Assembly: GCA_022563315.1 (NCBI GenBank)
Contig: JADFNO010000008.1
Location: 1 to 44,532, forward strand
Origin: Planctomycetota bacterium
GTDB lineage: Bacteria > Planctomycetota > Phycisphaerae > Phycisphaerales > SM1A02
Reading direction: 5' to 3'
Length of the DNA stretch: 44,532 bases
Notes under the pieces: model-generated
What the model saw: the letters and a program-made list of their open reading frames with translations, nothing else
What the model was told of the DNA's origin: nothing
The model's database searches: none
Shown: positions 1 to 44,532 of the stretch, in pieces
Layout of the letters: each line of letters begins with the position of its first letter
How positions within the stretch are numbered: the first letter of the stretch is position 1
Made by a program: the position numbers and the translations under genes

Positions 1-86
1 TAGAAGGTGACGCGCTTGCCGGTTGGATCAAGCGGCGTGAAGTCCTCCTCCTGGTTGGTCAGCGTGTTGTACAAACGCAGCGTCAT
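1..86 (-). CDS. cysS: cysteinyl-tRNA synthetase, N-terminal fragment (runs off the window)
   Basis: Only the first 28 codons are present; the rest lies before position 1. Read from an ATG at 86-84 the peptide begins MTLRLYNTLTNQEEDFTPLD and goes on with PTGKRVTF. This is the standard opening of class I cysteinyl-tRNA synthetases (xLxLYNTLTxxxExFxPxxP), just before the CGPTVY segment, which is cut off. The enzyme charges tRNA-Cys with cysteine in the cytoplasm. It is the last gene seen on the minus strand, 51 bp downstream of an acetyltransferase. A short inverted repeat (CCGTAT-gt-ATACGG, 97-110) lies just upstream of the start and could be regulatory. No Shine-Dalgarno is visible. Confidence 0.8.
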   Translation of the reverse strand, partial: MTLRLYNTLTNQEEDFTPLDPTGKRVTF

Positions 87-137
87 GGAGCGAACACCGT
101 ATGTATACGGAGGTAACTGGGCAAGTGCCCTTTCCGC

Positions 138-725
138 CTACGCTTCGACAGTAGGATTGTCCGTCCATGGCCGGTGCGGTTGCGCCGGCTCGCCGATGCA
201 GATCTGGCCGGGCGGCAGGTCACGAAACGCGCTGGACCGCGCCGCGAGCAAGACGCCGTCGCCGATCGTGACGCCGGGCCCGACGAACGCGTCCGCGGCA
301 ATCCACACGTTGCGACCGATGGTGATGGGGCATCGAATGATCCTCATGTCGCGGCTCGTGTAATCGTGAGTCCCGGCACAAAGGTGTGCGTACTGGCTGA
401 TGCGCGTGCCCCGGCCGATGGCGATCTTACCCATGCAATTGACAATAGCTCCGTGGACGATGACCACGTCCGACGCGATCCGTAGATTCCACGGGAAATC
501 GATTCGAACGGATGGCGCAACGACCGCGGTGCGATGGATTCTCGCGCCGAACAGTCTCAACAGTGATCGTCGCCATGCATTGAACGCGGTGGGGCTCCAG
601 CGAAAGAGGGTGAACCTCACGATCGACCACCAGAATCCCCTGACTCGTTCGCGATAGGACTGATCGAGAAACGCGCGACGCTTCGGATCGGGAACCTCCG
701 TCGTCTGCGCTGCCGGCTCGTTCAT
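138..725 (-). CDS. WcaF-like left-handed beta-helix acetyltransferase
   Basis: A 195-residue O-acetyltransferase-type protein. The first third (RERVRGFWWSIVRFTLF, then AWRRSLLRLFGARIHRTA) is the N-terminal helical region typical of putative colanic-acid acetyltransferases of the WcaF family. After it come hexapeptide repeats (IAIGRGTRISQYAHLC, ITIGRNVWIAADAFVGPG, VTIGDGVLLAARS), the likely catalytic His in CAGTHDY, and a closing GEPAQPHRP. It should transfer acetyl from acetyl-CoA to an exopolysaccharide sugar in the cytoplasm. The ATG at 725 overlaps the stop of the upstream GT2 fusion (ATGA), which shows translational coupling. A longer upstream reading is possible but its first 75 residues are an arginine-rich shadow of the upstream gene. 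It is the third of three similar acetyltransferase modules in a row. The exact substrate is unknown. Confidence 0.88.
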   Translation of the reverse strand: MNEPAAQTTEVPDPKRRAFLDQSYRERVRGFWWSIVRFTLFRWSPTAFNAWRRSLLRLFGARIHRTAVVAPSVRIDFPWNLRIASDVVIVHGAIVNCMGKIAIGRGTRISQYAHLCAGTHDYTSRDMRIIRCPITIGRNVWIAADAFVGPGVTIGDGVLLAARSSAFRDLPPGQICIGEPAQPHRPWTDNPTVEA

Positions 726-2230
726 CGCAACACCCGTTCCTTGACGGGCTTGGCAGGATTGCCGACATAGACCTGCTTCTCGCCGAGATCCTTGTACGTG
801 CTGGAGCGCGCGCCGACGACGGCGAGGGAACCGACGTTGACGCCCGGTCCGATGAACGCATCCGCGCCGATCCAGACGTCGTCGCCGATCGTGACCGGAG
901 TGCGGATCAGCCGGAATGTATGGTCGGTGTAGTCGTGCGTTCCGGCGCAAAGGTGCGCGTACTGGCTGATGATCGATCGCTTCCCGATGCGGATCCTGCC
1001 CAGGCTGTAGAGGATGGCGTGGTCGCCGACGGTGGCTCCGTCATCAATGGTGATCATCCACGGGACTTCGATGTTGGCGGTGGGTCGGATCGCGACGCCT
1101 TTGCCGATCTTCGCCCCGAAAAGGCGAAGCAACGCTGCGCGAAACCGATGCCAGTTGTGGAAACTCAGGCGAAACAGTGGTTTGCCGATGAGCATCCACA
1201 AGGCCCGGCCAATCTTTTCCTTCAGGCTCCACGGACTTGCCTCCGGCTGCATTTGCAGCGGCGGGGCCGAGGTGGTTGCGACGTCGATCGGCGCTGCGGC
1301 GTCGTCGGTAGACGGTTGAAGGGGTTGTGGAATCACCGGGTCGCTGCCTTCGGGTCGGGCCAGTCCGTCTTGGCCCGTCGGAACCGGCGCGGTCGCCGCT
1401 TGGGTGGCTTGTCGGCGCAACTCTTTGAGCTTCATCGCAACCATGCGCTCATACATCCCGATGAATCGGCAGAACTCCAGGCCCGCCCGCCCGTCCAGCG
1501 CGCCGAGCCGCCAAACGTACATGTACAGGAAACGCCACATACCCGGCGCGGGCACGTGGGGGGTCACGAACCGCTTCAGCCAACGACGACGCCGGCTTTG
1601 GGCGGCGATATTGGCCCCGTGATCTTCCGACCCGCTCCCATGCATCGCTGCGAACAAAGAACGCGCCTCCAGCGTCGAGTAACGATTGTGCTTCGCTATG
1701 TAATGTTCCAGGCCCCGACGATCATCGTGCAGCATCGGCTCCTTGATGTACCCGACCGGGTCCTCGATGATCACGTGCTCATGCACGTCGCGGTCTTCGT
1801 ACCGCCCCGCGCCCCGCTTGAAGAGGCGCAGGTTCCAGTTTGGGAAGTAGCCGCAGTGGTAGATCGGCTTGCCCAGGAAGTAGGTCAGGCGGTTGATGTA
1901 AAACCCGTTTTCCGGAACCCCGTCGGCCGGGCCGGTCGCGATCTCGATCAGTTTCCGTTGGAGATTGTCGGTAATCACCTCGTCGGCGTCGACGATGAGG
2001 ATCCACGGTGATTCAAACGGGAGCGTGTCCAACGCCCAGTTCTTCTGTCGGGCGTACCCCGGCCAGTCATGATGCACGACCTCGGCGCCGAGCGAGCGCG
2101 CAATCTCCTGTGTGCCATCGGTTGAACCGCTATCGATCACGAAGATCTTGTTGGTCCAACCTTGCAGCGCGTTGAGACAGTACGGCAGGTTGAGCGCCTC
2201 GTTGTGCGTGATGATCATGGCGTCAATCAT
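722..2230 (-). CDS. Two-domain protein: family 2 glycosyltransferase fused to a WcaF-like acetyltransferase
   Basis: 502 residues in two enzyme modules. Residues 1 to about 250 are a GT-A family 2 glycosyltransferase of the WaaE/KdtX-like type: MIDAMIITHNEALNLP at the start, VIDSGSTDGT at 31-40, and the metal/nucleotide-binding DADE at 81-84. A Pro/Ala/Thr-rich linker follows (roughly 280-335). Residues from about 336 are a left-handed beta-helix acetyltransferase with hexapeptide repeats, CAGTHDY and a final GNPAKPVKERV, closely resembling the separate acetyltransferases on either side. The protein probably adds a sugar and acetylates it, or a neighbouring residue, during exopolysaccharide repeat-unit assembly. 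It overlaps both neighbours by 4 bp (ATGA at each junction). A single uninterrupted frame, and a linker quite unlike either domain, argue for a true fusion. Donor and acceptor sugars cannot be read from sequence. Confidence 0.9.
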   Translation of the reverse strand: MIDAMIITHNEALNLPYCLNALQGWTNKIFVIDSGSTDGTQEIARSLGAEVVHHDWPGYARQKNWALDTLPFESPWILIVDADEVITDNLQRKLIEIATGPADGVPENGFYINRLTYFLGKPIYHCGYFPNWNLRLFKRGAGRYEDRDVHEHVIIEDPVGYIKEPMLHDDRRGLEHYIAKHNRYSTLEARSLFAAMHGSGSEDHGANIAAQSRRRRWLKRFVTPHVPAPGMWRFLYMYVWRLGALDGRAGLEFCRFIGMYERMVAMKLKELRRQATQAATAPVPTGQDGLARPEGSDPVIPQPLQPSTDDAAAPIDVATTSAPPLQMQPEASPWSLKEKIGRALWMLIGKPLFRLSFHNWHRFRAALLRLFGAKIGKGVAIRPTANIEVPWMITIDDGATVGDHAILYSLGRIRIGKRSIISQYAHLCAGTHDYTDHTFRLIRTPVTIGDDVWIGADAFIGPGVNVGSLAVVGARSSTYKDLGEKQVYVGNPAKPVKERVLR

Positions 2231-2829
2231 CGGCCGGCCTCATGCTTCGTCGCAGTTTGCTCAAAGTCCTCCGGACGCAGACCCCGCGCGCGGACCGGCT
2301 TGGCGGGCGTCCCGATGGCGACGACCCAAGCCGGCAGATCCTTGAACACCGCCGACCGCGCGCCCACCACTGTGCCGTCGCCGATGGTCACGCCCGGGCC
2401 GACGAAGACGTCCGCCGCGATCCAGCAGCGGGTCCCGATCTCGATGGGCTTGGCGACGACCGGATGATCGACGTCCTCAAAATCGTGGGTGGCTGCACAC
2501 AAGTAACTGTATTGGCTCACGGTCGAGTAGGCGCCGATCGTGATCGGGGCGGCGCAATAGATGTCCACGTCGTTGCCGATGCAGGCATGTTGATCCATCG
2601 TGAGATTCCACGGCGCCCAACATCGCGCCCGCGAATAAACCCTGGCGGTCCGGTGCAGCTTCGCGCCGAAGAATCGCAGCAACCAATTCCGCCAGCGATG
2701 AAACGGGCGAGGCGACGGACGAAAGAGCAAAACGTACACGATCGCCCATGAAGCTCTCGCTAGTCTGTTCCCGAGACTGAACGGGCTGCGGTGGATCGGC
2801 CGCGGGGCGTGTGGGCTGCGCATCGTCAT
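2227..2829 (-). CDS. WcaF-like left-handed beta-helix acetyltransferase
   Basis: 200 residues, the first of the three acetyltransferase modules in transcription order. An amphipathic N-terminal part (ASWAIVYVLLFRPSPRPFHR, WRNWLLRFFGAKLHRTARVY) precedes hexapeptide repeats (ITIGAYSTVSQYSYLC, IEIGTRCWIAADVFVGPG, VTIGDGTVVGARS) and the tail GTPAKPVRARGL. The presumed catalytic His sits in CAATHDF, where the two other copies have CAGTHDY. The ATG at 2829 shares one base with the TGA of the deacetylase gene (TGATG), and its own stop overlaps the next start (ATGA). An alternative start 42 bp upstream would lie wholly inside the deacetylase gene and is less likely. Role: probable O-acetylation of an exopolysaccharide precursor; substrate unknown. 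Confidence 0.88.
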   Translation of the reverse strand: MTMRSPHAPRPIHRSPFSLGNRLARASWAIVYVLLFRPSPRPFHRWRNWLLRFFGAKLHRTARVYSRARCWAPWNLTMDQHACIGNDVDIYCAAPITIGAYSTVSQYSYLCAATHDFEDVDHPVVAKPIEIGTRCWIAADVFVGPGVTIGDGTVVGARSAVFKDLPAWVVAIGTPAKPVRARGLRPEDFEQTATKHEAGR

Positions 2830-3695
2830 CACGCCGCCCGGCTCGAAGTGATGCCCAGCACCGATGAGCACGTATCAAAGCGATAGCGCCCAAGCAGCAT
2901 TGCGAGTTTCCGTTTGGTCGTGCCCAGCCCGACGTACGACTTGAAGCGACGGTGCAACGGCATCGGCACCCGCGGGCAGTCCGGGCAGAAGTCGCGGGGA
3001 TGCAGGTAGATCACGACCGGGCAGCCCCGCTTGTGTAACTGGCTAAAACCACGGCGAATGACGGCCCCGGGAAGCAATCGCACATATCCGCCGCCGCTGA
3101 ACGGGAGTTTGATCGGGCCGATGCGCATGACGCTGATGGGCAGTTCGTGAATCGGCCGACCGCTCGGCGCACCTTCAAAGACATGCGGCTGAGGCGGACA
3201 GGGATACCCGCCGTGCCCACGCCGTGCTGGGAACAGGCTCGTGTCGTACACCAGTCCGAGGTCCGCCAGGACGTCAAACGCCCACTCCGTGCCGGGGCGG
3301 ATCGAAAAGCTCGGCGCGCGAAACCCCAACACCTTTTGACCGCTTTGAGATTCGATGATGTCGATCGACCGCTTCATGTCCTCGTGGAACTGCTCGGGCG
3401 TCAAGTCGTAGACCTTGCGGTGCCAATAGGAATGGGTTCCAAGCTCATGGCCGGCGTCGGCGATCAGCCTCGCCAATTGGGGATATCGCTCAGCCACCCA
3501 CCCGAGCATGAAGAAGGTCGCCTTCACATCCGCCTCGGCCAGCGTGTGCACGATCCACTGCGTCTGTTCAACCACGATCGAGGGCAGGGTGGGCCAGGTA
3601 TCCGGATCGGCGACGGCGTCGATCCCCACCATGTGGAACCAGTCCTCGATGTCAAATGACAACGCGTTGATGATGGTGTTGGCGGGGTGGTTCAT
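2829..3695 (-). CDS. Polysaccharide deacetylase of the XrtA/PEP-CTERM locus type (NodB domain plus DUF3473-like tail)
   Basis: 288 residues. The NodB-type deacetylase fold is seen in the first motif NALSFDIEDWFHMVG, where DIED replaces the usual DDG as in the XrtA-associated subfamily. It continues with ATFFMLGWVAERYP, the metal-binding HELGTHSYWH and the substrate-site GFRAPSFSI. The C-terminal stretch YLHPRDF ... RFKSYVGLGTTKRKLAMLL matches the DUF3473-like extension that marks deacetylases of exosortase-linked exopolysaccharide loci. It should remove N-acetyl groups from an amino-sugar polymer. It is coupled to the downstream acetyltransferase by a TGATG overlap and lies 21 bp after the methyltransferase gene. 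No signal peptide is seen, as is usual for this subfamily. The exosortase itself is not in the window, but a PEP-CTERM-like protein is encoded at 43511-44239. Confidence 0.9.
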   Translation of the reverse strand: MNHPANTIINALSFDIEDWFHMVGIDAVADPDTWPTLPSIVVEQTQWIVHTLAEADVKATFFMLGWVAERYPQLARLIADAGHELGTHSYWHRKVYDLTPEQFHEDMKRSIDIIESQSGQKVLGFRAPSFSIRPGTEWAFDVLADLGLVYDTSLFPARRGHGGYPCPPQPHVFEGAPSGRPIHELPISVMRIGPIKLPFSGGGYVRLLPGAVIRRGFSQLHKRGCPVVIYLHPRDFCPDCPRVPMPLHRRFKSYVGLGTTKRKLAMLLGRYRFDTCSSVLGITSSRAA

Positions 3696-3716
3696 GGGCG
3701 CACGTTCGGAGCAATC

Positions 3717-4373
3717 CTAGGTTGACGAGCTGTTGATTGTGACGGTTACGAAAAAGTCACGGGCGATGGGCTCAATCCGCACCGAATAATCACCGGCCTG
3801 GCTGAAGAGTTCCTCGAGCTGCGCAGCGGTGTACATATATAGTTCACATCGTTTCCGGTAGCGCAGCTTGCGCTGCCAAGCGAGGAATCCGCCCGCGGCG
3901 GGGAAGCTGAACATCGCCTTGGCGCGCGTGGCCAAGAGCACCTTGCGAATGACCGTGCTCGGGTCGGCGATATAGTCCATGAAACCCATGACGACCGCGT
4001 AGTCGAACTGCTCGGGAATCTCATATTCAAGGAAATCTCCGAAGTCGAACCGGCAACGATCGGCCACGCCCGCTTGCTCAGCATGACGCGTGGCCAATTC
4101 GTTCATACTTTCGGCAAAATCAACGCCAAGAACGTGATCGGCCCCCTTGCGCGCCAGACTGATGGCAAAATGCCCGGGCCCCGAGCCGATATCGATCACG
4201 CTCTTGCCTTGGATTGGATCGCACGACGCGAGCACCTTCTCGAATCTGATCCTCATGCTCGCGCGCAAGTACCGGTTGAGCAGTCGATTCAACATCGTGT
4301 TCTTCGTGCCATAGATGGCGTCGAAGTCACCGGCGTATGAATCAAAGAATTCGGAAACGGTCGCTTGTGCCAT
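3717..4373 (-). CDS. Class I SAM-dependent methyltransferase
   Basis: 218 residues. SAM motif I is SVIDIGSGPGHFAISLA, followed by the acidic ribose-binding loop VLGVDFAESM and motif IV FDYAVVMGFMDYI. It should methylate a small molecule or sugar in the cytoplasm, and its place inside the exopolysaccharide cluster suggests a sugar or lipid-linked intermediate. The ATG at 4373 is preceded by GGAG at 7 nt spacing, which supports this start. It lies 44 bp after the family-4 glycosyltransferase gene and 21 bp before the deacetylase gene. The exact substrate cannot be assigned; a UbiG/UbiE-like role is possible but unsupported by context. Confidence 0.85.
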   Translation of the reverse strand: MAQATVSEFFDSYAGDFDAIYGTKNTMLNRLLNRYLRASMRIRFEKVLASCDPIQGKSVIDIGSGPGHFAISLARKGADHVLGVDFAESMNELATRHAEQAGVADRCRFDFGDFLEYEIPEQFDYAVVMGFMDYIADPSTVIRKVLLATRAKAMFSFPAAGGFLAWQRKLRYRKRCELYMYTAAQLEELFSQAGDYSVRIEPIARDFFVTVTINSSST

Positions 4374-4417
4374 TACGAGACTCCGGTTCGGTCAACAGAC
4401 CGGCACTTGCCGGCGGA

Positions 4418-5686
4418 TCAATGCGCTGGGATGCTCGAAGCGGCGGCATTGGATTGCACACCGCTCTCGATAATGTCGCAGAATCTGGTGCAAAGTATGT
4501 CCTGACTGAGCTGTTCGCTGACGATCTCTTTGCCGCGCTGACCCATCTCGGCCAGGACACCGGCGTCTTGATCGACCATTTTCTTGATCGTGCTGATCGC
4601 CGCATCGACGTCGCCGTGTTGAATGTGCCAGCCCAGATCATTCTCATCCACCAAATCAGAAGCATGACACGGATCAGGGCCAAGAAGCAGGATCGGACGA
4701 CCGAGCGCCATCGCCCCATAGATCTTGCACGGATGTCGAACGCCGACTTCGCTCGGCCCGACGACCACGAGATGGACGTCCGCGGCGGACAACGAATACT
4801 TGATCTGCGACAACGGCTGGTACGGCAGCGAGCGAATATTGTTGGGCTGATGCTCGGCTATCGTATCGTCAACTTCCCTTTTGCCCGTGCCGTCGCCGAT
4901 GAACATGAAGACGAGTCGCGGATCATCCTGAAGCTGAAGCGCCGCATCGAGCACGGTGCGCAGGGGCGTGCATACGCTGTGATTGCCGCTGTACATGATC
5001 ACAAACTTGCCATCCAGACCATGCGCTTTGCGGAAGGGATTGTCGGCGTGGGCGACCACCTCAAGATGTCCTTCATGCGGCCAGGGCGGCATCACGGTCA
5101 GCTTGTCTTTCACATCCGCCTTGCGCAACACGCGCTCGGCCATGAACCTGTCCAATGCGACGATCCCAGTTGATCGTCGAAGAATCCTGCGGTTGAACCA
5201 ATTGAAGATCTTCACGATCGGCGATGACGGTTTGATCCATCCCATCTCGATCATTTGATCGGGGTTGAGATCCATCAGCCAATAGGTGATGGGCCGGCGC
5301 CGAACAATGCTAATCAAGAGCGCCGCGACGGAACACATCGGCGGGGAAGTGCTCACCAACAGACACGACAGCCGACCGACGAACAGTCCGCGCACAATGC
5401 ACTGGATCAGGAACGACCCTTGGCCGAGCAATCGAAGCACGATCGACCGTTTGCCGAACGATGACAGCGGCAAGCGGCGAACATTCACGCCGTCGCGGAG
5501 TTCCTTGGATTCATACTTTACCGACGGATCGTTGTAGCCGCGGTTGGCGGTCAGCACGATGACGCGGTAGCCGCGCTTCGCCATGGCCCCGGCCACGTCG
5601 GCAATGTGTTGCCCCACGCTGGTCGGATCGGGCGGATAGACCTGGCTGAGTATCAACAGCGTCTTGATGGGCGTGTGCTTCGGCAC
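4418..5686 (-). CDS. Family 4 glycosyltransferase (WbuB-like)
   Basis: About 422 residues with a GT-B fold. The N-terminal domain begins KTLLILSQVYPPDPTSVGQH, as in WbuB-like L-fucosamine and related transferases. The C-terminal nucleotide-binding domain has VIMYSGNHS, FMFIGDGTGKREV and the E-x7-E type region VGPSEVGVRHPCKIYGAMALGRPIL. It should transfer an activated sugar to an exopolysaccharide precursor at the membrane. The start is not certain: a GTG at 5734 would add 16 residues with no family match, whereas the GTG at 5686 has GAGG about 11 nt upstream and opens directly onto the conserved strand. The gene lies 53 bp after the epimerase gene, so the two are probably co-transcribed. Confidence 0.85.
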   Translation of the reverse strand: MPKHTPIKTLLILSQVYPPDPTSVGQHIADVAGAMAKRGYRVIVLTANRGYNDPSVKYESKELRDGVNVRRLPLSSFGKRSIVLRLLGQGSFLIQCIVRGLFVGRLSCLLVSTSPPMCSVAALLISIVRRRPITYWLMDLNPDQMIEMGWIKPSSPIVKIFNWFNRRILRRSTGIVALDRFMAERVLRKADVKDKLTVMPPWPHEGHLEVVAHADNPFRKAHGLDGKFVIMYSGNHSVCTPLRTVLDAALQLQDDPRLVFMFIGDGTGKREVDDTIAEHQPNNIRSLPYQPLSQIKYSLSAADVHLVVVGPSEVGVRHPCKIYGAMALGRPILLLGPDPCHASDLVDENDLGWHIQHGDVDAAISTIKKMVDQDAGVLAEMGQRGKEIVSEQLSQDILCTRFCDIIESGVQSNAAASSIPAH

Positions 5687-5739
5687 GGTCGGGTGATCCT
5701 CAGCCGCCTCGCGCCGGCCAGGGCAGCGCCGCACGCCGG

Positions 5740-6741
5740 CTACGCGCTGCTCGCCGTCGCGCCGTACTTCGCCATGTACTGGTCATGAATCCAGGCGTAC
5801 GTCTTGGCCATCCCGTCACGGAGTCGAATATTCGGCTCCCAATCAAAGTACGCTTTGATCTTCGTGTTGTCGGAATTGCGCCCGTTGACACCCTTGGGCG
5901 CGTCCAGGTTGTAATGACGGTTGAGCTTGATCCCGGCGATCTCTTGAACAATATCGACAAGCTGATCGATCGTCACCAGTTCGTTTGAGCCGATATTCAG
6001 CGGCTCGGTCACGTCGCCGTGCAGCAGCATCTGCGTGCCTTTGAGGCAATCGTCGATATACATGAAGCTACGGGTTTGCTTGCCGTCACCCCAAATCTCC
6101 ATATCGTGATCGCCGGTCGCCTTGGCGTGGATGATCTTTCGGCACAGCGCAGCGGGGGCCTTCTCCCGGCCGCCCTCCCACGACCCGTCCGGGCCGTACA
6201 CATTGTGGTACCGGGCCACGCGCGTCTCAAGCCCGAAGTCCTCGCGGAAATGCCGGCACATCCGCTCCGTGAACAACTTTTCCCAGCCGTAGCCGTCTTC
6301 CGCATCGGCTGGGTAGGCATCCGCCTCTTTCAGCGCCACGATGTCTTCACTGGTCTGCTTGTCCTGAGCGTACACACAGGCGGATGAGGAATAGAAGAAC
6401 CGCTTCACGCCACGGTCCTTGGCGGCCATCAGCATGTGTGTGGTGATGAGCACCGAGAGCATGCACTTGGCCTTGTTGAGCTCGATGAAGCCCATGCCGC
6501 CCATGTCCGCGGCAAGCTGATATATCTCGTCGGCGCCTTCACACGCCTCCTGGCAGTTACCCTTTTCCGAGAGATCAAGTTGGAGGTTCTCGACGCCGTC
6601 GTGGACTTGATGCCACTCGTCCAAAGGCTTGATGTCGATGCAGCGGACGTTGGTGTAGCCTTGGCGAAGCAGGTCGGCTGCTAAATGCCCGCCGATGAAC
6701 CCGCCGCCGCCTCCGATCACGACGTGTTGGTCATTGCTCAT
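5740..6741 (-). CDS. GDP-mannose 3,5-epimerase-like NAD-dependent epimerase
   Basis: 333 residues, an extended short-chain dehydrogenase. The NAD-binding Gly-rich loop is VVIGGGGGFIGGHLA (7-21). The catalytic Tyr-Lys pair is YGWEK (Y151, K155). Two more residues are diagnostic of GDP-mannose 3,5-epimerase of the plant type: the acid/base Cys in SSSACVY (C122) and the Lys in GGREKAPAALCRK (K194). This enzyme converts GDP-mannose to GDP-L-galactose or GDP-L-gulose, so the cluster probably makes an L-hexose-containing polysaccharide. The ATG at 6741 has GGAAGG upstream. It is the first gene of the exopolysaccharide cluster. Most bacterial relatives in EPS loci are annotated only as NAD-dependent epimerase, so the precise product is an inference from the conserved Cys and Lys. 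Confidence 0.87.
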   Translation of the reverse strand: MSNDQHVVIGGGGGFIGGHLAADLLRQGYTNVRCIDIKPLDEWHQVHDGVENLQLDLSEKGNCQEACEGADEIYQLAADMGGMGFIELNKAKCMLSVLITTHMLMAAKDRGVKRFFYSSSACVYAQDKQTSEDIVALKEADAYPADAEDGYGWEKLFTERMCRHFREDFGLETRVARYHNVYGPDGSWEGGREKAPAALCRKIIHAKATGDHDMEIWGDGKQTRSFMYIDDCLKGTQMLLHGDVTEPLNIGSNELVTIDQLVDIVQEIAGIKLNRHYNLDAPKGVNGRNSDNTKIKAYFDWEPNIRLRDGMAKTYAWIHDQYMAKYGATASSA

Positions 6742-7037
6742 AGTGGTGATCCTTCCGGTCCGGTTCGCTGGCTCGTGGGGGGGGCGCGGTCGTCCAGTAG
6801 TGACCGCCGGCGGCGTTATCGGACGCTCACCAGCCCCTCCTCAACCCAGCCTGGGTGCCCCGGCTCCTCCTACGTGGTGCTGAACTCCTTACGTAACAAT
6901 ACCCCTGTTCGGTTCGCTTTCCAACGCGATCCGGCAATCAGCTGCCAGCGGTGAAGGTGTTGCGCGGATCGGCGACAATGGGCGGACCTTGCCGATCAGC
7001 CCGCGTCCGGTACGTGTTGTGAAGAAAAGGGAGGCGC
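6742..7037. other. Intergenic region between fliS and the EPS cluster
   Basis: 296 bp without a convincing gene. It must hold the promoter of the exopolysaccharide cluster (minus strand) and the end of the fliS transcript. GGAAGGATCACCACT just before the epimerase ATG is its ribosome binding site. A 12-mer GCGTTATCGGAC (6815-6826) recurs upstream of parB (12465-12476), with unknown meaning. No strong terminator hairpin was seen. Confidence 0.4.
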
Positions 7038-7526
7038 TTAGCCTTCTACGCTGACCGTGCCGCCGATGAGCGAACCGTTCGGGGGTGAGGCGCCCGGCTG
7101 CGTGGGCTGAGCGTCTGGCGTGGCCTGGAGGCGGCTGGCCTCGGCGTTCTCGTCGGCCAGCTTCTCCAAGAGCATCGACCAGGTCTGATGCTCATACTGA
7201 AGCAGCCCCAGAACCTCCTCCACCACCGCCGGCTCGCGGTCACGGTTGGCAGTCACCAGCCGCGAGTAGAGGAACGTGTACAGCGACGACAGCCGCTCGC
7301 ACAACTCCGGCTCGATCTCGGGCTGCAGGGCGTTGATCAGCTCCATCAGGATTGCCTGACATCGGCTGATGCCGTCGTACGCAGCCTCGTAGTCGTCGTT
7401 CTCCAGTCCGACCTTGCCCTGCTCGGCGAACTTCAGGGCCCCGTCGAGCAACATCAACCGAAGCCCGGCCGGGCTCGCCGTCATCACCTTCGTGCGCAAA
7501 TAGGCGTGGGGTTGGGTGGCGGTCAT
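7038..7526 (-). CDS. fliS: Flagellar secretion chaperone FliS
   Basis: 162 residues. FliS features are the opening ATQPHAYLRTKVMTASPAGLR (compare AYxxxxVxTASPxxLxxMLY), LMLLDGALKFAEQGK, the helical core with AILMELINALQ, and LSSLYTFLYSRLVTAN. The family binds flagellin in the cytoplasm and stops early polymerisation before export. A Pro/Gly-rich tail of about 25 residues (PDAQPTQPGASPPNGSLIGG) is an addition to the usual roughly 130-residue protein. The ATG at 7526 is chosen because the family match starts at once; the longer form from 7586 adds 20 unmatched residues. It lies 66 bp downstream of fliD. An exact GCCGATAA stands 10 nt upstream of the start (see separate entry). Confidence 0.92.
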   Translation of the reverse strand: MTATQPHAYLRTKVMTASPAGLRLMLLDGALKFAEQGKVGLENDDYEAAYDGISRCQAILMELINALQPEIEPELCERLSSLYTFLYSRLVTANRDREPAVVEEVLGLLQYEHQTWSMLLEKLADENAEASRLQATPDAQPTQPGASPPNGSLIGGTVSVEG

Positions 7527-7536
7527 CGTGCACGCC

Positions 7537-7544
7537 TTATCGGC
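7537..7544 (-). promoter_or_regulatory. Possible flagellar sigma-28 -10 element before fliS
   Basis: The minus strand reads GCCGATAA, identical to the sigma-28 (FliA) -10 consensus, 10 nt before the fliS ATG. No TAAAGTTT-like -35 is found at the proper distance, so this may be a chance match or a partial promoter inside the fliD-fliS operon. Confidence 0.3.
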
Positions 7545-7592
7545 ACAACTACGTAGCGAGTGGTGTGGGCCCGCTGATTTTCGCAAGCTTTT

Positions 7593-10500
7593 CTAAGTGC
7601 CAAAACTCTGGGCCAGAATGAGGTTCCCGTTCAGCGACAGCAGGGCATTACTTTGCCCCTGAAGTAGCGCCAACGCCCTCTCCATGGCCATGAACTGGCG
7701 CTCCAAACGCAGGCGCTTGGCGTCCAGTCGCTCGTCAAACCGCTCGATCCGCTTCTCCGTCAGCTCGATCTGGTCCTCGAAGACCTTGTCGGCCAACGTG
7801 ACGGTGCCGTCAATGGAGTTCGTCAGCCGTTCCAGCAACTGGTCGAACAGTTCGCCGAAGCCCAGCTTCGTGTAGACCTGCTTGTTGGGGTTGATGGTGA
7901 CGCCGTCGGCGATCGTCTCCTCGGTCACCGTCGTCGCTTCGAATGCAGCGAAGAGGTTCTCGACTGCGTTCGGATCGGTCTCGTAGGCCTCGAGGAACTT
8001 CGTCCGATCGAAATCCAGCACTCCGTTCTTGCCGAGCGTAAGGCCCACCTGGCTAAGGAACTGATACTGCGTCTCGACGCCCTTGGGCTTGCCCAGCGCA
8101 AGCCGGTGCAGCCCATCACGCACCTGTGACACGGTGTTATCGCCCAGCAGCACGCCCCGCTCTTCCGTATCCACATTGAAGAAATCGTGATCGTTCATTC
8201 GCCCGATTGCGTCGTTGAACGTCGTGGCAAAGTTGAGCACCGCATCGGCGATCGTTTCGATATCGCGCTTCACGGTCACCGTGACCGCCTCGTCGCTCGC
8301 CTTGACGAGATTGATGGTCACCCCTTGCAACAGGTCATCGATCGTGTTCGAATCGCTGGTGATGAGGAACCCGTCCGCCGGATCGGTCGAGCCGAAGAAC
8401 ACCTTGGCGTCCTGCCCTTGGGTGAGCGTGGTGAATCCCAGGTCTTCGGTAAGCGGAGCGTTATCGATGATCAACTCGCCGTCGCGCCCGTTGATCGTGG
8501 ACGTAAGGGTGAGATGAAACGGCGTCGCGCCCGAGCCGGTGTTGATGACCGACGCCGTGACGGGGATGTTCGCCGCGTTGATCTTGGTCACGATCTCATC
8601 AAGCGTGTCGCCCGTCTCCAACGTCACGACCCGCTCATAGCTCCCGTCGATCAGCATGTCATCCCCCACGCTGTCCGCTTCGCCGAGGATATTCAGATCA
8701 GTCGCGGCTGAACCACCGAGCGATTCGACCTTGATCGCGACGAACGGCTCGCCGGTCTGCTGCGGCGAGGCGTTCGCGGGGTCATGCTCGATGAGCAATC
8801 CGTCGCCGTTGTCATTGATTCTCGCGGTGACCGCAATGCCGCGCGAGTTGATCTCTGCGATCACGTCGAACAGCGTGTTCGCATCGGAGCCGACGCTGAC
8901 GTCCTCAGCGTTACCGTATCCATCGGTGATGCGGAACGAACCCAAGCCCACGCCTCGGCCATAGTTCATATCGCGCAGCAGCACCGCCTCAGAGACATAG
9001 CGCACTTGGAGGTTGTCGCCGACGATCTGATCTCCGTTTGCGCCGGGCGATACAGTGCCTGTGATCTTCAGTTCAGCCGCTGCAACGCCTGAGATAATGA
9101 AGTCCATGGTCCCAGTGGCGTTATTCGTGATCAGTAGGCCCGTGCCTTTGGCGTTGAGGCTTGCGGTGACTTCCGCTCCGCCGGGGGTGGGATCGTTGAT
9201 GAGATCGATGATGTCACTGAGCGAACCCGTTTCATCGAAATTGAATGCTTCGATATTCCCGTCACTGTCCTGGATACTCATCGCGGTGTTGCCATTAAGC
9301 CCAGCCCCGCCGTTGAGATTGCGCACAAGGACGGAGTTCAGCCCGGCGATGAGGCGGATGCCATCAACTGTATTGGATGCTACGTCGGCTTCGATACCGA
9401 GGTCGGCCGCAGCACTGGGGCCTCCTCCGGGCCCGCCAGTAATGATGAGGTTAGTGCCACCACCTACAGTGTCATCAATCTGTAGACTTACTCCGTCAGC
9501 CGCAAGTGTCGCTTCGATGTGTCCGTCATTGGGTGTGCTGTCGGCCTCCGTGGCATTGGCGATGCGGTCGATGACATCCTGGATCGTCACGACCGCCGGG
9601 TCCTGCACGGTGTTGGGGATAATGGCGCCGGTGATGATTCCGTCTTCTACTTCGTCAACGTCGCCTTCACCACCGTCGGTGGCCAGGATGCCGAGGTCCT
9701 GTGCCGTGTCGTCGCCTTTGGGTCCCGCCCCGATGACCCGCAATGTCCCGCTGCCGCCGAGGGTGTCGGTCAGATTGAAACCGGTGCCGTCTGCGTTGAT
9801 CGACAGCACGACCTGATCGGTTGCCACCTCAGCGTTAAGCTGTGAGTTGACCCGGTTGATCAGCTCCAACACGGTCGTCACCGCTTCGTCCGTGACATCA
9901 TCGTTCTCATCGAGCAGTTGCCCCAGATCAATGTCAACGATGTCATTTTCGGTCGTGATGATCTGGAAATCAGGCTCGCCGTTGACGATCGTGATGCCGT
10001 CGCCGTTGTTCAGATCCGACAGCTCCGTCTCGTCGTCGATTGGTTTGTCGATCCGTCCGAGGTCGATATCGAACCGCGTACCGTCGCGGGCTGTTATTAC
10101 AAGATCCGCCACGTTGTTGCGGACAATCACCCCGTTGCCGTCATTGAGGGACCTCAGCTGCGTCGACGCACCGAGCGTTCTGATGTCGTCGCCCGTAATC
10201 ACCCCTCCGACAGCCGCAACGTCAATCCCCAGATCCTCCGCTGTCGTGTCGCCGCTTGCGCTGACGATCGAGAGCGTCCCGCCGCCGCCGGACGTGTCAG
10301 TAATGACCAGCCCGTCGCCGGAGACACTCGCGGTGACTGCGACATCTTCAGAGTTGTTGATGCGGTCGAGCACTTCGTTGATCGAAGTGACATCCGCCAG
10401 GTCGATCGTCCCTTGGTCGCCGCTCTTATCGGTTATGATGATCTTGCCGCGGTCGATGCCGGCGCCGCCGTTCAGATCAGCCAGCTCCGTGTCCGGGCCA

Positions 10501-10910
10501 ACGAAACCCTTTCCAAACTCGAAGCTCAGGGACGTCAAGCTCAAGGGCGTGGTGTTGCGGTCGGCGTACCCCTGGGAGAGCTTCTGGCTCGCCGTCACCA
10601 GTTGCTTGACGATGAAGGTGAACCTCCCCGGCTGAGCGAGCTTCCCGGCGGAAGCGGTGAGTATGTCGTCATTGCTGCTGGACGCCAAGGCCGCTTTGAA
10701 GATCGAGTCGGCCCGAAATGACTTCGACGCGGTCTTTAGACTCAACAGCCGGGTGTTGATATCCATCAGCGCGAACTGCTTCGCCTTGAGAAACGCGATC
10801 TTGGTTTGCAGGGGGATCTTGCCGCGGGCTTCAAGCGCGATGAGCTGACTGATCAGCGATGCGGTGTCGATGCCGCTGATCAGGCCGATGCCGGTGGTGA
10901 TTGTGCCCAT
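7593..10910 (-). CDS. fliD: Flagellar filament cap protein FliD, giant form with flagellin-hook-IN repeats
   Basis: 1105 residues, over twice the usual FliD length of about 450-700. The N-terminus ISGIDTASLISQLIALEARGKIPLQ is the canonical FliD start (xSGLDxxxLVxxLMxxExxP). The C-terminus is a long helix (KVFEDQIELTEKRIERFDER through MERALALLQGQSNALL), as in the FliD D0-D1 region. Between them lie several copies of a flagellin-hook-IN type motif, such as SINEVLDRINNSEDVAVTAS followed by GDGLVITDTSGG, TLFDVIAEINSRGIAVTARI and TLDEIVTKINAANIPVTASV. FliD caps the filament tip and guides flagellin folding. The repeats suggest an enlarged surface-exposed cap. GGAG lies 12 nt before the ATG. It is followed by fliS and preceded 19 bp upstream by a small unknown gene. 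Confidence 0.92.
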   Translation of the reverse strand: MGTITTGIGLISGIDTASLISQLIALEARGKIPLQTKIAFLKAKQFALMDINTRLLSLKTASKSFRADSIFKAALASSSNDDILTASAGKLAQPGRFTFIVKQLVTASQKLSQGYADRNTTPLSLTSLSFEFGKGFVGPDTELADLNGGAGIDRGKIIITDKSGDQGTIDLADVTSINEVLDRINNSEDVAVTASVSGDGLVITDTSGGGGTLSIVSASGDTTAEDLGIDVAAVGGVITGDDIRTLGASTQLRSLNDGNGVIVRNNVADLVITARDGTRFDIDLGRIDKPIDDETELSDLNNGDGITIVNGEPDFQIITTENDIVDIDLGQLLDENDDVTDEAVTTVLELINRVNSQLNAEVATDQVVLSINADGTGFNLTDTLGGSGTLRVIGAGPKGDDTAQDLGILATDGGEGDVDEVEDGIITGAIIPNTVQDPAVVTIQDVIDRIANATEADSTPNDGHIEATLAADGVSLQIDDTVGGGTNLIITGGPGGGPSAAADLGIEADVASNTVDGIRLIAGLNSVLVRNLNGGAGLNGNTAMSIQDSDGNIEAFNFDETGSLSDIIDLINDPTPGGAEVTASLNAKGTGLLITNNATGTMDFIISGVAAAELKITGTVSPGANGDQIVGDNLQVRYVSEAVLLRDMNYGRGVGLGSFRITDGYGNAEDVSVGSDANTLFDVIAEINSRGIAVTARINDNGDGLLIEHDPANASPQQTGEPFVAIKVESLGGSAATDLNILGEADSVGDDMLIDGSYERVVTLETGDTLDEIVTKINAANIPVTASVINTGSGATPFHLTLTSTINGRDGELIIDNAPLTEDLGFTTLTQGQDAKVFFGSTDPADGFLITSDSNTIDDLLQGVTINLVKASDEAVTVTVKRDIETIADAVLNFATTFNDAIGRMNDHDFFNVDTEERGVLLGDNTVSQVRDGLHRLALGKPKGVETQYQFLSQVGLTLGKNGVLDFDRTKFLEAYETDPNAVENLFAAFEATTVTEETIADGVTINPNKQVYTKLGFGELFDQLLERLTNSIDGTVTLADKVFEDQIELTEKRIERFDERLDAKRLRLERQFMAMERALALLQGQSNALLSLNGNLILAQSFGT

Positions 10911-10929
10911 CGATTCGGGACGCTCCGCG

Positions 10930-11133
10930 CTAGGCCGCCTTGGTCCACTGGTTCGGCGGCTCCCCGTCGTGCCAGCCCGGCCGATCGAGTCCCGCCCGAC
11001 GAAGCGCCAAGACGTCGCACGCCCAGCCGGCCAACGTTCGGCCGAACAATTGCTGCGATGCCTCGACCACGCGCTGCGCCTCGGCCGGCGACGGCGTCCC
11101 CTTCATCGGCAGGTTGGGGCCGGGCTCATCCAT
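10930..11133 (-). CDS. Small protein of unknown function upstream of fliD
   Basis: 67 residues, not recognised. The sequence is hydrophilic with a possible central helix (PAEAQRVVEASQQLFGRTLAG), one Cys, and no signal peptide or membrane segment. It ends 19 bp before fliD in the same direction, so it is probably co-transcribed with fliD-fliS and may be a flagellar accessory or regulator. The ribosome binding site is weak (AGCAAGAA before the ATG). It could be a chance reading frame; the tight spacing to fliD and the normal amino-acid make-up favour a real gene. Confidence 0.5.
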   Translation of the reverse strand: MDEPGPNLPMKGTPSPAEAQRVVEASQQLFGRTLAGWACDVLALRRAGLDRPGWHDGEPPNQWTKAA

Positions 11134-11227
11134 TTCTTGCTACTGCTCGCATTGTGCTGCAAACGTCGCTCCAAACACGACGCGATCCCCGGCATTGCGC
11201 ATCGATCGCTCTGTACAGGCCGTACTC

Positions 11228-11255
11228 TCGTCGGCTTATCGAACCGTTGACTTTT
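11228..11255 (-). promoter_or_regulatory. Candidate sigma-28-like promoter for the fliD operon
   Basis: On the minus strand AAAAGTCA (11255-11248) and GCCGACGA (11235-11228) are 12 nt apart. They resemble the sigma-28 boxes TAAAGTTT and GCCGATAA (5 of 8 and 6 of 8), though the usual spacing is 11. The site is about 95 bp upstream of the small gene that leads fliD-fliS. This is pattern matching only. Confidence 0.3.
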
Positions 11256-11269
11256 GGGCTTGGTCGAAC

Positions 11270-11287
11270 TTGCGCGACAACGCGCAA
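11270..11287. repeat. Inverted repeat downstream of parB
   Basis: TTGCGCG-acaa-CGCGCAA forms a 7-bp stem with a 4-nt loop, about 85 bp past the parB stop. No T-run follows on the minus strand, so it is not a classic terminator, though it may help end the parB transcript. The rest of 11134-11371 shows nothing else beyond the candidate promoter. Confidence 0.45.
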
Positions 11288-11371
11288 AACCAACGCGAGA
11301 ACCGAAGAACCTGATGTGTGATGCGCGCGCTCACGCGCTGTGGACCCAGCGCTGCGAGATGATCGGCGATG

Positions 11372-12376
11372 CTATTCGCTGACGAACCCGAGTCGTTGCA
11401 TCAAGCCGTCGAATTGGTCGAGGCCATAGAAGTCGATGATGAGTCGGCCTGTTCCCTTCTTCTTGCCCGCCTGGATGGTCACCTTCGTTCCCAGGTGTGC
11501 GCCGAGCTGACGCTGCAAGTCCTGCACATGAGCGTCCATCGCGGCGGGCGGGTCGGCTGGGCCCACCGCTGCTCGATTGGACAACTGGCCGACGCGCCGT
11601 TCCAGCTCCCGCACCGACCACGCCTGGCGGATGGCGGCCTCGGCGAGGCGGCGACGCTGTATGGAGTTAGTGATTGCTAACAATACCTTGGCGTGACCGA
11701 CTGTCAGCCGCTCGTCGCGGACGGCTGCCCTGGTGGCCTCGTCGAGCTCCAGCAGGCGAAGGAAGTTCGTCACGCTCGAGCGGTTCACGCCGACCCGGTC
11801 CGCCAGCTCCTGATGTGTCAGCCCATGCTCGTCGATGAGCTGCCGGAATGCCTCGGCCCGCTCGATCGGGTTGAGATCCTCGCGCTGGACGTTCTCGATC
11901 AGGGCCCAGGTCGTGGCCGTCTGGTCATCGAGCTCCCGAACGATCGCTGGCAGTGGGGAGAACCCGATGAGCTGGGCCGCCCGCCACCGCCGCTCACCCA
12001 CCACGAGTTGGAACCCCCGGGTCCCCCCGGCCCCCCCGGCCAAGCTGGGGCGCACGACGATCGGCTGCATCAACCCTGCACTGCGTATAGAGGCCGCGAG
12101 CGACCGGAGGCCGGCCTCGTCGAAGTGCTTTCGCGGCTGGTTGGGGTTCGGATGGATATCCTCAGTCGGGATCATCCGAATCCCGCCGGGGTCTTGGGAG
12201 GGCGGATCAACCGGCTGGGCCTGGCCGGTCCTCATGACCGCGTCAGCTGTGGCCGGCGAACTTCGTTGATCGGAGGCTGGTTGAGGCTTGGTCTCGATCT
12301 GGACGGGCGTGGACATGAGACTGTCCAGGCCGCGCCCGAGGCGGCGACGCGATCGATCGGTTCGGCGTAAGGCCAT
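11372..12376 (-). CDS. parB: Chromosome partitioning protein ParB
   Basis: 334 residues. The N-terminal LGRGLDSLM is the ParA-contacting segment. IHPNPNQPRKHFDEAGLRSL and GERRWRAAQ (127-133) are the CTP-binding ParB/Srx core, ENVQREDLNPIERAEAF (161-177) is box II, and LTHQELADRVGVNRSSVTNF (187-206) is the helix-turn-helix that reads parS. The C-terminal FYGLDQFDGLMQRLGF is the dimerisation part. ParB loads at parS, spreads as a clamp and works with ParA in segregation. The ATG at 12376 has GGGAG 8 nt upstream. A longer frame starting MFHVEQ at 12439 is only translation of the parS palindrome. ParA is encoded 12 kb away on the other strand, so there is no parAB operon here. Confidence 0.95.
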   Translation of the reverse strand: MALRRTDRSRRRLGRGLDSLMSTPVQIETKPQPASDQRSSPATADAVMRTGQAQPVDPPSQDPGGIRMIPTEDIHPNPNQPRKHFDEAGLRSLAASIRSAGLMQPIVVRPSLAGGAGGTRGFQLVVGERRWRAAQLIGFSPLPAIVRELDDQTATTWALIENVQREDLNPIERAEAFRQLIDEHGLTHQELADRVGVNRSSVTNFLRLLELDEATRAAVRDERLTVGHAKVLLAITNSIQRRRLAEAAIRQAWSVRELERRVGQLSNRAAVGPADPPAAMDAHVQDLQRQLGAHLGTKVTIQAGKKKGTGRLIIDFYGLDQFDGLMQRLGFVSE

Positions 12377-12422
12377 GGGTCGTGCTCCCGAGTAGGGGTT
12401 GGTCACCCCGCTTGTACACGGT

Positions 12423-12438
12423 TGTTCCACGTGGAACA
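12423..12438. promoter_or_regulatory. parS: parS centromere site
   Basis: TGTTCCACGTGGAACA is a perfect 16-bp palindrome matching the bacterial parS consensus (TGTTNCACGTGNAACA). It lies 46 bp upstream of the parB start. A loose promoter (TTGTTC, 17 nt, TACAAG on the minus strand) would overlap it, which would let ParB bound at parS repress its own gene. The site is seen directly; autoregulation is inferred. Confidence 0.95.
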
Positions 12439-12439
12439 A

Positions 12440-12451
12440 GTGTGATCACAC
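12440..12451. promoter_or_regulatory. 12-bp perfect palindrome beside parS
   Basis: GTGTGATCACAC is self-complementary and begins 2 bp after parS. It may be an operator for a dimeric regulator acting on parB or on the divergent kinase gene. It resembles CRP half-sites (TGTGA/TCACA) but lacks the 6-bp spacer. No binder can be named. Confidence 0.45.
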
Positions 12452-12599
12452 ACGGCGACCTGAGCGTTATCGGACAAGTTTCTCGCAGAACTGGTCCATT
12501 CGTGACAACTGTTCTGAACCGCCGGCTTGACCTTGTCTGCCCCGCCGCCGGCAAGAGGCAGGGCCACCGGGCCCTTACTCCGTGAGAGACCAGTTGCGT

Positions 12600-12626
12600 G
12601 GTCCATAGGTCCATAGGCCCGGCCTA
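12600..12626. repeat. Tandem GGTCCATA repeat and TAGGCC palindrome upstream of the kinase
   Basis: GGTCCATA occurs twice in a row (12600-12615) and runs into TAGGCC-c-GGCCTA (12614-12626). It lies about 100 bp upstream of the histidine kinase start, in the otherwise featureless 12452-12726 region, and may be an operator. Confidence 0.35.
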
Positions 12627-12726
12627 GGTGTTTCCCCAGGCTGCGGCTGTGGGCTTGAGTTGAGGTGATCCACTGCCGATACGCCCAGGATAGGTTCCTG
12701 ACTGGAGGGGAAAGGCTGGCCGACCC

Positions 12727-13566
12727 ATGATCAATCGCGACGCACCCACTGCGGCCGACGAAGCCCTCGAGTACCTCGAGCAGGCGGCGGGGACGCTCCA
12801 AGATTTGCACGGGGATATGGAGCACGTTCACCGCCTGGCGACGCTGGGCACGCTGGCCGCCTCGATCGCCCACGAGATCAACAACATCCTCACGCCGGTG
12901 CTCGGCTATGCACAGTTGGCCAAGTCCGATCCGGGCGATGCTGATCTTCAGGCCAAGGCCCTGGACCGGGCGATCGCCGGCGTCGAAGCCGCCTCGACAA
13001 TCGCCGAGGCCATGCTCGGGTTCGCCCAGCCCAGTGGACGGACGAACGACCCCGCCATTGTCAAGAACGTAGTCGACGCTTCGCTGGCCTGCATGGCGCG
13101 CAAGCCGGACAAGGACGGGATACAGATCCACGTTGACGTCGATCCGTCGTTTGCGGTTCAGATGCCGCCCCTCTCGCTCCAACAGGTGATCATCAATCTT
13201 CTGCTCAACGCCTTCACCGCCCTGAGCGGCAAGCGCGGCGAGGTGTATCTGACCGCTTCGACGATCGACCGGGACATGATGCAGATCACCATTGCCGACA
13301 CCGGCCCCGGTATACCGCCTGCGATCGAGCGGACACTGTTCGAACCCTTCGTGACCGAAGGCCGGCCGAACGCTCCGCGAAAGGGCTCCGGGCTCGGCTT
13401 GGCTGTGTGCAAGCACCTGATTCAGGCGGCGGGCGGCACAATCACGGTCAGTACAAAGCTCGGCGAGGGGACGGCGTTCACCCTGCGACTACCCGCCGCC
13501 ACCCCGAAACACGTGTCGAACGAAAAGCCGCTCGATCGCGCACGATCAAGCAAAAAGGCCGCATGA
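12727..13566 (+). CDS. Soluble sensor histidine kinase without a recognisable input domain
   Basis: 279 residues. After about 35 N-terminal residues the HisKA domain has the H-box LAASIAHEINNILTPVLGYA with the phospho-acceptor at H49. HATPase_c follows with the N-box LQQVIINLLLNAFTAL, the G1 box IADTGPGIPP, the F-box LFEPFV and the G2 box KGSGLGLAVCKHLI. No transmembrane helix, PAS or GAF domain is present, so any signal must come from a partner protein through the short helical N-terminus (EALEYLEQAAGTLQDLHGDM). No response regulator lies next to it. GAGGGG stands upstream of the ATG, though rather distant. It is transcribed away from parB. The last 20 residues are basic (RARSSKKAA). A role in controlling chromosome or flagellar functions is possible from context only. 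Confidence 0.9.
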   Translation: MINRDAPTAADEALEYLEQAAGTLQDLHGDMEHVHRLATLGTLAASIAHEINNILTPVLGYAQLAKSDPGDADLQAKALDRAIAGVEAASTIAEAMLGFAQPSGRTNDPAIVKNVVDASLACMARKPDKDGIQIHVDVDPSFAVQMPPLSLQQVIINLLLNAFTALSGKRGEVYLTASTIDRDMMQITIADTGPGIPPAIERTLFEPFVTEGRPNAPRKGSGLGLAVCKHLIQAAGGTITVSTKLGEGTAFTLRLPAATPKHVSNEKPLDRARSSKKAA

Positions 13567-13611
13567 TCGGGTGTGAAGAACGTTCTTTCGTGCTATTGCT
13601 GTGATATATCA

Positions 13612-13642
13612 TCGTTCGTTGGCTATCTTACGATATCTTTAG
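13612..13642 (+). repeat. Left flanking repeat of the DciA-like gene
   Basis: TCGTTCGTTG (13612-13621) is followed by GATATCTTTAG (13632-13642). The first recurs as a direct repeat at 14133-14142. The second recurs inverted as CTAAAGATATC at 14143-14153. Together the two sites bracket the DciA-like gene. Confidence 0.5.
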
Positions 13643-13708
13643 GTTTGAAGCCTGGCGATTAGAGCCGCGATGTTGTTGCCGTGCGTTTGGCTCAAAATCC
13701 GGGTCACG

Positions 13709-14131
13709 ATGCTGGGCCCGGAATCTGGCGGCTCCGTCGGCACACGTGGGTTCGGAACCGAGTACGATTCGCGCGTGGGTGATGCGGCGACGCAGATCGA
13801 GCAGCTTCGCAAGTACCGGCAACGGCCTGAGCGAGAGGTGTCGATCGGCCGGGTCGTCGGGTCGATGGCCGATGATGCCCGCCGAACGCAGCGCCGGCTC
13901 GGGAGCCTGATTGATCTGTGGTCCGAACTGGTGCCGGCTGAGTTGGAAGGGCACAGCCGCATCGTGGGGGTGCGCGGCGGTGTTGGGCACGTGCAGTGTG
14001 ACTCCGCCTCGACCAAGTACGAGCTCGATCGCGCGCTACGCCAAGGCCTCGAGCAAGAGCTTCGCCGACGATATCCCAGCACGCTGATGAAGATCAGGCT
14101 CAGCGTCGCCGACTTCGAACGAGGGTCGTGA
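13709..14131 (+). CDS. DciA-like (DUF721) protein, probable helicase-loading factor
   Basis: About 140 residues. The C-terminal half fits the DciA/DUF721 pattern: IDLWSELVPAELEGHSRIVG (W-x4-VG..L..HTRPV), then VRGGVGHVQCDSASTKYELD (xGxLxVxxxSxxwAxEL), then LMKIRLSV (V..IRFRVG). DciA is the ancestral bacterial protein that interacts with the replicative helicase DnaB. The N-terminal half (IEQLRKYRQRPEREVSIGRV) is a charged linker. Starts at 13670 and 13709 are both possible; neither has a clear Shine-Dalgarno, and 13709 is chosen for simplicity. Overlapping minus-strand frames are longer in places but show no family match. It sits within an oriC-like neighbourhood, which suits a replication factor. 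Confidence 0.7.
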   Translation: MLGPESGGSVGTRGFGTEYDSRVGDAATQIEQLRKYRQRPEREVSIGRVVGSMADDARRTQRRLGSLIDLWSELVPAELEGHSRIVGVRGGVGHVQCDSASTKYELDRALRQGLEQELRRRYPSTLMKIRLSVADFERGS

Positions 14132-14132
14132 T

Positions 14133-14153
14133 TCGTTCGTTGCTAAAGATATC
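14133..14153 (+). repeat. Right flanking repeat of the DciA-like gene
   Basis: TCGTTCGTTG (14133-14142) is a direct copy of 13612-13621, and the abutting CTAAAGATATC (14143-14153) is the exact reverse complement of 13632-13642. It begins immediately after the DciA-like stop codon and runs into the end of the next gene. Confidence 0.5.
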
Positions 14154-14415
14154 AATCGAGTAGCCAGAGGATCAGTCGCCGTAGGATGAAGATCCCCGCC
14201 GCGGTACCCGAGCATATCCACGCGATATGCAGGGCCTGCATCGCAGCGGGATTCGGTGGATTCTGATCCTTCAATTCGGCATACAACGCGAAACCGACGA
14301 CGGCCCCGCCGACGAAAGCGAGCATTGCGACCCAATGAAGAAAGCTCCAAAACCACGCGTGACCGGTGTCGCCGCGGCGCGAGAGGAAAAAGTAGCCGAG
14401 GTCGAGGAAATCCAT
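14152..14415 (-). CDS. Small membrane protein of unknown function
   Basis: 87 residues with two or three hydrophobic segments: FWSFLHWVAMLAFVGGAVVGFAL near 22-44, then ALHIAWICSGTAAGIFIL with RRLILWLL near 61-86. A short polar loop KDQNPPNPAAM separates them. No family is recognised. It lies about 90 bp downstream of mnmE in the same direction, so it may be the last gene of the metallophosphoesterase-yidC-mnmE unit. The start is not backed by a clear ribosome binding site. It converges with the DciA-like gene. Confidence 0.6.
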   Translation of the reverse strand: MDFLDLGYFFLSRRGDTGHAWFWSFLHWVAMLAFVGGAVVGFALYAELKDQNPPNPAAMQALHIAWICSGTAAGIFILRRLILWLLD

Positions 14416-14466
14416 CCGCAGAACTGTAGGTTCGAGATTGATGGCCAGGCAACCAAAAACAAACCC

Positions 14467-14491
14467 GAAAACGACTCCCGACCCCTTTTGT
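14467..14491 (+). repeat. REP-like element, intergenic copy
   Basis: A 25-bp sequence (GAAAACGACTCCCGACCCCT, then TTTGT) matches 22 of 25 bases with 14642-14666 inside mnmE. Here it is intergenic, 13 bp past the mnmE stop. It is held in a weak inverted repeat AAACCCGAA ... TTCGGGGTTT (14461-14504) that could act as a terminator for mnmE. Confidence 0.55.
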
Positions 14492-14504
14492 GGTAATTCG
14501 GGGT

Positions 14505-15878
14505 TTATTTGCCGACGCAGAAGGTTGAGAAGATTCGCCCGAGCACGTCGTCGGGCGTAATGTCGCCGGCCAGCTGTGATAGCGCGTTCAGCGCCAGGCG
14601 CATCGAAGCGGCGGTCAGCTCCGGTTGACGAAGGTCCTGCGGAAAAAGACTCCCGTCCCCTTTTTTGAGCGATTGGCGGGCTGTGGTGAGATGGGAATGA
14701 GCGGCGCGCAGGGCCGCCTCATGGCGGGGGCGCAGCGCGAGCGCATCCGCGGCGAGACTGACGGCGTGATCGGAGAGTCGTTGGGCGATGATGCGGCGAA
14801 GCTCGTCAAGGCCTTCACCGGTTTCGGCGCTGACGAACAGACCGGTCGCGTCTGGCTTCGTTGAGGTGAGATCAGCTTTGGTGCGAAGGACGAGCTCAGT
14901 TGGGTGGACAGCGCGCGAAGCCGCAAGCGGCTGAGCAGAGGGTACGCAGCGCAGGATCAGCTCGGCCCGGTCGATCGCGCTGCGGGCCGAGGCCTGCATC
15001 AGTTCGTCAAGTTCATCGACGGCGTCTGCGGCGCCGGCGAGGTCAACGAGCATCACCTCGGCCGGGCCGTGATCCGTCTCGATCTGCAACGGCTCGGTCA
15101 GAACATCGCGCGTCGTCCCGGCGATTTGCGACACCACCGCGCGCTGCGTGCCAAGCAGCGCATTGAACAGCGTGGACTTGCCAGCGTTCGTTTCGCCGAT
15201 CAGGACGACCCAGGGGATCGCCTCCAACCGCTCCATCCCGATCGCGCGGTCAAGTTGCGCCACGATCTGGTGATCGAGCGAGATGAGCCGATTGTGCAGG
15301 TCCTGGGGAGCAATGGGTACGACGTCCTCCTGGTCTGTGAAGTCGAGACCTGCCTCGACAAGCGCCAGGGCGGAAGCGAGCTCGTCGGCGAGTTCCTGGG
15401 CGAACAGGCCGAGCTTCCCCGTGGCGAGGAGCCGAGCTGCGCGCAACTCCGCGTCTGATTGAGCCGCAATCACACTGGCCACACCTTCCGCCTGCGTGAG
15501 TGTCATCTTTCCATGGAAGTACGCTCGAGCCGTGAACTGCCCCGCCTCGGCGCGGCGGGCGTCGATGCTGTTTGCCTGCGCCGTGGCCAGGAGTTCGTCA
15601 ATCACGCGCTGAAGCAGGATTGGATTGCCCGGCATCTGAAGCTCAGCCGCGTCCTCGCCCGTGTAGGAATGAGGAGCGCGGAACGACAGGATCAAGACAG
15701 GTAGGTGATGAGCGCGAAGCCGCAAGCGGCAAAGATGCGCGCCGTGTTGCGATCGTACATCAGGTTCGACGTGCTCAGCCAACAGATCGAAGGTTCGATC
15801 GCCGCTGATCCGAACGATTCCTCGCGCGGAACATCCAGGTGGTGAAGCAACGGCCAGAATTGTGCTGGAGGAATCCAC
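14505..15878 (-). CDS. mnmE: tRNA uridine-34 modification GTPase MnmE
   Basis: 457 residues. MnmE with MnmG makes the 5-carboxymethylaminomethyl group on tRNA wobble uridine. The N-terminal formyl-THF-binding domain includes SSSTILAVASPPGCSARGIV and YTGEDAAELQ. A G domain follows: P-loop GETNAGKST (228-236), switch GTTRD (254-258), G3 as DLAG (279-282, usually DTAG), G4 as TKAD (333-336, usually NKxD). The C-terminal FCVGK carries the conserved catalytic Cys. Residues 405-413 (KKGDGSLFP) are an extra stretch encoded exactly by a REP-like repeat. The start is a GTG. It follows yidC by 20 bp, the classic yidC-mnmE order. The G3 and G4 changes are conservative and the protein is probably functional. 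Confidence 0.93.
   Translation of the reverse strand: MDSSSTILAVASPPGCSARGIVRISGDRTFDLLAEHVEPDVRSQHGAHLCRLRLRAHHLPVLILSFRAPHSYTGEDAAELQMPGNPILLQRVIDELLATAQANSIDARRAEAGQFTARAYFHGKMTLTQAEGVASVIAAQSDAELRAARLLATGKLGLFAQELADELASALALVEAGLDFTDQEDVVPIAPQDLHNRLISLDHQIVAQLDRAIGMERLEAIPWVVLIGETNAGKSTLFNALLGTQRAVVSQIAGTTRDVLTEPLQIETDHGPAEVMLVDLAGAADAVDELDELMQASARSAIDRAELILRCVPSAQPLAASRAVHPTELVLRTKADLTSTKPDATGLFVSAETGEGLDELRRIIAQRLSDHAVSLAADALALRPRHEAALRAAHSHLTTARQSLKKGDGSLFPQDLRQPELTAASMRLALNALSQLAGDITPDDVLGRIFSTFCVGK
14642..14666 (+). repeat. REP-like element, copy inside mnmE
   Basis: Second copy of the 25-bp element of 14467-14491 (22 of 25 identical). On the mnmE strand it encodes residues 405-412, KKGDGSLF, in a helix-loop region where other MnmE proteins have nothing similar. 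The frame is kept, so the insertion seems tolerated. Confidence 0.55.
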
Positions 15879-15898
15879 GGCGGTCCGACAGCCTAGCC

Positions 15899-18220
15899 TT
15901 AGCGTTTCTTGTATTTCTTCGGCGGAGGCTTGCGCTTCGCTTTGGCGCGCTCGATGGCATCGGTATACGCCCGAGCCTGCATATCCTTGGGCTTGCGCTT
16001 CGCTTTGGGCTTGGGCTTTTTCTTCGGGGCGAGGTCCATCTCGCTGATGTGCTTGCGCACGTATCGGCTTTCGATGATCCCGATAAGGGTTGACGTGAAG
16101 ATGTACAGCGTCAATCCCGACGGCGCGTTATAGAGCATGATTGGGAACAGGACCACCATCATGATCTTCATGATCTTCTGCTGCTGAATCTGCTCCTTGG
16201 TCATTGACGGGCTGGGCGGCGGCGACATGTACTTCTGTTGTATGTAGAAAACCACGCCCATAAGGATCGGCAGCAGGTTGAGCCCCGTTACATTAACATT
16301 GGCGAACAAGTGAACCGGCGTATTGAATTGCCAAAAGAAGTGATCGGCGCTGGAGAGGTCGGCGAGGAACGGCCATCCCCAGAACAGTTGGAAGAAACCC
16401 CAGAATGCCGGCTCGTGACGAAGCTCGAACGCGAAATACAGCATCGCATACAGGGCGATCCAGATCGGCGTTTGGAGGAACATGGGCAGGCACCCGAGCA
16501 TCTGCAACGGATTGGCCCCGCGCTCGCGCATGAGCCGCATCTGCTCCTGCTGCAGTTTCTTCGGCTGGTCCTTGTACTTCTTCTGGAGCTTGTCGATCTC
16601 CGGTTTGAGGTCGCCCATCACCTTGCCGAACCGCTGCATATTGATCTGCGCCTTCTTCGTCAGCGGATGCAGCAGCGTGCGGACCACACACACAAGAATG
16701 ATGATGGACAGCCCCCAGTCGAAGGTGATCGCATGAACGACGGAGAGGAATTCGATCAAGAAGTGCGCCAGCCACTGGAACGTGCAGATCGCGCAGAATT
16801 TCGACATCTGGTACAGGATCAGCCCGTCCATCGCCAGCGCCGCGAAGGGCTGCTGCTCGCCGAGCACGTCGCGCTGGAGCGGGCCGGCGTAGACACCGAG
16901 GTCGAACGCGGTTTCCTCACCCGGACCAATTGACCGAACCGGACTGTACAGGCCGGTGAAAACGATCTTCGGTTGATCGTCGAGCTCCGATACCTGCAAC
17001 TGGATTTCGCTGACGACGTCCTGGAAGGACTTCGATCCTTGGCCCGACTCATCGAGGATGGGATGGACGGCGAGCCCGAAGTAGCGATTGACGGTAGCGA
17101 ACCATGCGAGGACGTACCCCTTCTCACGCGAAGTGTCGTTGGGCCACAAGGTCAAGTGTTCGGTTTTTAGCACGGGGTCGCCGGCCTTCCCCGCCTCGAC
17201 GGCCTTCTTGGCCTTCTTGAGCAGGTCCAAGCGCTCAAGCAGCAGATCGTTGTCTTTGGACTCGACGCGATCGGGATCAAAGCTCGGCTGCGGGAGGAAT
17301 CCGAAGCGCGCCCGCCGGCGATCGATGTAAGCGGAGCGGTCCTGGCGGAGATCGCCGGGGCCGTATTGGATCCACTTTATGTCGAGCGATTGATCCGTTC
17401 GGTTGATTATGCGCTGCTGGATCGTAAAGCCGTACCCGCCGTCGTACAGGAACTGCCGCACGATGTCCACGATCCGCTGGTCGTTCTCATCGACGATCGT
17501 CGTCTCGAAGCGACCCTCGGCGGTCTCGGTCCACACGCTATTGGCTTGATCGAGCCGAACGGTCCGGCCGTTGATCACGATCGCAGCGACCGCAAGAACC
17601 GGGATCTCCTTTTCCTGCAGTTGACCCTTGGCGATCCACTTGAACAGCTGCGTTGTTTGCAGGACGTATCGCTTGTCATCGTTCGGCCGGTCGGGGGGTG
17701 ACGGGTCACCCGCCATGACGGCTTCGTAGTGCGCCTCGGCGCGGCGGCTGTCCGCGGCGGTCTGCCAATGCTCGGACAAGGTGATGTTTGAGATCCCGGC
17801 CCCGATCGGCGTCAACTCGATGTAAAGCTTCGCTACCCCCGGATCGAAAGAGCCGAGCGCCTGCGCCCCCGCCCCCGCCCCCGGAACGGCGGCGTCAGGA
17901 GTTGGCGCGACGGCCCGTAGGGTGGCCGCCGATTCCGCGGGTGCAGCCGACACCTCCGTCGTCTGTTGCTCGCCGATATCGGTATCAGGGTCGTCCTGGG
18001 AATCCGGCTCCGATCTCGAAGCGTCTTGCGGCTGGTTCGAGGCGACCGCCTCTTGATCCGAGTCGGTCGGCGCTTGATCAGACTCAGCGTCGTTGGGCTG
18101 GGCGGCGCTACCGGTGGCCGGTGTCGTTCGCGACGGCGAGAAGGCCACGGACAAAACGACAGCGACGGCAAAGCCCATGACTACCAGCGGAATGATGATG
18201 CGGCGGGCGCGAGGATTCAT
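15899..18220 (-). CDS. yidC: Membrane protein insertase YidC
   Basis: 773 residues, long for YidC (about 550). An N-terminal membrane helix (IIIPLVVMGFAVAVVLSVAF) is followed by an acidic Gln/Ser/Asp-rich linker and a large periplasmic domain. The conserved insertase core starts near 475: FDWGLSIIILVCVVRTLLHP, KKAQINMQRFGKVMGDLKPE, KYKDQPKKLQQEQMRLMRE, GCLPMFLQTPIWIALY, then FPIMLYNAPSGLTLYIF. The tail from about 725 is very basic (APKKKPKPKAKRKPKD and KRKPPPKKYKKR), suited to ribosome binding. YidC inserts proteins into the inner membrane, alone or with Sec. It lies 60 bp after a metallophosphoesterase gene and 20 bp before mnmE; rnpA and rpmH, often upstream, are not here. Confidence 0.96.
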   Translation of the reverse strand: MNPRARRIIIPLVVMGFAVAVVLSVAFSPSRTTPATGSAAQPNDAESDQAPTDSDQEAVASNQPQDASRSEPDSQDDPDTDIGEQQTTEVSAAPAESAATLRAVAPTPDAAVPGAGAGAQALGSFDPGVAKLYIELTPIGAGISNITLSEHWQTAADSRRAEAHYEAVMAGDPSPPDRPNDDKRYVLQTTQLFKWIAKGQLQEKEIPVLAVAAIVINGRTVRLDQANSVWTETAEGRFETTIVDENDQRIVDIVRQFLYDGGYGFTIQQRIINRTDQSLDIKWIQYGPGDLRQDRSAYIDRRRARFGFLPQPSFDPDRVESKDNDLLLERLDLLKKAKKAVEAGKAGDPVLKTEHLTLWPNDTSREKGYVLAWFATVNRYFGLAVHPILDESGQGSKSFQDVVSEIQLQVSELDDQPKIVFTGLYSPVRSIGPGEETAFDLGVYAGPLQRDVLGEQQPFAALAMDGLILYQMSKFCAICTFQWLAHFLIEFLSVVHAITFDWGLSIIILVCVVRTLLHPLTKKAQINMQRFGKVMGDLKPEIDKLQKKYKDQPKKLQQEQMRLMRERGANPLQMLGCLPMFLQTPIWIALYAMLYFAFELRHEPAFWGFFQLFWGWPFLADLSSADHFFWQFNTPVHLFANVNVTGLNLLPILMGVVFYIQQKYMSPPPSPSMTKEQIQQQKIMKIMMVVLFPIMLYNAPSGLTLYIFTSTLIGIIESRYVRKHISEMDLAPKKKPKPKAKRKPKDMQARAYTDAIERAKAKRKPPPKKYKKR

Positions 18221-18280
18221 AGGTATAAGGATCGACGGTTGCGGAACCAGCCAAGCCGGACCTACGACGCGGACGGTTCT

Positions 18281-19036
18281 CTATCGACCTTCGTAGAGCC
18301 GTTCACCGAGCCAGTCGAGCAGTTGGGGCGTGGCGCGGATCTTCGAGGCAACCGCATCGATATCGTACTCCAGTCGGAAGAAGCGAACGCAATCGTCTTC
18401 GATGATGATATAGCTGGCCCGAGGGTCGAGATCGCGGGGCTGGCCGACGGAGCCGGGGTTGATGATCGCCTTGTCTTCGCCCTCAAGTTTGTAGACGCCG
18501 TCGAGATCGTCGGGTGGGTAGAAGTCCGGTTCGTCGGTGAACACGCCGGGCACATGCGTGTGACCGACGAGCGCGTATTTATCTACAAGCTCGAAGATCT
18601 GCTGCATCTTGACCGGGGAATTCAACGCGTCCTCCGGGAACAGATACTCGTTGATGGGCCGGCGCGGCGTGCCGTGTACGTACAGGAAATCGTCTTCGAG
18701 CACCCGTACCCGCAAACGACTGAGGAACTCCCACCGCTTGGCGGACATGCCGTTGTCCGACTCCAGCTCGAACTGCTCGCGACTCCAATAGGCGGCTTGC
18801 TCGGCGGCGACGTTGAAGTTCGTCGGCTCGTAGAGAACCCCGAAGTCGTGATTCCCCATCAACGACCATTCACATCGCTCGGCCACGAGGTCCACGCACT
18901 GAACCGGGCTCGGACCGTAACCCAGAATATCGCCGAGGCAGATAATGCGATCGACGTTTTGCGTATCGATTTGATCGAGCACTGCTTGCAGCGCTTCGAG
19001 GTTCGCGTGAATGTCGCTGATGACGGCGGTTCGCAC
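18281..19036 (-). CDS. Metallophosphoesterase (YfcE/MJ0936-type)
   Basis: 251 residues, calcineurin-like phosphoesterase. The metal-binding motifs are all present: SDIHANLEAL (D8, H10), CLGDILGYGP (D36), MGNHDFG (N62, H63), YVHGTPR, and VGHTHVPG. The opening TAVISDIHANLEALQAVLD is typical of small cytoplasmic phosphodiesterases whose natural substrate is unknown. The GTG at 19036 is chosen because GGGAG lies 7 nt upstream and the family match starts at once; an ATG at 19099 adds 21 unmatched residues and would lie upstream of the likely promoter. It diverges from lpdA and may be co-transcribed with yidC. Confidence 0.9.
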   Translation of the reverse strand: MRTAVISDIHANLEALQAVLDQIDTQNVDRIICLGDILGYGPSPVQCVDLVAERCEWSLMGNHDFGVLYEPTNFNVAAEQAAYWSREQFELESDNGMSAKRWEFLSRLRVRVLEDDFLYVHGTPRRPINEYLFPEDALNSPVKMQQIFELVDKYALVGHTHVPGVFTDEPDFYPPDDLDGVYKLEGEDKAIINPGSVGQPRDLDPRASYIIIEDDCVRFFRLEYDIDAVASKIRATPQLLDWLGERLYEGR

Positions 19037-19070
19037 CGGTAGACTCCCAACGGCGGCCAAAACAGAGCCG

Positions 19071-19099
19071 ATGCTAGGAGGGCGCTGGGCGGTCGTCAA
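19071..19099 (-). promoter_or_regulatory. Sigma-70-like promoter for the metallophosphoesterase-yidC-mnmE unit
   Basis: The minus strand has TTGACG (19099-19094), exactly 17 nt, then TAGCAT (19076-19071). Transcription would begin near 19064 and give a leader of about 28 nt containing GGGAG before the GTG at 19036. Both boxes and the spacing fit a housekeeping promoter. Confidence 0.55.
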
Positions 19100-19178
19100 T
19101 GCACCGCTCGCCAGCCGATCGGCGGTGTCTGTACAATGCCCGGCCTTGCTCGACTCAACACCGGAAGGATCATGAATC

Positions 19179-20660
19179 GTGGCGGAAGCGAAGCACTACG
19201 ACCTGATCGTCATCGGCGGCGGACCCGGCGGGTACGTCGGAGCCATCCGCGCCGCCCAGCTCGGCCTGACCACCGCCTGCGTGGAGCGAGACAAGCTCGG
19301 CGGCGTGTGCTTGAACTGGGGCTGTATCCCCACCAAAGCCTTGTTGCACCAAGCCGAGGTTTACCGTGAAGCCGTGACCCACGGCGATCAATGGGGGCTC
19401 GAGTTCGACCGCGTCAAGCTCAACTGGTCCAAGGTCATCGGGCGAAGCCGCGACCTCACTTCGACCCTCAACGCCGGCGTCGCCTACCTCTTCAAGAAGA
19501 ACAAGATCGACCATCATCAAGGTCACGCCGTGATTCTTAGTGGTAAGACGGCGCACAGCCCGTGCCAGGTCGCGGTGCATGAGCCGACCGGCGACTACTA
19601 CAGCGGCGCGGGGACCGGGGAGCCGAAGATGACGTTGACCGCCGATCGTGTCCTTCTCGCAACCGGCGCGGCCCCGAAGCAGCTCCCGTTCGCGCCCTGC
19701 AACGGCACGTCGATCATCTCTTCATATGAAGCCATGAACCTCTCGAAGCAGCCGAAGTCGATGCTCATCGTCGGCTCCGGCGCGATCGGAATGGAGTTCG
19801 CTTATTTCTACAATGCCTTCGGCACGGACGTGACCGTGGTCGAGCTTCTCGATCGAATCCTGCCTATTGAAGATGACGATGTTTGCAAGTTGGCGCAGCG
19901 CGTGTTCGCCAAGCAGGGGATGACCATTCACACCTCCCACACCGTCAAGGCGATCGATGCCGGTCCCGACGGCGGGCATACGGTCACGATCGTCGATGTC
20001 AACGACGAATCCAAAACGCAGACGATTGATTGCGAGGTTGTTCTCGTCGCGGTCGGTGTCCAGGGACGGTTCGACGGGCTGTTTGATGACAGTCTGGGTG
20101 TTGCGGTCGAGAAGGACCATATTACGGTGGACTATCGGGGTGTGGCCGAGCCGACCTACCAAACGACGGTCCCGGGGATTTATGCGATCGGCGACGTCAT
20201 TGGTCCGCCCTGGCTTGCCCACGTCGCCTCGGAGGAGGCGATCACCTGTGTCGAGCGGATCGCCGGTCACCAGACGCTTGGCGTCGACTACGACTCGATT
20301 CCAGGCTGCACGTACTGCAATCCGCAGATCGCTTCAATCGGTTTGACCGAGCGGGCAGTGAAGGAGCAAGGCATCGACTATACGGTGGGCAAGTATCAAC
20401 TCAAATCACACGGCAAGGCGATTGCCGTCGGCGCCACGGACGGTTTCGTCAAGATGATTATCTCCAAGCCGTATGGAGAGATCCTCGGCGCGCACATCAT
20501 CGGCGAGGATGCGTCGGAGTTGATCGCTGAACTGGGCTTAGCCAAGCGGCTCGAAGCGACGGCGGAGGACATCATCTCCACGATCCACGCGCACCCGACG
20601 ATGGCCGAATCAATCCACGAAGCAGCGCTCGCCACCGAAGGCCGAATGATTCATAACTAG
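19179..20660 (+). CDS. lpdA: Dihydrolipoyl dehydrogenase
   Basis: 493 residues, class I FAD disulfide oxidoreductase. The FAD-binding IVIGGGPGGYVGAIRAAQLG starts the protein. The redox pair is GGVCLNWGCIPTK (C44, C49). The NAD site is SMLIVGSGAIGMEFAYFYN, the second FAD motif is IYAIGDVIG, and the C-terminal His-Glu dyad is HPTMAE (H472, E477). It reoxidises lipoamide in 2-oxoacid dehydrogenase or glycine-cleavage complexes in the cytoplasm. The start is a GTG with GGAAGG upstream; a nearby ATG at 19172 is out of frame. A loose -10 (TACAAT, 19132-19137) may serve it. No other complex subunits are in the window. A 20-residue loop near 127-146 (EPTGDYYSGAGTGEPK) is an insertion compared with typical LpdA. 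Confidence 0.95.
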   Translation: MAEAKHYDLIVIGGGPGGYVGAIRAAQLGLTTACVERDKLGGVCLNWGCIPTKALLHQAEVYREAVTHGDQWGLEFDRVKLNWSKVIGRSRDLTSTLNAGVAYLFKKNKIDHHQGHAVILSGKTAHSPCQVAVHEPTGDYYSGAGTGEPKMTLTADRVLLATGAAPKQLPFAPCNGTSIISSYEAMNLSKQPKSMLIVGSGAIGMEFAYFYNAFGTDVTVVELLDRILPIEDDDVCKLAQRVFAKQGMTIHTSHTVKAIDAGPDGGHTVTIVDVNDESKTQTIDCEVVLVAVGVQGRFDGLFDDSLGVAVEKDHITVDYRGVAEPTYQTTVPGIYAIGDVIGPPWLAHVASEEAITCVERIAGHQTLGVDYDSIPGCTYCNPQIASIGLTERAVKEQGIDYTVGKYQLKSHGKAIAVGATDGFVKMIISKPYGEILGAHIIGEDASELIAELGLAKRLEATAEDIISTIHAHPTMAESIHEAALATEGRMIHN

Positions 20661-20667
20661 GGAAGAA

Positions 20668-20690
20668 GGGATTAGGCATTAGGGATTAGG
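20668..20690 (+). repeat. Low-complexity intergenic repeat (GGGATTAGGCATTAGGGATT)
   Basis: GGGATTAGG and CATTAGG units are strung together just after the lpdA stop codon. Such GATTAG/CATTAG strings are a recognisable kind of short intergenic repeat in many GC-rich bacteria. Function unknown. Confidence 0.5.
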
Positions 20691-20700
20691 GGAAGAGAAG

Positions 20701-20743
20701 CCGGACCTGACGATCCCGATTCCATCGGGAGAGGAAGGTCCGG
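20701..20743 (+). repeat. Two-layer hairpin between lpdA and the flavin reductase gene
   Basis: Outer arms CCGGACCT (20701-20708) and AGGTCCGG (20736-20743) enclose inner arms TCCCGAT (20714-20720) and ATCGGGA (20724-20730) around a 3-nt loop. It ends 11 bp before the next ATG. No T-run follows, so it may be a REP-type element, a transcript stabiliser or a control hairpin over the flavin reductase start rather than a simple terminator. Confidence 0.6.
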
Positions 20744-20754
20744 GTAGCAGCGCC

Positions 20755-21387
20755 ATGTTCTACGAAACTGAAACCAACGATCACGGCTTGCCGCGGGACC
20801 CGTTCAAGTCGTGCGTGGCGCCGCGACCCATTGGGTGGATCTCGACGCTCAATGCTGACGGCGTGGCGAACCTCGCGCCGTTCAGCTATTTCAATGCGGT
20901 CTCGGGCGTGCCGCCACATGTGATGTTCTCGCCCGGGGGAGCGGGGCCGGAAGGCGTCGGCAAACACTCACTGCTGAACGTGCAGGCAACGGGTGAGTTC
21001 GTCGCCAACGTGGTGAGCTTGGCCCTGGCCGAGAAAATGGTGCGGACGTCAGCCGAGGCGGCGGCGGGCGTCGATGAGTTTGACCTGGCTGGACTCACCA
21101 AGGCGCCGTCGGTGCTGGTGAAGCCGCCGCGCGTGGCTGAGGCCCCGATTCACCTAGAGTGCCGGCACTGGAAGACGATCGAGATGCCGCAGGCCGGCGG
21201 CGTGCCGTGTCACTTGGTTATCGGGCGTGTGGTCGGTGTACACATCGCCGACGAGGTCATCGACGATGATGGATATGTGGACGTTCTGCGGTTTCAGCCG
21301 GTGGCCCGGCTGGGCTATCGCCAATACACGGCGGTCGAGCGGGTGTTCGAGATGAAGCTCCCCGTCCCACAAATCCGCCGAAGTTGA
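20755..21387 (+). CDS. Flavin reductase-like FMN-binding protein
   Basis: 210 residues. The opening RDPFKSCVAPRPIGWISTLN, VANLAPFSYFNAVSGVPPHV and the later GEFVANVVSLALAEKM are typical of the flavin reductase-like (DIM6/NTAB) split-barrel family. ECRHWKTIE and HLVIGRVVGVHIADEVIDDD (the HLVIGEV...H....V.d motif) follow. These proteins bind FMN and reduce flavins with NAD(P)H or serve as partners of monooxygenases; the particular partner here is unknown. The ATG is the first after the two-layer hairpin, and no strong Shine-Dalgarno is seen, although GGTCCGGG in the hairpin arm is near. It may be co-transcribed with lpdA. Confidence 0.88.
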   Translation: MFYETETNDHGLPRDPFKSCVAPRPIGWISTLNADGVANLAPFSYFNAVSGVPPHVMFSPGGAGPEGVGKHSLLNVQATGEFVANVVSLALAEKMVRTSAEAAAGVDEFDLAGLTKAPSVLVKPPRVAEAPIHLECRHWKTIEMPQAGGVPCHLVIGRVVGVHIADEVIDDDGYVDVLRFQPVARLGYRQYTAVERVFEMKLPVPQIRRS

Positions 21388-21609
21388 TATATTGGATCTT
21401 CGATCGGAAGAAGTTCCAGCCTGTCCGGGGTTTGATCAATGAGAAGATGACCAGCAATGCGGTCCGCAACGACCGGATCGCGGCCGGTAATACGAACTGT
21501 AAGACGTTGTCAATCAAAAACTTACGTGTTTTCTTGGCCGAGCCGGCTCGAATCGGGTATCTTGGTGAGAGCTTCAGGCAAAGGGGGCCCGGGCCGATGG
21601 GAGCGAATT
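21388..21609. other. Intergenic region before the methyltransferase gene
   Basis: 222 bp with no convincing gene; a plus-strand frame through it lacks any family character. TTGGCC, 17 nt, GTATCT near 21535-21563 is a weak promoter candidate for the methyltransferase gene, and GGGAGCG before the ATG at 21610 is its ribosome binding site. Confidence 0.35.
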
Positions 21610-22257
21610 ATGACCACCACTACACAGCCACTGGCGACGAGCGTTGACTACTTCGAATCGATCTACGCCGATGCCCAAGGTGATGCGTCACGCATTCCTT
21701 GGGAGGATGGGCACGCTTCGGATGCCTTGATCAATTGGCTCAACACGGTGGCCCCGTCGTTGGTGCGGTGCGGCGCCCGCGTGGCCGTCGTCGGCTGCGG
21801 TTTGGGTGACGATGCCCGCGCGCTGATCCACCGCGGCTACGAAGTGACGGCCTTTGACTGCTCGGACACCGCCGTTCACTGGGCCCAATCGCTTGATCCG
21901 ACCAATGCGGGTCTATACGTCCGTGCCAACCTCTTCGATCTTCCCCCGCGGTGGCATCATCGCTTTGATCTGGTCGTTGAAGTCAACAACCTTCAATCGT
22001 TGACGACCGACCTTCGACAGGAAGCCGCAACCGCCCTGGCAAACCTTCTGACACCGCACGGGCGGTTGCTTGTCATCTGTCGCGCCGCCGAGACGCCGGC
22101 CGAGTTTGTGGACGGCCCGCCCTGGCCGCTCACGGAATCTGAGCTGCTCGAAGCGACCGCGCTGGCCGGACTCGTTCCGGACAGCCCGTTGTCTTCGTTT
22201 TGCGACAACGACGATCCGGCGGTGCTGCAACTCCGCGCGGTCTTCCGGCGCGTCTGA
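21610..22257 (+). CDS. Class I SAM-dependent methyltransferase
   Basis: 215 residues. The N-terminal SVDYFESIYADAQGDASRIP and WEDGHASDALINWL are followed by motif I VAVVGCGLGDDARALIHRGY, the ribose-binding loop VTAFDCSDTAVHWAQ, and the motif IV region FDLVVEVNNLQSL, then LANLLTPHGRLLVICRAAE. The layout resembles thiopurine/TehB-like methyltransferases with small-molecule substrates, but the substrate is not known. The ATG at 21610 has GGGAGCG upstream; an upstream extension of 51 residues is an arginine-rich non-family stretch. No link to the neighbouring flavin reductase or peptidase genes is evident. Confidence 0.85.
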   Translation: MTTTTQPLATSVDYFESIYADAQGDASRIPWEDGHASDALINWLNTVAPSLVRCGARVAVVGCGLGDDARALIHRGYEVTAFDCSDTAVHWAQSLDPTNAGLYVRANLFDLPPRWHHRFDLVVEVNNLQSLTTDLRQEAATALANLLTPHGRLLVICRAAETPAEFVDGPPWPLTESELLEATALAGLVPDSPLSSFCDNDDPAVLQLRAVFRRV

Positions 22258-22347
22258 ACCGCTGTCGTCGCTCGCCGCTTCCGACCTGGATGGTCTCTAT
22301 TTACCAACGGAATTCCGTGCCGATCGCGCTCGTGTGTGGCGCACCGC

Positions 22348-22353
22348 TACACT
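22348..22353 (+). promoter_or_regulatory. -10-like hexamer close to the M16 peptidase start
   Basis: TACACT ends 7 nt before the ATG at 22361, and no Shine-Dalgarno is present. The same spacing is seen before parA. If it is a true -10 box, the transcript would begin at or next to the start codon. The -35 is not clear. Confidence 0.3.
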
Positions 22354-22360
22354 GTGACGT

Positions 22361-23593
<1,233 letters not shown>

Positions 23594-23602
23594 GCTGAAC
23601 GG

Positions 23603-24343
23603 CTACGGTCCGGGGTCGGGGAAGGCCCAGGTCATTGCCTTCGGTTCGGCGCCCAACATTTCCCGAATGTACGCCCCGAGCAGCCGGTTAGCGCGATCAA
23701 CGGCTGAAGCATCCGCCGTATCGACTGACTCGCCGCCGGCCACCGCCCGAAGCAGCGCGATCGTTTCCAAGCGAACGCGCCAGCGATCACCCGCGCCGGT
23801 GTCAGCAACCACGCCGCCTGCGGCCGCCGAGAACGCCAACGTCGAAGACTCAGCGTCCAACGGACGACCCGTCTGGGCGTCGTGATCCAATTGCGGCCGG
23901 TATCCCGTCTCGCACAGAATCGACCACTGGAACCGTAGAAGTGTCAGGGCGACCTGATCCGTGTCGTCAAGCGCGGCCAACGATCGCCTGAACTCGTCGA
24001 AAAGTTGGGGGTGTGGGTCATGCTCACTGAGCATGTGATGAATGAGGTCAGCCATATACAGACCCGCGCGATTCGCCGCCAAACGCTGCCGCAGCGCCCG
24101 GTAGAGTTCCTCAAGGTGCCACTCGGTGATCGTGGCCAGGTCCTGATTCGGTTTGACGATAGCGACGACTTGTCCGCACGTGAGCAGATCAATCCCGCCG
24201 GAGAACTTGCCTTTGGCGCGCTTGGACCCCTTGGCGATGCCCCGCAGCACGCCGTGCGCTCGCGCAAACAGGCTCACCGTCTGAGACGTTTCCGAGTAAT
24301 CCCAGCGGCGGATGCAGATGGCGCTATCGGTGATGGTCGGCAT
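23603..24343 (-). CDS. recO: DNA repair protein RecO
   Basis: 246 residues. The OB-fold N-terminus is seen in DSAICIRRWDYSETSQTVSL, FARAHGVLRGIAKGSKRAKG and IDLLTCGQVVAIVK, and the helical part in LYRALRQRLAANRAGLYMAD. RecO helps RecR load RecA at gaps and anneals strands. The zinc-binding Cys cluster of many RecO proteins is missing: the region reads GYRPQLDHDAQTGRPLD where CxxC is common. The ATG at 24343 starts the family match; a frame from 24499 would extend 52 residues backward across the parA start and is rejected. It diverges from parA across 79 bp. No clear Shine-Dalgarno is seen. Confidence 0.9.
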   Translation of the reverse strand: MPTITDSAICIRRWDYSETSQTVSLFARAHGVLRGIAKGSKRAKGKFSGGIDLLTCGQVVAIVKPNQDLATITEWHLEELYRALRQRLAANRAGLYMADLIHHMLSEHDPHPQLFDEFRRSLAALDDTDQVALTLLRFQWSILCETGYRPQLDHDAQTGRPLDAESSTLAFSAAAGGVVADTGAGDRWRVRLETIALLRAVAGGESVDTADASAVDRANRLLGAYIREMLGAEPKAMTWAFPDPGP

Positions 24344-24386
24344 TGGGAAGGGCCGGAGATCGGAGGCTTTGGGCACGGCGTTATGG

Positions 24387-24415
24387 TTGGGAACGGATTC
24401 TTCGGTCGATATACT
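24387..24415 (+). promoter_or_regulatory. parA promoter, probably giving a leaderless transcript
   Basis: TTGGGA (24387-24392), 17 nt, TATACT (24410-24415) make a good sigma-70 promoter. The parA ATG is at 24423, just 7 nt beyond the -10 box, so the first base of the RNA would be at or one base before the start codon. No Shine-Dalgarno could fit. The boxes are seen; leaderless translation is inferred. Confidence 0.55.
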
Positions 24416-24422
24416 GATCACT

Positions 24423-25406
24423 ATGGCCGACACCGCAAGCGCCGCCAAACATCGTCCTCGCGCCGTCGCGCTGATGAACCAAAAGGGAGGCGTGGGCAAG
24501 ACGACGACGGCCGTGAATCTCGGCGCGGCGATCGCCGAGGCCGGGCGCCGCGTCTGCCTGATTGATCTTGATCCGCAGGCTCATTTGACGTTGCACTTGG
24601 GTATCGATCATGAGCAGATCAAGCATACGACGTACGATCTGCTCGTCGATCCTGACTGTCCAGCGGCGAACTGTCTGGTCACCGCTGCCCCGAACCTGGA
24701 CGTGATTCCCTCGGAGGTCGATCTGGCCGCCGCTGAGATTGAGTTGGCCGGTCGGCCGGACCGTCAGCAGATCCTGTCGATGAAGTTCGCCGCGCTTGAA
24801 GACCGCTACGACGTCGTGCTGATCGACTGCCCGCCGAGTCTTGGGCTGCTCACGCTCAACGCCCTGGCGCTGGCCGGGGAAGTGCTCGTGCCGTTGCAGG
24901 CGCATTTCCTGGCCTTGCAAGGGCTGGGGAAACTGCTTGAGACGGTCGGTCTTATTCGTCAATCCGTGAACCGGGATTTGCGCGTCGCGGGCATTATCCT
25001 TTGTATGCACGAGAAACAGACATCGCTGGCGAAGGAAGTCGTCGCCGACCTGGAGTCGTTCTTCCAAGCGGCGCGCAGCCAAGACGTTCCCTGGCGGGAC
25101 TGCCAGGTGCTTCGACCGGTGGTTCGGCGCAATATCAAGCTTGCCGAAGCGCCCAGCTTTGGTCAAACGATCTTCGATTACGCGCCGTGGTGCGCCGGCG
25201 CGAACGACTATCGCATCCTGGCTCAGCGGCTCATCGAGGCGTGGGACGTCCAGACCGAATCCGCCTGTGACAAGGCGCAGGCGTCGACCACGATCGAAGT
25301 CACGTCCCAACTCGTGTCGAGGCCGCGAAAAGTACCGACGCCACAGACCGCGTCATCCGCCGGGGCCCAAAGGCCGCGCGGTATGACCGAGCAACGTGAC
25401 TTCTAA
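24423..25406 (+). CDS. parA: Chromosome partitioning ATPase ParA
   Basis: 327 residues, somewhat longer than Soj (about 255). The deviant Walker A is ALMNQKGGVGKTTTAVNLGA, Walker A' is RVCLIDLDPQAHLTLHLG, and Walker B is VVLIDCPPSLGLLTLNAL. The C-terminal region has APSFGQTIFDYAP. ParA binds DNA as an ATP dimer and drives ParB-parS segregation. A polar tail of about 60 residues (from IEAWDVQTESACDKAQ to the end) extends past the core and is low in family character. The ATG at 24423 is chosen from the family match and the promoter. It overlaps the next gene by 11 bp. The cognate parB and parS lie 12 kb away in reverse orientation. Confidence 0.93.
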   Translation: MADTASAAKHRPRAVALMNQKGGVGKTTTAVNLGAAIAEAGRRVCLIDLDPQAHLTLHLGIDHEQIKHTTYDLLVDPDCPAANCLVTAAPNLDVIPSEVDLAAAEIELAGRPDRQQILSMKFAALEDRYDVVLIDCPPSLGLLTLNALALAGEVLVPLQAHFLALQGLGKLLETVGLIRQSVNRDLRVAGIILCMHEKQTSLAKEVVADLESFFQAARSQDVPWRDCQVLRPVVRRNIKLAEAPSFGQTIFDYAPWCAGANDYRILAQRLIEAWDVQTESACDKAQASTTIEVTSQLVSRPRKVPTPQTASSAGAQRPRGMTEQRDF

Positions 25407-26529
25407 CGCAACCAAGTACCTGCGACGTCTGACGAAACCTTGGCGCGTGGTCTTTGTCTTGTATGCGTGCGCGCTGACTGTCGCCACCCACTGGCCCCAA
25501 CTCGATATCGGCACCGAAACCCAACCGGCCCCGGACAAACTGCTTCACCTATTCGCCTTCGGCGGTCTGGCGTTCTTGCTCATCCAAACACGTTGGCTGC
25601 GAAGAATCTGGATGGCGGGAATCCTCGCCGTCATGTGGACGCTGCTCGATGAGATCACGCAAGCGCTGCCTGTGCTCGGGCGACAATCCTCGGTCACGGA
25701 CATCCTGGCGGGGGAACTCGGCGTCGCCCTCATCGTCACGTGGGCGTGGGCGCTGGGTTCGATCGGCGGGGTTGCCAATCGCACTCGACTGGCGCAACAA
25801 CATTTCCTGCTGGCCGAGCTGTTTCGTCAGCCCCGAACGTGGATTATCGTGGCATCGGCAGCGCTGCTCGGCGCGCTGGTCACGGGCGGATCGATCGCAT
25901 TGGCGATGAAGTTCGTTTTTACGCGCTACGGTGGTGAGCAACTGACCAAAGTACTGGTGGCCGCGATCGTCGGTGCGCTCGCAGGCACGCAGGTGTCGCT
26001 GGCCGGACTTCTGAGTCGGGTCGCCGCTGGGCGCGTAAAGCAGCGCCCTTGCTTTGGGTGCGGTTCATCATGCATTGCAGTTCAGTTCGACAGCGCGGGC
26101 CGAGGCCGTTGCCCACAGTGCGATGTGTCGCTGCAGCTTGGGCAGTGGGCCGAACCAATGCAGTTGCCGCTATCAGCCGCCGCGCGAGGCGTTGTACCCG
26201 CCGTCGCCTTCGCCGGCGGAATGTTGATCGCCGGCGCGGTCACGTTGCTCGTCCTACTGCGCCTGGCGAGGCAGTTTGCCTGGGCCAACGATCTCATTCG
26301 AATCTGGCACGACTTCCCGCCCGACATGCAGACCGCGGTCGACCTTACCGCCATCGCGCTGATCGCCGCTTTGGCCGTTCGGATCTACCGTCGGCGTCAA
26401 GCGCGACTCCATGATCGCCAGCATCTGAACTGCCGCGCTTGTGAACACGATCTGCGAGGCACGCCGATCACGCAGGGCGTCGGCGTATGCCCCGAATGCG
26501 GCGCACCGTTCGTTCGCTTCGCGAAGTAG
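25396..26529 (+). CDS. VanZ-like membrane protein with two zinc ribbons (paralogue 1)
   Basis: 377 residues. The N-terminal third is VanZ-like: DKLLHLFAFGGLAFLL followed by helices and DEITQALPVLGRQSSVTDIL (compare DExxQxFxxGRxxxxxDxxxN). Further membrane helices follow (about 150-210 and 275-300). A first zinc ribbon is CFGCGSSC (from C219) with CPQC (from C239), and a second at the C-terminus is CRACEHDL (from C346) with CPECGAPF. The second ribbon (CRxCxYDLRG...CPECG) is common at the ends of planctomycete membrane proteins. Function unknown; VanZ-like domains are linked to cell-wall-active drug tolerance. The start is a GTG inside the 3' end of parA, 11 bp overlap, so translation is probably coupled to ParA. 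Confidence 0.8.
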   Translation: MTSNATKYLRRLTKPWRVVFVLYACALTVATHWPQLDIGTETQPAPDKLLHLFAFGGLAFLLIQTRWLRRIWMAGILAVMWTLLDEITQALPVLGRQSSVTDILAGELGVALIVTWAWALGSIGGVANRTRLAQQHFLLAELFRQPRTWIIVASAALLGALVTGGSIALAMKFVFTRYGGEQLTKVLVAAIVGALAGTQVSLAGLLSRVAAGRVKQRPCFGCGSSCIAVQFDSAGRGRCPQCDVSLQLGQWAEPMQLPLSAAARGVVPAVAFAGGMLIAGAVTLLVLLRLARQFAWANDLIRIWHDFPPDMQTAVDLTAIALIAALAVRIYRRRQARLHDRQHLNCRACEHDLRGTPITQGVGVCPECGAPFVRFAK

Positions 26530-26533
26530 TTAG

Positions 26534-26561
26534 TTGTTAGTGATTGGTTGTTGGTGATTGG
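26534..26561 (+). repeat. Tandem 14-bp repeat after a stop codon
   Basis: TTGTTAGTGATTGG and TTGTTGGTGATTGG stand in tandem (13 of 14 identical), five bases past the stop of the upstream gene. It belongs with the other low-complexity intergenic strings of this window. Confidence 0.5.
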
Positions 26562-26600
26562 TTTAGCGGGCGACGCGCAGCGTCCCTTCTTCACAGGATT

Positions 26601-26625
26601 GAAACACGGAGGGCCACGGAGCCGA
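26601..26625 (+). repeat. ACACGGAGG-type intergenic repeat
   Basis: GAAACACGGAGGGCCACGGA then GCCGA contains two near-copies of (A)CACGGAG. This string type recurs in intergenic DNA of many bacteria. It may overlap the promoter region of the next gene. Confidence 0.45.
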
Positions 26626-26672
26626 AGGGAGAGTTGGGATAAGATCATGATGCGGGTGGAAAGGAGTTGTCC

Positions 26673-27851
26673 GTGGCAGCGAAACATACCGCCATCGAAC
26701 GGGATCGCCGAAGACTCACGTGGCTTGTTGTAGCTAGCGCGTTGATTACTACTTCGGTGGTCCTGCGCTGGCCAGCGTTTTCCGTCGCGATCTTTGAACC
26801 AGATTCATCGGCGGCTCTGCTGGTTCTCTCGCTGGTTTCTGCGGCTGCGAGTTTTCTTTGGTTTCGACAAAGGCCGTTCAAGTCAAAGATACTGATGTTC
26901 GTTCTGCCGGCGCTTTGGCCCATTGCTGATGAAGCCGTCGCGATCCTGATTCGCTTCGTACAAGCCCAGGAGCGAGTCGAATTGCTCGATATGGCGGCTA
27001 CAACTTTCGGGGTCTGTCTCGGCTGGTATTTGTGTTGGTCCCTGCGGCCGTACGAAGGATTAGCTGACTCCATAGCCCGTCGCCATTGGAAATATGTCAG
27101 ACAACGAGCTCTGCGCGACCGGGAATTCCGTCGCCGGTATATTCGCCGAGCAAAGCGGCAAGCGCTGATTCTCCTTCCAGTTGCCGCCGCACAGGCATTG
27201 ATCGTTCTTTGGATTCTTTGGTATTCGGCCGAGGGTCAAATCACCTTGCAGCCCTTTCATGTCGCCGCATATGTCTGGCTAATACTCGCCATGTTTCTGA
27301 TCGTAGTAGTGGTCCTGCCATTTTGGATTGGTCGGGTTTGGCTTGTTTACGAAGCGTCGCCGCACTACTCCGAGCAAATGCCCTGCTTCAGCTGTGACAC
27401 GAGCTGCTCTGGTATCGAGTTCGATGAGAATGGCTGGGGATGCTGCTCGCAATGCCAAGCGATCGTACATCGCGGTCAGTGGATCCCACCCAGCAAAGAG
27501 CGAAAAGGTGGCAGGCAAGCACCGATCAAGCTGCGCACTCAGTTGCTGCATTTGATGCCCGCAATACTGCTCACCTCCGCAGCGATGTTTCTGGTTGTGG
27601 CGGCTGGTCTCGTGAACTCTAACGCCGCGACGTACGGCGTGATGGCCACACTAATGGTTGTATTGATGCACGGAGGTATTCGATCCGGGTGGATCGAGTT
27701 CGCGAGAATCTGTGCACGCCAGCACATTGAATGTCGAGAGTGTGCCTACGACCTAAAAGGGGCTTCAATCGAACAAGGCGTCGGCGTCTGTCCGGAGTGT
27801 GGCACACGGTTCGCGCGCATGGTCGAAGAAGAACGCCCCAAGGCCCAATAG
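26673..27851 (+). CDS. Membrane protein with two zinc ribbons (paralogue 2 of the VanZ-like pair)
   Basis: 392 residues, clearly a tandem paralogue of the preceding gene. The first ribbon CFSCDTSC ... CSQCQAIVHRGQW matches CFGCGSSC ... CPQCDVSLQLGQW, and the last ribbon CRECAYDLKGASIEQGVGVC, then PECG, matches CRACEHDLRGTPITQGVGVC, then PECG. The N-terminal third has membrane helices and retains ADEAVAI where the partner has DEITQAL, but the VanZ signature (DKLLH) is gone. A strongly basic stretch (RRYIRRAKRQ) precedes another helix pair. AAGGAG lies 6 nt before the GTG at 26673, an ideal spacing; a TTG at 26667 touches the AAGGAG and is unlikely. Codon use looks less GC-rich than in its partner. 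Function unknown. Confidence 0.8.
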   Translation: MAAKHTAIERDRRRLTWLVVASALITTSVVLRWPAFSVAIFEPDSSAALLVLSLVSAAASFLWFRQRPFKSKILMFVLPALWPIADEAVAILIRFVQAQERVELLDMAATTFGVCLGWYLCWSLRPYEGLADSIARRHWKYVRQRALRDREFRRRYIRRAKRQALILLPVAAAQALIVLWILWYSAEGQITLQPFHVAAYVWLILAMFLIVVVVLPFWIGRVWLVYEASPHYSEQMPCFSCDTSCSGIEFDENGWGCCSQCQAIVHRGQWIPPSKERKGGRQAPIKLRTQLLHLMPAILLTSAAMFLVVAAGLVNSNAATYGVMATLMVVLMHGGIRSGWIEFARICARQHIECRECAYDLKGASIEQGVGVCPECGTRFARMVEEERPKAQ

Positions 27852-27870
27852 AACAATTCTTTTTCTACCC

Positions 27871-27912
27871 CTTCTCTTTCCTCTCTGTGCTCTCGGTGCC
27901 TCTGTGTTGAGT
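27871..27912 (+). repeat. CTCTGTGCTCTCGGTGCCTC-type intergenic repeat
   Basis: The stretch CCTCTCTGTGCTCTCGGTGC then CTCTGTGTTGAG is a pyrimidine-biased string whose relatives are scattered through intergenic DNA of many bacterial phyla. It lies between the stop of the zinc-ribbon gene and murJ. Function unknown. Confidence 0.55.
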
Positions 27913-27931
27913 CCTTCCCCACGTGGTCGAT

Positions 27932-29506
27932 ATGAATCAGCGTATGGCCGAGCAGTTCGAACGTCATTCGCGCACGTTCTCGTTGCTGACGTTCGTCAGT
28001 CGTCTCACCGGGCTTGCGCGCGATGCGACGCTGGCCCGCGTCTTCGGCGCCGCCGGCGTGATGGACGCGTTCTTTTTCGCCTTCATCATTCCCAATCTCT
28101 TTCGGCGACTGTTCGGCGAAGGCGCACTGACCGCGGCGTTCATCCCAAGCTACGCCCAGCTTGACAAGTCCGATCCACAAACGGCCAAACGCTTGGCGTC
28201 ATTGATCATCGCCGTGCTCGTGGTCGCGCTCAGCGCCGTGACGCTGCTCAGCGAGGTCGTGCTCTACCTCATATCGCGCCAGGCGGATCACGATCACCTG
28301 GCCGTCCGATTGATGATGATCATGCTGCCGTACATGCCGTTGGTGTGCGTGGTGGCGATCCTCGGCGCGATGTTGCAGGTGCACGGGCGCTTCGGTCCCA
28401 CGGCCGCCGCTCCGATCGTGTTGAACATTTGCCTGATCGGCGCTGCCGCCGGGGTCGTGCCGGTCTTTGGTGATCTCAGTGAAGCACGGCACATCAGCGC
28501 CGTGGCGATCGCGGTCGTTGTTGCTGGACTCCTTCAAATCGGTTGGATGCTTGGGGCGCTGCGCGGCCGGGGATGGTGGGCGCGCGATTTCAAGGCGGCT
28601 CGAGCGCCGGCTCGGGAAGTATTGCGCCGAGCGGGACCGATGATCCTCGGCCTCGGCGTGCTGCAAGTCAATACGTTCTTTGACGGTCTGATCGCCAGCT
28701 ACCCCACGATCGTTGGATCGACGATCTTTGGAGTTGAATACCCACTCAAAGAAGGCGCGCTGGCGGCGGTGAGTTACGCCCAGCGCCTTTATCAATTCCC
28801 GCTTGGCGTATTTGGAATTGCGGTAGCGACGGCGATATTCCCCATGTTAGCTCGACAGGCGGCCGACCCCGTGGCGTTTACCGACACGCTGCGGCGCGGA
28901 CTTCGATTGGTTGTCTTTATAGGCTTGCCCGCCAGTGCAGGCTTGATGCTCGTTGGTCAGCCGTTGGCGACGGTGATCCTCCAAGGCGGCGACTTTACTG
29001 CGGATGATTCAGCCCGCGTGGCGTTTGTGCTCATGGGATATGCGACTGCGGTGTGGGCGTACTCGATGATTCATGTTCTGACGCGCGCGTTTTATGCGGT
29101 GGGCAACGCCAAAACGCCGGTGAAGATTGCCGTGTCGATGGTGGGGTTGAATCTGATATTGAATTGCACGTTGATCTGGACGCCGCTGCGCGAGGCTGGG
29201 TTGGCGTGGTCGACGGCAATCTGCGCCACGCTTCAGGCAGCCATTTTGCTGTGGTGTATACAGCGCAAAACACCGCACACCGTCAACACCGAAGTGATTT
29301 TCAGTTGGACGAAGTCGATCATCGTGACGTCATTGATGTTCGTGATCGCATGGATCGTGCTGGCAAACCTGCCGGCCGTGACAACGTGGGGTGCATCGTT
29401 CGCGCAGCTCCTCATCGTCGTGCTTGTCGGCATGCTCGTCGTGTGTTCCGCCGCCGGCGCGTTCCGTATGCCCGAACTGTGGTGGGCGCTGGGCAAGCGG
29501 GGCTGA
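27932..29506 (+). CDS. murJ: Lipid II flippase MurJ
   Basis: 524 residues, a member of the MOP flippase superfamily with about 14 membrane helices. The opening LLTFVSRLTGLARDATLARV, FGAAGVMDAFFFAFIIPNLF and RRLFGEGALTAAFIPSY is the MurJ/MviN signature, including the Arg residues needed for flipping. Later KEGALAAVSYAQRLYQFPLG, FGIAVATAIFPMLARQAAD and LTRAFYAVGNAKTPVKIAV are also typical. MurJ moves lipid-linked peptidoglycan precursor, and in related members exopolysaccharide units, across the inner membrane. The ATG at 27932 is used; a GTG three codons earlier is possible. No Shine-Dalgarno is visible. It converges with the ATPase gene, 28 bp apart. Confidence 0.95.
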   Translation: MNQRMAEQFERHSRTFSLLTFVSRLTGLARDATLARVFGAAGVMDAFFFAFIIPNLFRRLFGEGALTAAFIPSYAQLDKSDPQTAKRLASLIIAVLVVALSAVTLLSEVVLYLISRQADHDHLAVRLMMIMLPYMPLVCVVAILGAMLQVHGRFGPTAAAPIVLNICLIGAAAGVVPVFGDLSEARHISAVAIAVVVAGLLQIGWMLGALRGRGWWARDFKAARAPAREVLRRAGPMILGLGVLQVNTFFDGLIASYPTIVGSTIFGVEYPLKEGALAAVSYAQRLYQFPLGVFGIAVATAIFPMLARQAADPVAFTDTLRRGLRLVVFIGLPASAGLMLVGQPLATVILQGGDFTADDSARVAFVLMGYATAVWAYSMIHVLTRAFYAVGNAKTPVKIAVSMVGLNLILNCTLIWTPLREAGLAWSTAICATLQAAILLWCIQRKTPHTVNTEVIFSWTKSIIVTSLMFVIAWIVLANLPAVTTWGASFAQLLIVVLVGMLVVCSAAGAFRMPELWWALGKRG

Positions 29507-29534
29507 TCGGCTGGTCGAGCCCGCCGTTCAGCCT

Positions 29535-31022
29535 TTATACGCCAAGCCGGGCACTCATCGCGTTATGCGCTTGTTGGCTTACGGCCAAAAGGAACAGGTC
29601 AAGAGGAAGGGAGCCGATCCCGTCCCGACTGTCCAACGACCGCATGCTCGTGGCGTTGGGGGCGACAAGATAACATTTCCCTGCGAAGCGCGGAAATCTT
29701 CGGGTGAACTCAAGGAGGCCGGCCTGAGAGTGTGTTGTTGACGCCGCGATTTCAAACGCCAACGGTTCAGTTGGATGGTCGAACACCAGGTCAACTTCGT
29801 GCTGACCGTCACGCCAATAGTACAGACGAACCTGTGCGTGTTGCGCCAAGACATGCAGGTGCGATGCTGCAAGATTCTCATAGAGTTGGCCCATCTCCAC
29901 TGGATCGGAAAGAGGCGCGACACCGCGCTGGAGAGCGGCGTTCCGTACAGCCGCGTCCACAAAATAAAGCTTCCTTCCACGTTTTTGCCGGGCCGCCTCA
30001 GTCCCCGAATAGTTCTGGAGCCTGAAGATAAGGAACGCTCGTTCGAGGTACGCAACGTATCGATCGAACGTCGGGAGGGAGAGTCCATCGAGCGTGCGAC
30101 ATAGCGACGTGGGCGACAGAATACCAGTGATCTGACCAGCAAGTGTGTACAGCAATCGCTCCAGAAGCATAGGATTGTCAATACTGAACGCCTGCGGGAT
30201 GTCTTTGTAGACAGCCCGTTCGATCGCGTCATTCTTGAGCGTTCGCTGCGACTCAAGAAGAAGAGATGCTTCGTCCATATCCGCTTGGCTTGTCTCAATG
30301 AGTAGCTCAGGAAAGCCGCCCGTAAACAGAAAGCGGCGCCGGGCATTCTCAAGAGACCCGATGTCGATATCCGCGTCTATGCATCGATCAATGCATGAAG
30401 CCAGTGTCTCGGCTTCAGGAACTGCGATCGGCTGATCGATAAGATCGAGGAATTCGAGGAAGAGGTATGGCGCCATGAACTGCTCTTCCCATCGACCGAC
30501 GCCGCTTTCCATCCGACGATCACGCAAGACCGCCGTGGAACTTGATGAGCCTACTATTCGCACCGGCCACTGTTCGTCGTAGAATGTCTTGAGCCAGAGA
30601 TCCCATTCGCTTGCGTAGGCCAGTTCGTCAAGGAACAAGTAAAGAGGCGCCTCATTCGTGGCGTTTGTTCCCTTGAGTAGGTCTCGCACCCATTCACCGA
30701 GCGGGATGGACAGGAGCAGGGGATGATCAAGCCGTAGCCACCATACTCGGCGGCGGGGTATGCCTTCGTGAAGCAGGTGCCGAACTGTTTGGTAAAGGCA
30801 CGTCGTCTTCCCAACCCGCCTCGGGCCGAGGATGAGCTGATAGCGCCGAGGCGCGTCTTCTAGTACGCGCTTCCAGAGCTCCATCGCCAACGGGCGTTCG
30901 ACCTTCCTCGCCAACGTGTCGGGAACTGATCCGTCAGCGAGCCAAGGGTTCTGCTCGCCAAGAATCCGCTGAAAGTCCGCCGCACTTGGCTTCCATAGGG
31001 GTCTCTTCCGCGTGTCAGCCAT
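29535..31022 (-). CDS. AAA family ATPase with DUF4143-type C-terminus
   Basis: 495 residues. The P-loop is LILGPRRVGKTTCLYQTVRH (GPRRVGKTT at 66-74), Walker B is PLYLFLDELAYASEW, and sensor-type SSSSTAVLRDR follows, as in AAA_14. The C-terminal part fits DUF4143: VYKDIPQAF, YVAYLERAFLIFRL, KLYFVDAAVRNAAL and YENLAASHLHVL. The nuclease-like end reads YYWRDGQHEVDLVF ... LAFEIAAS, so the usual E-x-K is E-I-A and the catalytic Lys is missing. The family is widespread, often horizontally acquired, with unproven roles in toxin, DNA or stress functions. Its neighbours murJ and mqnE give no clue. The ATG at 31022 lies 6 nt from a -10 box (see promoter entry); an ATG at 31028 is the alternative. Confidence 0.88.
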   Translation of the reverse strand: MADTRKRPLWKPSAADFQRILGEQNPWLADGSVPDTLARKVERPLAMELWKRVLEDAPRRYQLILGPRRVGKTTCLYQTVRHLLHEGIPRRRVWWLRLDHPLLLSIPLGEWVRDLLKGTNATNEAPLYLFLDELAYASEWDLWLKTFYDEQWPVRIVGSSSSTAVLRDRRMESGVGRWEEQFMAPYLFLEFLDLIDQPIAVPEAETLASCIDRCIDADIDIGSLENARRRFLFTGGFPELLIETSQADMDEASLLLESQRTLKNDAIERAVYKDIPQAFSIDNPMLLERLLYTLAGQITGILSPTSLCRTLDGLSLPTFDRYVAYLERAFLIFRLQNYSGTEAARQKRGRKLYFVDAAVRNAALQRGVAPLSDPVEMGQLYENLAASHLHVLAQHAQVRLYYWRDGQHEVDLVFDHPTEPLAFEIAASTTHSQAGLLEFTRRFPRFAGKCYLVAPNATSMRSLDSRDGIGSLPLDLFLLAVSQQAHNAMSARLGV

Positions 31023-31028
31023 CACCAT

Positions 31029-31056
31029 ACTGTATCGACGAGGTTTCCGGAGTCAA
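31029..31056 (-). promoter_or_regulatory. Promoter of the DUF4143-type ATPase gene, leaderless type
   Basis: The minus strand has TTGACT (31056-31051), 16 nt, TACAGT (31034-31029). The two candidate ATG codons are at 0 and 6 nt beyond the -10 box, so the RNA would start close to the second one at 31022. No Shine-Dalgarno precedes either. Confidence 0.45.
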
Positions 31057-31163
31057 TAAGCCACACTGGGTGATGCATAAAAGCTATTTATCCATCATGG
31101 AAAGTGCTGGTCAGGGCAGAAAGTGGCATTCCCCGCCCCAACGTCCGATATGCCCCTACACGT

Positions 31164-32486
31164 CTATTGAGCAACGCGCCAGGCATCGCCGTCACGCTCG
31201 ATCGAGCGATACAGCGTGTCGCGCTCGACGGGGCGGAAGCCTGCTTCGCGGATGGCTCGCTGGAGGTCCCAGACGGTGGCTTCTTGATGGGTTGATGGGC
31301 CACCGACCTTGGTGATGTCGTACCACACGACGGTGCCATCGATGTCATCAGCGCCGTTTTGTAGCATGAATTGCGCCATCTCAAGCGTGTGCATGATCCA
31401 AAACGCTTTGCAGTGTGGCAGGTTATCCAACATCAAACGGGCGATGGCGAGGGTGCGAAGATTCTCTAGTCCGGTCGGTCCGGGCAAGTGCTGCAACGCG
31501 CTGTCGTCTGGAATGAACGGCAGCGGAATGATCGTCTGAAAGTAGCCGGACTCACACGAATCCGGATCGGGCAGGCGCTGGCGGGGGTACATCTCATCCG
31601 GGCCGGTCAAGACGACCGCATCGTCCTCCTGCAACGCGATACCTTGTGACTGAGCCCATGAGCGCAGCGTGCGGTCCTGTTCACAGCGGAGAATCTCCAT
31701 GTGCTTGATGCGATCGGCGCGCTCTTCAATATGCCCGTAGAGGATCGTCGCATTTGTATTCAAGCCGAGTTCATGCGCTGCGCGGTGAACATCAAGCCAA
31801 GTCCCAGCGCGGATTTTCCCCTTGAACGCTTCATCGTGAACACGATCGTCAAAGACTTCGGCTCCCCCACCGGGAAGCGACCCCAGCCCCGCTTCCTTCA
31901 AGTCCCGAAGCACCGATTTGATGCCTTCGTATTTCAACGAACCGCGCTTGGAGATGCGCGCCAGGTGCACGATTTCCACCGCCGTGAACGCTTTGATATG
32001 CAGCTTCGGCGCGGCCTCGCGAATCGCGCGCATCATCTCGGTGTAATACTCGAACTCCAGCCAAGGGTGCAGCCCGCCAACGATGTGGATTTCGGTCGCG
32101 CCGATCTTGGCCGCCTTGATCGCTTCAGCGCGAATCCGGTCGATCGAGAACTCATACGCGCCCGGCTGATCCTTCTTGCGGTAGAAGCTGCAAAAGGTGC
32201 AACTGAGCGCGCAAACGTTGGAGTAGTTGAGGTGGCGGTTGATGTTGTAGTAGGCCGCATCGCCGTGCATTCGTCGGCGTACGAAGTGGGCCAGGGAGCC
32301 GACCGACCAGATATCCGGCGTCTCATACAGGAGCAGGCCGTCGTCCACCGAGAGGCGCTGTCCGGCGTGGACCTTCTGGACGATCGGGTCGAGGCGGGAG
32401 TCGCGGCCGGGGCGGACGGCGGATCGGGCGGGGGCAGGGCTCTGGATTGCCAGGGTGGTGGCGGACATGGGCAGTAGGATGAGCAT
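31164..32486 (-). CDS. mqnE: Aminofutalosine synthase (radical SAM)
   Basis: 440 residues. The radical-SAM cluster motif CxxxCxxC is NVCALSCTFCSFYRK (C92, C96, C99). IVGGLHPWLEFEYYTEMMRA, AFTAVEIVHLA and LPGGGAEVFDDRVH are characteristic of MqnE, as is NATILYGHIEERADRIKHM. MqnE joins SAM to 3-[(1-carboxyvinyl)oxy]benzoate, giving aminofutalosine, in the futalosine route to menaquinone. The remaining pathway genes are not in the window. The ATG at 32486 has AGGGG 6 nt upstream; a shorter start at 32468 is possible. It diverges from the coiled-coil protein gene. CofH/MqnC are related families, but the GGLHP and PGGGAEVF motifs favour MqnE. Confidence 0.92.
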   Translation of the reverse strand: MLILLPMSATTLAIQSPAPARSAVRPGRDSRLDPIVQKVHAGQRLSVDDGLLLYETPDIWSVGSLAHFVRRRMHGDAAYYNINRHLNYSNVCALSCTFCSFYRKKDQPGAYEFSIDRIRAEAIKAAKIGATEIHIVGGLHPWLEFEYYTEMMRAIREAAPKLHIKAFTAVEIVHLARISKRGSLKYEGIKSVLRDLKEAGLGSLPGGGAEVFDDRVHDEAFKGKIRAGTWLDVHRAAHELGLNTNATILYGHIEERADRIKHMEILRCEQDRTLRSWAQSQGIALQEDDAVVLTGPDEMYPRQRLPDPDSCESGYFQTIIPLPFIPDDSALQHLPGPTGLENLRTLAIARLMLDNLPHCKAFWIMHTLEMAQFMLQNGADDIDGTVVWYDITKVGGPSTHQEATVWDLQRAIREAGFRPVERDTLYRSIERDGDAWRVAQ

Positions 32487-32496
32487 CGTAGCCCCT

Positions 32497-32520
32497 GGAG
32501 GCCGATCCGGAGGCCGATCC
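32497..32520 (+). repeat. Tandem 12-bp repeat upstream of mqnE
   Basis: GGAGGCCGATCC occurs twice without interruption, 10 bp upstream of the mqnE start, in the divergent promoter region. It may be an operator or a slippage product. Confidence 0.45.
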
Positions 32521-32707
32521 GGCACAAAACGAGCCCGGCAGTCACTTGAGTCAGATGAGAGAGACTGCCGAATCCGATCCTTTAGGCCGGAACTTATGGA
32601 TCATCAAGGATATTCGGACTACGCGCTGGAGCGAATCCGTTGCGTTGACGATATCGACGTTGTCTCTCGAGGCGCTGGGGGGCGGTCACGAGCGCGAGTG
32701 CCCTGTA

Positions 32708-35350
32708 ATGCAGCAACACAACCACCACGATCAGGCCGCGGGTCGGGACCCGGACCCCGCCGAGCCAGGCATTGGGCCGTCGGGGCTATTGTCTGGGGCG
32801 AATGGACAGCCGCTCGACGAGCTCTCTCGGGCCGCGGGCGACGAGGTGTTCGACATCCTCTCGGGCGTTCAGCTGCAGATCGAACGGCTCCGCGGCCTGC
32901 ACCGTGGTCATGACGAGAAGCTCGCGGCTCTGACCGCGCGTTCCCGGGAGATCGAGACGGCCGGTCAGGAGGCCGCCCAGCAGCGCGCTGCCGTGCAGCA
33001 ACAGCAGGAGGCGCTGGCCGAGCGTGAACATGAGCTCGCGACGGCCCGCCGGCAGCATGCGGCAACTGAGGCTGAGTTGGACCGCCAGCAAGCGCAGTTC
33101 GTTGAGCAACAGGCCAGAGGCGAGACCGATCGCGCGGAGCCGGAACGCCGGACGCGGGACCTGGAGCAACGAGAGGCCGCGCTGAGCCAACAGCAAGCTG
33201 AACTCTCCCCGGAACGTCTTGACGAGCTTTTGGATCGTTGCCAGTCACTACAAGATCAGCTCAGTGCTGGCGAGTCCCAAATCACCGAGCTCGGCCTGGA
33301 ACTCGATCGCCGCGCTCAGCAGATCGATGCCACGGACCAGCAGTGCCGTGAGGCCGAGGAGCAGAGCCAAGCACTTCAGCAGCAAGTGGCTGAGCTTCAA
33401 AGCACTGGTGCGGAAACGAACGAGCGTACTGAGAACCTGAATCGGGAGGCGGAGTCGAAGCTTACAGCACTTACCGATCAGGTGCGCGAGCTGGAGGCGA
33501 CACGAGAAGAGCAAAGCGCTTCCCTGGAGGAGTTCCGCCAAAAGAACCAGGCGGCTGAGCAAGAGAACCGCAAGGTCTCTGAAACTCTTCACGAACAAGA
33601 GGCGCAACTTGAAGAAGGGACCAAGGCCAAGGCGACTGTGCAGGATCAGCTCGGGGCCGCTGAGAATCAGATCATTGACCTGAAGGAGGAGCTGGATCGT
33701 CGTGCGCAGCAGGTCAATGCCAAGGACCAGCAGTGCCGTGAGGCTGAGGAGCAGAGCCAATCACTTCAGCAGCAAGTGGCTGAGCTTCAGAGCACGGTTG
33801 CGGAAACAAACGAGCGGGCTGGAAGCCTGAATCGGGAGGCGGAGTCGAAGGTTGCAGCACTTACCGAGCAGTTGGAGGAGCTGGAGGCGACGGTGCAAGA
33901 GCGAAGCGCATCGTTAGACGAGTACCGCGACAAGTTCCAGACCGCCCAGGAGCGGATCGGTGACCTTGCCGGCACGATCGAGGAACAGCAACCCCGACTC
34001 GAGGAGGGCGCCGAGGCCATTGCGACGGTGCAGCAGCAGCGGCAGCAAATCGGGGAATTGACCAACCAACTGGCCCAGTACAAAGTCGCCAGCGACCCCG
34101 ACCAGTCACGGCAGAAGGACGAGCGAATTGAAGAGCTCGTCGAAGCGCTTCGCCAGGCCCGAGGTCAAAGCCCCGGCGAACAATCACACGCAGAAGCCGA
34201 AGCGCGGATCCACGAGCTGACGACCGAGAATGATCAGCTCAGGATCGAAGCTGAGCGTGCGGCTATCGAAACGCAGGAGGCGTTACGCCAATTGGAGCAG
34301 CACGATCACGCGGGGTCGGTCGACGACGGTGAAGATATCGTCGCGCTGCATCAACAACTCGAACAAGTCGAGCGGAAGCTCGCCGAAGCGCGTGCCGTCG
34401 ACCTGCATCCGTCCCGAGGCGGGTTCGATCATCCAGCGGACGGTGCTGGGAACGAAGCGCAGCGTCTTCGGGTCGAGACTCAGCACCTTCAGCGACGCCG
34501 GGGCAGGCTGGCGCGACTCCGCCGTGCCCTGCGGGCTCGGACGCGACCGGATCCTCTCACCGGGCCGGAGACAGAGGTTGATTCCTACGACCTGCAGGAC
34601 CAAGAGCGTCAAACTCAGCAGCTTACGGAACTGCGCGAAATGTTGGCGGCGTCCGAACGGGAGATGATTCGCAGGTGGGCTCGGCCATGGGCGGTGGTGA
34701 CGCTCGGCTGGGTTGCGGTATTGGCGGTCGTCGTCGCCGGGGCGAGCTGGTTCTTCGCCGATCATTTCGCTCCGGCCACGGTGTCATCGTCGGTCACCTT
34801 CGAAGCGAGGAATCGATCGGGCGCGCCACTGTCGATCGAGGAAGCGGAATCGTGGCGCAGCTGGCACACCGACCTGCTCGTGGACACCGGGTTTACAAAC
34901 ACGTTAGCCAAGCGGCTCGCTGATCGTCGACTCGATCGCTACGGCGACCCCAACGCTCTTCGCCAACGGTTCATGGTCGATCTGACGATCGACGCCGTGC
35001 CCGAAGGGATCATGACGGTTTCGTTGGCGGGCACGGATCCGCAAGAGATCACGGCGTTGCTCGATGCCCTTGCCACGACATTCGTCACGGAATCGTCGCG
35101 CCGTATGAGCAAACGAGGTGACGGCCCGCACGCGGTCGTCAAGGGCGGAACCAAGGAAGGTGACCGCCTGCGATACGCCACGCTCAATCCGATCCCCATC
35201 CACGACGAGCGGCTGCAATACGCCGGCTTCGCCTTCGGCGCTGCGTTCCCAGCCTGCCTGTTGCTGATCTGGGTGATCTACCGTCGCCTCGCTCTGGCCA
35301 AGAGCGTCTTCGACGATCCGGACGCGATGTTCATCGTTCCTGCCGTCTAG
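32708..35350 (+). CDS. Large coiled-coil protein with a Wzz-like two-helix membrane module
   Basis: 880 residues. Residues from about 50 to 600 are a long Gln/Glu/Arg/Ala-rich coiled coil containing a 130-residue tandem duplication. A basic segment (LQRRRGRLARLRRALRARTR) leads to membrane helix 1 (WAVVTLGWVAVLAVVVAGAS, about 660-683), a periplasmic domain of about 150 residues (FTNTLAKRLADRRLDRY, then MTVSLAGTDPQEITALLDAL), and helix 2 (FAFGAAFPACLLLIWVIYRR, about 840-860). The two helices with DPQEITALLDALATTFV resemble Wzz/GumC polysaccharide co-polymerases, which set chain length. The huge cytoplasmic coiled coil is unusual. A role in surface-polysaccharide export is likely but unproven. 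The start is unsure: no Shine-Dalgarno at 32708, and starts at 32546 or 32555 would add about 50 residues. Confidence 0.75.
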   Translation: MQQHNHHDQAAGRDPDPAEPGIGPSGLLSGANGQPLDELSRAAGDEVFDILSGVQLQIERLRGLHRGHDEKLAALTARSREIETAGQEAAQQRAAVQQQQEALAEREHELATARRQHAATEAELDRQQAQFVEQQARGETDRAEPERRTRDLEQREAALSQQQAELSPERLDELLDRCQSLQDQLSAGESQITELGLELDRRAQQIDATDQQCREAEEQSQALQQQVAELQSTGAETNERTENLNREAESKLTALTDQVRELEATREEQSASLEEFRQKNQAAEQENRKVSETLHEQEAQLEEGTKAKATVQDQLGAAENQIIDLKEELDRRAQQVNAKDQQCREAEEQSQSLQQQVAELQSTVAETNERAGSLNREAESKVAALTEQLEELEATVQERSASLDEYRDKFQTAQERIGDLAGTIEEQQPRLEEGAEAIATVQQQRQQIGELTNQLAQYKVASDPDQSRQKDERIEELVEALRQARGQSPGEQSHAEAEARIHELTTENDQLRIEAERAAIETQEALRQLEQHDHAGSVDDGEDIVALHQQLEQVERKLAEARAVDLHPSRGGFDHPADGAGNEAQRLRVETQHLQRRRGRLARLRRALRARTRPDPLTGPETEVDSYDLQDQERQTQQLTELREMLAASEREMIRRWARPWAVVTLGWVAVLAVVVAGASWFFADHFAPATVSSSVTFEARNRSGAPLSIEEAESWRSWHTDLLVDTGFTNTLAKRLADRRLDRYGDPNALRQRFMVDLTIDAVPEGIMTVSLAGTDPQEITALLDALATTFVTESSRRMSKRGDGPHAVVKGGTKEGDRLRYATLNPIPIHDERLQYAGFAFGAAFPACLLLIWVIYRRLALAKSVFDDPDAMFIVPAV
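33251..34030 (+). repeat. 390-bp tandem duplication inside the coiled-coil gene
   Basis: 33251-33640 and 33641-34030 align without gaps at an offset of exactly 390 bp (130 codons). The core, for example 33340-33400 against 33730-33790 (DQQCREAEEQSQ then LQQQVAELQST), is nearly identical in DNA, and similarity fades toward the 3' ends. This is a fairly recent in-frame duplication. Confidence 0.85.
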
Positions 35351-35375
35351 TGCGGCTCGACTGAAGCCGTAGCGG

Positions 35376-35452
35376 CTCCGGTGGCATGGGCATCCTGCCC
35401 GTGCGGTCCGACCGTGAAAAACCGCACGGGCAGGATGCCCATGCCACCGGAG
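35376..35452. repeat. REP-like hairpin with perfect 32-bp arms
   Basis: 35376-35407 is the exact reverse complement of 35421-35452, around a 13-nt loop (35408-35420). The arms contain GGTGGCATGGGCATCCTGCC. It begins 25 bp after the stop of the coiled-coil gene and is flanked by further imperfect pairing (GGC outside the left arm). No T-run follows, so a palindromic repeat element of the REP or RAYT kind is more likely than a simple terminator, though it could stop transcription both ways. Confidence 0.85.
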
Positions 35453-35826
35453 TCGGGCCGATCGACTCGTTGGAACCGGCAAGTTGATCGTGGCGTGAGA
35501 TGACTAGCGCACGCAGCCGCTATATCTTGAGTGAAACTGCTCTAGAGCAAAGTAGACGCAGGTCGAGGGCGGGGGATGCCAACGCGGTCTTGTTCACGGC
35601 GGCGTGCGACGACCCTTGGCGCCTGATAATCGCCGTCCAGTCAGGGGCGATCGCAGCGGCCTTATCGGAACCTCCGAGCGCTGAGGAAGGCTGGGGAAAC
35701 CCTGTCGTTCGCAGGACTTATCAACGCAGCGATTGAGTGGTTGCTGCAAAAGCACGAGGTCGATCAGGCCGATTGGCGTCACTCGTAGGAAGTTTGTTCA
35801 GTCTCGGAGGCAACGCGAGTCGAACG
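35453..35826 (+). other. Gene-poor stretch with a possible decayed gene
   Basis: 374 bp without a firm gene. One plus-strand frame (35500-35736) starts with ATG, reads GDANAVLFTAACDDPWRLII and then loses protein character. A second frame ending at a stop at 35788 reads LRALRKAGETLSFAGLINAA, then IEWLLQKHEVDQADWRHS (35672-35788), which looks like the helical C-terminus of a protein. Together they may be a frameshifted gene remnant, perhaps brought in beside the palindromic element. No family is recognised. Confidence 0.3.
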
Positions 35827-36060
35827 ATGCCAATGCTTCAACTGACCAGCGCGATGCCCGAAATGATGCCGTCTCCGTCGGGGCCGTCCTCCCGAATCTG
35901 GAGTGGTTCTGACGTACCACTCGGTACGCCCGAGCCGGACCCCTTTCCCGGGCGCGTCTTCACCGCTGCCGACACGTTGAGCCGGCGGATGAAGGATCTC
36001 GCCCGCGAGTTTGATTGTCTGGGCTATTTCGACGACGACGACAGCCCCCGCGCCGCCTAG
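35827..36060 (+). CDS. Small hypothetical protein
   Basis: 77 residues from the ATG at 35827, not recognised. The first half is Ser/Pro/Met-rich (MPEMMPSPSGPSSRIWSGSD), the second half more protein-like (FPGRVFTAADTLSRRMKDLA, then REFDCLGYFDDDDSPRAA) with an acidic end. GGAGG lies 16 nt upstream, too far to be decisive. The stop overlaps by 4 bp the stop of the convergent secreted-protein gene. It could be a real small gene or a shadow frame. Confidence 0.35.
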   Translation: MPMLQLTSAMPEMMPSPSGPSSRIWSGSDVPLGTPEPDPFPGRVFTAADTLSRRMKDLAREFDCLGYFDDDDSPRAA

Positions 36061-36701
36061 CTCGGGCTCGAATTCACCCTTGAAGTCGCCGCCGCCTTCG
36101 CCGCAGACTGCATCAAGTCCCGGACTCGGTCCGCACGGTAATCCGCATCTGTCACGATCGTTGGCGCGACCGACCGACGAGCAGTCTCGGGAACGCGCTC
36201 CGGCCGCTGTCTACCTAGGCCCGGGAACGGAATAGTTGACGTACCGAGCTTTATCCGTCGCACCCCGGTTTGCCTGGCCCGTCGCGGATCCATTCTCAAG
36301 TTGAGCCTGTCCTCATAAGGATCATCGCCGACGCCATCCTCGCCTTGCCGGGTTGACGCATCGACCTGGCCCAAGCGCTCCAGGTCGGGATAGCCGATGT
36401 AGAAAACGGTCCCGGCGGGGATAAGCGGCACGGTTCCGTTCTTGCCGCGCGTATACACCGACTGAGGAAAGATCGCGTATATCCCGCCCTCGATCCGCAT
36501 GAGCAGATCGTCTCGATTGGGAACGCGATACACCTGGTCAAACGCGGACGGCTCACGAAGTCCCCGCTCAATCTGCCGCAGACTTATGGACAGCGGCGAC
36601 GTGTCCTCCACCGTCTGGTCGAGCGGCTTGAGATCACCGGTCTGGCCCAGGACGGGCGTCGACAGGCAAAGGACGAGAGTGGCGATTCCAAGGCGGGTCA
36701 T
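36057..36701 (-). CDS. Secreted protein of unknown function
   Basis: 214 residues with a signal peptide (TRLGIATLVLCLSTPVLGQ, cleavage likely after VLG or GQT). The middle has VYRVPNRDDLLMRIEGGIYA and FPQSVYTRGKNGTVPLIPAG, then TVFYIGYPDLE, an all-beta-looking segment. The C-terminal third is Arg-rich and probably disordered. No family is recognised. GAGGA lies 6 nt before the ATG, a good ribosome binding site. It stands between a convergent small hypothetical and birA, and is read in the same direction as nadC-birA, 79 bp after birA. Periplasmic or outer-surface location is inferred from the signal peptide. Confidence 0.8.
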   Translation of the reverse strand: MTRLGIATLVLCLSTPVLGQTGDLKPLDQTVEDTSPLSISLRQIERGLREPSAFDQVYRVPNRDDLLMRIEGGIYAIFPQSVYTRGKNGTVPLIPAGTVFYIGYPDLERLGQVDASTRQGEDGVGDDPYEDRLNLRMDPRRARQTGVRRIKLGTSTIPFPGLGRQRPERVPETARRSVAPTIVTDADYRADRVRDLMQSAAKAAATSRVNSSPS

Positions 36702-36780
36702 GTCTTTTCCTCATCGGCGCGAGGCAATCCGACGCCACAGTATACCGGATGTCGCCTCGACGATCCGCGCCGAAAAAGCG

Positions 36781-37539
36781 TTACCGGCTCGATTGTGCGA
36801 GAATCGTAGTTGTCGCGGCCGGCAGACGGACATCGCCGGAGTCCGTCCTGACCCACAGCCCGTCCAGCGGATCGATCCGGAGCACCGTGCCGTGGACGGT
36901 CTCCCGGCCGTTTCGCAATGTCGCCTCGGCGCCGCTCAGTGCATCACGCTCGGTGAAGGCCTCCACGAGCACGTCGTCAGGTTGTCGAAGCGCCGTACGC
37001 AGTGATTCAAGGACGGCAACAATGACGTCAAGCCGATCGACTTGCGCGCCGAGTTGGGCCAAGCTGACAGCCCGATCGGCCAGCTCTTCGGGCCATGTCG
37101 TTTGAGAGACATTCAGGCCGATCCCAGCTACGGCCAGCGCCCCGGACTGCTCGATGAGAATGCCGGCGAGCTTTCGGCGTTCGACGACAATGTCGTTGGG
37201 CCACTTGATGCCGACCGGACGATCGAGCAATCGCTCCACCGCGCGAGCGACGCCGACGGCGAAAGCCAATGCAAGTCGCTCAGAGGGGCCGCAGGGGAGC
37301 ACGATACTCAAGGCCACCCCGTCCTCCCGCGTATCGGCCCAACGTCGGCCGAGTCGTCCTCTTCCTGCCGTCTGTCGCCAGGCCACGACCACGTCACCCA
37401 GCTGCGCCCCAAGTCGTCGCGCTGCATCTTGGGTCGAAGCGGTTTCTCGGATGACGATGACCCGTCGGAACACCTCGCCGTCGGATACGACGACCTTGTC
37501 TATGCGATCGGTCCATTGCTCTAGTGGTATTGCGTCCAT
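36781..37539 (-). CDS. birA: Biotin--[acetyl-CoA carboxylase] ligase, without the DNA-binding domain
   Basis: 252 residues. The catalytic core has ETASTQDAARRLG, the biotinyl-AMP loop QTAGRGRLGRRWAD, SIVLPCGPSERLALAFAVGV, the KWPNDIVVERRKLAGILIE segment and IGLNVSQ. A short SH3-like C-terminal domain follows (VHGTVLRIDPLDGLWVRT). The enzyme makes biotinyl-5'-AMP and attaches biotin to the biotin carrier protein. The N-terminal helix-turn-helix of bifunctional BirA is absent, so it should not repress biotin genes. It starts 3 bp after the nadC stop, showing an operon. Confidence 0.93.
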   Translation of the reverse strand: MDAIPLEQWTDRIDKVVVSDGEVFRRVIVIRETASTQDAARRLGAQLGDVVVAWRQTAGRGRLGRRWADTREDGVALSIVLPCGPSERLALAFAVGVARAVERLLDRPVGIKWPNDIVVERRKLAGILIEQSGALAVAGIGLNVSQTTWPEELADRAVSLAQLGAQVDRLDVIVAVLESLRTALRQPDDVLVEAFTERDALSGAEATLRNGRETVHGTVLRIDPLDGLWVRTDSGDVRLPAATTTILAQSSR

Positions 37540-37542
37540 CGC

Positions 37543-38457
37543 TTAGGCCAAGTCCAAACCGATATCGAGGCAGGCTGCTGAATGCGTCAGCGCGCCGACC
37601 GATATCCGATCCACGCCGGTTTCCGCAACGGCCCGAACCGTGTCGAGTGTAATTGAGCCGGATGCTTCAAGCAGTATCTCCGGCGCGAGCTTGTCTCGAG
37701 AAATAACCGCGTCGCGCATCTGATCGAGCGACATATTGTCCAGCAACACCATGTCAATCAAGCCGGGCTCAATCTCCAGCACCAGGCGCAGTTGCTCCAG
37801 CGTATCGATCTCGACTTCCACAAATCGTAGGTCGTAGCGATCGCGGGCAGCTTTGGCCGCGGCGGCGACCGTCTGTGCAAACTCGCCGGGGCCGAGGTGT
37901 TGCAGGTGGTTGTCCTTGAACAACACGGCGTCGTGCAAGCCGAGCCGGTGCAGCGTGCCGCCGCCGCAGCGAACCGCGTACTTTTCCAGAAAGCGCATTC
38001 CGGGGGTGGTCTTGCGGGTGTCGCAAATCACCGCCGTTGTCCCGGCGATCGCCTCAACGTAACGGCGGGTGAGCGTGGCGATGCCGCTGAGCCGACCGAT
38101 GAGATTCAGCATGGTGCGCTCGACCGCGAGGATCGGCCGCAAGTCGCCCAGAAGCCGCCACAGGACTTGACCGGCAGCGCAGGCTTCGCCATCGCTGGCA
38201 ACAGGCTCGAACCGCACATCACACTCGAATACTTCAAGCAGTCGAGGGATGACCGCCAAACCGGCAACGGTCCCGGCTTGCCGCGCCACCCCCGCCGCTC
38301 GCACATCCCATTCGTCATGGATGATGCTCTGTGTGGTGACATCCCCGCTGTCGGCAAGGTCCTCCGCCCGGGCTGCGCTCAAAAGTCGATCCAGCGACCC
38401 ATCCGCGGTGAGCGCTAAAAACAACTCCGAGAGCGACAAGGCGTTCAGATCCTGCAT
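37543..38457 (-). CDS. nadC: Nicotinate-nucleotide pyrophosphorylase (carboxylating)
   Basis: 304 residues. Quinolinate phosphoribosyltransferase features are EDLADSGDVTTQSII, AERTMLNLIGRLSGIATLTR, the PRPP and quinolinate-binding CDTRKTTPGMRFLEKYAVRC, GGGTLHRLGLHDAVLFKDNH, EVEIDTLEQL, MVLLDNMS and LEASGSI. It converts quinolinate and PRPP to nicotinate mononucleotide in NAD synthesis. The ATG at 38457 is used; a TTG two codons earlier is also in frame. A TAGACT stands 7 nt upstream with no Shine-Dalgarno, so the message may be leaderless. nadC is followed by birA at 3 bp, a common pairing of cofactor genes. It diverges from the transporter gene. Confidence 0.95.
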   Translation of the reverse strand: MQDLNALSLSELFLALTADGSLDRLLSAARAEDLADSGDVTTQSIIHDEWDVRAAGVARQAGTVAGLAVIPRLLEVFECDVRFEPVASDGEACAAGQVLWRLLGDLRPILAVERTMLNLIGRLSGIATLTRRYVEAIAGTTAVICDTRKTTPGMRFLEKYAVRCGGGTLHRLGLHDAVLFKDNHLQHLGPGEFAQTVAAAAKAARDRYDLRFVEVEIDTLEQLRLVLEIEPGLIDMVLLDNMSLDQMRDAVISRDKLAPEILLEASGSITLDTVRAVAETGVDRISVGALTHSAACLDIGLDLA

Positions 38458-38464
38458 GGCCAAC

Positions 38465-38470
38465 AGTCTA
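38465..38470 (-). promoter_or_regulatory. -10-like hexamer close to the nadC start
   Basis: TAGACT on the minus strand ends 7 nt before the nadC ATG, the same geometry as before parA and the M16 gene. A -35 box is not evident. Confidence 0.25.
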
Positions 38471-38477
38471 CGGCGGT

Positions 38478-38507
38478 TTGCAGGGCGGGGAAGTCAGCGG
38501 CTATCCT
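38478..38507 (+). promoter_or_regulatory. Candidate promoter of the YhhQ-type transporter gene
   Basis: TTGCAG (38478-38483), 18 nt, TATCCT (38502-38507). The GTG chosen as start is at 38517, 9 nt beyond the -10 box, which implies a transcript with almost no leader. Confidence 0.35.
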
Positions 38508-38516
38508 TGGCGGAAC

Positions 38517-39359
38517 GTGCCCACCAGCCCGGCCAAGCAAGCCCTGCATCCCATCGAAGCGTCGCATCTCCATGCGCGGCGTGAGCGTGTGTTTCTCATC
38601 TTCGCCGGGCTATTCCTTGGCACACTGACGATGCTCAACATTCTCGGCATCAGCCGGTTTATCAAATTGGCGTCGTTGGAAACGGTGGATGGCCTGGAAC
38701 TGACCTTCGCGGTGGCGGTGGGTGTTCTGCCGTATCCGATCACATTCCTGTGCACCGATTTCATAAGCGAGTTCTACGGACGTCGGCGTGCGAACTTCGT
38801 GGTCCTGGTCGGTCTGCTGCTCAACGGCTGGGTCGTGTTGATCCTTTGGCTGGGCGGCGTCCTTCCAGGCTTTGAGCCGACGGATCCCCAGACCGGCGAG
38901 CTTCTGCGCGATGCAGCGGACCGACTTCCCGTGTTCTTCGAGATCCGAGCGCTCACCTTCGGCGCAGTAGCGGCTTCGATGATCGCCTACCTCGGGGCTC
39001 AACTCTGCGACGTCTATCTGTTCCATTTCTTAAAGAAACTAACGCGAGGCAAGATGCTATGGGTGCGTAACAACGGTTCCACGCTCATCAGCCAGGCGGT
39101 CGATACCATCGCCGTCATCCTCATCACCTATTGGGTCGGCGGATTGGCCGGGGTTATTGATGTTGACCGAAGCGTGGGGCCACAACTGCTGTTGCTGATC
39201 GCCACGGGATATGCGTTCAAGTTTGTGGTCGCACTACTCGATACGATTCCGTTTTATTTTGGCGTGAAGTTCCTGAGTCGATATCTGCAGATTGATCCTA
39301 CGATCGAGCATCACGCCGACCGCGAGGCGCTTGCCCACGATCGAGGGAACGACAAATGA
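38517..39359 (+). CDS. Queuosine precursor transporter (YhhQ/QueT-type vitamin uptake family)
   Basis: 280 residues, about six membrane helices. The family signature is VGVLPYPITFLCTDFISEFY (LxYPxTFLxxDxxxExxG) and later YLGAQLCDVYLFHFLKKLTR with WVRNNGSTLISQAVDTIAV (xxxRNxxSTxxxQxxDTxxF). YhhQ proteins import 7-deazaguanine precursors (preQ0/preQ1) for queuosine in tRNA. The start is not certain: a TTG at 38478 coincides with the possible -35 box, so the GTG at 38517 is preferred. It diverges from nadC across 59 bp and is followed by a palindrome and the HIT gene. Related members may carry other substrates. Confidence 0.85.
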   Translation: MPTSPAKQALHPIEASHLHARRERVFLIFAGLFLGTLTMLNILGISRFIKLASLETVDGLELTFAVAVGVLPYPITFLCTDFISEFYGRRRANFVVLVGLLLNGWVVLILWLGGVLPGFEPTDPQTGELLRDAADRLPVFFEIRALTFGAVAASMIAYLGAQLCDVYLFHFLKKLTRGKMLWVRNNGSTLISQAVDTIAVILITYWVGGLAGVIDVDRSVGPQLLLLIATGYAFKFVVALLDTIPFYFGVKFLSRYLQIDPTIEHHADREALAHDRGNDK

Positions 39360-39373
39360 CGCCGTGATTCGAA

Positions 39374-39399
39374 AGCCCACGGCGTGCACGCCGTGGGCT
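39374..39399. repeat. 26-bp perfect palindrome between the transporter and HIT genes
   Basis: AGCCCACGGCGTG followed directly by its reverse complement CACGCCGTGGGCT. It begins 14 bp after the transporter stop and ends 17 bp before the HIT GTG. It could end the transporter transcript, or be a short palindromic repeat element of the kind seen at 35376-35452. Confidence 0.75.
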
Positions 39400-39416
39400 G
39401 GAAGGAAGGAGCGACC

Positions 39417-39845
39417 GTGAGCGGGTATCACGACAATATTTTCACGAAGATCATCGATGGCGAAATCCCCTGCCACAAGATCTACGAGGACGAGCATGTG
39501 CTGGCGTTTCTGGATATCGGGCCGCTCAGCGAAGGGCACACGCTGGTCATCCCCAAGGAACGCAAGGCGACGCTGGACGAGCTGAGCGACGAATCGGCGG
39601 CCGCGATCGGGCGCGTGCTGCCCCGGCTGTGCCGCGCGGTGATGCAGGCCACCGGCGCGGAGGCGTACAATGTGCTTCAGAACAACGGATCAGCTGCACA
39701 TCAAGCGGTCCCTCACGTGCATTTTCATATCATTCCGAAGTTTACTGATACCGGATTGGGAATGACTTGGCATGGCCGATCACTTGACGACGCCGATGCG
39801 GATCGCCTGGTGAAACAGATGCGGACATCCCTCGATGCGGACTGA
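39417..39845 (+). CDS. HIT family nucleotide hydrolase
   Basis: 142 residues. The opening DNIFTKIIDGEIPCHKIYED, then EHVLAFLDIGPLSEGHTLVI and PKERKATLDEL, is the Hint/HinT subgroup, and the histidine triad is HVHFHIIP after NNGSAAHQAVP. Such proteins hydrolyse AMP-lysine or AMP-NH2 type phosphoramidates and related nucleotides in the cytoplasm. The GTG at 39417 has AAGGAG upstream at 7 nt; a frame starting 33 bp earlier would translate part of the palindrome and is rejected. A short C-terminal extension (LGMTWHGRSLDDADADRLVK) is common in relatives. Confidence 0.93.
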   Translation: MSGYHDNIFTKIIDGEIPCHKIYEDEHVLAFLDIGPLSEGHTLVIPKERKATLDELSDESAAAIGRVLPRLCRAVMQATGAEAYNVLQNNGSAAHQAVPHVHFHIIPKFTDTGLGMTWHGRSLDDADADRLVKQMRTSLDAD

Positions 39846-39911
39846 TCTTGGTGCGAAGCTATCATTGCTGCGATTGTTACGTCTTACGCTCGCTTTGATC
39901 GGAGTATCGCC

Positions 39912-41630
39912 TTGAGCCCGTCGCTCAGTCACGCAGTTGGATGCTGCCTGGTAATTCTTTGGACGATCAGCGGGTGCGGCAAATCGAAACCGCCGCCGCC
40001 GCCGGCTCCGCCCCAGGCTACGTCACAGGATGTGCCGTGGTTTACGGAGATTTCACAGCAGGTGGGACTGGACTTTCACCATGAATCGGGCGTTGATGAT
40101 AGCTACTTCATGCCTCAGATCGTCGGCTCAGGTGCTGCGTTGTTTGACTACGACGCCGACGGAGATCTGGATATTTACCTTATCAACAGCGCGGATCGAC
40201 TTGGCAAGACGGTCCCCGCTCCGATCAATCGCCTCTATCGCCGGGAAGATGATGGAACGTACCGCGATGTCACCACGGCATCCGGCCTGGGCGATCCGGG
40301 CTTTGGCATGGGCGTGGCGATCGGCGACTACGACAACGACGGGTACCCGGATGTGTACCTGGCGAACTACGGCCCCGACGCGTTCTATCGTAACAACGGC
40401 GATGGATCGTTCACCGACGTTACAAGTCAGGTCGGCGTGAACAACAACGAATGGGCCTGTTCAGCAGCCTTTATTGATTACGACTTGGACGGCTACCTCG
40501 ATGTCTTCATCGTGAACTATCTGGATTACCCGGAGCCGAAAGTGTGCACCGATTCGGCAGGCCGGCCCGAATACTGCGGCCCCAGCGCCTCGCCGCCGGT
40601 GGCTGACGTGCTGTATCGCAACAATGGCGATGGCAGCTTTACCGATGTCAGTGCATCGACCGGCATCGGTGCGATCCGGGGCCGTGGGCTCGGTCTTATC
40701 TGCGAGGACTTCAATGATGACGGTTGGCCGGACGTTTATATCACCAACGACGGGGATGCGAATTTCCTATGGCTCAATAACGGTGATGGGACGTTCACCG
40801 AATCCGCGACGATCACCGGCGCCGCGTTCAATGCCTTCGGTGAGGCGGAGGCCAGCATGGGCGTGACCGCGGGCGATATCGACGACGACGGCGATCTGGA
40901 CTTGTTCATGACACACCTGCGCCGCGAGAGCAACACGATCTACAGAAATGACGGCGATGCGGGCTTCATGGATGTTACCGGCGCGTCGGGGCTCGGCACG
41001 CCGAGCATGAGATTCACAGGATTCGGAGCGGCGTTCGTCGATCTCGATCACGACGGTGACCTGGATCTGGTCGTTGCCAACGGTCGGGTGAAACGCGGTG
41101 TGCTGTATGACGGCGCTGATCCCCAATCCACTCTCCGCGATTACGCTGAGCCCAACTTGCTGTTCCTCAACGACGGTCAAGCCCGGTTCAGCGAGGCAGG
41201 TCATCTCGCCGGTGCCCTGGGTCAACGGATTGGCGTGAGCCGCGGCTTGGTGGTCGGCGACATCGACAATGACGGGGACCTGGACGTACTGATAACGAAT
41301 TGTAATGGACCGGTCCGGTTGTTTCGAAACGACGCCCCCAAGCAGGGACATTGGCTGATTGTCCGGGCGGTCGATCCCGCGCTGCGGCGCGATGCCTACG
41401 GGGCCCGGGTTGTGGTCACCGTCGGTGGCCGCAAGATCCACCGCACGATCAATCCCGGTTACAGCTACGCCTCAAGCTGCGATCCCCGCGCTCATTTCGG
41501 ACTGGGCAGCGCTGAGCGCGTCGAGGAGATTGTGATTCGTTGGCCGGACGGGACGATTGAGAGATTCGCCGGTCGTGGGGCGGATCAAATCGTTACCCTA
41601 AGCAAAAGCCTGAAGCTCGATCCGTCCTGA
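39912..41630 (+). CDS. CRTAC1 family lipoprotein (FG-GAP/VCBS repeats plus ASPIC/UnbV domain)
   Basis: 572 residues. A lipoprotein signal ends ILWTISGC (C22), followed by a Pro-rich spacer (KPPPPPAPPQ). The beta-propeller has many Asp-rich Ca-binding repeats, such as FDYDADGDLDIYLIN, IGDYDNDGYPDVYLANYG, CEDFNDDGWPDVYITND and AGDIDDDGDLDLFMTH. The C-terminal ASPIC/UnbV domain contains GARVVVTVGGRKIHRTINPG, HFGLGSAERVEEIVIRWPDG. Such proteins are abundant in planctomycetes and acidobacteria, on the cell surface or periplasmic face, with no assured function. The start is a TTG with GGAG 7 nt upstream. The TPR lipoprotein gene starts 10 bp after the stop, so the two form an operon. Confidence 0.9.
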   Translation: MSPSLSHAVGCCLVILWTISGCGKSKPPPPPAPPQATSQDVPWFTEISQQVGLDFHHESGVDDSYFMPQIVGSGAALFDYDADGDLDIYLINSADRLGKTVPAPINRLYRREDDGTYRDVTTASGLGDPGFGMGVAIGDYDNDGYPDVYLANYGPDAFYRNNGDGSFTDVTSQVGVNNNEWACSAAFIDYDLDGYLDVFIVNYLDYPEPKVCTDSAGRPEYCGPSASPPVADVLYRNNGDGSFTDVSASTGIGAIRGRGLGLICEDFNDDGWPDVYITNDGDANFLWLNNGDGTFTESATITGAAFNAFGEAEASMGVTAGDIDDDGDLDLFMTHLRRESNTIYRNDGDAGFMDVTGASGLGTPSMRFTGFGAAFVDLDHDGDLDLVVANGRVKRGVLYDGADPQSTLRDYAEPNLLFLNDGQARFSEAGHLAGALGQRIGVSRGLVVGDIDNDGDLDVLITNCNGPVRLFRNDAPKQGHWLIVRAVDPALRRDAYGARVVVTVGGRKIHRTINPGYSYASSCDPRAHFGLGSAERVEEIVIRWPDGTIERFAGRGADQIVTLSKSLKLDPS

Positions 41631-41640
41631 ACGAGGGAGC

Positions 41641-43464
41641 ATGGATACTGGGCCAACAACTCGACCGTACCGATGCACATTTTGGCGCGACCTGCTCTTG
41701 GTCTGCGCGTGGTGCGTTGTGCCGCTCGCGTGTTCCGGCGATGAGTCGGCTGAACTGGACCAGCCGGCCGAAGCCGTCGACTCGCCGGCTGTGATTCCAA
41801 CGCCCGATCTTCGGGACGCGGAAGCGCCGGTCATCGAGAAGATTACCAAGGCCCGCGAACAGGTCGTGCAGGACGTAGACTCAGGCGGCGCGTGGGGTCG
41901 GCTCGGGATTGTGCTGGATGCTCATGGCCTCTATGACGATGCGTTGCCATGTTACCAGCGAGCCGGCCAGCTTGACCCCACAGACCACCGCTGGCCGTAC
42001 CTGACCGCGGTCGTGCTTGCCGATGATGACCCGATGCAGGCGATCAGCCACTTTGAGCGGGCCATCGAGATCGAGCCTCGATCGAGCGCGATCCGACACA
42101 CCTTCGCCGACACGATGCTGCGGGGGGGGCGCTTACAGGAAGCTGAGGCACAGTACTTTGAGGCGCTCAAGCTCGATCCTGAAAACCGCAACGCGCTGCT
42201 GGGATTAGGCGAGCTGGCGGTGCGTGGGAACCGACTGGAAGAGGCGCTGGGGCGCTTCTCCCGAGCTCTGGAGCTCGAGCCGTACGACAGCGAGGTTCAC
42301 GAGAAGCTGGCGCGGCTGTATACGCGCATGGGTGATCCGGCCAAGGCTGAGCAGGAGGCGATGCTGGTGAAGGCCTTCCCCGAGAAAGCCCCGGTGCGTG
42401 ATCCGATTCGGGCAGAAGTTGCGGCCGAGGCCGTGAACTCGACTTCGGTGATCCGTCGGGGGTTGGCACATACTCGACACGGGCGAGATCGCGATGCGGA
42501 AGCGGCGTTCCGTCAGGTGCTTGAATCGCAGCCGGAGCATATCAAGGCCCTTTTGAATCTCGGCGCCATACTCGTCAGGCAGGGGCGAATTGCCGAGGCC
42601 ATTGAACAGCTTCGCACCGCGTTGTCGCTTGCCCAAGACAATGCCGAGGTACACAGCAACTTGGGCGTTGCCCTGGCGTATGACAAACAAGTGCCTCAAG
42701 CGCTGGAACATATCCAAACCGCCCTGCGGCTCGATCCCAACTACAACGAAGCCTATTACAATCTCGGATGGATTCTTGAAGCGCAGGGAAAAACTGATCA
42801 AGCTCAAGCTGCGTATCAGCGGGCGCTTGAACTCAATCCAGTGAATGTTCGGGCCCACAACAATCTCGGGAAGGTGCTGGCCTCGCGCGGGCAGCTCGAC
42901 GAGGCGGTGAAGCATTGGCGACACGCCGTTGCCTACAGCCGCGAGAACCCCGAGGCGCTATTCAACCTCGCGGTGGCGTTCATTCAACAGGAACGGTTCG
43001 GCGAGGCGGTCTCGCTTCTGGAGCGCGGCCTGCAACAAGACCCGCAGAACCTTCGCATGATGGCAGGCTTGGCGACGCTCCTGGCGACCTGTCCTGAGGC
43101 TTGGCATCGTGACGGCGACAAGGCGGTGCAGCTCGCGGAGCACCTGGTGCAGCGCAGCGAAGGCAAGCACATCCCGTCACTGAACCTTTTGGCGGCGGCA
43201 CAGGCCGAAGCCGGCGACTTCGATCGCGCGGTTGGGACCTCCCGACGGGCCCTGGAGCTCGCCCGAGCCTCGGGTCAGACCACACTGGAGCAGTTGATCC
43301 AGTCGCGTCTGCGGCTCTACCAAATCCGCAAGCCGTACCATCAGGAGCCTCCCGCACGCAATCCGGTCGCGCCTCAAGGCGGCCGGCCCCTGGAGGAATC
43401 AGGCGGTCCAGGATCGCTCGGGGACGACCGTGGAATCCGCGCAATAAAAACGCCGCGGAGATGA
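41641..43464 (+). CDS. Tetratricopeptide-repeat lipoprotein
   Basis: 607 residues. A hydrophobic N-terminus (DLLLVCAWCVVPLAC) ends at a likely lipidated Cys (C31), then an acidic Pro/Ala linker. From about residue 85 to 510 there are ten or more TPR units, such as AWGRLGIVLDAHGLYDDALP, ALLGLGELAVRGNRLEEALG, AEVHSNLGVALAYDKQVPQA and AYYNLGWILEAQGKTDQAQA. The tail is Gly/Pro/Arg-rich. TPRs bind partner proteins, and the partner is most likely the CRTAC1 lipoprotein encoded just upstream. GAGGGAGC directly precedes the ATG. The stop lies inside the terminator hairpin shared with the convergent PEP-CTERM-like gene. Confidence 0.92.
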   Translation: MDTGPTTRPYRCTFWRDLLLVCAWCVVPLACSGDESAELDQPAEAVDSPAVIPTPDLRDAEAPVIEKITKAREQVVQDVDSGGAWGRLGIVLDAHGLYDDALPCYQRAGQLDPTDHRWPYLTAVVLADDDPMQAISHFERAIEIEPRSSAIRHTFADTMLRGGRLQEAEAQYFEALKLDPENRNALLGLGELAVRGNRLEEALGRFSRALELEPYDSEVHEKLARLYTRMGDPAKAEQEAMLVKAFPEKAPVRDPIRAEVAAEAVNSTSVIRRGLAHTRHGRDRDAEAAFRQVLESQPEHIKALLNLGAILVRQGRIAEAIEQLRTALSLAQDNAEVHSNLGVALAYDKQVPQALEHIQTALRLDPNYNEAYYNLGWILEAQGKTDQAQAAYQRALELNPVNVRAHNNLGKVLASRGQLDEAVKHWRHAVAYSRENPEALFNLAVAFIQQERFGEAVSLLERGLQQDPQNLRMMAGLATLLATCPEAWHRDGDKAVQLAEHLVQRSEGKHIPSLNLLAAAQAEAGDFDRAVGTSRRALELARASGQTTLEQLIQSRLRLYQIRKPYHQEPPARNPVAPQGGRPLEESGGPGSLGDDRGIRAIKTPRR

Positions 43465-43477
43465 ACCTCCGCGGCGT
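43441..43477 (-). terminator. Rho-independent terminator of the PEP-CTERM-like gene
   Basis: The 11-bp stem ACGCCGCGGAG / CTCCGCGGCGT (43450-43460, 43467-43477) has a 6-nt loop. On the minus strand it is followed by TTTTTATTGC. On the plus strand only CGCTGTTTTG follows, weaker, so it works mainly for the minus-strand gene. It overlaps the last codons of the TPR gene. Confidence 0.8.
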
Positions 43478-43510
43478 GGTCGCTGTTTTGTTACAGCCGG
43501 AAATGTGGGC

Positions 43511-44239
43511 TCAGGCCCGACGACGACGTCTGGAAACCAAACCGGCCAGACCAAGCAGAGCCAACGCACCGGGTGCAGGCACCACCCAGTCGATCGTCGT
43601 ATTGGAAAGGTCCGCGGGCCCTAAGGGGTCATCAAAGAGCTCGCCAACGATGCTGAAGGCTCCGGAAACGGGAAGCAGAATCGTGCCGCCCTGTGCGCTG
43701 AGGTCGATCAGCTGCGTGGGGCTGCCGCTTCGGTCTGTCAGGCCGACGATCGTCTCTTCAAGGCTCGTGCCCTGGAGGAGGTCGCCGTAGGCGTACCGAA
43801 TGTGTCCGTTGCTAAACAGCGTCACGGTGAACGTGTTCAGAGCAGTGTTTGCACCAAATCGGGGAACGTTGGTGTAGATAACGCTCATCTCGCCCGGCAC
43901 GGTATCGACGTACAGGATTGAGCCAGCGACGTTCGGAGACAGGTCGGTCCACAGCGGAGCGATTGCCGGCCCACTGGAGTCGGATTCAAACTCGCCCAAC
44001 GACGGGCTGAAGTCGGTCTCTCCGGAGGTGAAGGCAAGAATGCCGTTGGAGCCGATCCAGATACTGGTGTAGCCCGTGCCATAGAAATCGAAACTGAACC
44101 CAATTGGTCGGTTGACGGAGCTGTCATCAAAGAGCGGACCGCCCATGTTGCTGGCCAGCTCTTCATCGGCCAGTGCCGTGGAGGCGAAACCGCTTGCCAG
44201 CAGCCCTCCCACCATAATCGATGCAAGAATCTTCCTCAT
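43511..44239 (-). CDS. Exported nidogen-like protein with PEP-CTERM-type sorting tail
   Basis: 242 residues. A signal peptide (RKILASIMVGGLLASGFAST, then ALA) is followed by a NIDO-like beta domain: IGFSFDFYGTGYTSIWIGSN, GILAFTSG, IAPLWTDLSP and SVIYTNVPRFGANTALNTFT. The C-terminus is VPAPGALALLGLAGLVSRRR with two further Arg, an exosortase sorting signal: a PAP variant of PEP, a membrane helix and an Arg cluster. It should be exported, cut and anchored or released at the surface by an exosortase encoded elsewhere. The ATG at 44239 has GGAG 11 nt upstream; a frame to 44518 adds 93 residues of no family and is rejected. The XrtA-type deacetylase at 2829-3695 fits this system. Confidence 0.88.
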   Translation of the reverse strand: MRKILASIMVGGLLASGFASTALADEELASNMGGPLFDDSSVNRPIGFSFDFYGTGYTSIWIGSNGILAFTSGETDFSPSLGEFESDSSGPAIAPLWTDLSPNVAGSILYVDTVPGEMSVIYTNVPRFGANTALNTFTVTLFSNGHIRYAYGDLLQGTSLEETIVGLTDRSGSPTQLIDLSAQGGTILLPVSGAFSIVGELFDDPLGPADLSNTTIDWVVPAPGALALLGLAGLVSRRRRRA

Positions 44240-44532
44240 AGTAGTGCTTACTCCTGTACTGTTGTTCTCAAGAACCTTGTCCTCTCCTCCTGACTCGGAT
44301 CGCGTATTCCGAGCCAAGCGCTCGCGCGTAAAAAAGAGGTCCAAATGTTGCCGTACACACGTACGGTTCAAATCCTCGGCCACACCTTTCGATGCAGACG
44401 ACGCCAAGACCAAGTCGCACGCCAGAGCGCCAACTCGGCTCGCTCTCTTTTGTTGGAGGAATTTCGACGCCAACCCGTGGGGGCCGGTCTCCTCCTCACG
44501 CACTCCCCGGTTGCACACACCCCGATCCGTGA
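44240..44532 (-). other. Long upstream region of the PEP-CTERM-like gene
   Basis: 293 bp with no recognised gene up to the window end. It holds the ribosome binding site (GGAG near 44251), a small inverted repeat GTTCT-ca-AGAAC (44264-44275) and CCGTAC-acac-GTACGG (44351-44366), which could be a regulator site. No good sigma-70 promoter was picked out. The minus-strand frame stays open to 44518, but its sequence is not protein-like. Confidence 0.4.

Follow-up and report, generated by a model that had tools for sequence, protein, structure and literature searches.

A RAYT-associated REP/REPIN family with a GACT foot and its probable in-frame capture in mnmE of a planctomycete

The repeat found inside mnmE of this member of the Planctomycetota belongs, as a solo unit, to a REP/REPIN family associated with RAYTs, in which GACT replaces the canonical GTAG foot. 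A GACT REP/REPIN family associated with RAYT transposases, one copy of which has been captured in frame in mnmE, is very probable; this degree of confidence does not extend to a single event behind all the mnmE copies. A RAYT single-strand (HUH/Y1) transposase of its own may move the family, or may once have done so, a role suggested by the linkage described below. The family comes in three forms, namely inverted pairs of ~84 bp (REPINs), single copies and inverted flanks of RAYT genes. One copy would have inserted long ago into a variable inter-helix loop of the MnmE helical domain. All six frames of the GACT-type 21-mer are free of stop codons, so that an insertion of the right length would be translated as a short Lys/Gly/Ser-rich loop. 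Selection need only have tolerated such a loop, which is presumably neutral.

Copies in the window and the MnmE loop

The window, i.e. the whole 44,532-nucleotide stretch analysed, is contig C206 of genome G000, a 3.76-Mb genome in 298 contigs. The features relevant here are as follows.

14469..14489, plus strand: second REP unit, AAACGACTCCCGACCCCTTTT, downstream of the mnmE stop codon; matched by the 17-mer and the 21-mer
14505..15878, minus strand: mnmE, with a GTG start according to the ORF tool and MnmE_helical, TrmE_N and MMR_HSR1 domains
14644..14664, plus strand: in-gene REP unit, AAAAGACTCCCGTCCCCTTTT, core at 14648-14660; inside mnmE, forming the KKGDGSLF codons on the minus strand
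15899..18220, minus strand: candidate gene upstream of mnmE, which we take to be yidC-like; combined with MnmE in the tree

A preliminary description of this DNA reported two 25-bp copies of the repeat, the one within mnmE encoding KKGDGSLF, and both statements hold. The copies lie at 14465-14489 and 14640-14664 and are identical at 22 of 25 bases, and KKGDGSLF, read from the minus strand, forms residues 405-412 of the 457-residue MnmE (counted on the alignment). A search of the whole window with the 17-mer GACTCCCGWCCCCTTTT, allowing up to three mismatches, returned these two matches only (0.17 expected; two matches in one of 100 shuffles). The copy downstream of mnmE is 15 bases from the stop codon (14505-14507), and the outer arms of this unit (~14461-14507), judged by eye, extend into that codon. 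A copy of the downstream unit is found at the same place in G001 (L161) and G085 (L169).

The element fills a predicted inter-helix loop of the MnmE helical domain. An AlphaFold2 model (34 sequences; mean pLDDT 80.8, ~70 around the element) places a helix at residues 384-405, a loop at 406-418 and a second helix at 419-437. Counted on the alignment, the loop exceeds the commonest length by ~3-4 residues in the window's genus (g1) and by 11-14 in a related genus (g40). It also varies where there is no element, being three residues longer in G014 and shorter in G006. The segment had been described as an addition that is normally absent from MnmE. It is missing from all 20 MnmE sequences of 16 other genera, but the same residues are present in g40; the loop is longer in g1, but by about 3-4 residues relative to the commonest length and not by a clean eight. 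Part of the old loop was therefore probably lost with or after the insertion. MnmE, whose gene had been called essential-type, is usually not strictly essential.

The repeat family and its transposases

The core GACTCCCGNCCCC, with any base at position 9, occurs in 40 exact copies in the 3.76 Mb of G000, and its reversed control in none; it is a dispersed short repeat, as REPs and REPINs are. Restricting position 9 to A or T leaves 39 copies (~0.8 expected from the base composition of the window), and the 21-mer with up to two mismatches gives 41 (control, 0). The A/T core is present at least once in 35 of the 181 genomes of the family. The highest counts are in G001 (53), G000 (39), G064 (21), G002 (20), G085 (14) and G083 (12); in most of the remaining genomes the count lies between zero and a few, and single matches are uninformative because the reversed control also matches singly in a few genomes. 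The four g40 genomes have few copies, 5-14 each, and G014, of the genus g13, has five cores of the type designated GACT-T. Outside the family, 14 copies of the 17-mer were found in G039, which belongs to a different family of the same order.

Architecture was examined in 158 copies (core with up to one mismatch and at least four of seven flank letters) from loci of seven genomes, a biased sample that had been fetched for the element. Sorting rules assigned 44 of them to inverted pairs, 37 to a kind whose downstream arm is rich in GGGG, and 10 to a kind preceded by a conserved stretch that ends in GGTGAC; of the remaining 67, some plainly belong to these three kinds. All three GACT inverted pairs tried form DNA hairpins (z -8.0, -6.4 and -6.2; 0 of 200 shuffles as good), as does a GTAG inverted pair of G014 (z -12.4). 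Neither solo unit of the window folds better than shuffles (in-gene, z 1.4 and 1.3; downstream, z 0.05 and -0.3), nor do two more single copies (z 0.6 and -0.3). The hairpin is thus found in the inverted pair and not in the single unit. GACT stands at the end where GTAG would be expected, and the GTAG family of G000 otherwise shows the same layout.

Some GACT-T copies in g1 and g40 are preceded by ~100 bp of conserved sequence ending CGGAATCGACGGTGAC..GGCCGG..GAAAAA (L001, L025, L124, L303, L336 and others). An Rfam scan of this stretch at eight loci gave two matches, both far under the family cut-off.

The PF01797 (RAYT) profile has 19 matches in G000, none of them on the contig of the window. 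A REP lies within ~100 bp of three of these genes, on C78 and C271 (GACT) and C75 (GTAG); the flanks scanned of the other 16 contain no REP of the GACT or GTAG patterns. GACT-T REPs are present on both sides of the RAYT of G001:C42, and GACT-A REPs on both sides of those of G000:C271, G002:C240 and G001:C19 and on one side of that of G000:C78. GTAG-T REPs accompany the RAYTs of G000:C75 (both sides) and G002:C241, and GTAG-A REPs flank a RAYT of G064 on both sides. The REPs are inverted about the gene at G001:C42, G001:C19, G002:C240, G000:C271 and in G064. In total, REPs stand beside a Y1 transposase at eight loci, and 31 of the 39 transposase loci scanned show none in the flanks examined.

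Identity between different loci is 60-69 % among RAYTs with GACT REPs (orthologues, 98-99 %) and 57 % among those with GTAG REPs (orthologues, 96 %); between the two sets it is 48-52 %. The comparison leaves out G000:C143. Higher identity within the same foot (57-69 %) than across feet is the pattern expected if each transposase owns its REP. The RAYT of G001:C270, beside which no REP was seen, shares 53 % identity with that of C42. Eight of the 29 PF01797 matches in the four g40 genomes were scanned and had no flanking REP, and three g40 proteins share 30-39 % identity with the REP-flanked RAYTs.

The preliminary description envisaged a mobile short repeat turned into a coding insertion, and proposed an alignment of MnmE from relatives, a genome-wide count and a search for a RAYT transposase as checks. 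The 20 of 20 sequences without the segment, the 40 copies and the 19 PF01797 matches, with REPs linked to RAYTs, support this view, in which the element would have arrived in the gene from elsewhere. It could be argued that there is no mobile element and that KKGDGSLF is a chance Lys/Gly-rich coding segment, as loop length and sequence vary in relatives even without the element. Given 40 copies against a control of zero, the paired hairpins and the flanking of RAYTs, such an origin is scarcely credible.

History of the mnmE and serA sites

The MnmE alignment comprised 30 rows for 27 distinct genes; these come from 26 genomes, out of 73 that gave a match (loci L259-L262 were left out). The element is present in seven distinct mnmE genes: those of the window and G001, the g1-type gene of G085 and the g40-type genes of G083, G084, G085 and G086. 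All seven have it in identical frame and orientation, reading KGDGS or [KN]GVGS; the remaining 20 genes, from 16 other genera, lack it in the alignment. The core was found inside mnmE at six of 79 named loci, which represent the same genes as in the alignment set. The mnmE of G002 was not found in that genome, which is 66 % complete (one GTPase match at 3e-9). Comparison within the genus gave no empty site, in that each examined locus aligning across an element in G000, G001 and G002 carries it, these loci having nearly all been chosen for the element or a RAYT. With two genera carrying the element and 16 without, the mnmE insertion is old or recurrent, rather than recent.

Two further observations concern these genes. 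G085 (JADFFQ; L164, L169) contains a g40-like mnmE as well as a second mnmE with 93 % identity to that of the window, which suggests a mixed bin. In mnmE of G084 and G086 there is a tandem partial duplication beside the core (AAAAGGGGGTCG occurs twice in G084), giving a longer coded loop.

The mnmE copies of g1 and g40 may trace to one event. In a tree of MnmE and YidC with the loop removed (19 rows), g1 groups with g13, represented by G014 (support 99/98). A topology constrained to unite g1 with g40 is disfavoured (AU p 0.037); the composition of the g13 row is unusual. The MnmE-only tree again recovers g1 with g13 (0.983), with a support of 0.045 for the placement of g40. As the sister genus g13 has no mnmE copy, a single origin needs a loss there; a search for a remnant in mnmE of G014 gave a match equalled by 44 of 1000 shuffles, the best of the 20 element-free rows. 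The history is thus either one insertion lost in g13 or separate hits in g1 and g40.

Separate insertions into the same tolerant loop, of GACT-T in g1 and GACT-A in g40, with g13 never hit, are a real possibility, which we put at somewhat less than an even chance. They would account for an element-free sister of g1 and for the different subfamilies, AAAA..GTCCCC in g1 and AAAC or AAAT..GACCCC in g40, which in g1 genomes flank different RAYTs; there is also a precedent in serA, where two REP families occur at one site (see below). Against them, orientation and reading frame are identical in the two genera. In codon register, 11 of 13 core bases are identical between g1 and g40, and 24-27 % of 13-nt windows equal this (12 pairs compared). 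Such divergence is ordinary for genes at this distance and fits plain inheritance, so that it decides nothing between the two histories. TCGCTC, which abuts the window copy, occurs ~10-25 bases to the left in g40, a weak point against independence as G001 and G085 have TCTCTC. Conservation of the core DNA between g1 and g40 was also considered as a signal of selection, and was rejected as 24-27 % of 13-nt windows are as identical.

An in-frame REP was also found in serA; 61 of the 181 genomes of the family were searched for this gene, including one of the four g40 genomes.

G000:C234:22756-22776 (L122): serA in-frame REP
G001:C294 (L335): serA in-frame REP
G002:C24 (L345): serA in-frame REP
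G014:C19:44750-44767 (L357): serA in-frame REP

In G000 and G001 a GACT copy, encoding KGTGVF, is located ahead of the ACT domain, within the PGDH_inter match. In G014, KGTGYF is encoded at the same codon and in the same frame by a member of the GTAG-CCTG family, AAGGGGACAGGCTAC. The g1 sequence is GGGGACGGGAGTC and that of g13 GGGGACAGGCTAC, the four differing bases being exactly those of the other family. Nine of 13 serA rows, including that of G086 (g40), have neither REP family at the site. In G002 the frame changes after the element, where two bases are missing; this may reflect a true change or a fault of the assembly. In serA of G001 and G002, too, part of the sequence next to the core occurs twice in tandem, which makes the coded loop longer.

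The serA site raises the possibility that one old insertion per gene was later swapped in place for another REP family, by gene conversion or RAYT-mediated exchange. The occurrence of GGGGACGGGAGTC in g1 and GGGGACAGGCTAC in g13 at the same codon and frame would be explained in this way. This is the single clear site, though, with neither donor nor conversion tract demonstrated. Two independent hits also explain serA, because both families occur in both lineages: the GTAG type has six matches in G000, and GACT-T five cores in G014. The GTAG-CCTG family has 12 matches in G014 (up to one mismatch, serA included). Replacement is considered rather unlikely. The wider proposal, that in-gene REPs are long-lived landing pads at which later families replace earlier ones without change of position, orientation or frame, at serA and perhaps mnmE, is put forward tentatively and is more doubtful than not. 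If it were true, one site would pass between RAYT/REP systems as the protein stays open.

Copies also occur in other coding sequences. An ORF of the PMT_2 family, whose domain lies upstream of the copy, reads through the copy without a stop in G000, G001 and G002 (g1 genomes only; Pfam was run on two), and a copy forms the C-terminal end of an HMGL-like protein in G084. On G000:C45 (L003:171-1268), a PPIC-type rotamase ORF takes its last residues from a REP copy and ends just past it.

Comparison with known systems

By title and abstract, none of the open-licence papers among the matches listed describes this case, and the matches listed for the repeat's own sequence strings appear unrelated by title. 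The family resembles the GTAG REPs/REPINs with RAYT (TnpA_REP) in its short unit, its inverted-pair hairpins, its REP-RAYT-REP arrangement and the pairing of REP types with different RAYTs; it differs in its GACT foot, its ~40 copies and a single unit that forms no hairpin. A GTAG-CCTG-TCCCC family and its RAYT are present in the same genome (C75). The 40 copies are low compared with the >100 usual for REP families according to the available part of PMC2817692. For Planctomycetes, the accessible text of PMC6006769 describes a TnpAY1 class 3 system, with a class 3 transposase and CnGA-footed structures. It also reports REP insertions within tnpAREP genes of subclass 2.4 that keep the frame, as here, although the host gene in that case is the transposase itself.

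Rickettsia palindromic elements (RPEs) likewise comprise palindromic repeat DNA lying in frame in unrelated genes (PMC10969869 and PMC3733652, as far as their available portions go). In the part of PMC10969869 available, RPEs are ~150 bp long, encode a conserved peptide and occur in frame in genes for unrelated proteins; RPE-4 and RPE-6 are CGTC-tagged REPs (same portions of PMC10969869 and PMC3733652). The 21-bp GACT unit does not match that length or a conserved peptide, being read in different frames as KGDGS in mnmE and KGTGV in serA.

The closest likeness is to the intragenic REPs of PMC3733652, the available sections of which report REPs inside ORFs in several species, with loops and linkers as the likely cause of tolerance, and different REPs near the same recB site in two Xanthomonas species. 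Both there and here, REPs occur in ORFs of known function and different REPs at approximately the same site; unlike those in the sections available, the present genes are mnmE and serA, the organisms are Planctomycetota and the site is common to two genera. The mnmE copy represents a REP become protein in a housekeeping gene, spread over related genera, with REP-flanked RAYTs in the same genus. In-gene REPs are already known, and what is less ordinary is the occupation of one site by different REP families. With two families at one codon of serA in sister genera, the re-targeting of old REPs by REPs becomes testable.

Follow-up and report, generated by a model that had tools for sequence, protein, structure and literature searches.

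A long coiled-coil protein of the Phycisphaerales joined to a crownless membrane module of the polysaccharide co-polymerase type

The focal gene and its neighbourhood

The window, which is the whole 44,532-nucleotide stretch of Planctomycetota DNA analysed here, carries on its forward strand the open reading frame 32708-35350, referred to below as the focal gene; its relatives constitute the focal family. The encoded protein is composed, in this order, of an N-terminal tail, a helix motif, a coiled coil, a basic juxtamembrane motif, a first transmembrane helix (TM1), a periplasmic domain, a second transmembrane helix (TM2) and a short tail. The features of the locus are as follows:

31164..32525, reverse strand: aminofutalosine synthase MqnE (menaquinone), divergent neighbour and the most frequent neighbour of the focal family
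32708..35350, forward strand: whole focal gene, 880 codons plus stop, ATG start
32837..32950, forward strand: conserved N-terminal helix motif (GDEVFDILSGVQLQIERLRGLHRGHDEKLAALTARSRE), A4 profile E 1.8e-14
32951..34582, forward strand: long coiled coil of approximately 540 residues with heptad periodicity, predicted to be cytoplasmic
33251..33550, forward strand: first copy of a direct repeat in the coil (300 nt; spacing 390 nt, or 130 codons)
33641..33940, forward strand: second copy of the repeat, 80% identical to the first
34652..34684, forward strand: positively charged juxtamembrane motif SEREMIRRWAR, near-invariant columns in the A1 and A2 alignments
34691..34747, forward strand: TM1, hydropathy peak at residues 662-680, helix in the model
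34760..35212, forward strand: periplasmic dome domain of the PCP/Wzz type, lacking the helical crown (profiles and model)
35186..35212, forward strand: Pro-containing, PCP-like segment before TM2, NPIPIHDER
35213..35269, forward strand: TM2 with conserved Gly residues (consensus YAGxIFGG), hydropathy peak at residues 836-854

The ATG at 32708 is preferred as the start of the focal gene, because it leaves a divergent intergenic gap of 182 bp and because most relatives start there, but it is not proven; an alternative in-frame TTG at 32546 would give a protein of 934 amino acids. Comparison with the copy from the same genus (L102) gave a pN/pS of 0.29 over the ATG open reading frame (750 codons, with 58 synonymous versus 52 nonsynonymous differences), which identifies the focal gene as protein-coding and under purifying selection.

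The focal gene usually adjoins housekeeping genes. The gene order in the taxonomic family of the window is ParA, VanZ-like, MurJ, the divergent mqnE, and the focal gene, and in other families mqnE is often retained, or an ECF sigma factor with its anti-sigma factor, or an ABC ATPase, adjoins. The ParA - VanZ-like - MurJ string (24312-29506, forward strand) is itself conserved in the window's family, with one or two copies of the VanZ-like gene, one of which shows a weak zinc-ribbon match; ParB is encoded 12 kb away, at 11372-12439. Between murJ and mqnE lies an AAA/DUF4143 ATPase (29535-31028, reverse strand; PADLOC PDC-S01 match), for which no relative was found in the compared neighbourhoods. 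Several genomes of the window's family encode, just downstream of the focal gene and convergent to it, an exported-looking protein having no Pfam or NCBIfam match (36057-36701 in the window, reverse strand; cluster 11). Elsewhere in the window, a FliD-like flagellar cap protein (7593-10910, reverse strand) is unusually long with its 1105 residues, and its FliD match falls mostly in the C-terminal third.

A membrane module homologous to polysaccharide co-polymerases

The initial annotation had described two helices enclosing a periplasmic domain of about 150 residues that resembles the polysaccharide co-polymerases (PCP) of the Wzz type, and both parts of this description hold. Hydropathy gives TM1 and TM2 with 155 residues between them, and two such peaks were found in nearly all full-length members of the focal family. 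As to the resemblance, sequence profiles, predicted structure and sequence motifs agree, and the outcome that the initial annotation had named as refuting, a predicted fold unrelated to Wzz, did not occur.

An alignment of the membrane module from 24 focal-family relatives (A1) was compared with PDB profiles, where only Wzc matched below E = 1, with a best E-value of 0.042 that is weak on its own. An hhalign comparison of A1 with 25 canonical Wzc-type proteins from Phycisphaerales gave P 1.7e-9 in local alignment and P 5.8e-10 with the tool's own alignment, with TM1 and the base domain both in register, and P 7e-8 was obtained even when the comparison was limited to the periplasmic part. As controls, A1 in reverse, five shuffles of its columns and the alignments of 17 unrelated families each scored below 2% probability. 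A canonical-Wzc HMM run on 40 neighbourhoods matched 14 focal-family members and no other gene. The AlphaFold model of the module (mean pLDDT 88) retrieved KpsE first from the PDB with Foldseek (E 2.6e-6), followed by Wzc, and each of the 50 matches listed was KpsE or Wzc. VIA-align ranked Wzc highest (Z 12.8), followed by KpsE (11.3), WzzE (8.4), FepE (8.3) and WzzB (7.2), with the KpsE and Wzc rows spanning both transmembrane helices. HMG-CoA reductase and eIF2 alpha, which share a common alpha/beta sandwich and whose Z-scores (6.5-8.8) are level with the Wzz rows, were rejected as relatives because they cover the dome core only, while the KpsE and Wzc rows score higher and span both helices. 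The membrane module of the focal protein is thus of the PCP fold and homologous to polysaccharide co-polymerases. Single-sequence searches listed no PF02706 (Wzz) match, either for the full focal protein or within the families displayed for the 24 focal-family members.

Members of the PCP family are characterized by a Pro-rich segment beside TM2, a Gly-rich TM2 and an elongated periplasmic alpha-helical domain (PMC7809406), the last of which forms in KpsE an elongated helical 'crown' (PMC11041684). At the level of sequence, the first two of these features are present in the focal family in a degenerate form: 83% of the members have a Pro residue no more than 12 residues from TM2, and the G..G spacing in TM2 likewise occurs in 83%. 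The crown is missing, as the model has no periplasmic helix longer than 26 residues and the 155 residues between the two helices compare with 377 in one of the same genome's own Wzc proteins.

The predicted topology has both termini on the inner side of the membrane, which would place the coil in the cytoplasm. Basic residues flank the module on both sides, in the juxtamembrane motif before TM1 (on average 4.25 K+R versus 0.25 D+E) and after TM2, as the positive-inside rule would have it for this topology, and PCP proteins are likewise N-in/C-in.

Coiled coil, N-terminal motif and distribution

Some 600 residues of coiled coil had been proposed before the membrane module; the coil itself is confirmed by its periodicity, but its length is nearer to 540 residues. 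The 3.5-residue heptad periodicity of core hydrophobic residues lies 12 standard deviations over shuffles (z = 12) in the focal protein and 3 to 18 in 16 of its relatives, and the junction of a long coil with the membrane module is constant across the focal family. The length of the coil is not constant: in 29 members, between 300 and 797 residues separate the N-terminal motif from TM1. L102 lacks a block of 130 residues at the position of the direct repeat, a gap which fits one repeat unit, so that coil length shifts here by a whole unit. In single-sequence Pfam and NCBIfam searches, matches of the coil to SMC, HOOK and tropomyosin were rejected as chance coiled-coil matches below the curated cut-offs, and PADLOC matches to JetC and LmuB were rejected as being likewise below theirs.

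The N-terminal motif comprises the 38 residues 44-81 of the focal protein. A profile seeded from ten focal-family members matched 30 of 40 focal-family proteins, close to the N-terminus after allowing for over-long ORF starts, and the sole other neighbourhood gene that it matched was an ORF resembling the split-off front of a family gene (L151). Searched across 41 whole genomes, the motif had no match at E < 1e-4 outside focal-family genes; two divergent members (L036 and L037) carry no recognisable copy. Among close relatives, the N-terminal tail and motif together showed 11 synonymous versus 1 nonsynonymous difference, compared to 36 versus 39 in the coil. The advantage of the motif in raw identity is modest (0.346 in fixed register versus 0.308 for the coil at the best of 140 offsets). 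The focal family is therefore conserved at its ends and variable in length in its middle.

Members of the focal family were found in 192 of 269 Phycisphaerales genomes (108 of 132 genera), mostly as a single copy, the losses being concentrated in members of the window's own family with small genomes (approximately 1.8-2.9 Mb); relatives of the focal gene were found in 43 of 61 genomes. A phylum-wide sample of 391 genomes gave 37 matches, 34 of them in Phycisphaerales. The remaining three matches have weak scores and extend over just 80-96 of the 268 positions of the profile, which is what an ordinary Wzc would give, and the focal family was not recognisable in the approximately 340 sampled Planctomycetota genomes outside this order. 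A DNA-pattern scan, which reaches close relatives only and was run with a narrower set of sequences than A1, returned ten named loci, all from Planctomycetota or from Phycisphaerales/Phycisphaerae MAGs. One genome of family f5 carries two focal-family members in tandem beside mqnE (L037, 9198-13775, reverse strand).

Possible roles and relation to known systems

As the initial annotation had stated, an exopolysaccharide (EPS) cluster is present in the window (722-6741, reverse strand), where an XrtA/PEP-CTERM-type polysaccharide deacetylase is encoded together with glycosyltransferases, but it lies 26 kb from the focal gene. The gene at 722-2230 fuses a family 2 glycosyltransferase and a WcaF-like acetyltransferase in one protein. 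An exosortase-type cluster of Phycisphaerales was observed at L154 (685-11301, reverse strand) and also at L155 and L156; its products are a Wza-like protein, a Wzc tyrosine kinase, a TPR protein of very large size and, as two separate proteins, an exosortase and an exosortase-related one.

The focal protein could be a PCP that controls EPS chain length or export, in which the coil would take the place of the tyrosine kinase of class 2 PCP proteins as the regulatory part in the cytoplasm. The PCP dome and the TM2 motifs speak for such a role, as does the linkage observed in family f2, where five genomes from different genera carry a Wza-like gene within the same 20-kb stretch as the focal gene; in four of these five, Wzc lies 13-17 kb from the focal gene, and the two are arranged divergently in the same way. 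By a rough estimate this loose linkage to the exosortase/EPS cluster is above chance; we treat it as a lead only, because the f2 genomes are related. Against this role, in approximately 40 neighbourhoods that were read the focal gene was never located inside an EPS operon, the crown helices are missing, and canonical full-length Wzc-type proteins are almost universal in the order, being found in 77 of 77 sampled genomes with the focal protein and in 75 of 77 without it; the window's own genome has four canonical Wzc matches. Wza-type export genes are kept in 72 of the 77 genomes without the focal protein, so that their co-occurrence is not discriminating. The focal protein thus neither substitutes for the canonical co-polymerase, an option which we reject, nor is indispensable in genomes with that system, which it could nevertheless modulate. 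The proposal in the initial annotation that the protein regulates chain length or export for the EPS cluster is not upheld, given its position outside EPS operons, the missing crown and the presence of Wzc regardless, and we consider an EPS-controlling PCP in general unlikely. Were it true, a dome separated from its crown would make it possible to test which part sets chain length.

The reading that we favour, tentatively, is that of a membrane-anchored scaffold or tether in which the PCP dome is reused as an anchor; a scaffold component had also been raised in the initial annotation. The crownless dome between its two transmembrane helices would serve as membrane base, and the example of KpsE, Wzc and Wzz makes it probable that it forms an inner-membrane ring, perhaps octameric. 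Such a ring would bundle several long coiled coils into a cytoplasmic stalk with a reach of up to approximately 80 nm, if the 540-residue coil is fully helical, and the stalk would end in the conserved N-terminal helix, to which a partner in the cytoplasm would dock. A long coiled coil whose ends are conserved is insufficient alone as a sign of a scaffold role. A wider proposal, which we hold loosely as a possibility, is that the focal family represents a new class of the PCP fold, in which the crownless dome is the ring base for a coil tether with a docking tip, and which would act inside Phycisphaerales cells as an organiser or cytoskeleton-like element specific to this order.

Two other anchoring roles deserve mention. 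KpsE, the closest fold, belongs to the class 3 PCP proteins and encloses an ABC transporter (PMC11041684), and in family f6 the next gene is often a divergently transcribed ABC ATPase; in parallel with the octameric KpsE ring around KpsMT, the focal protein might accordingly anchor a transporter of the envelope, of the ABC type or another, and have no polysaccharide role. However, the f6 ATPase is nearest to metal, heme and vitamin import ATPases, with scores under the cut-offs curated for these, and it is not the adjacent gene in the other families, which makes this role improbable. Even more improbable is a tether of the nucleoid or of a chromosome partition factor to the membrane, since the SMC-type HMM matches of the coil and the ParA gene in the conserved f1 neighbourhood, which might suggest it, are offset by SMC and MukB-type matches that are marginal or far below the curated cut-offs, as expected of any coiled coil, by the fact that ParA is not a neighbour in other families, and by the failure to find a DNA-binding domain in Pfam or NCBIfam searches.

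If the scaffold reading is true, an order with poorly known cell organisation has converted a fold of polysaccharide export into an intracellular anchor, and the N-terminal motif offers a direct handle for finding the partner.

Among known systems, SMC/MukB-type chromosome proteins were rejected as counterparts, their matches being coil to coil only and far below the curated cut-offs, with no ATPase head reported. A crownless PCP-fold protein with a cytoplasmic coiled coil of several hundred residues was not found described in the open-access literature, Pfam or NCBIfam. The class 1 PCP proteins WzzB, WzzE and FepE (PF02706) share with the focal protein the dome fold, the Pro segment before TM2 and the Gly residues in TM2; unlike them, the focal protein is below Pfam detection, has no long periplasmic helices and possesses a large cytoplasmic N-terminus. 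KpsE (class 3 PCP, ABC-dependent capsule export; 8tsw), the best Foldseek match of the module (E 2.6e-6; VIA-align Z 11.3), likewise has two transmembrane helices flanking a beta-alpha dome, but it carries a crown helical hairpin that the focal protein lacks, its cytoplasmic N-terminus is short where the focal protein has several hundred coiled-coil residues before TM1, and, in contrast to KpsE, no KpsMT-type operon adjoins the focal gene. In the class 2 PCP proteins with tyrosine kinase, of the Wzc/GumC type, the dome is homologous in register to the focal dome, with approximately 377 residues between the transmembrane helices as opposed to 155; the cytoplasmic mass is a kinase located after TM2 in Wzc, whereas in the focal protein it is a coiled coil located before TM1.
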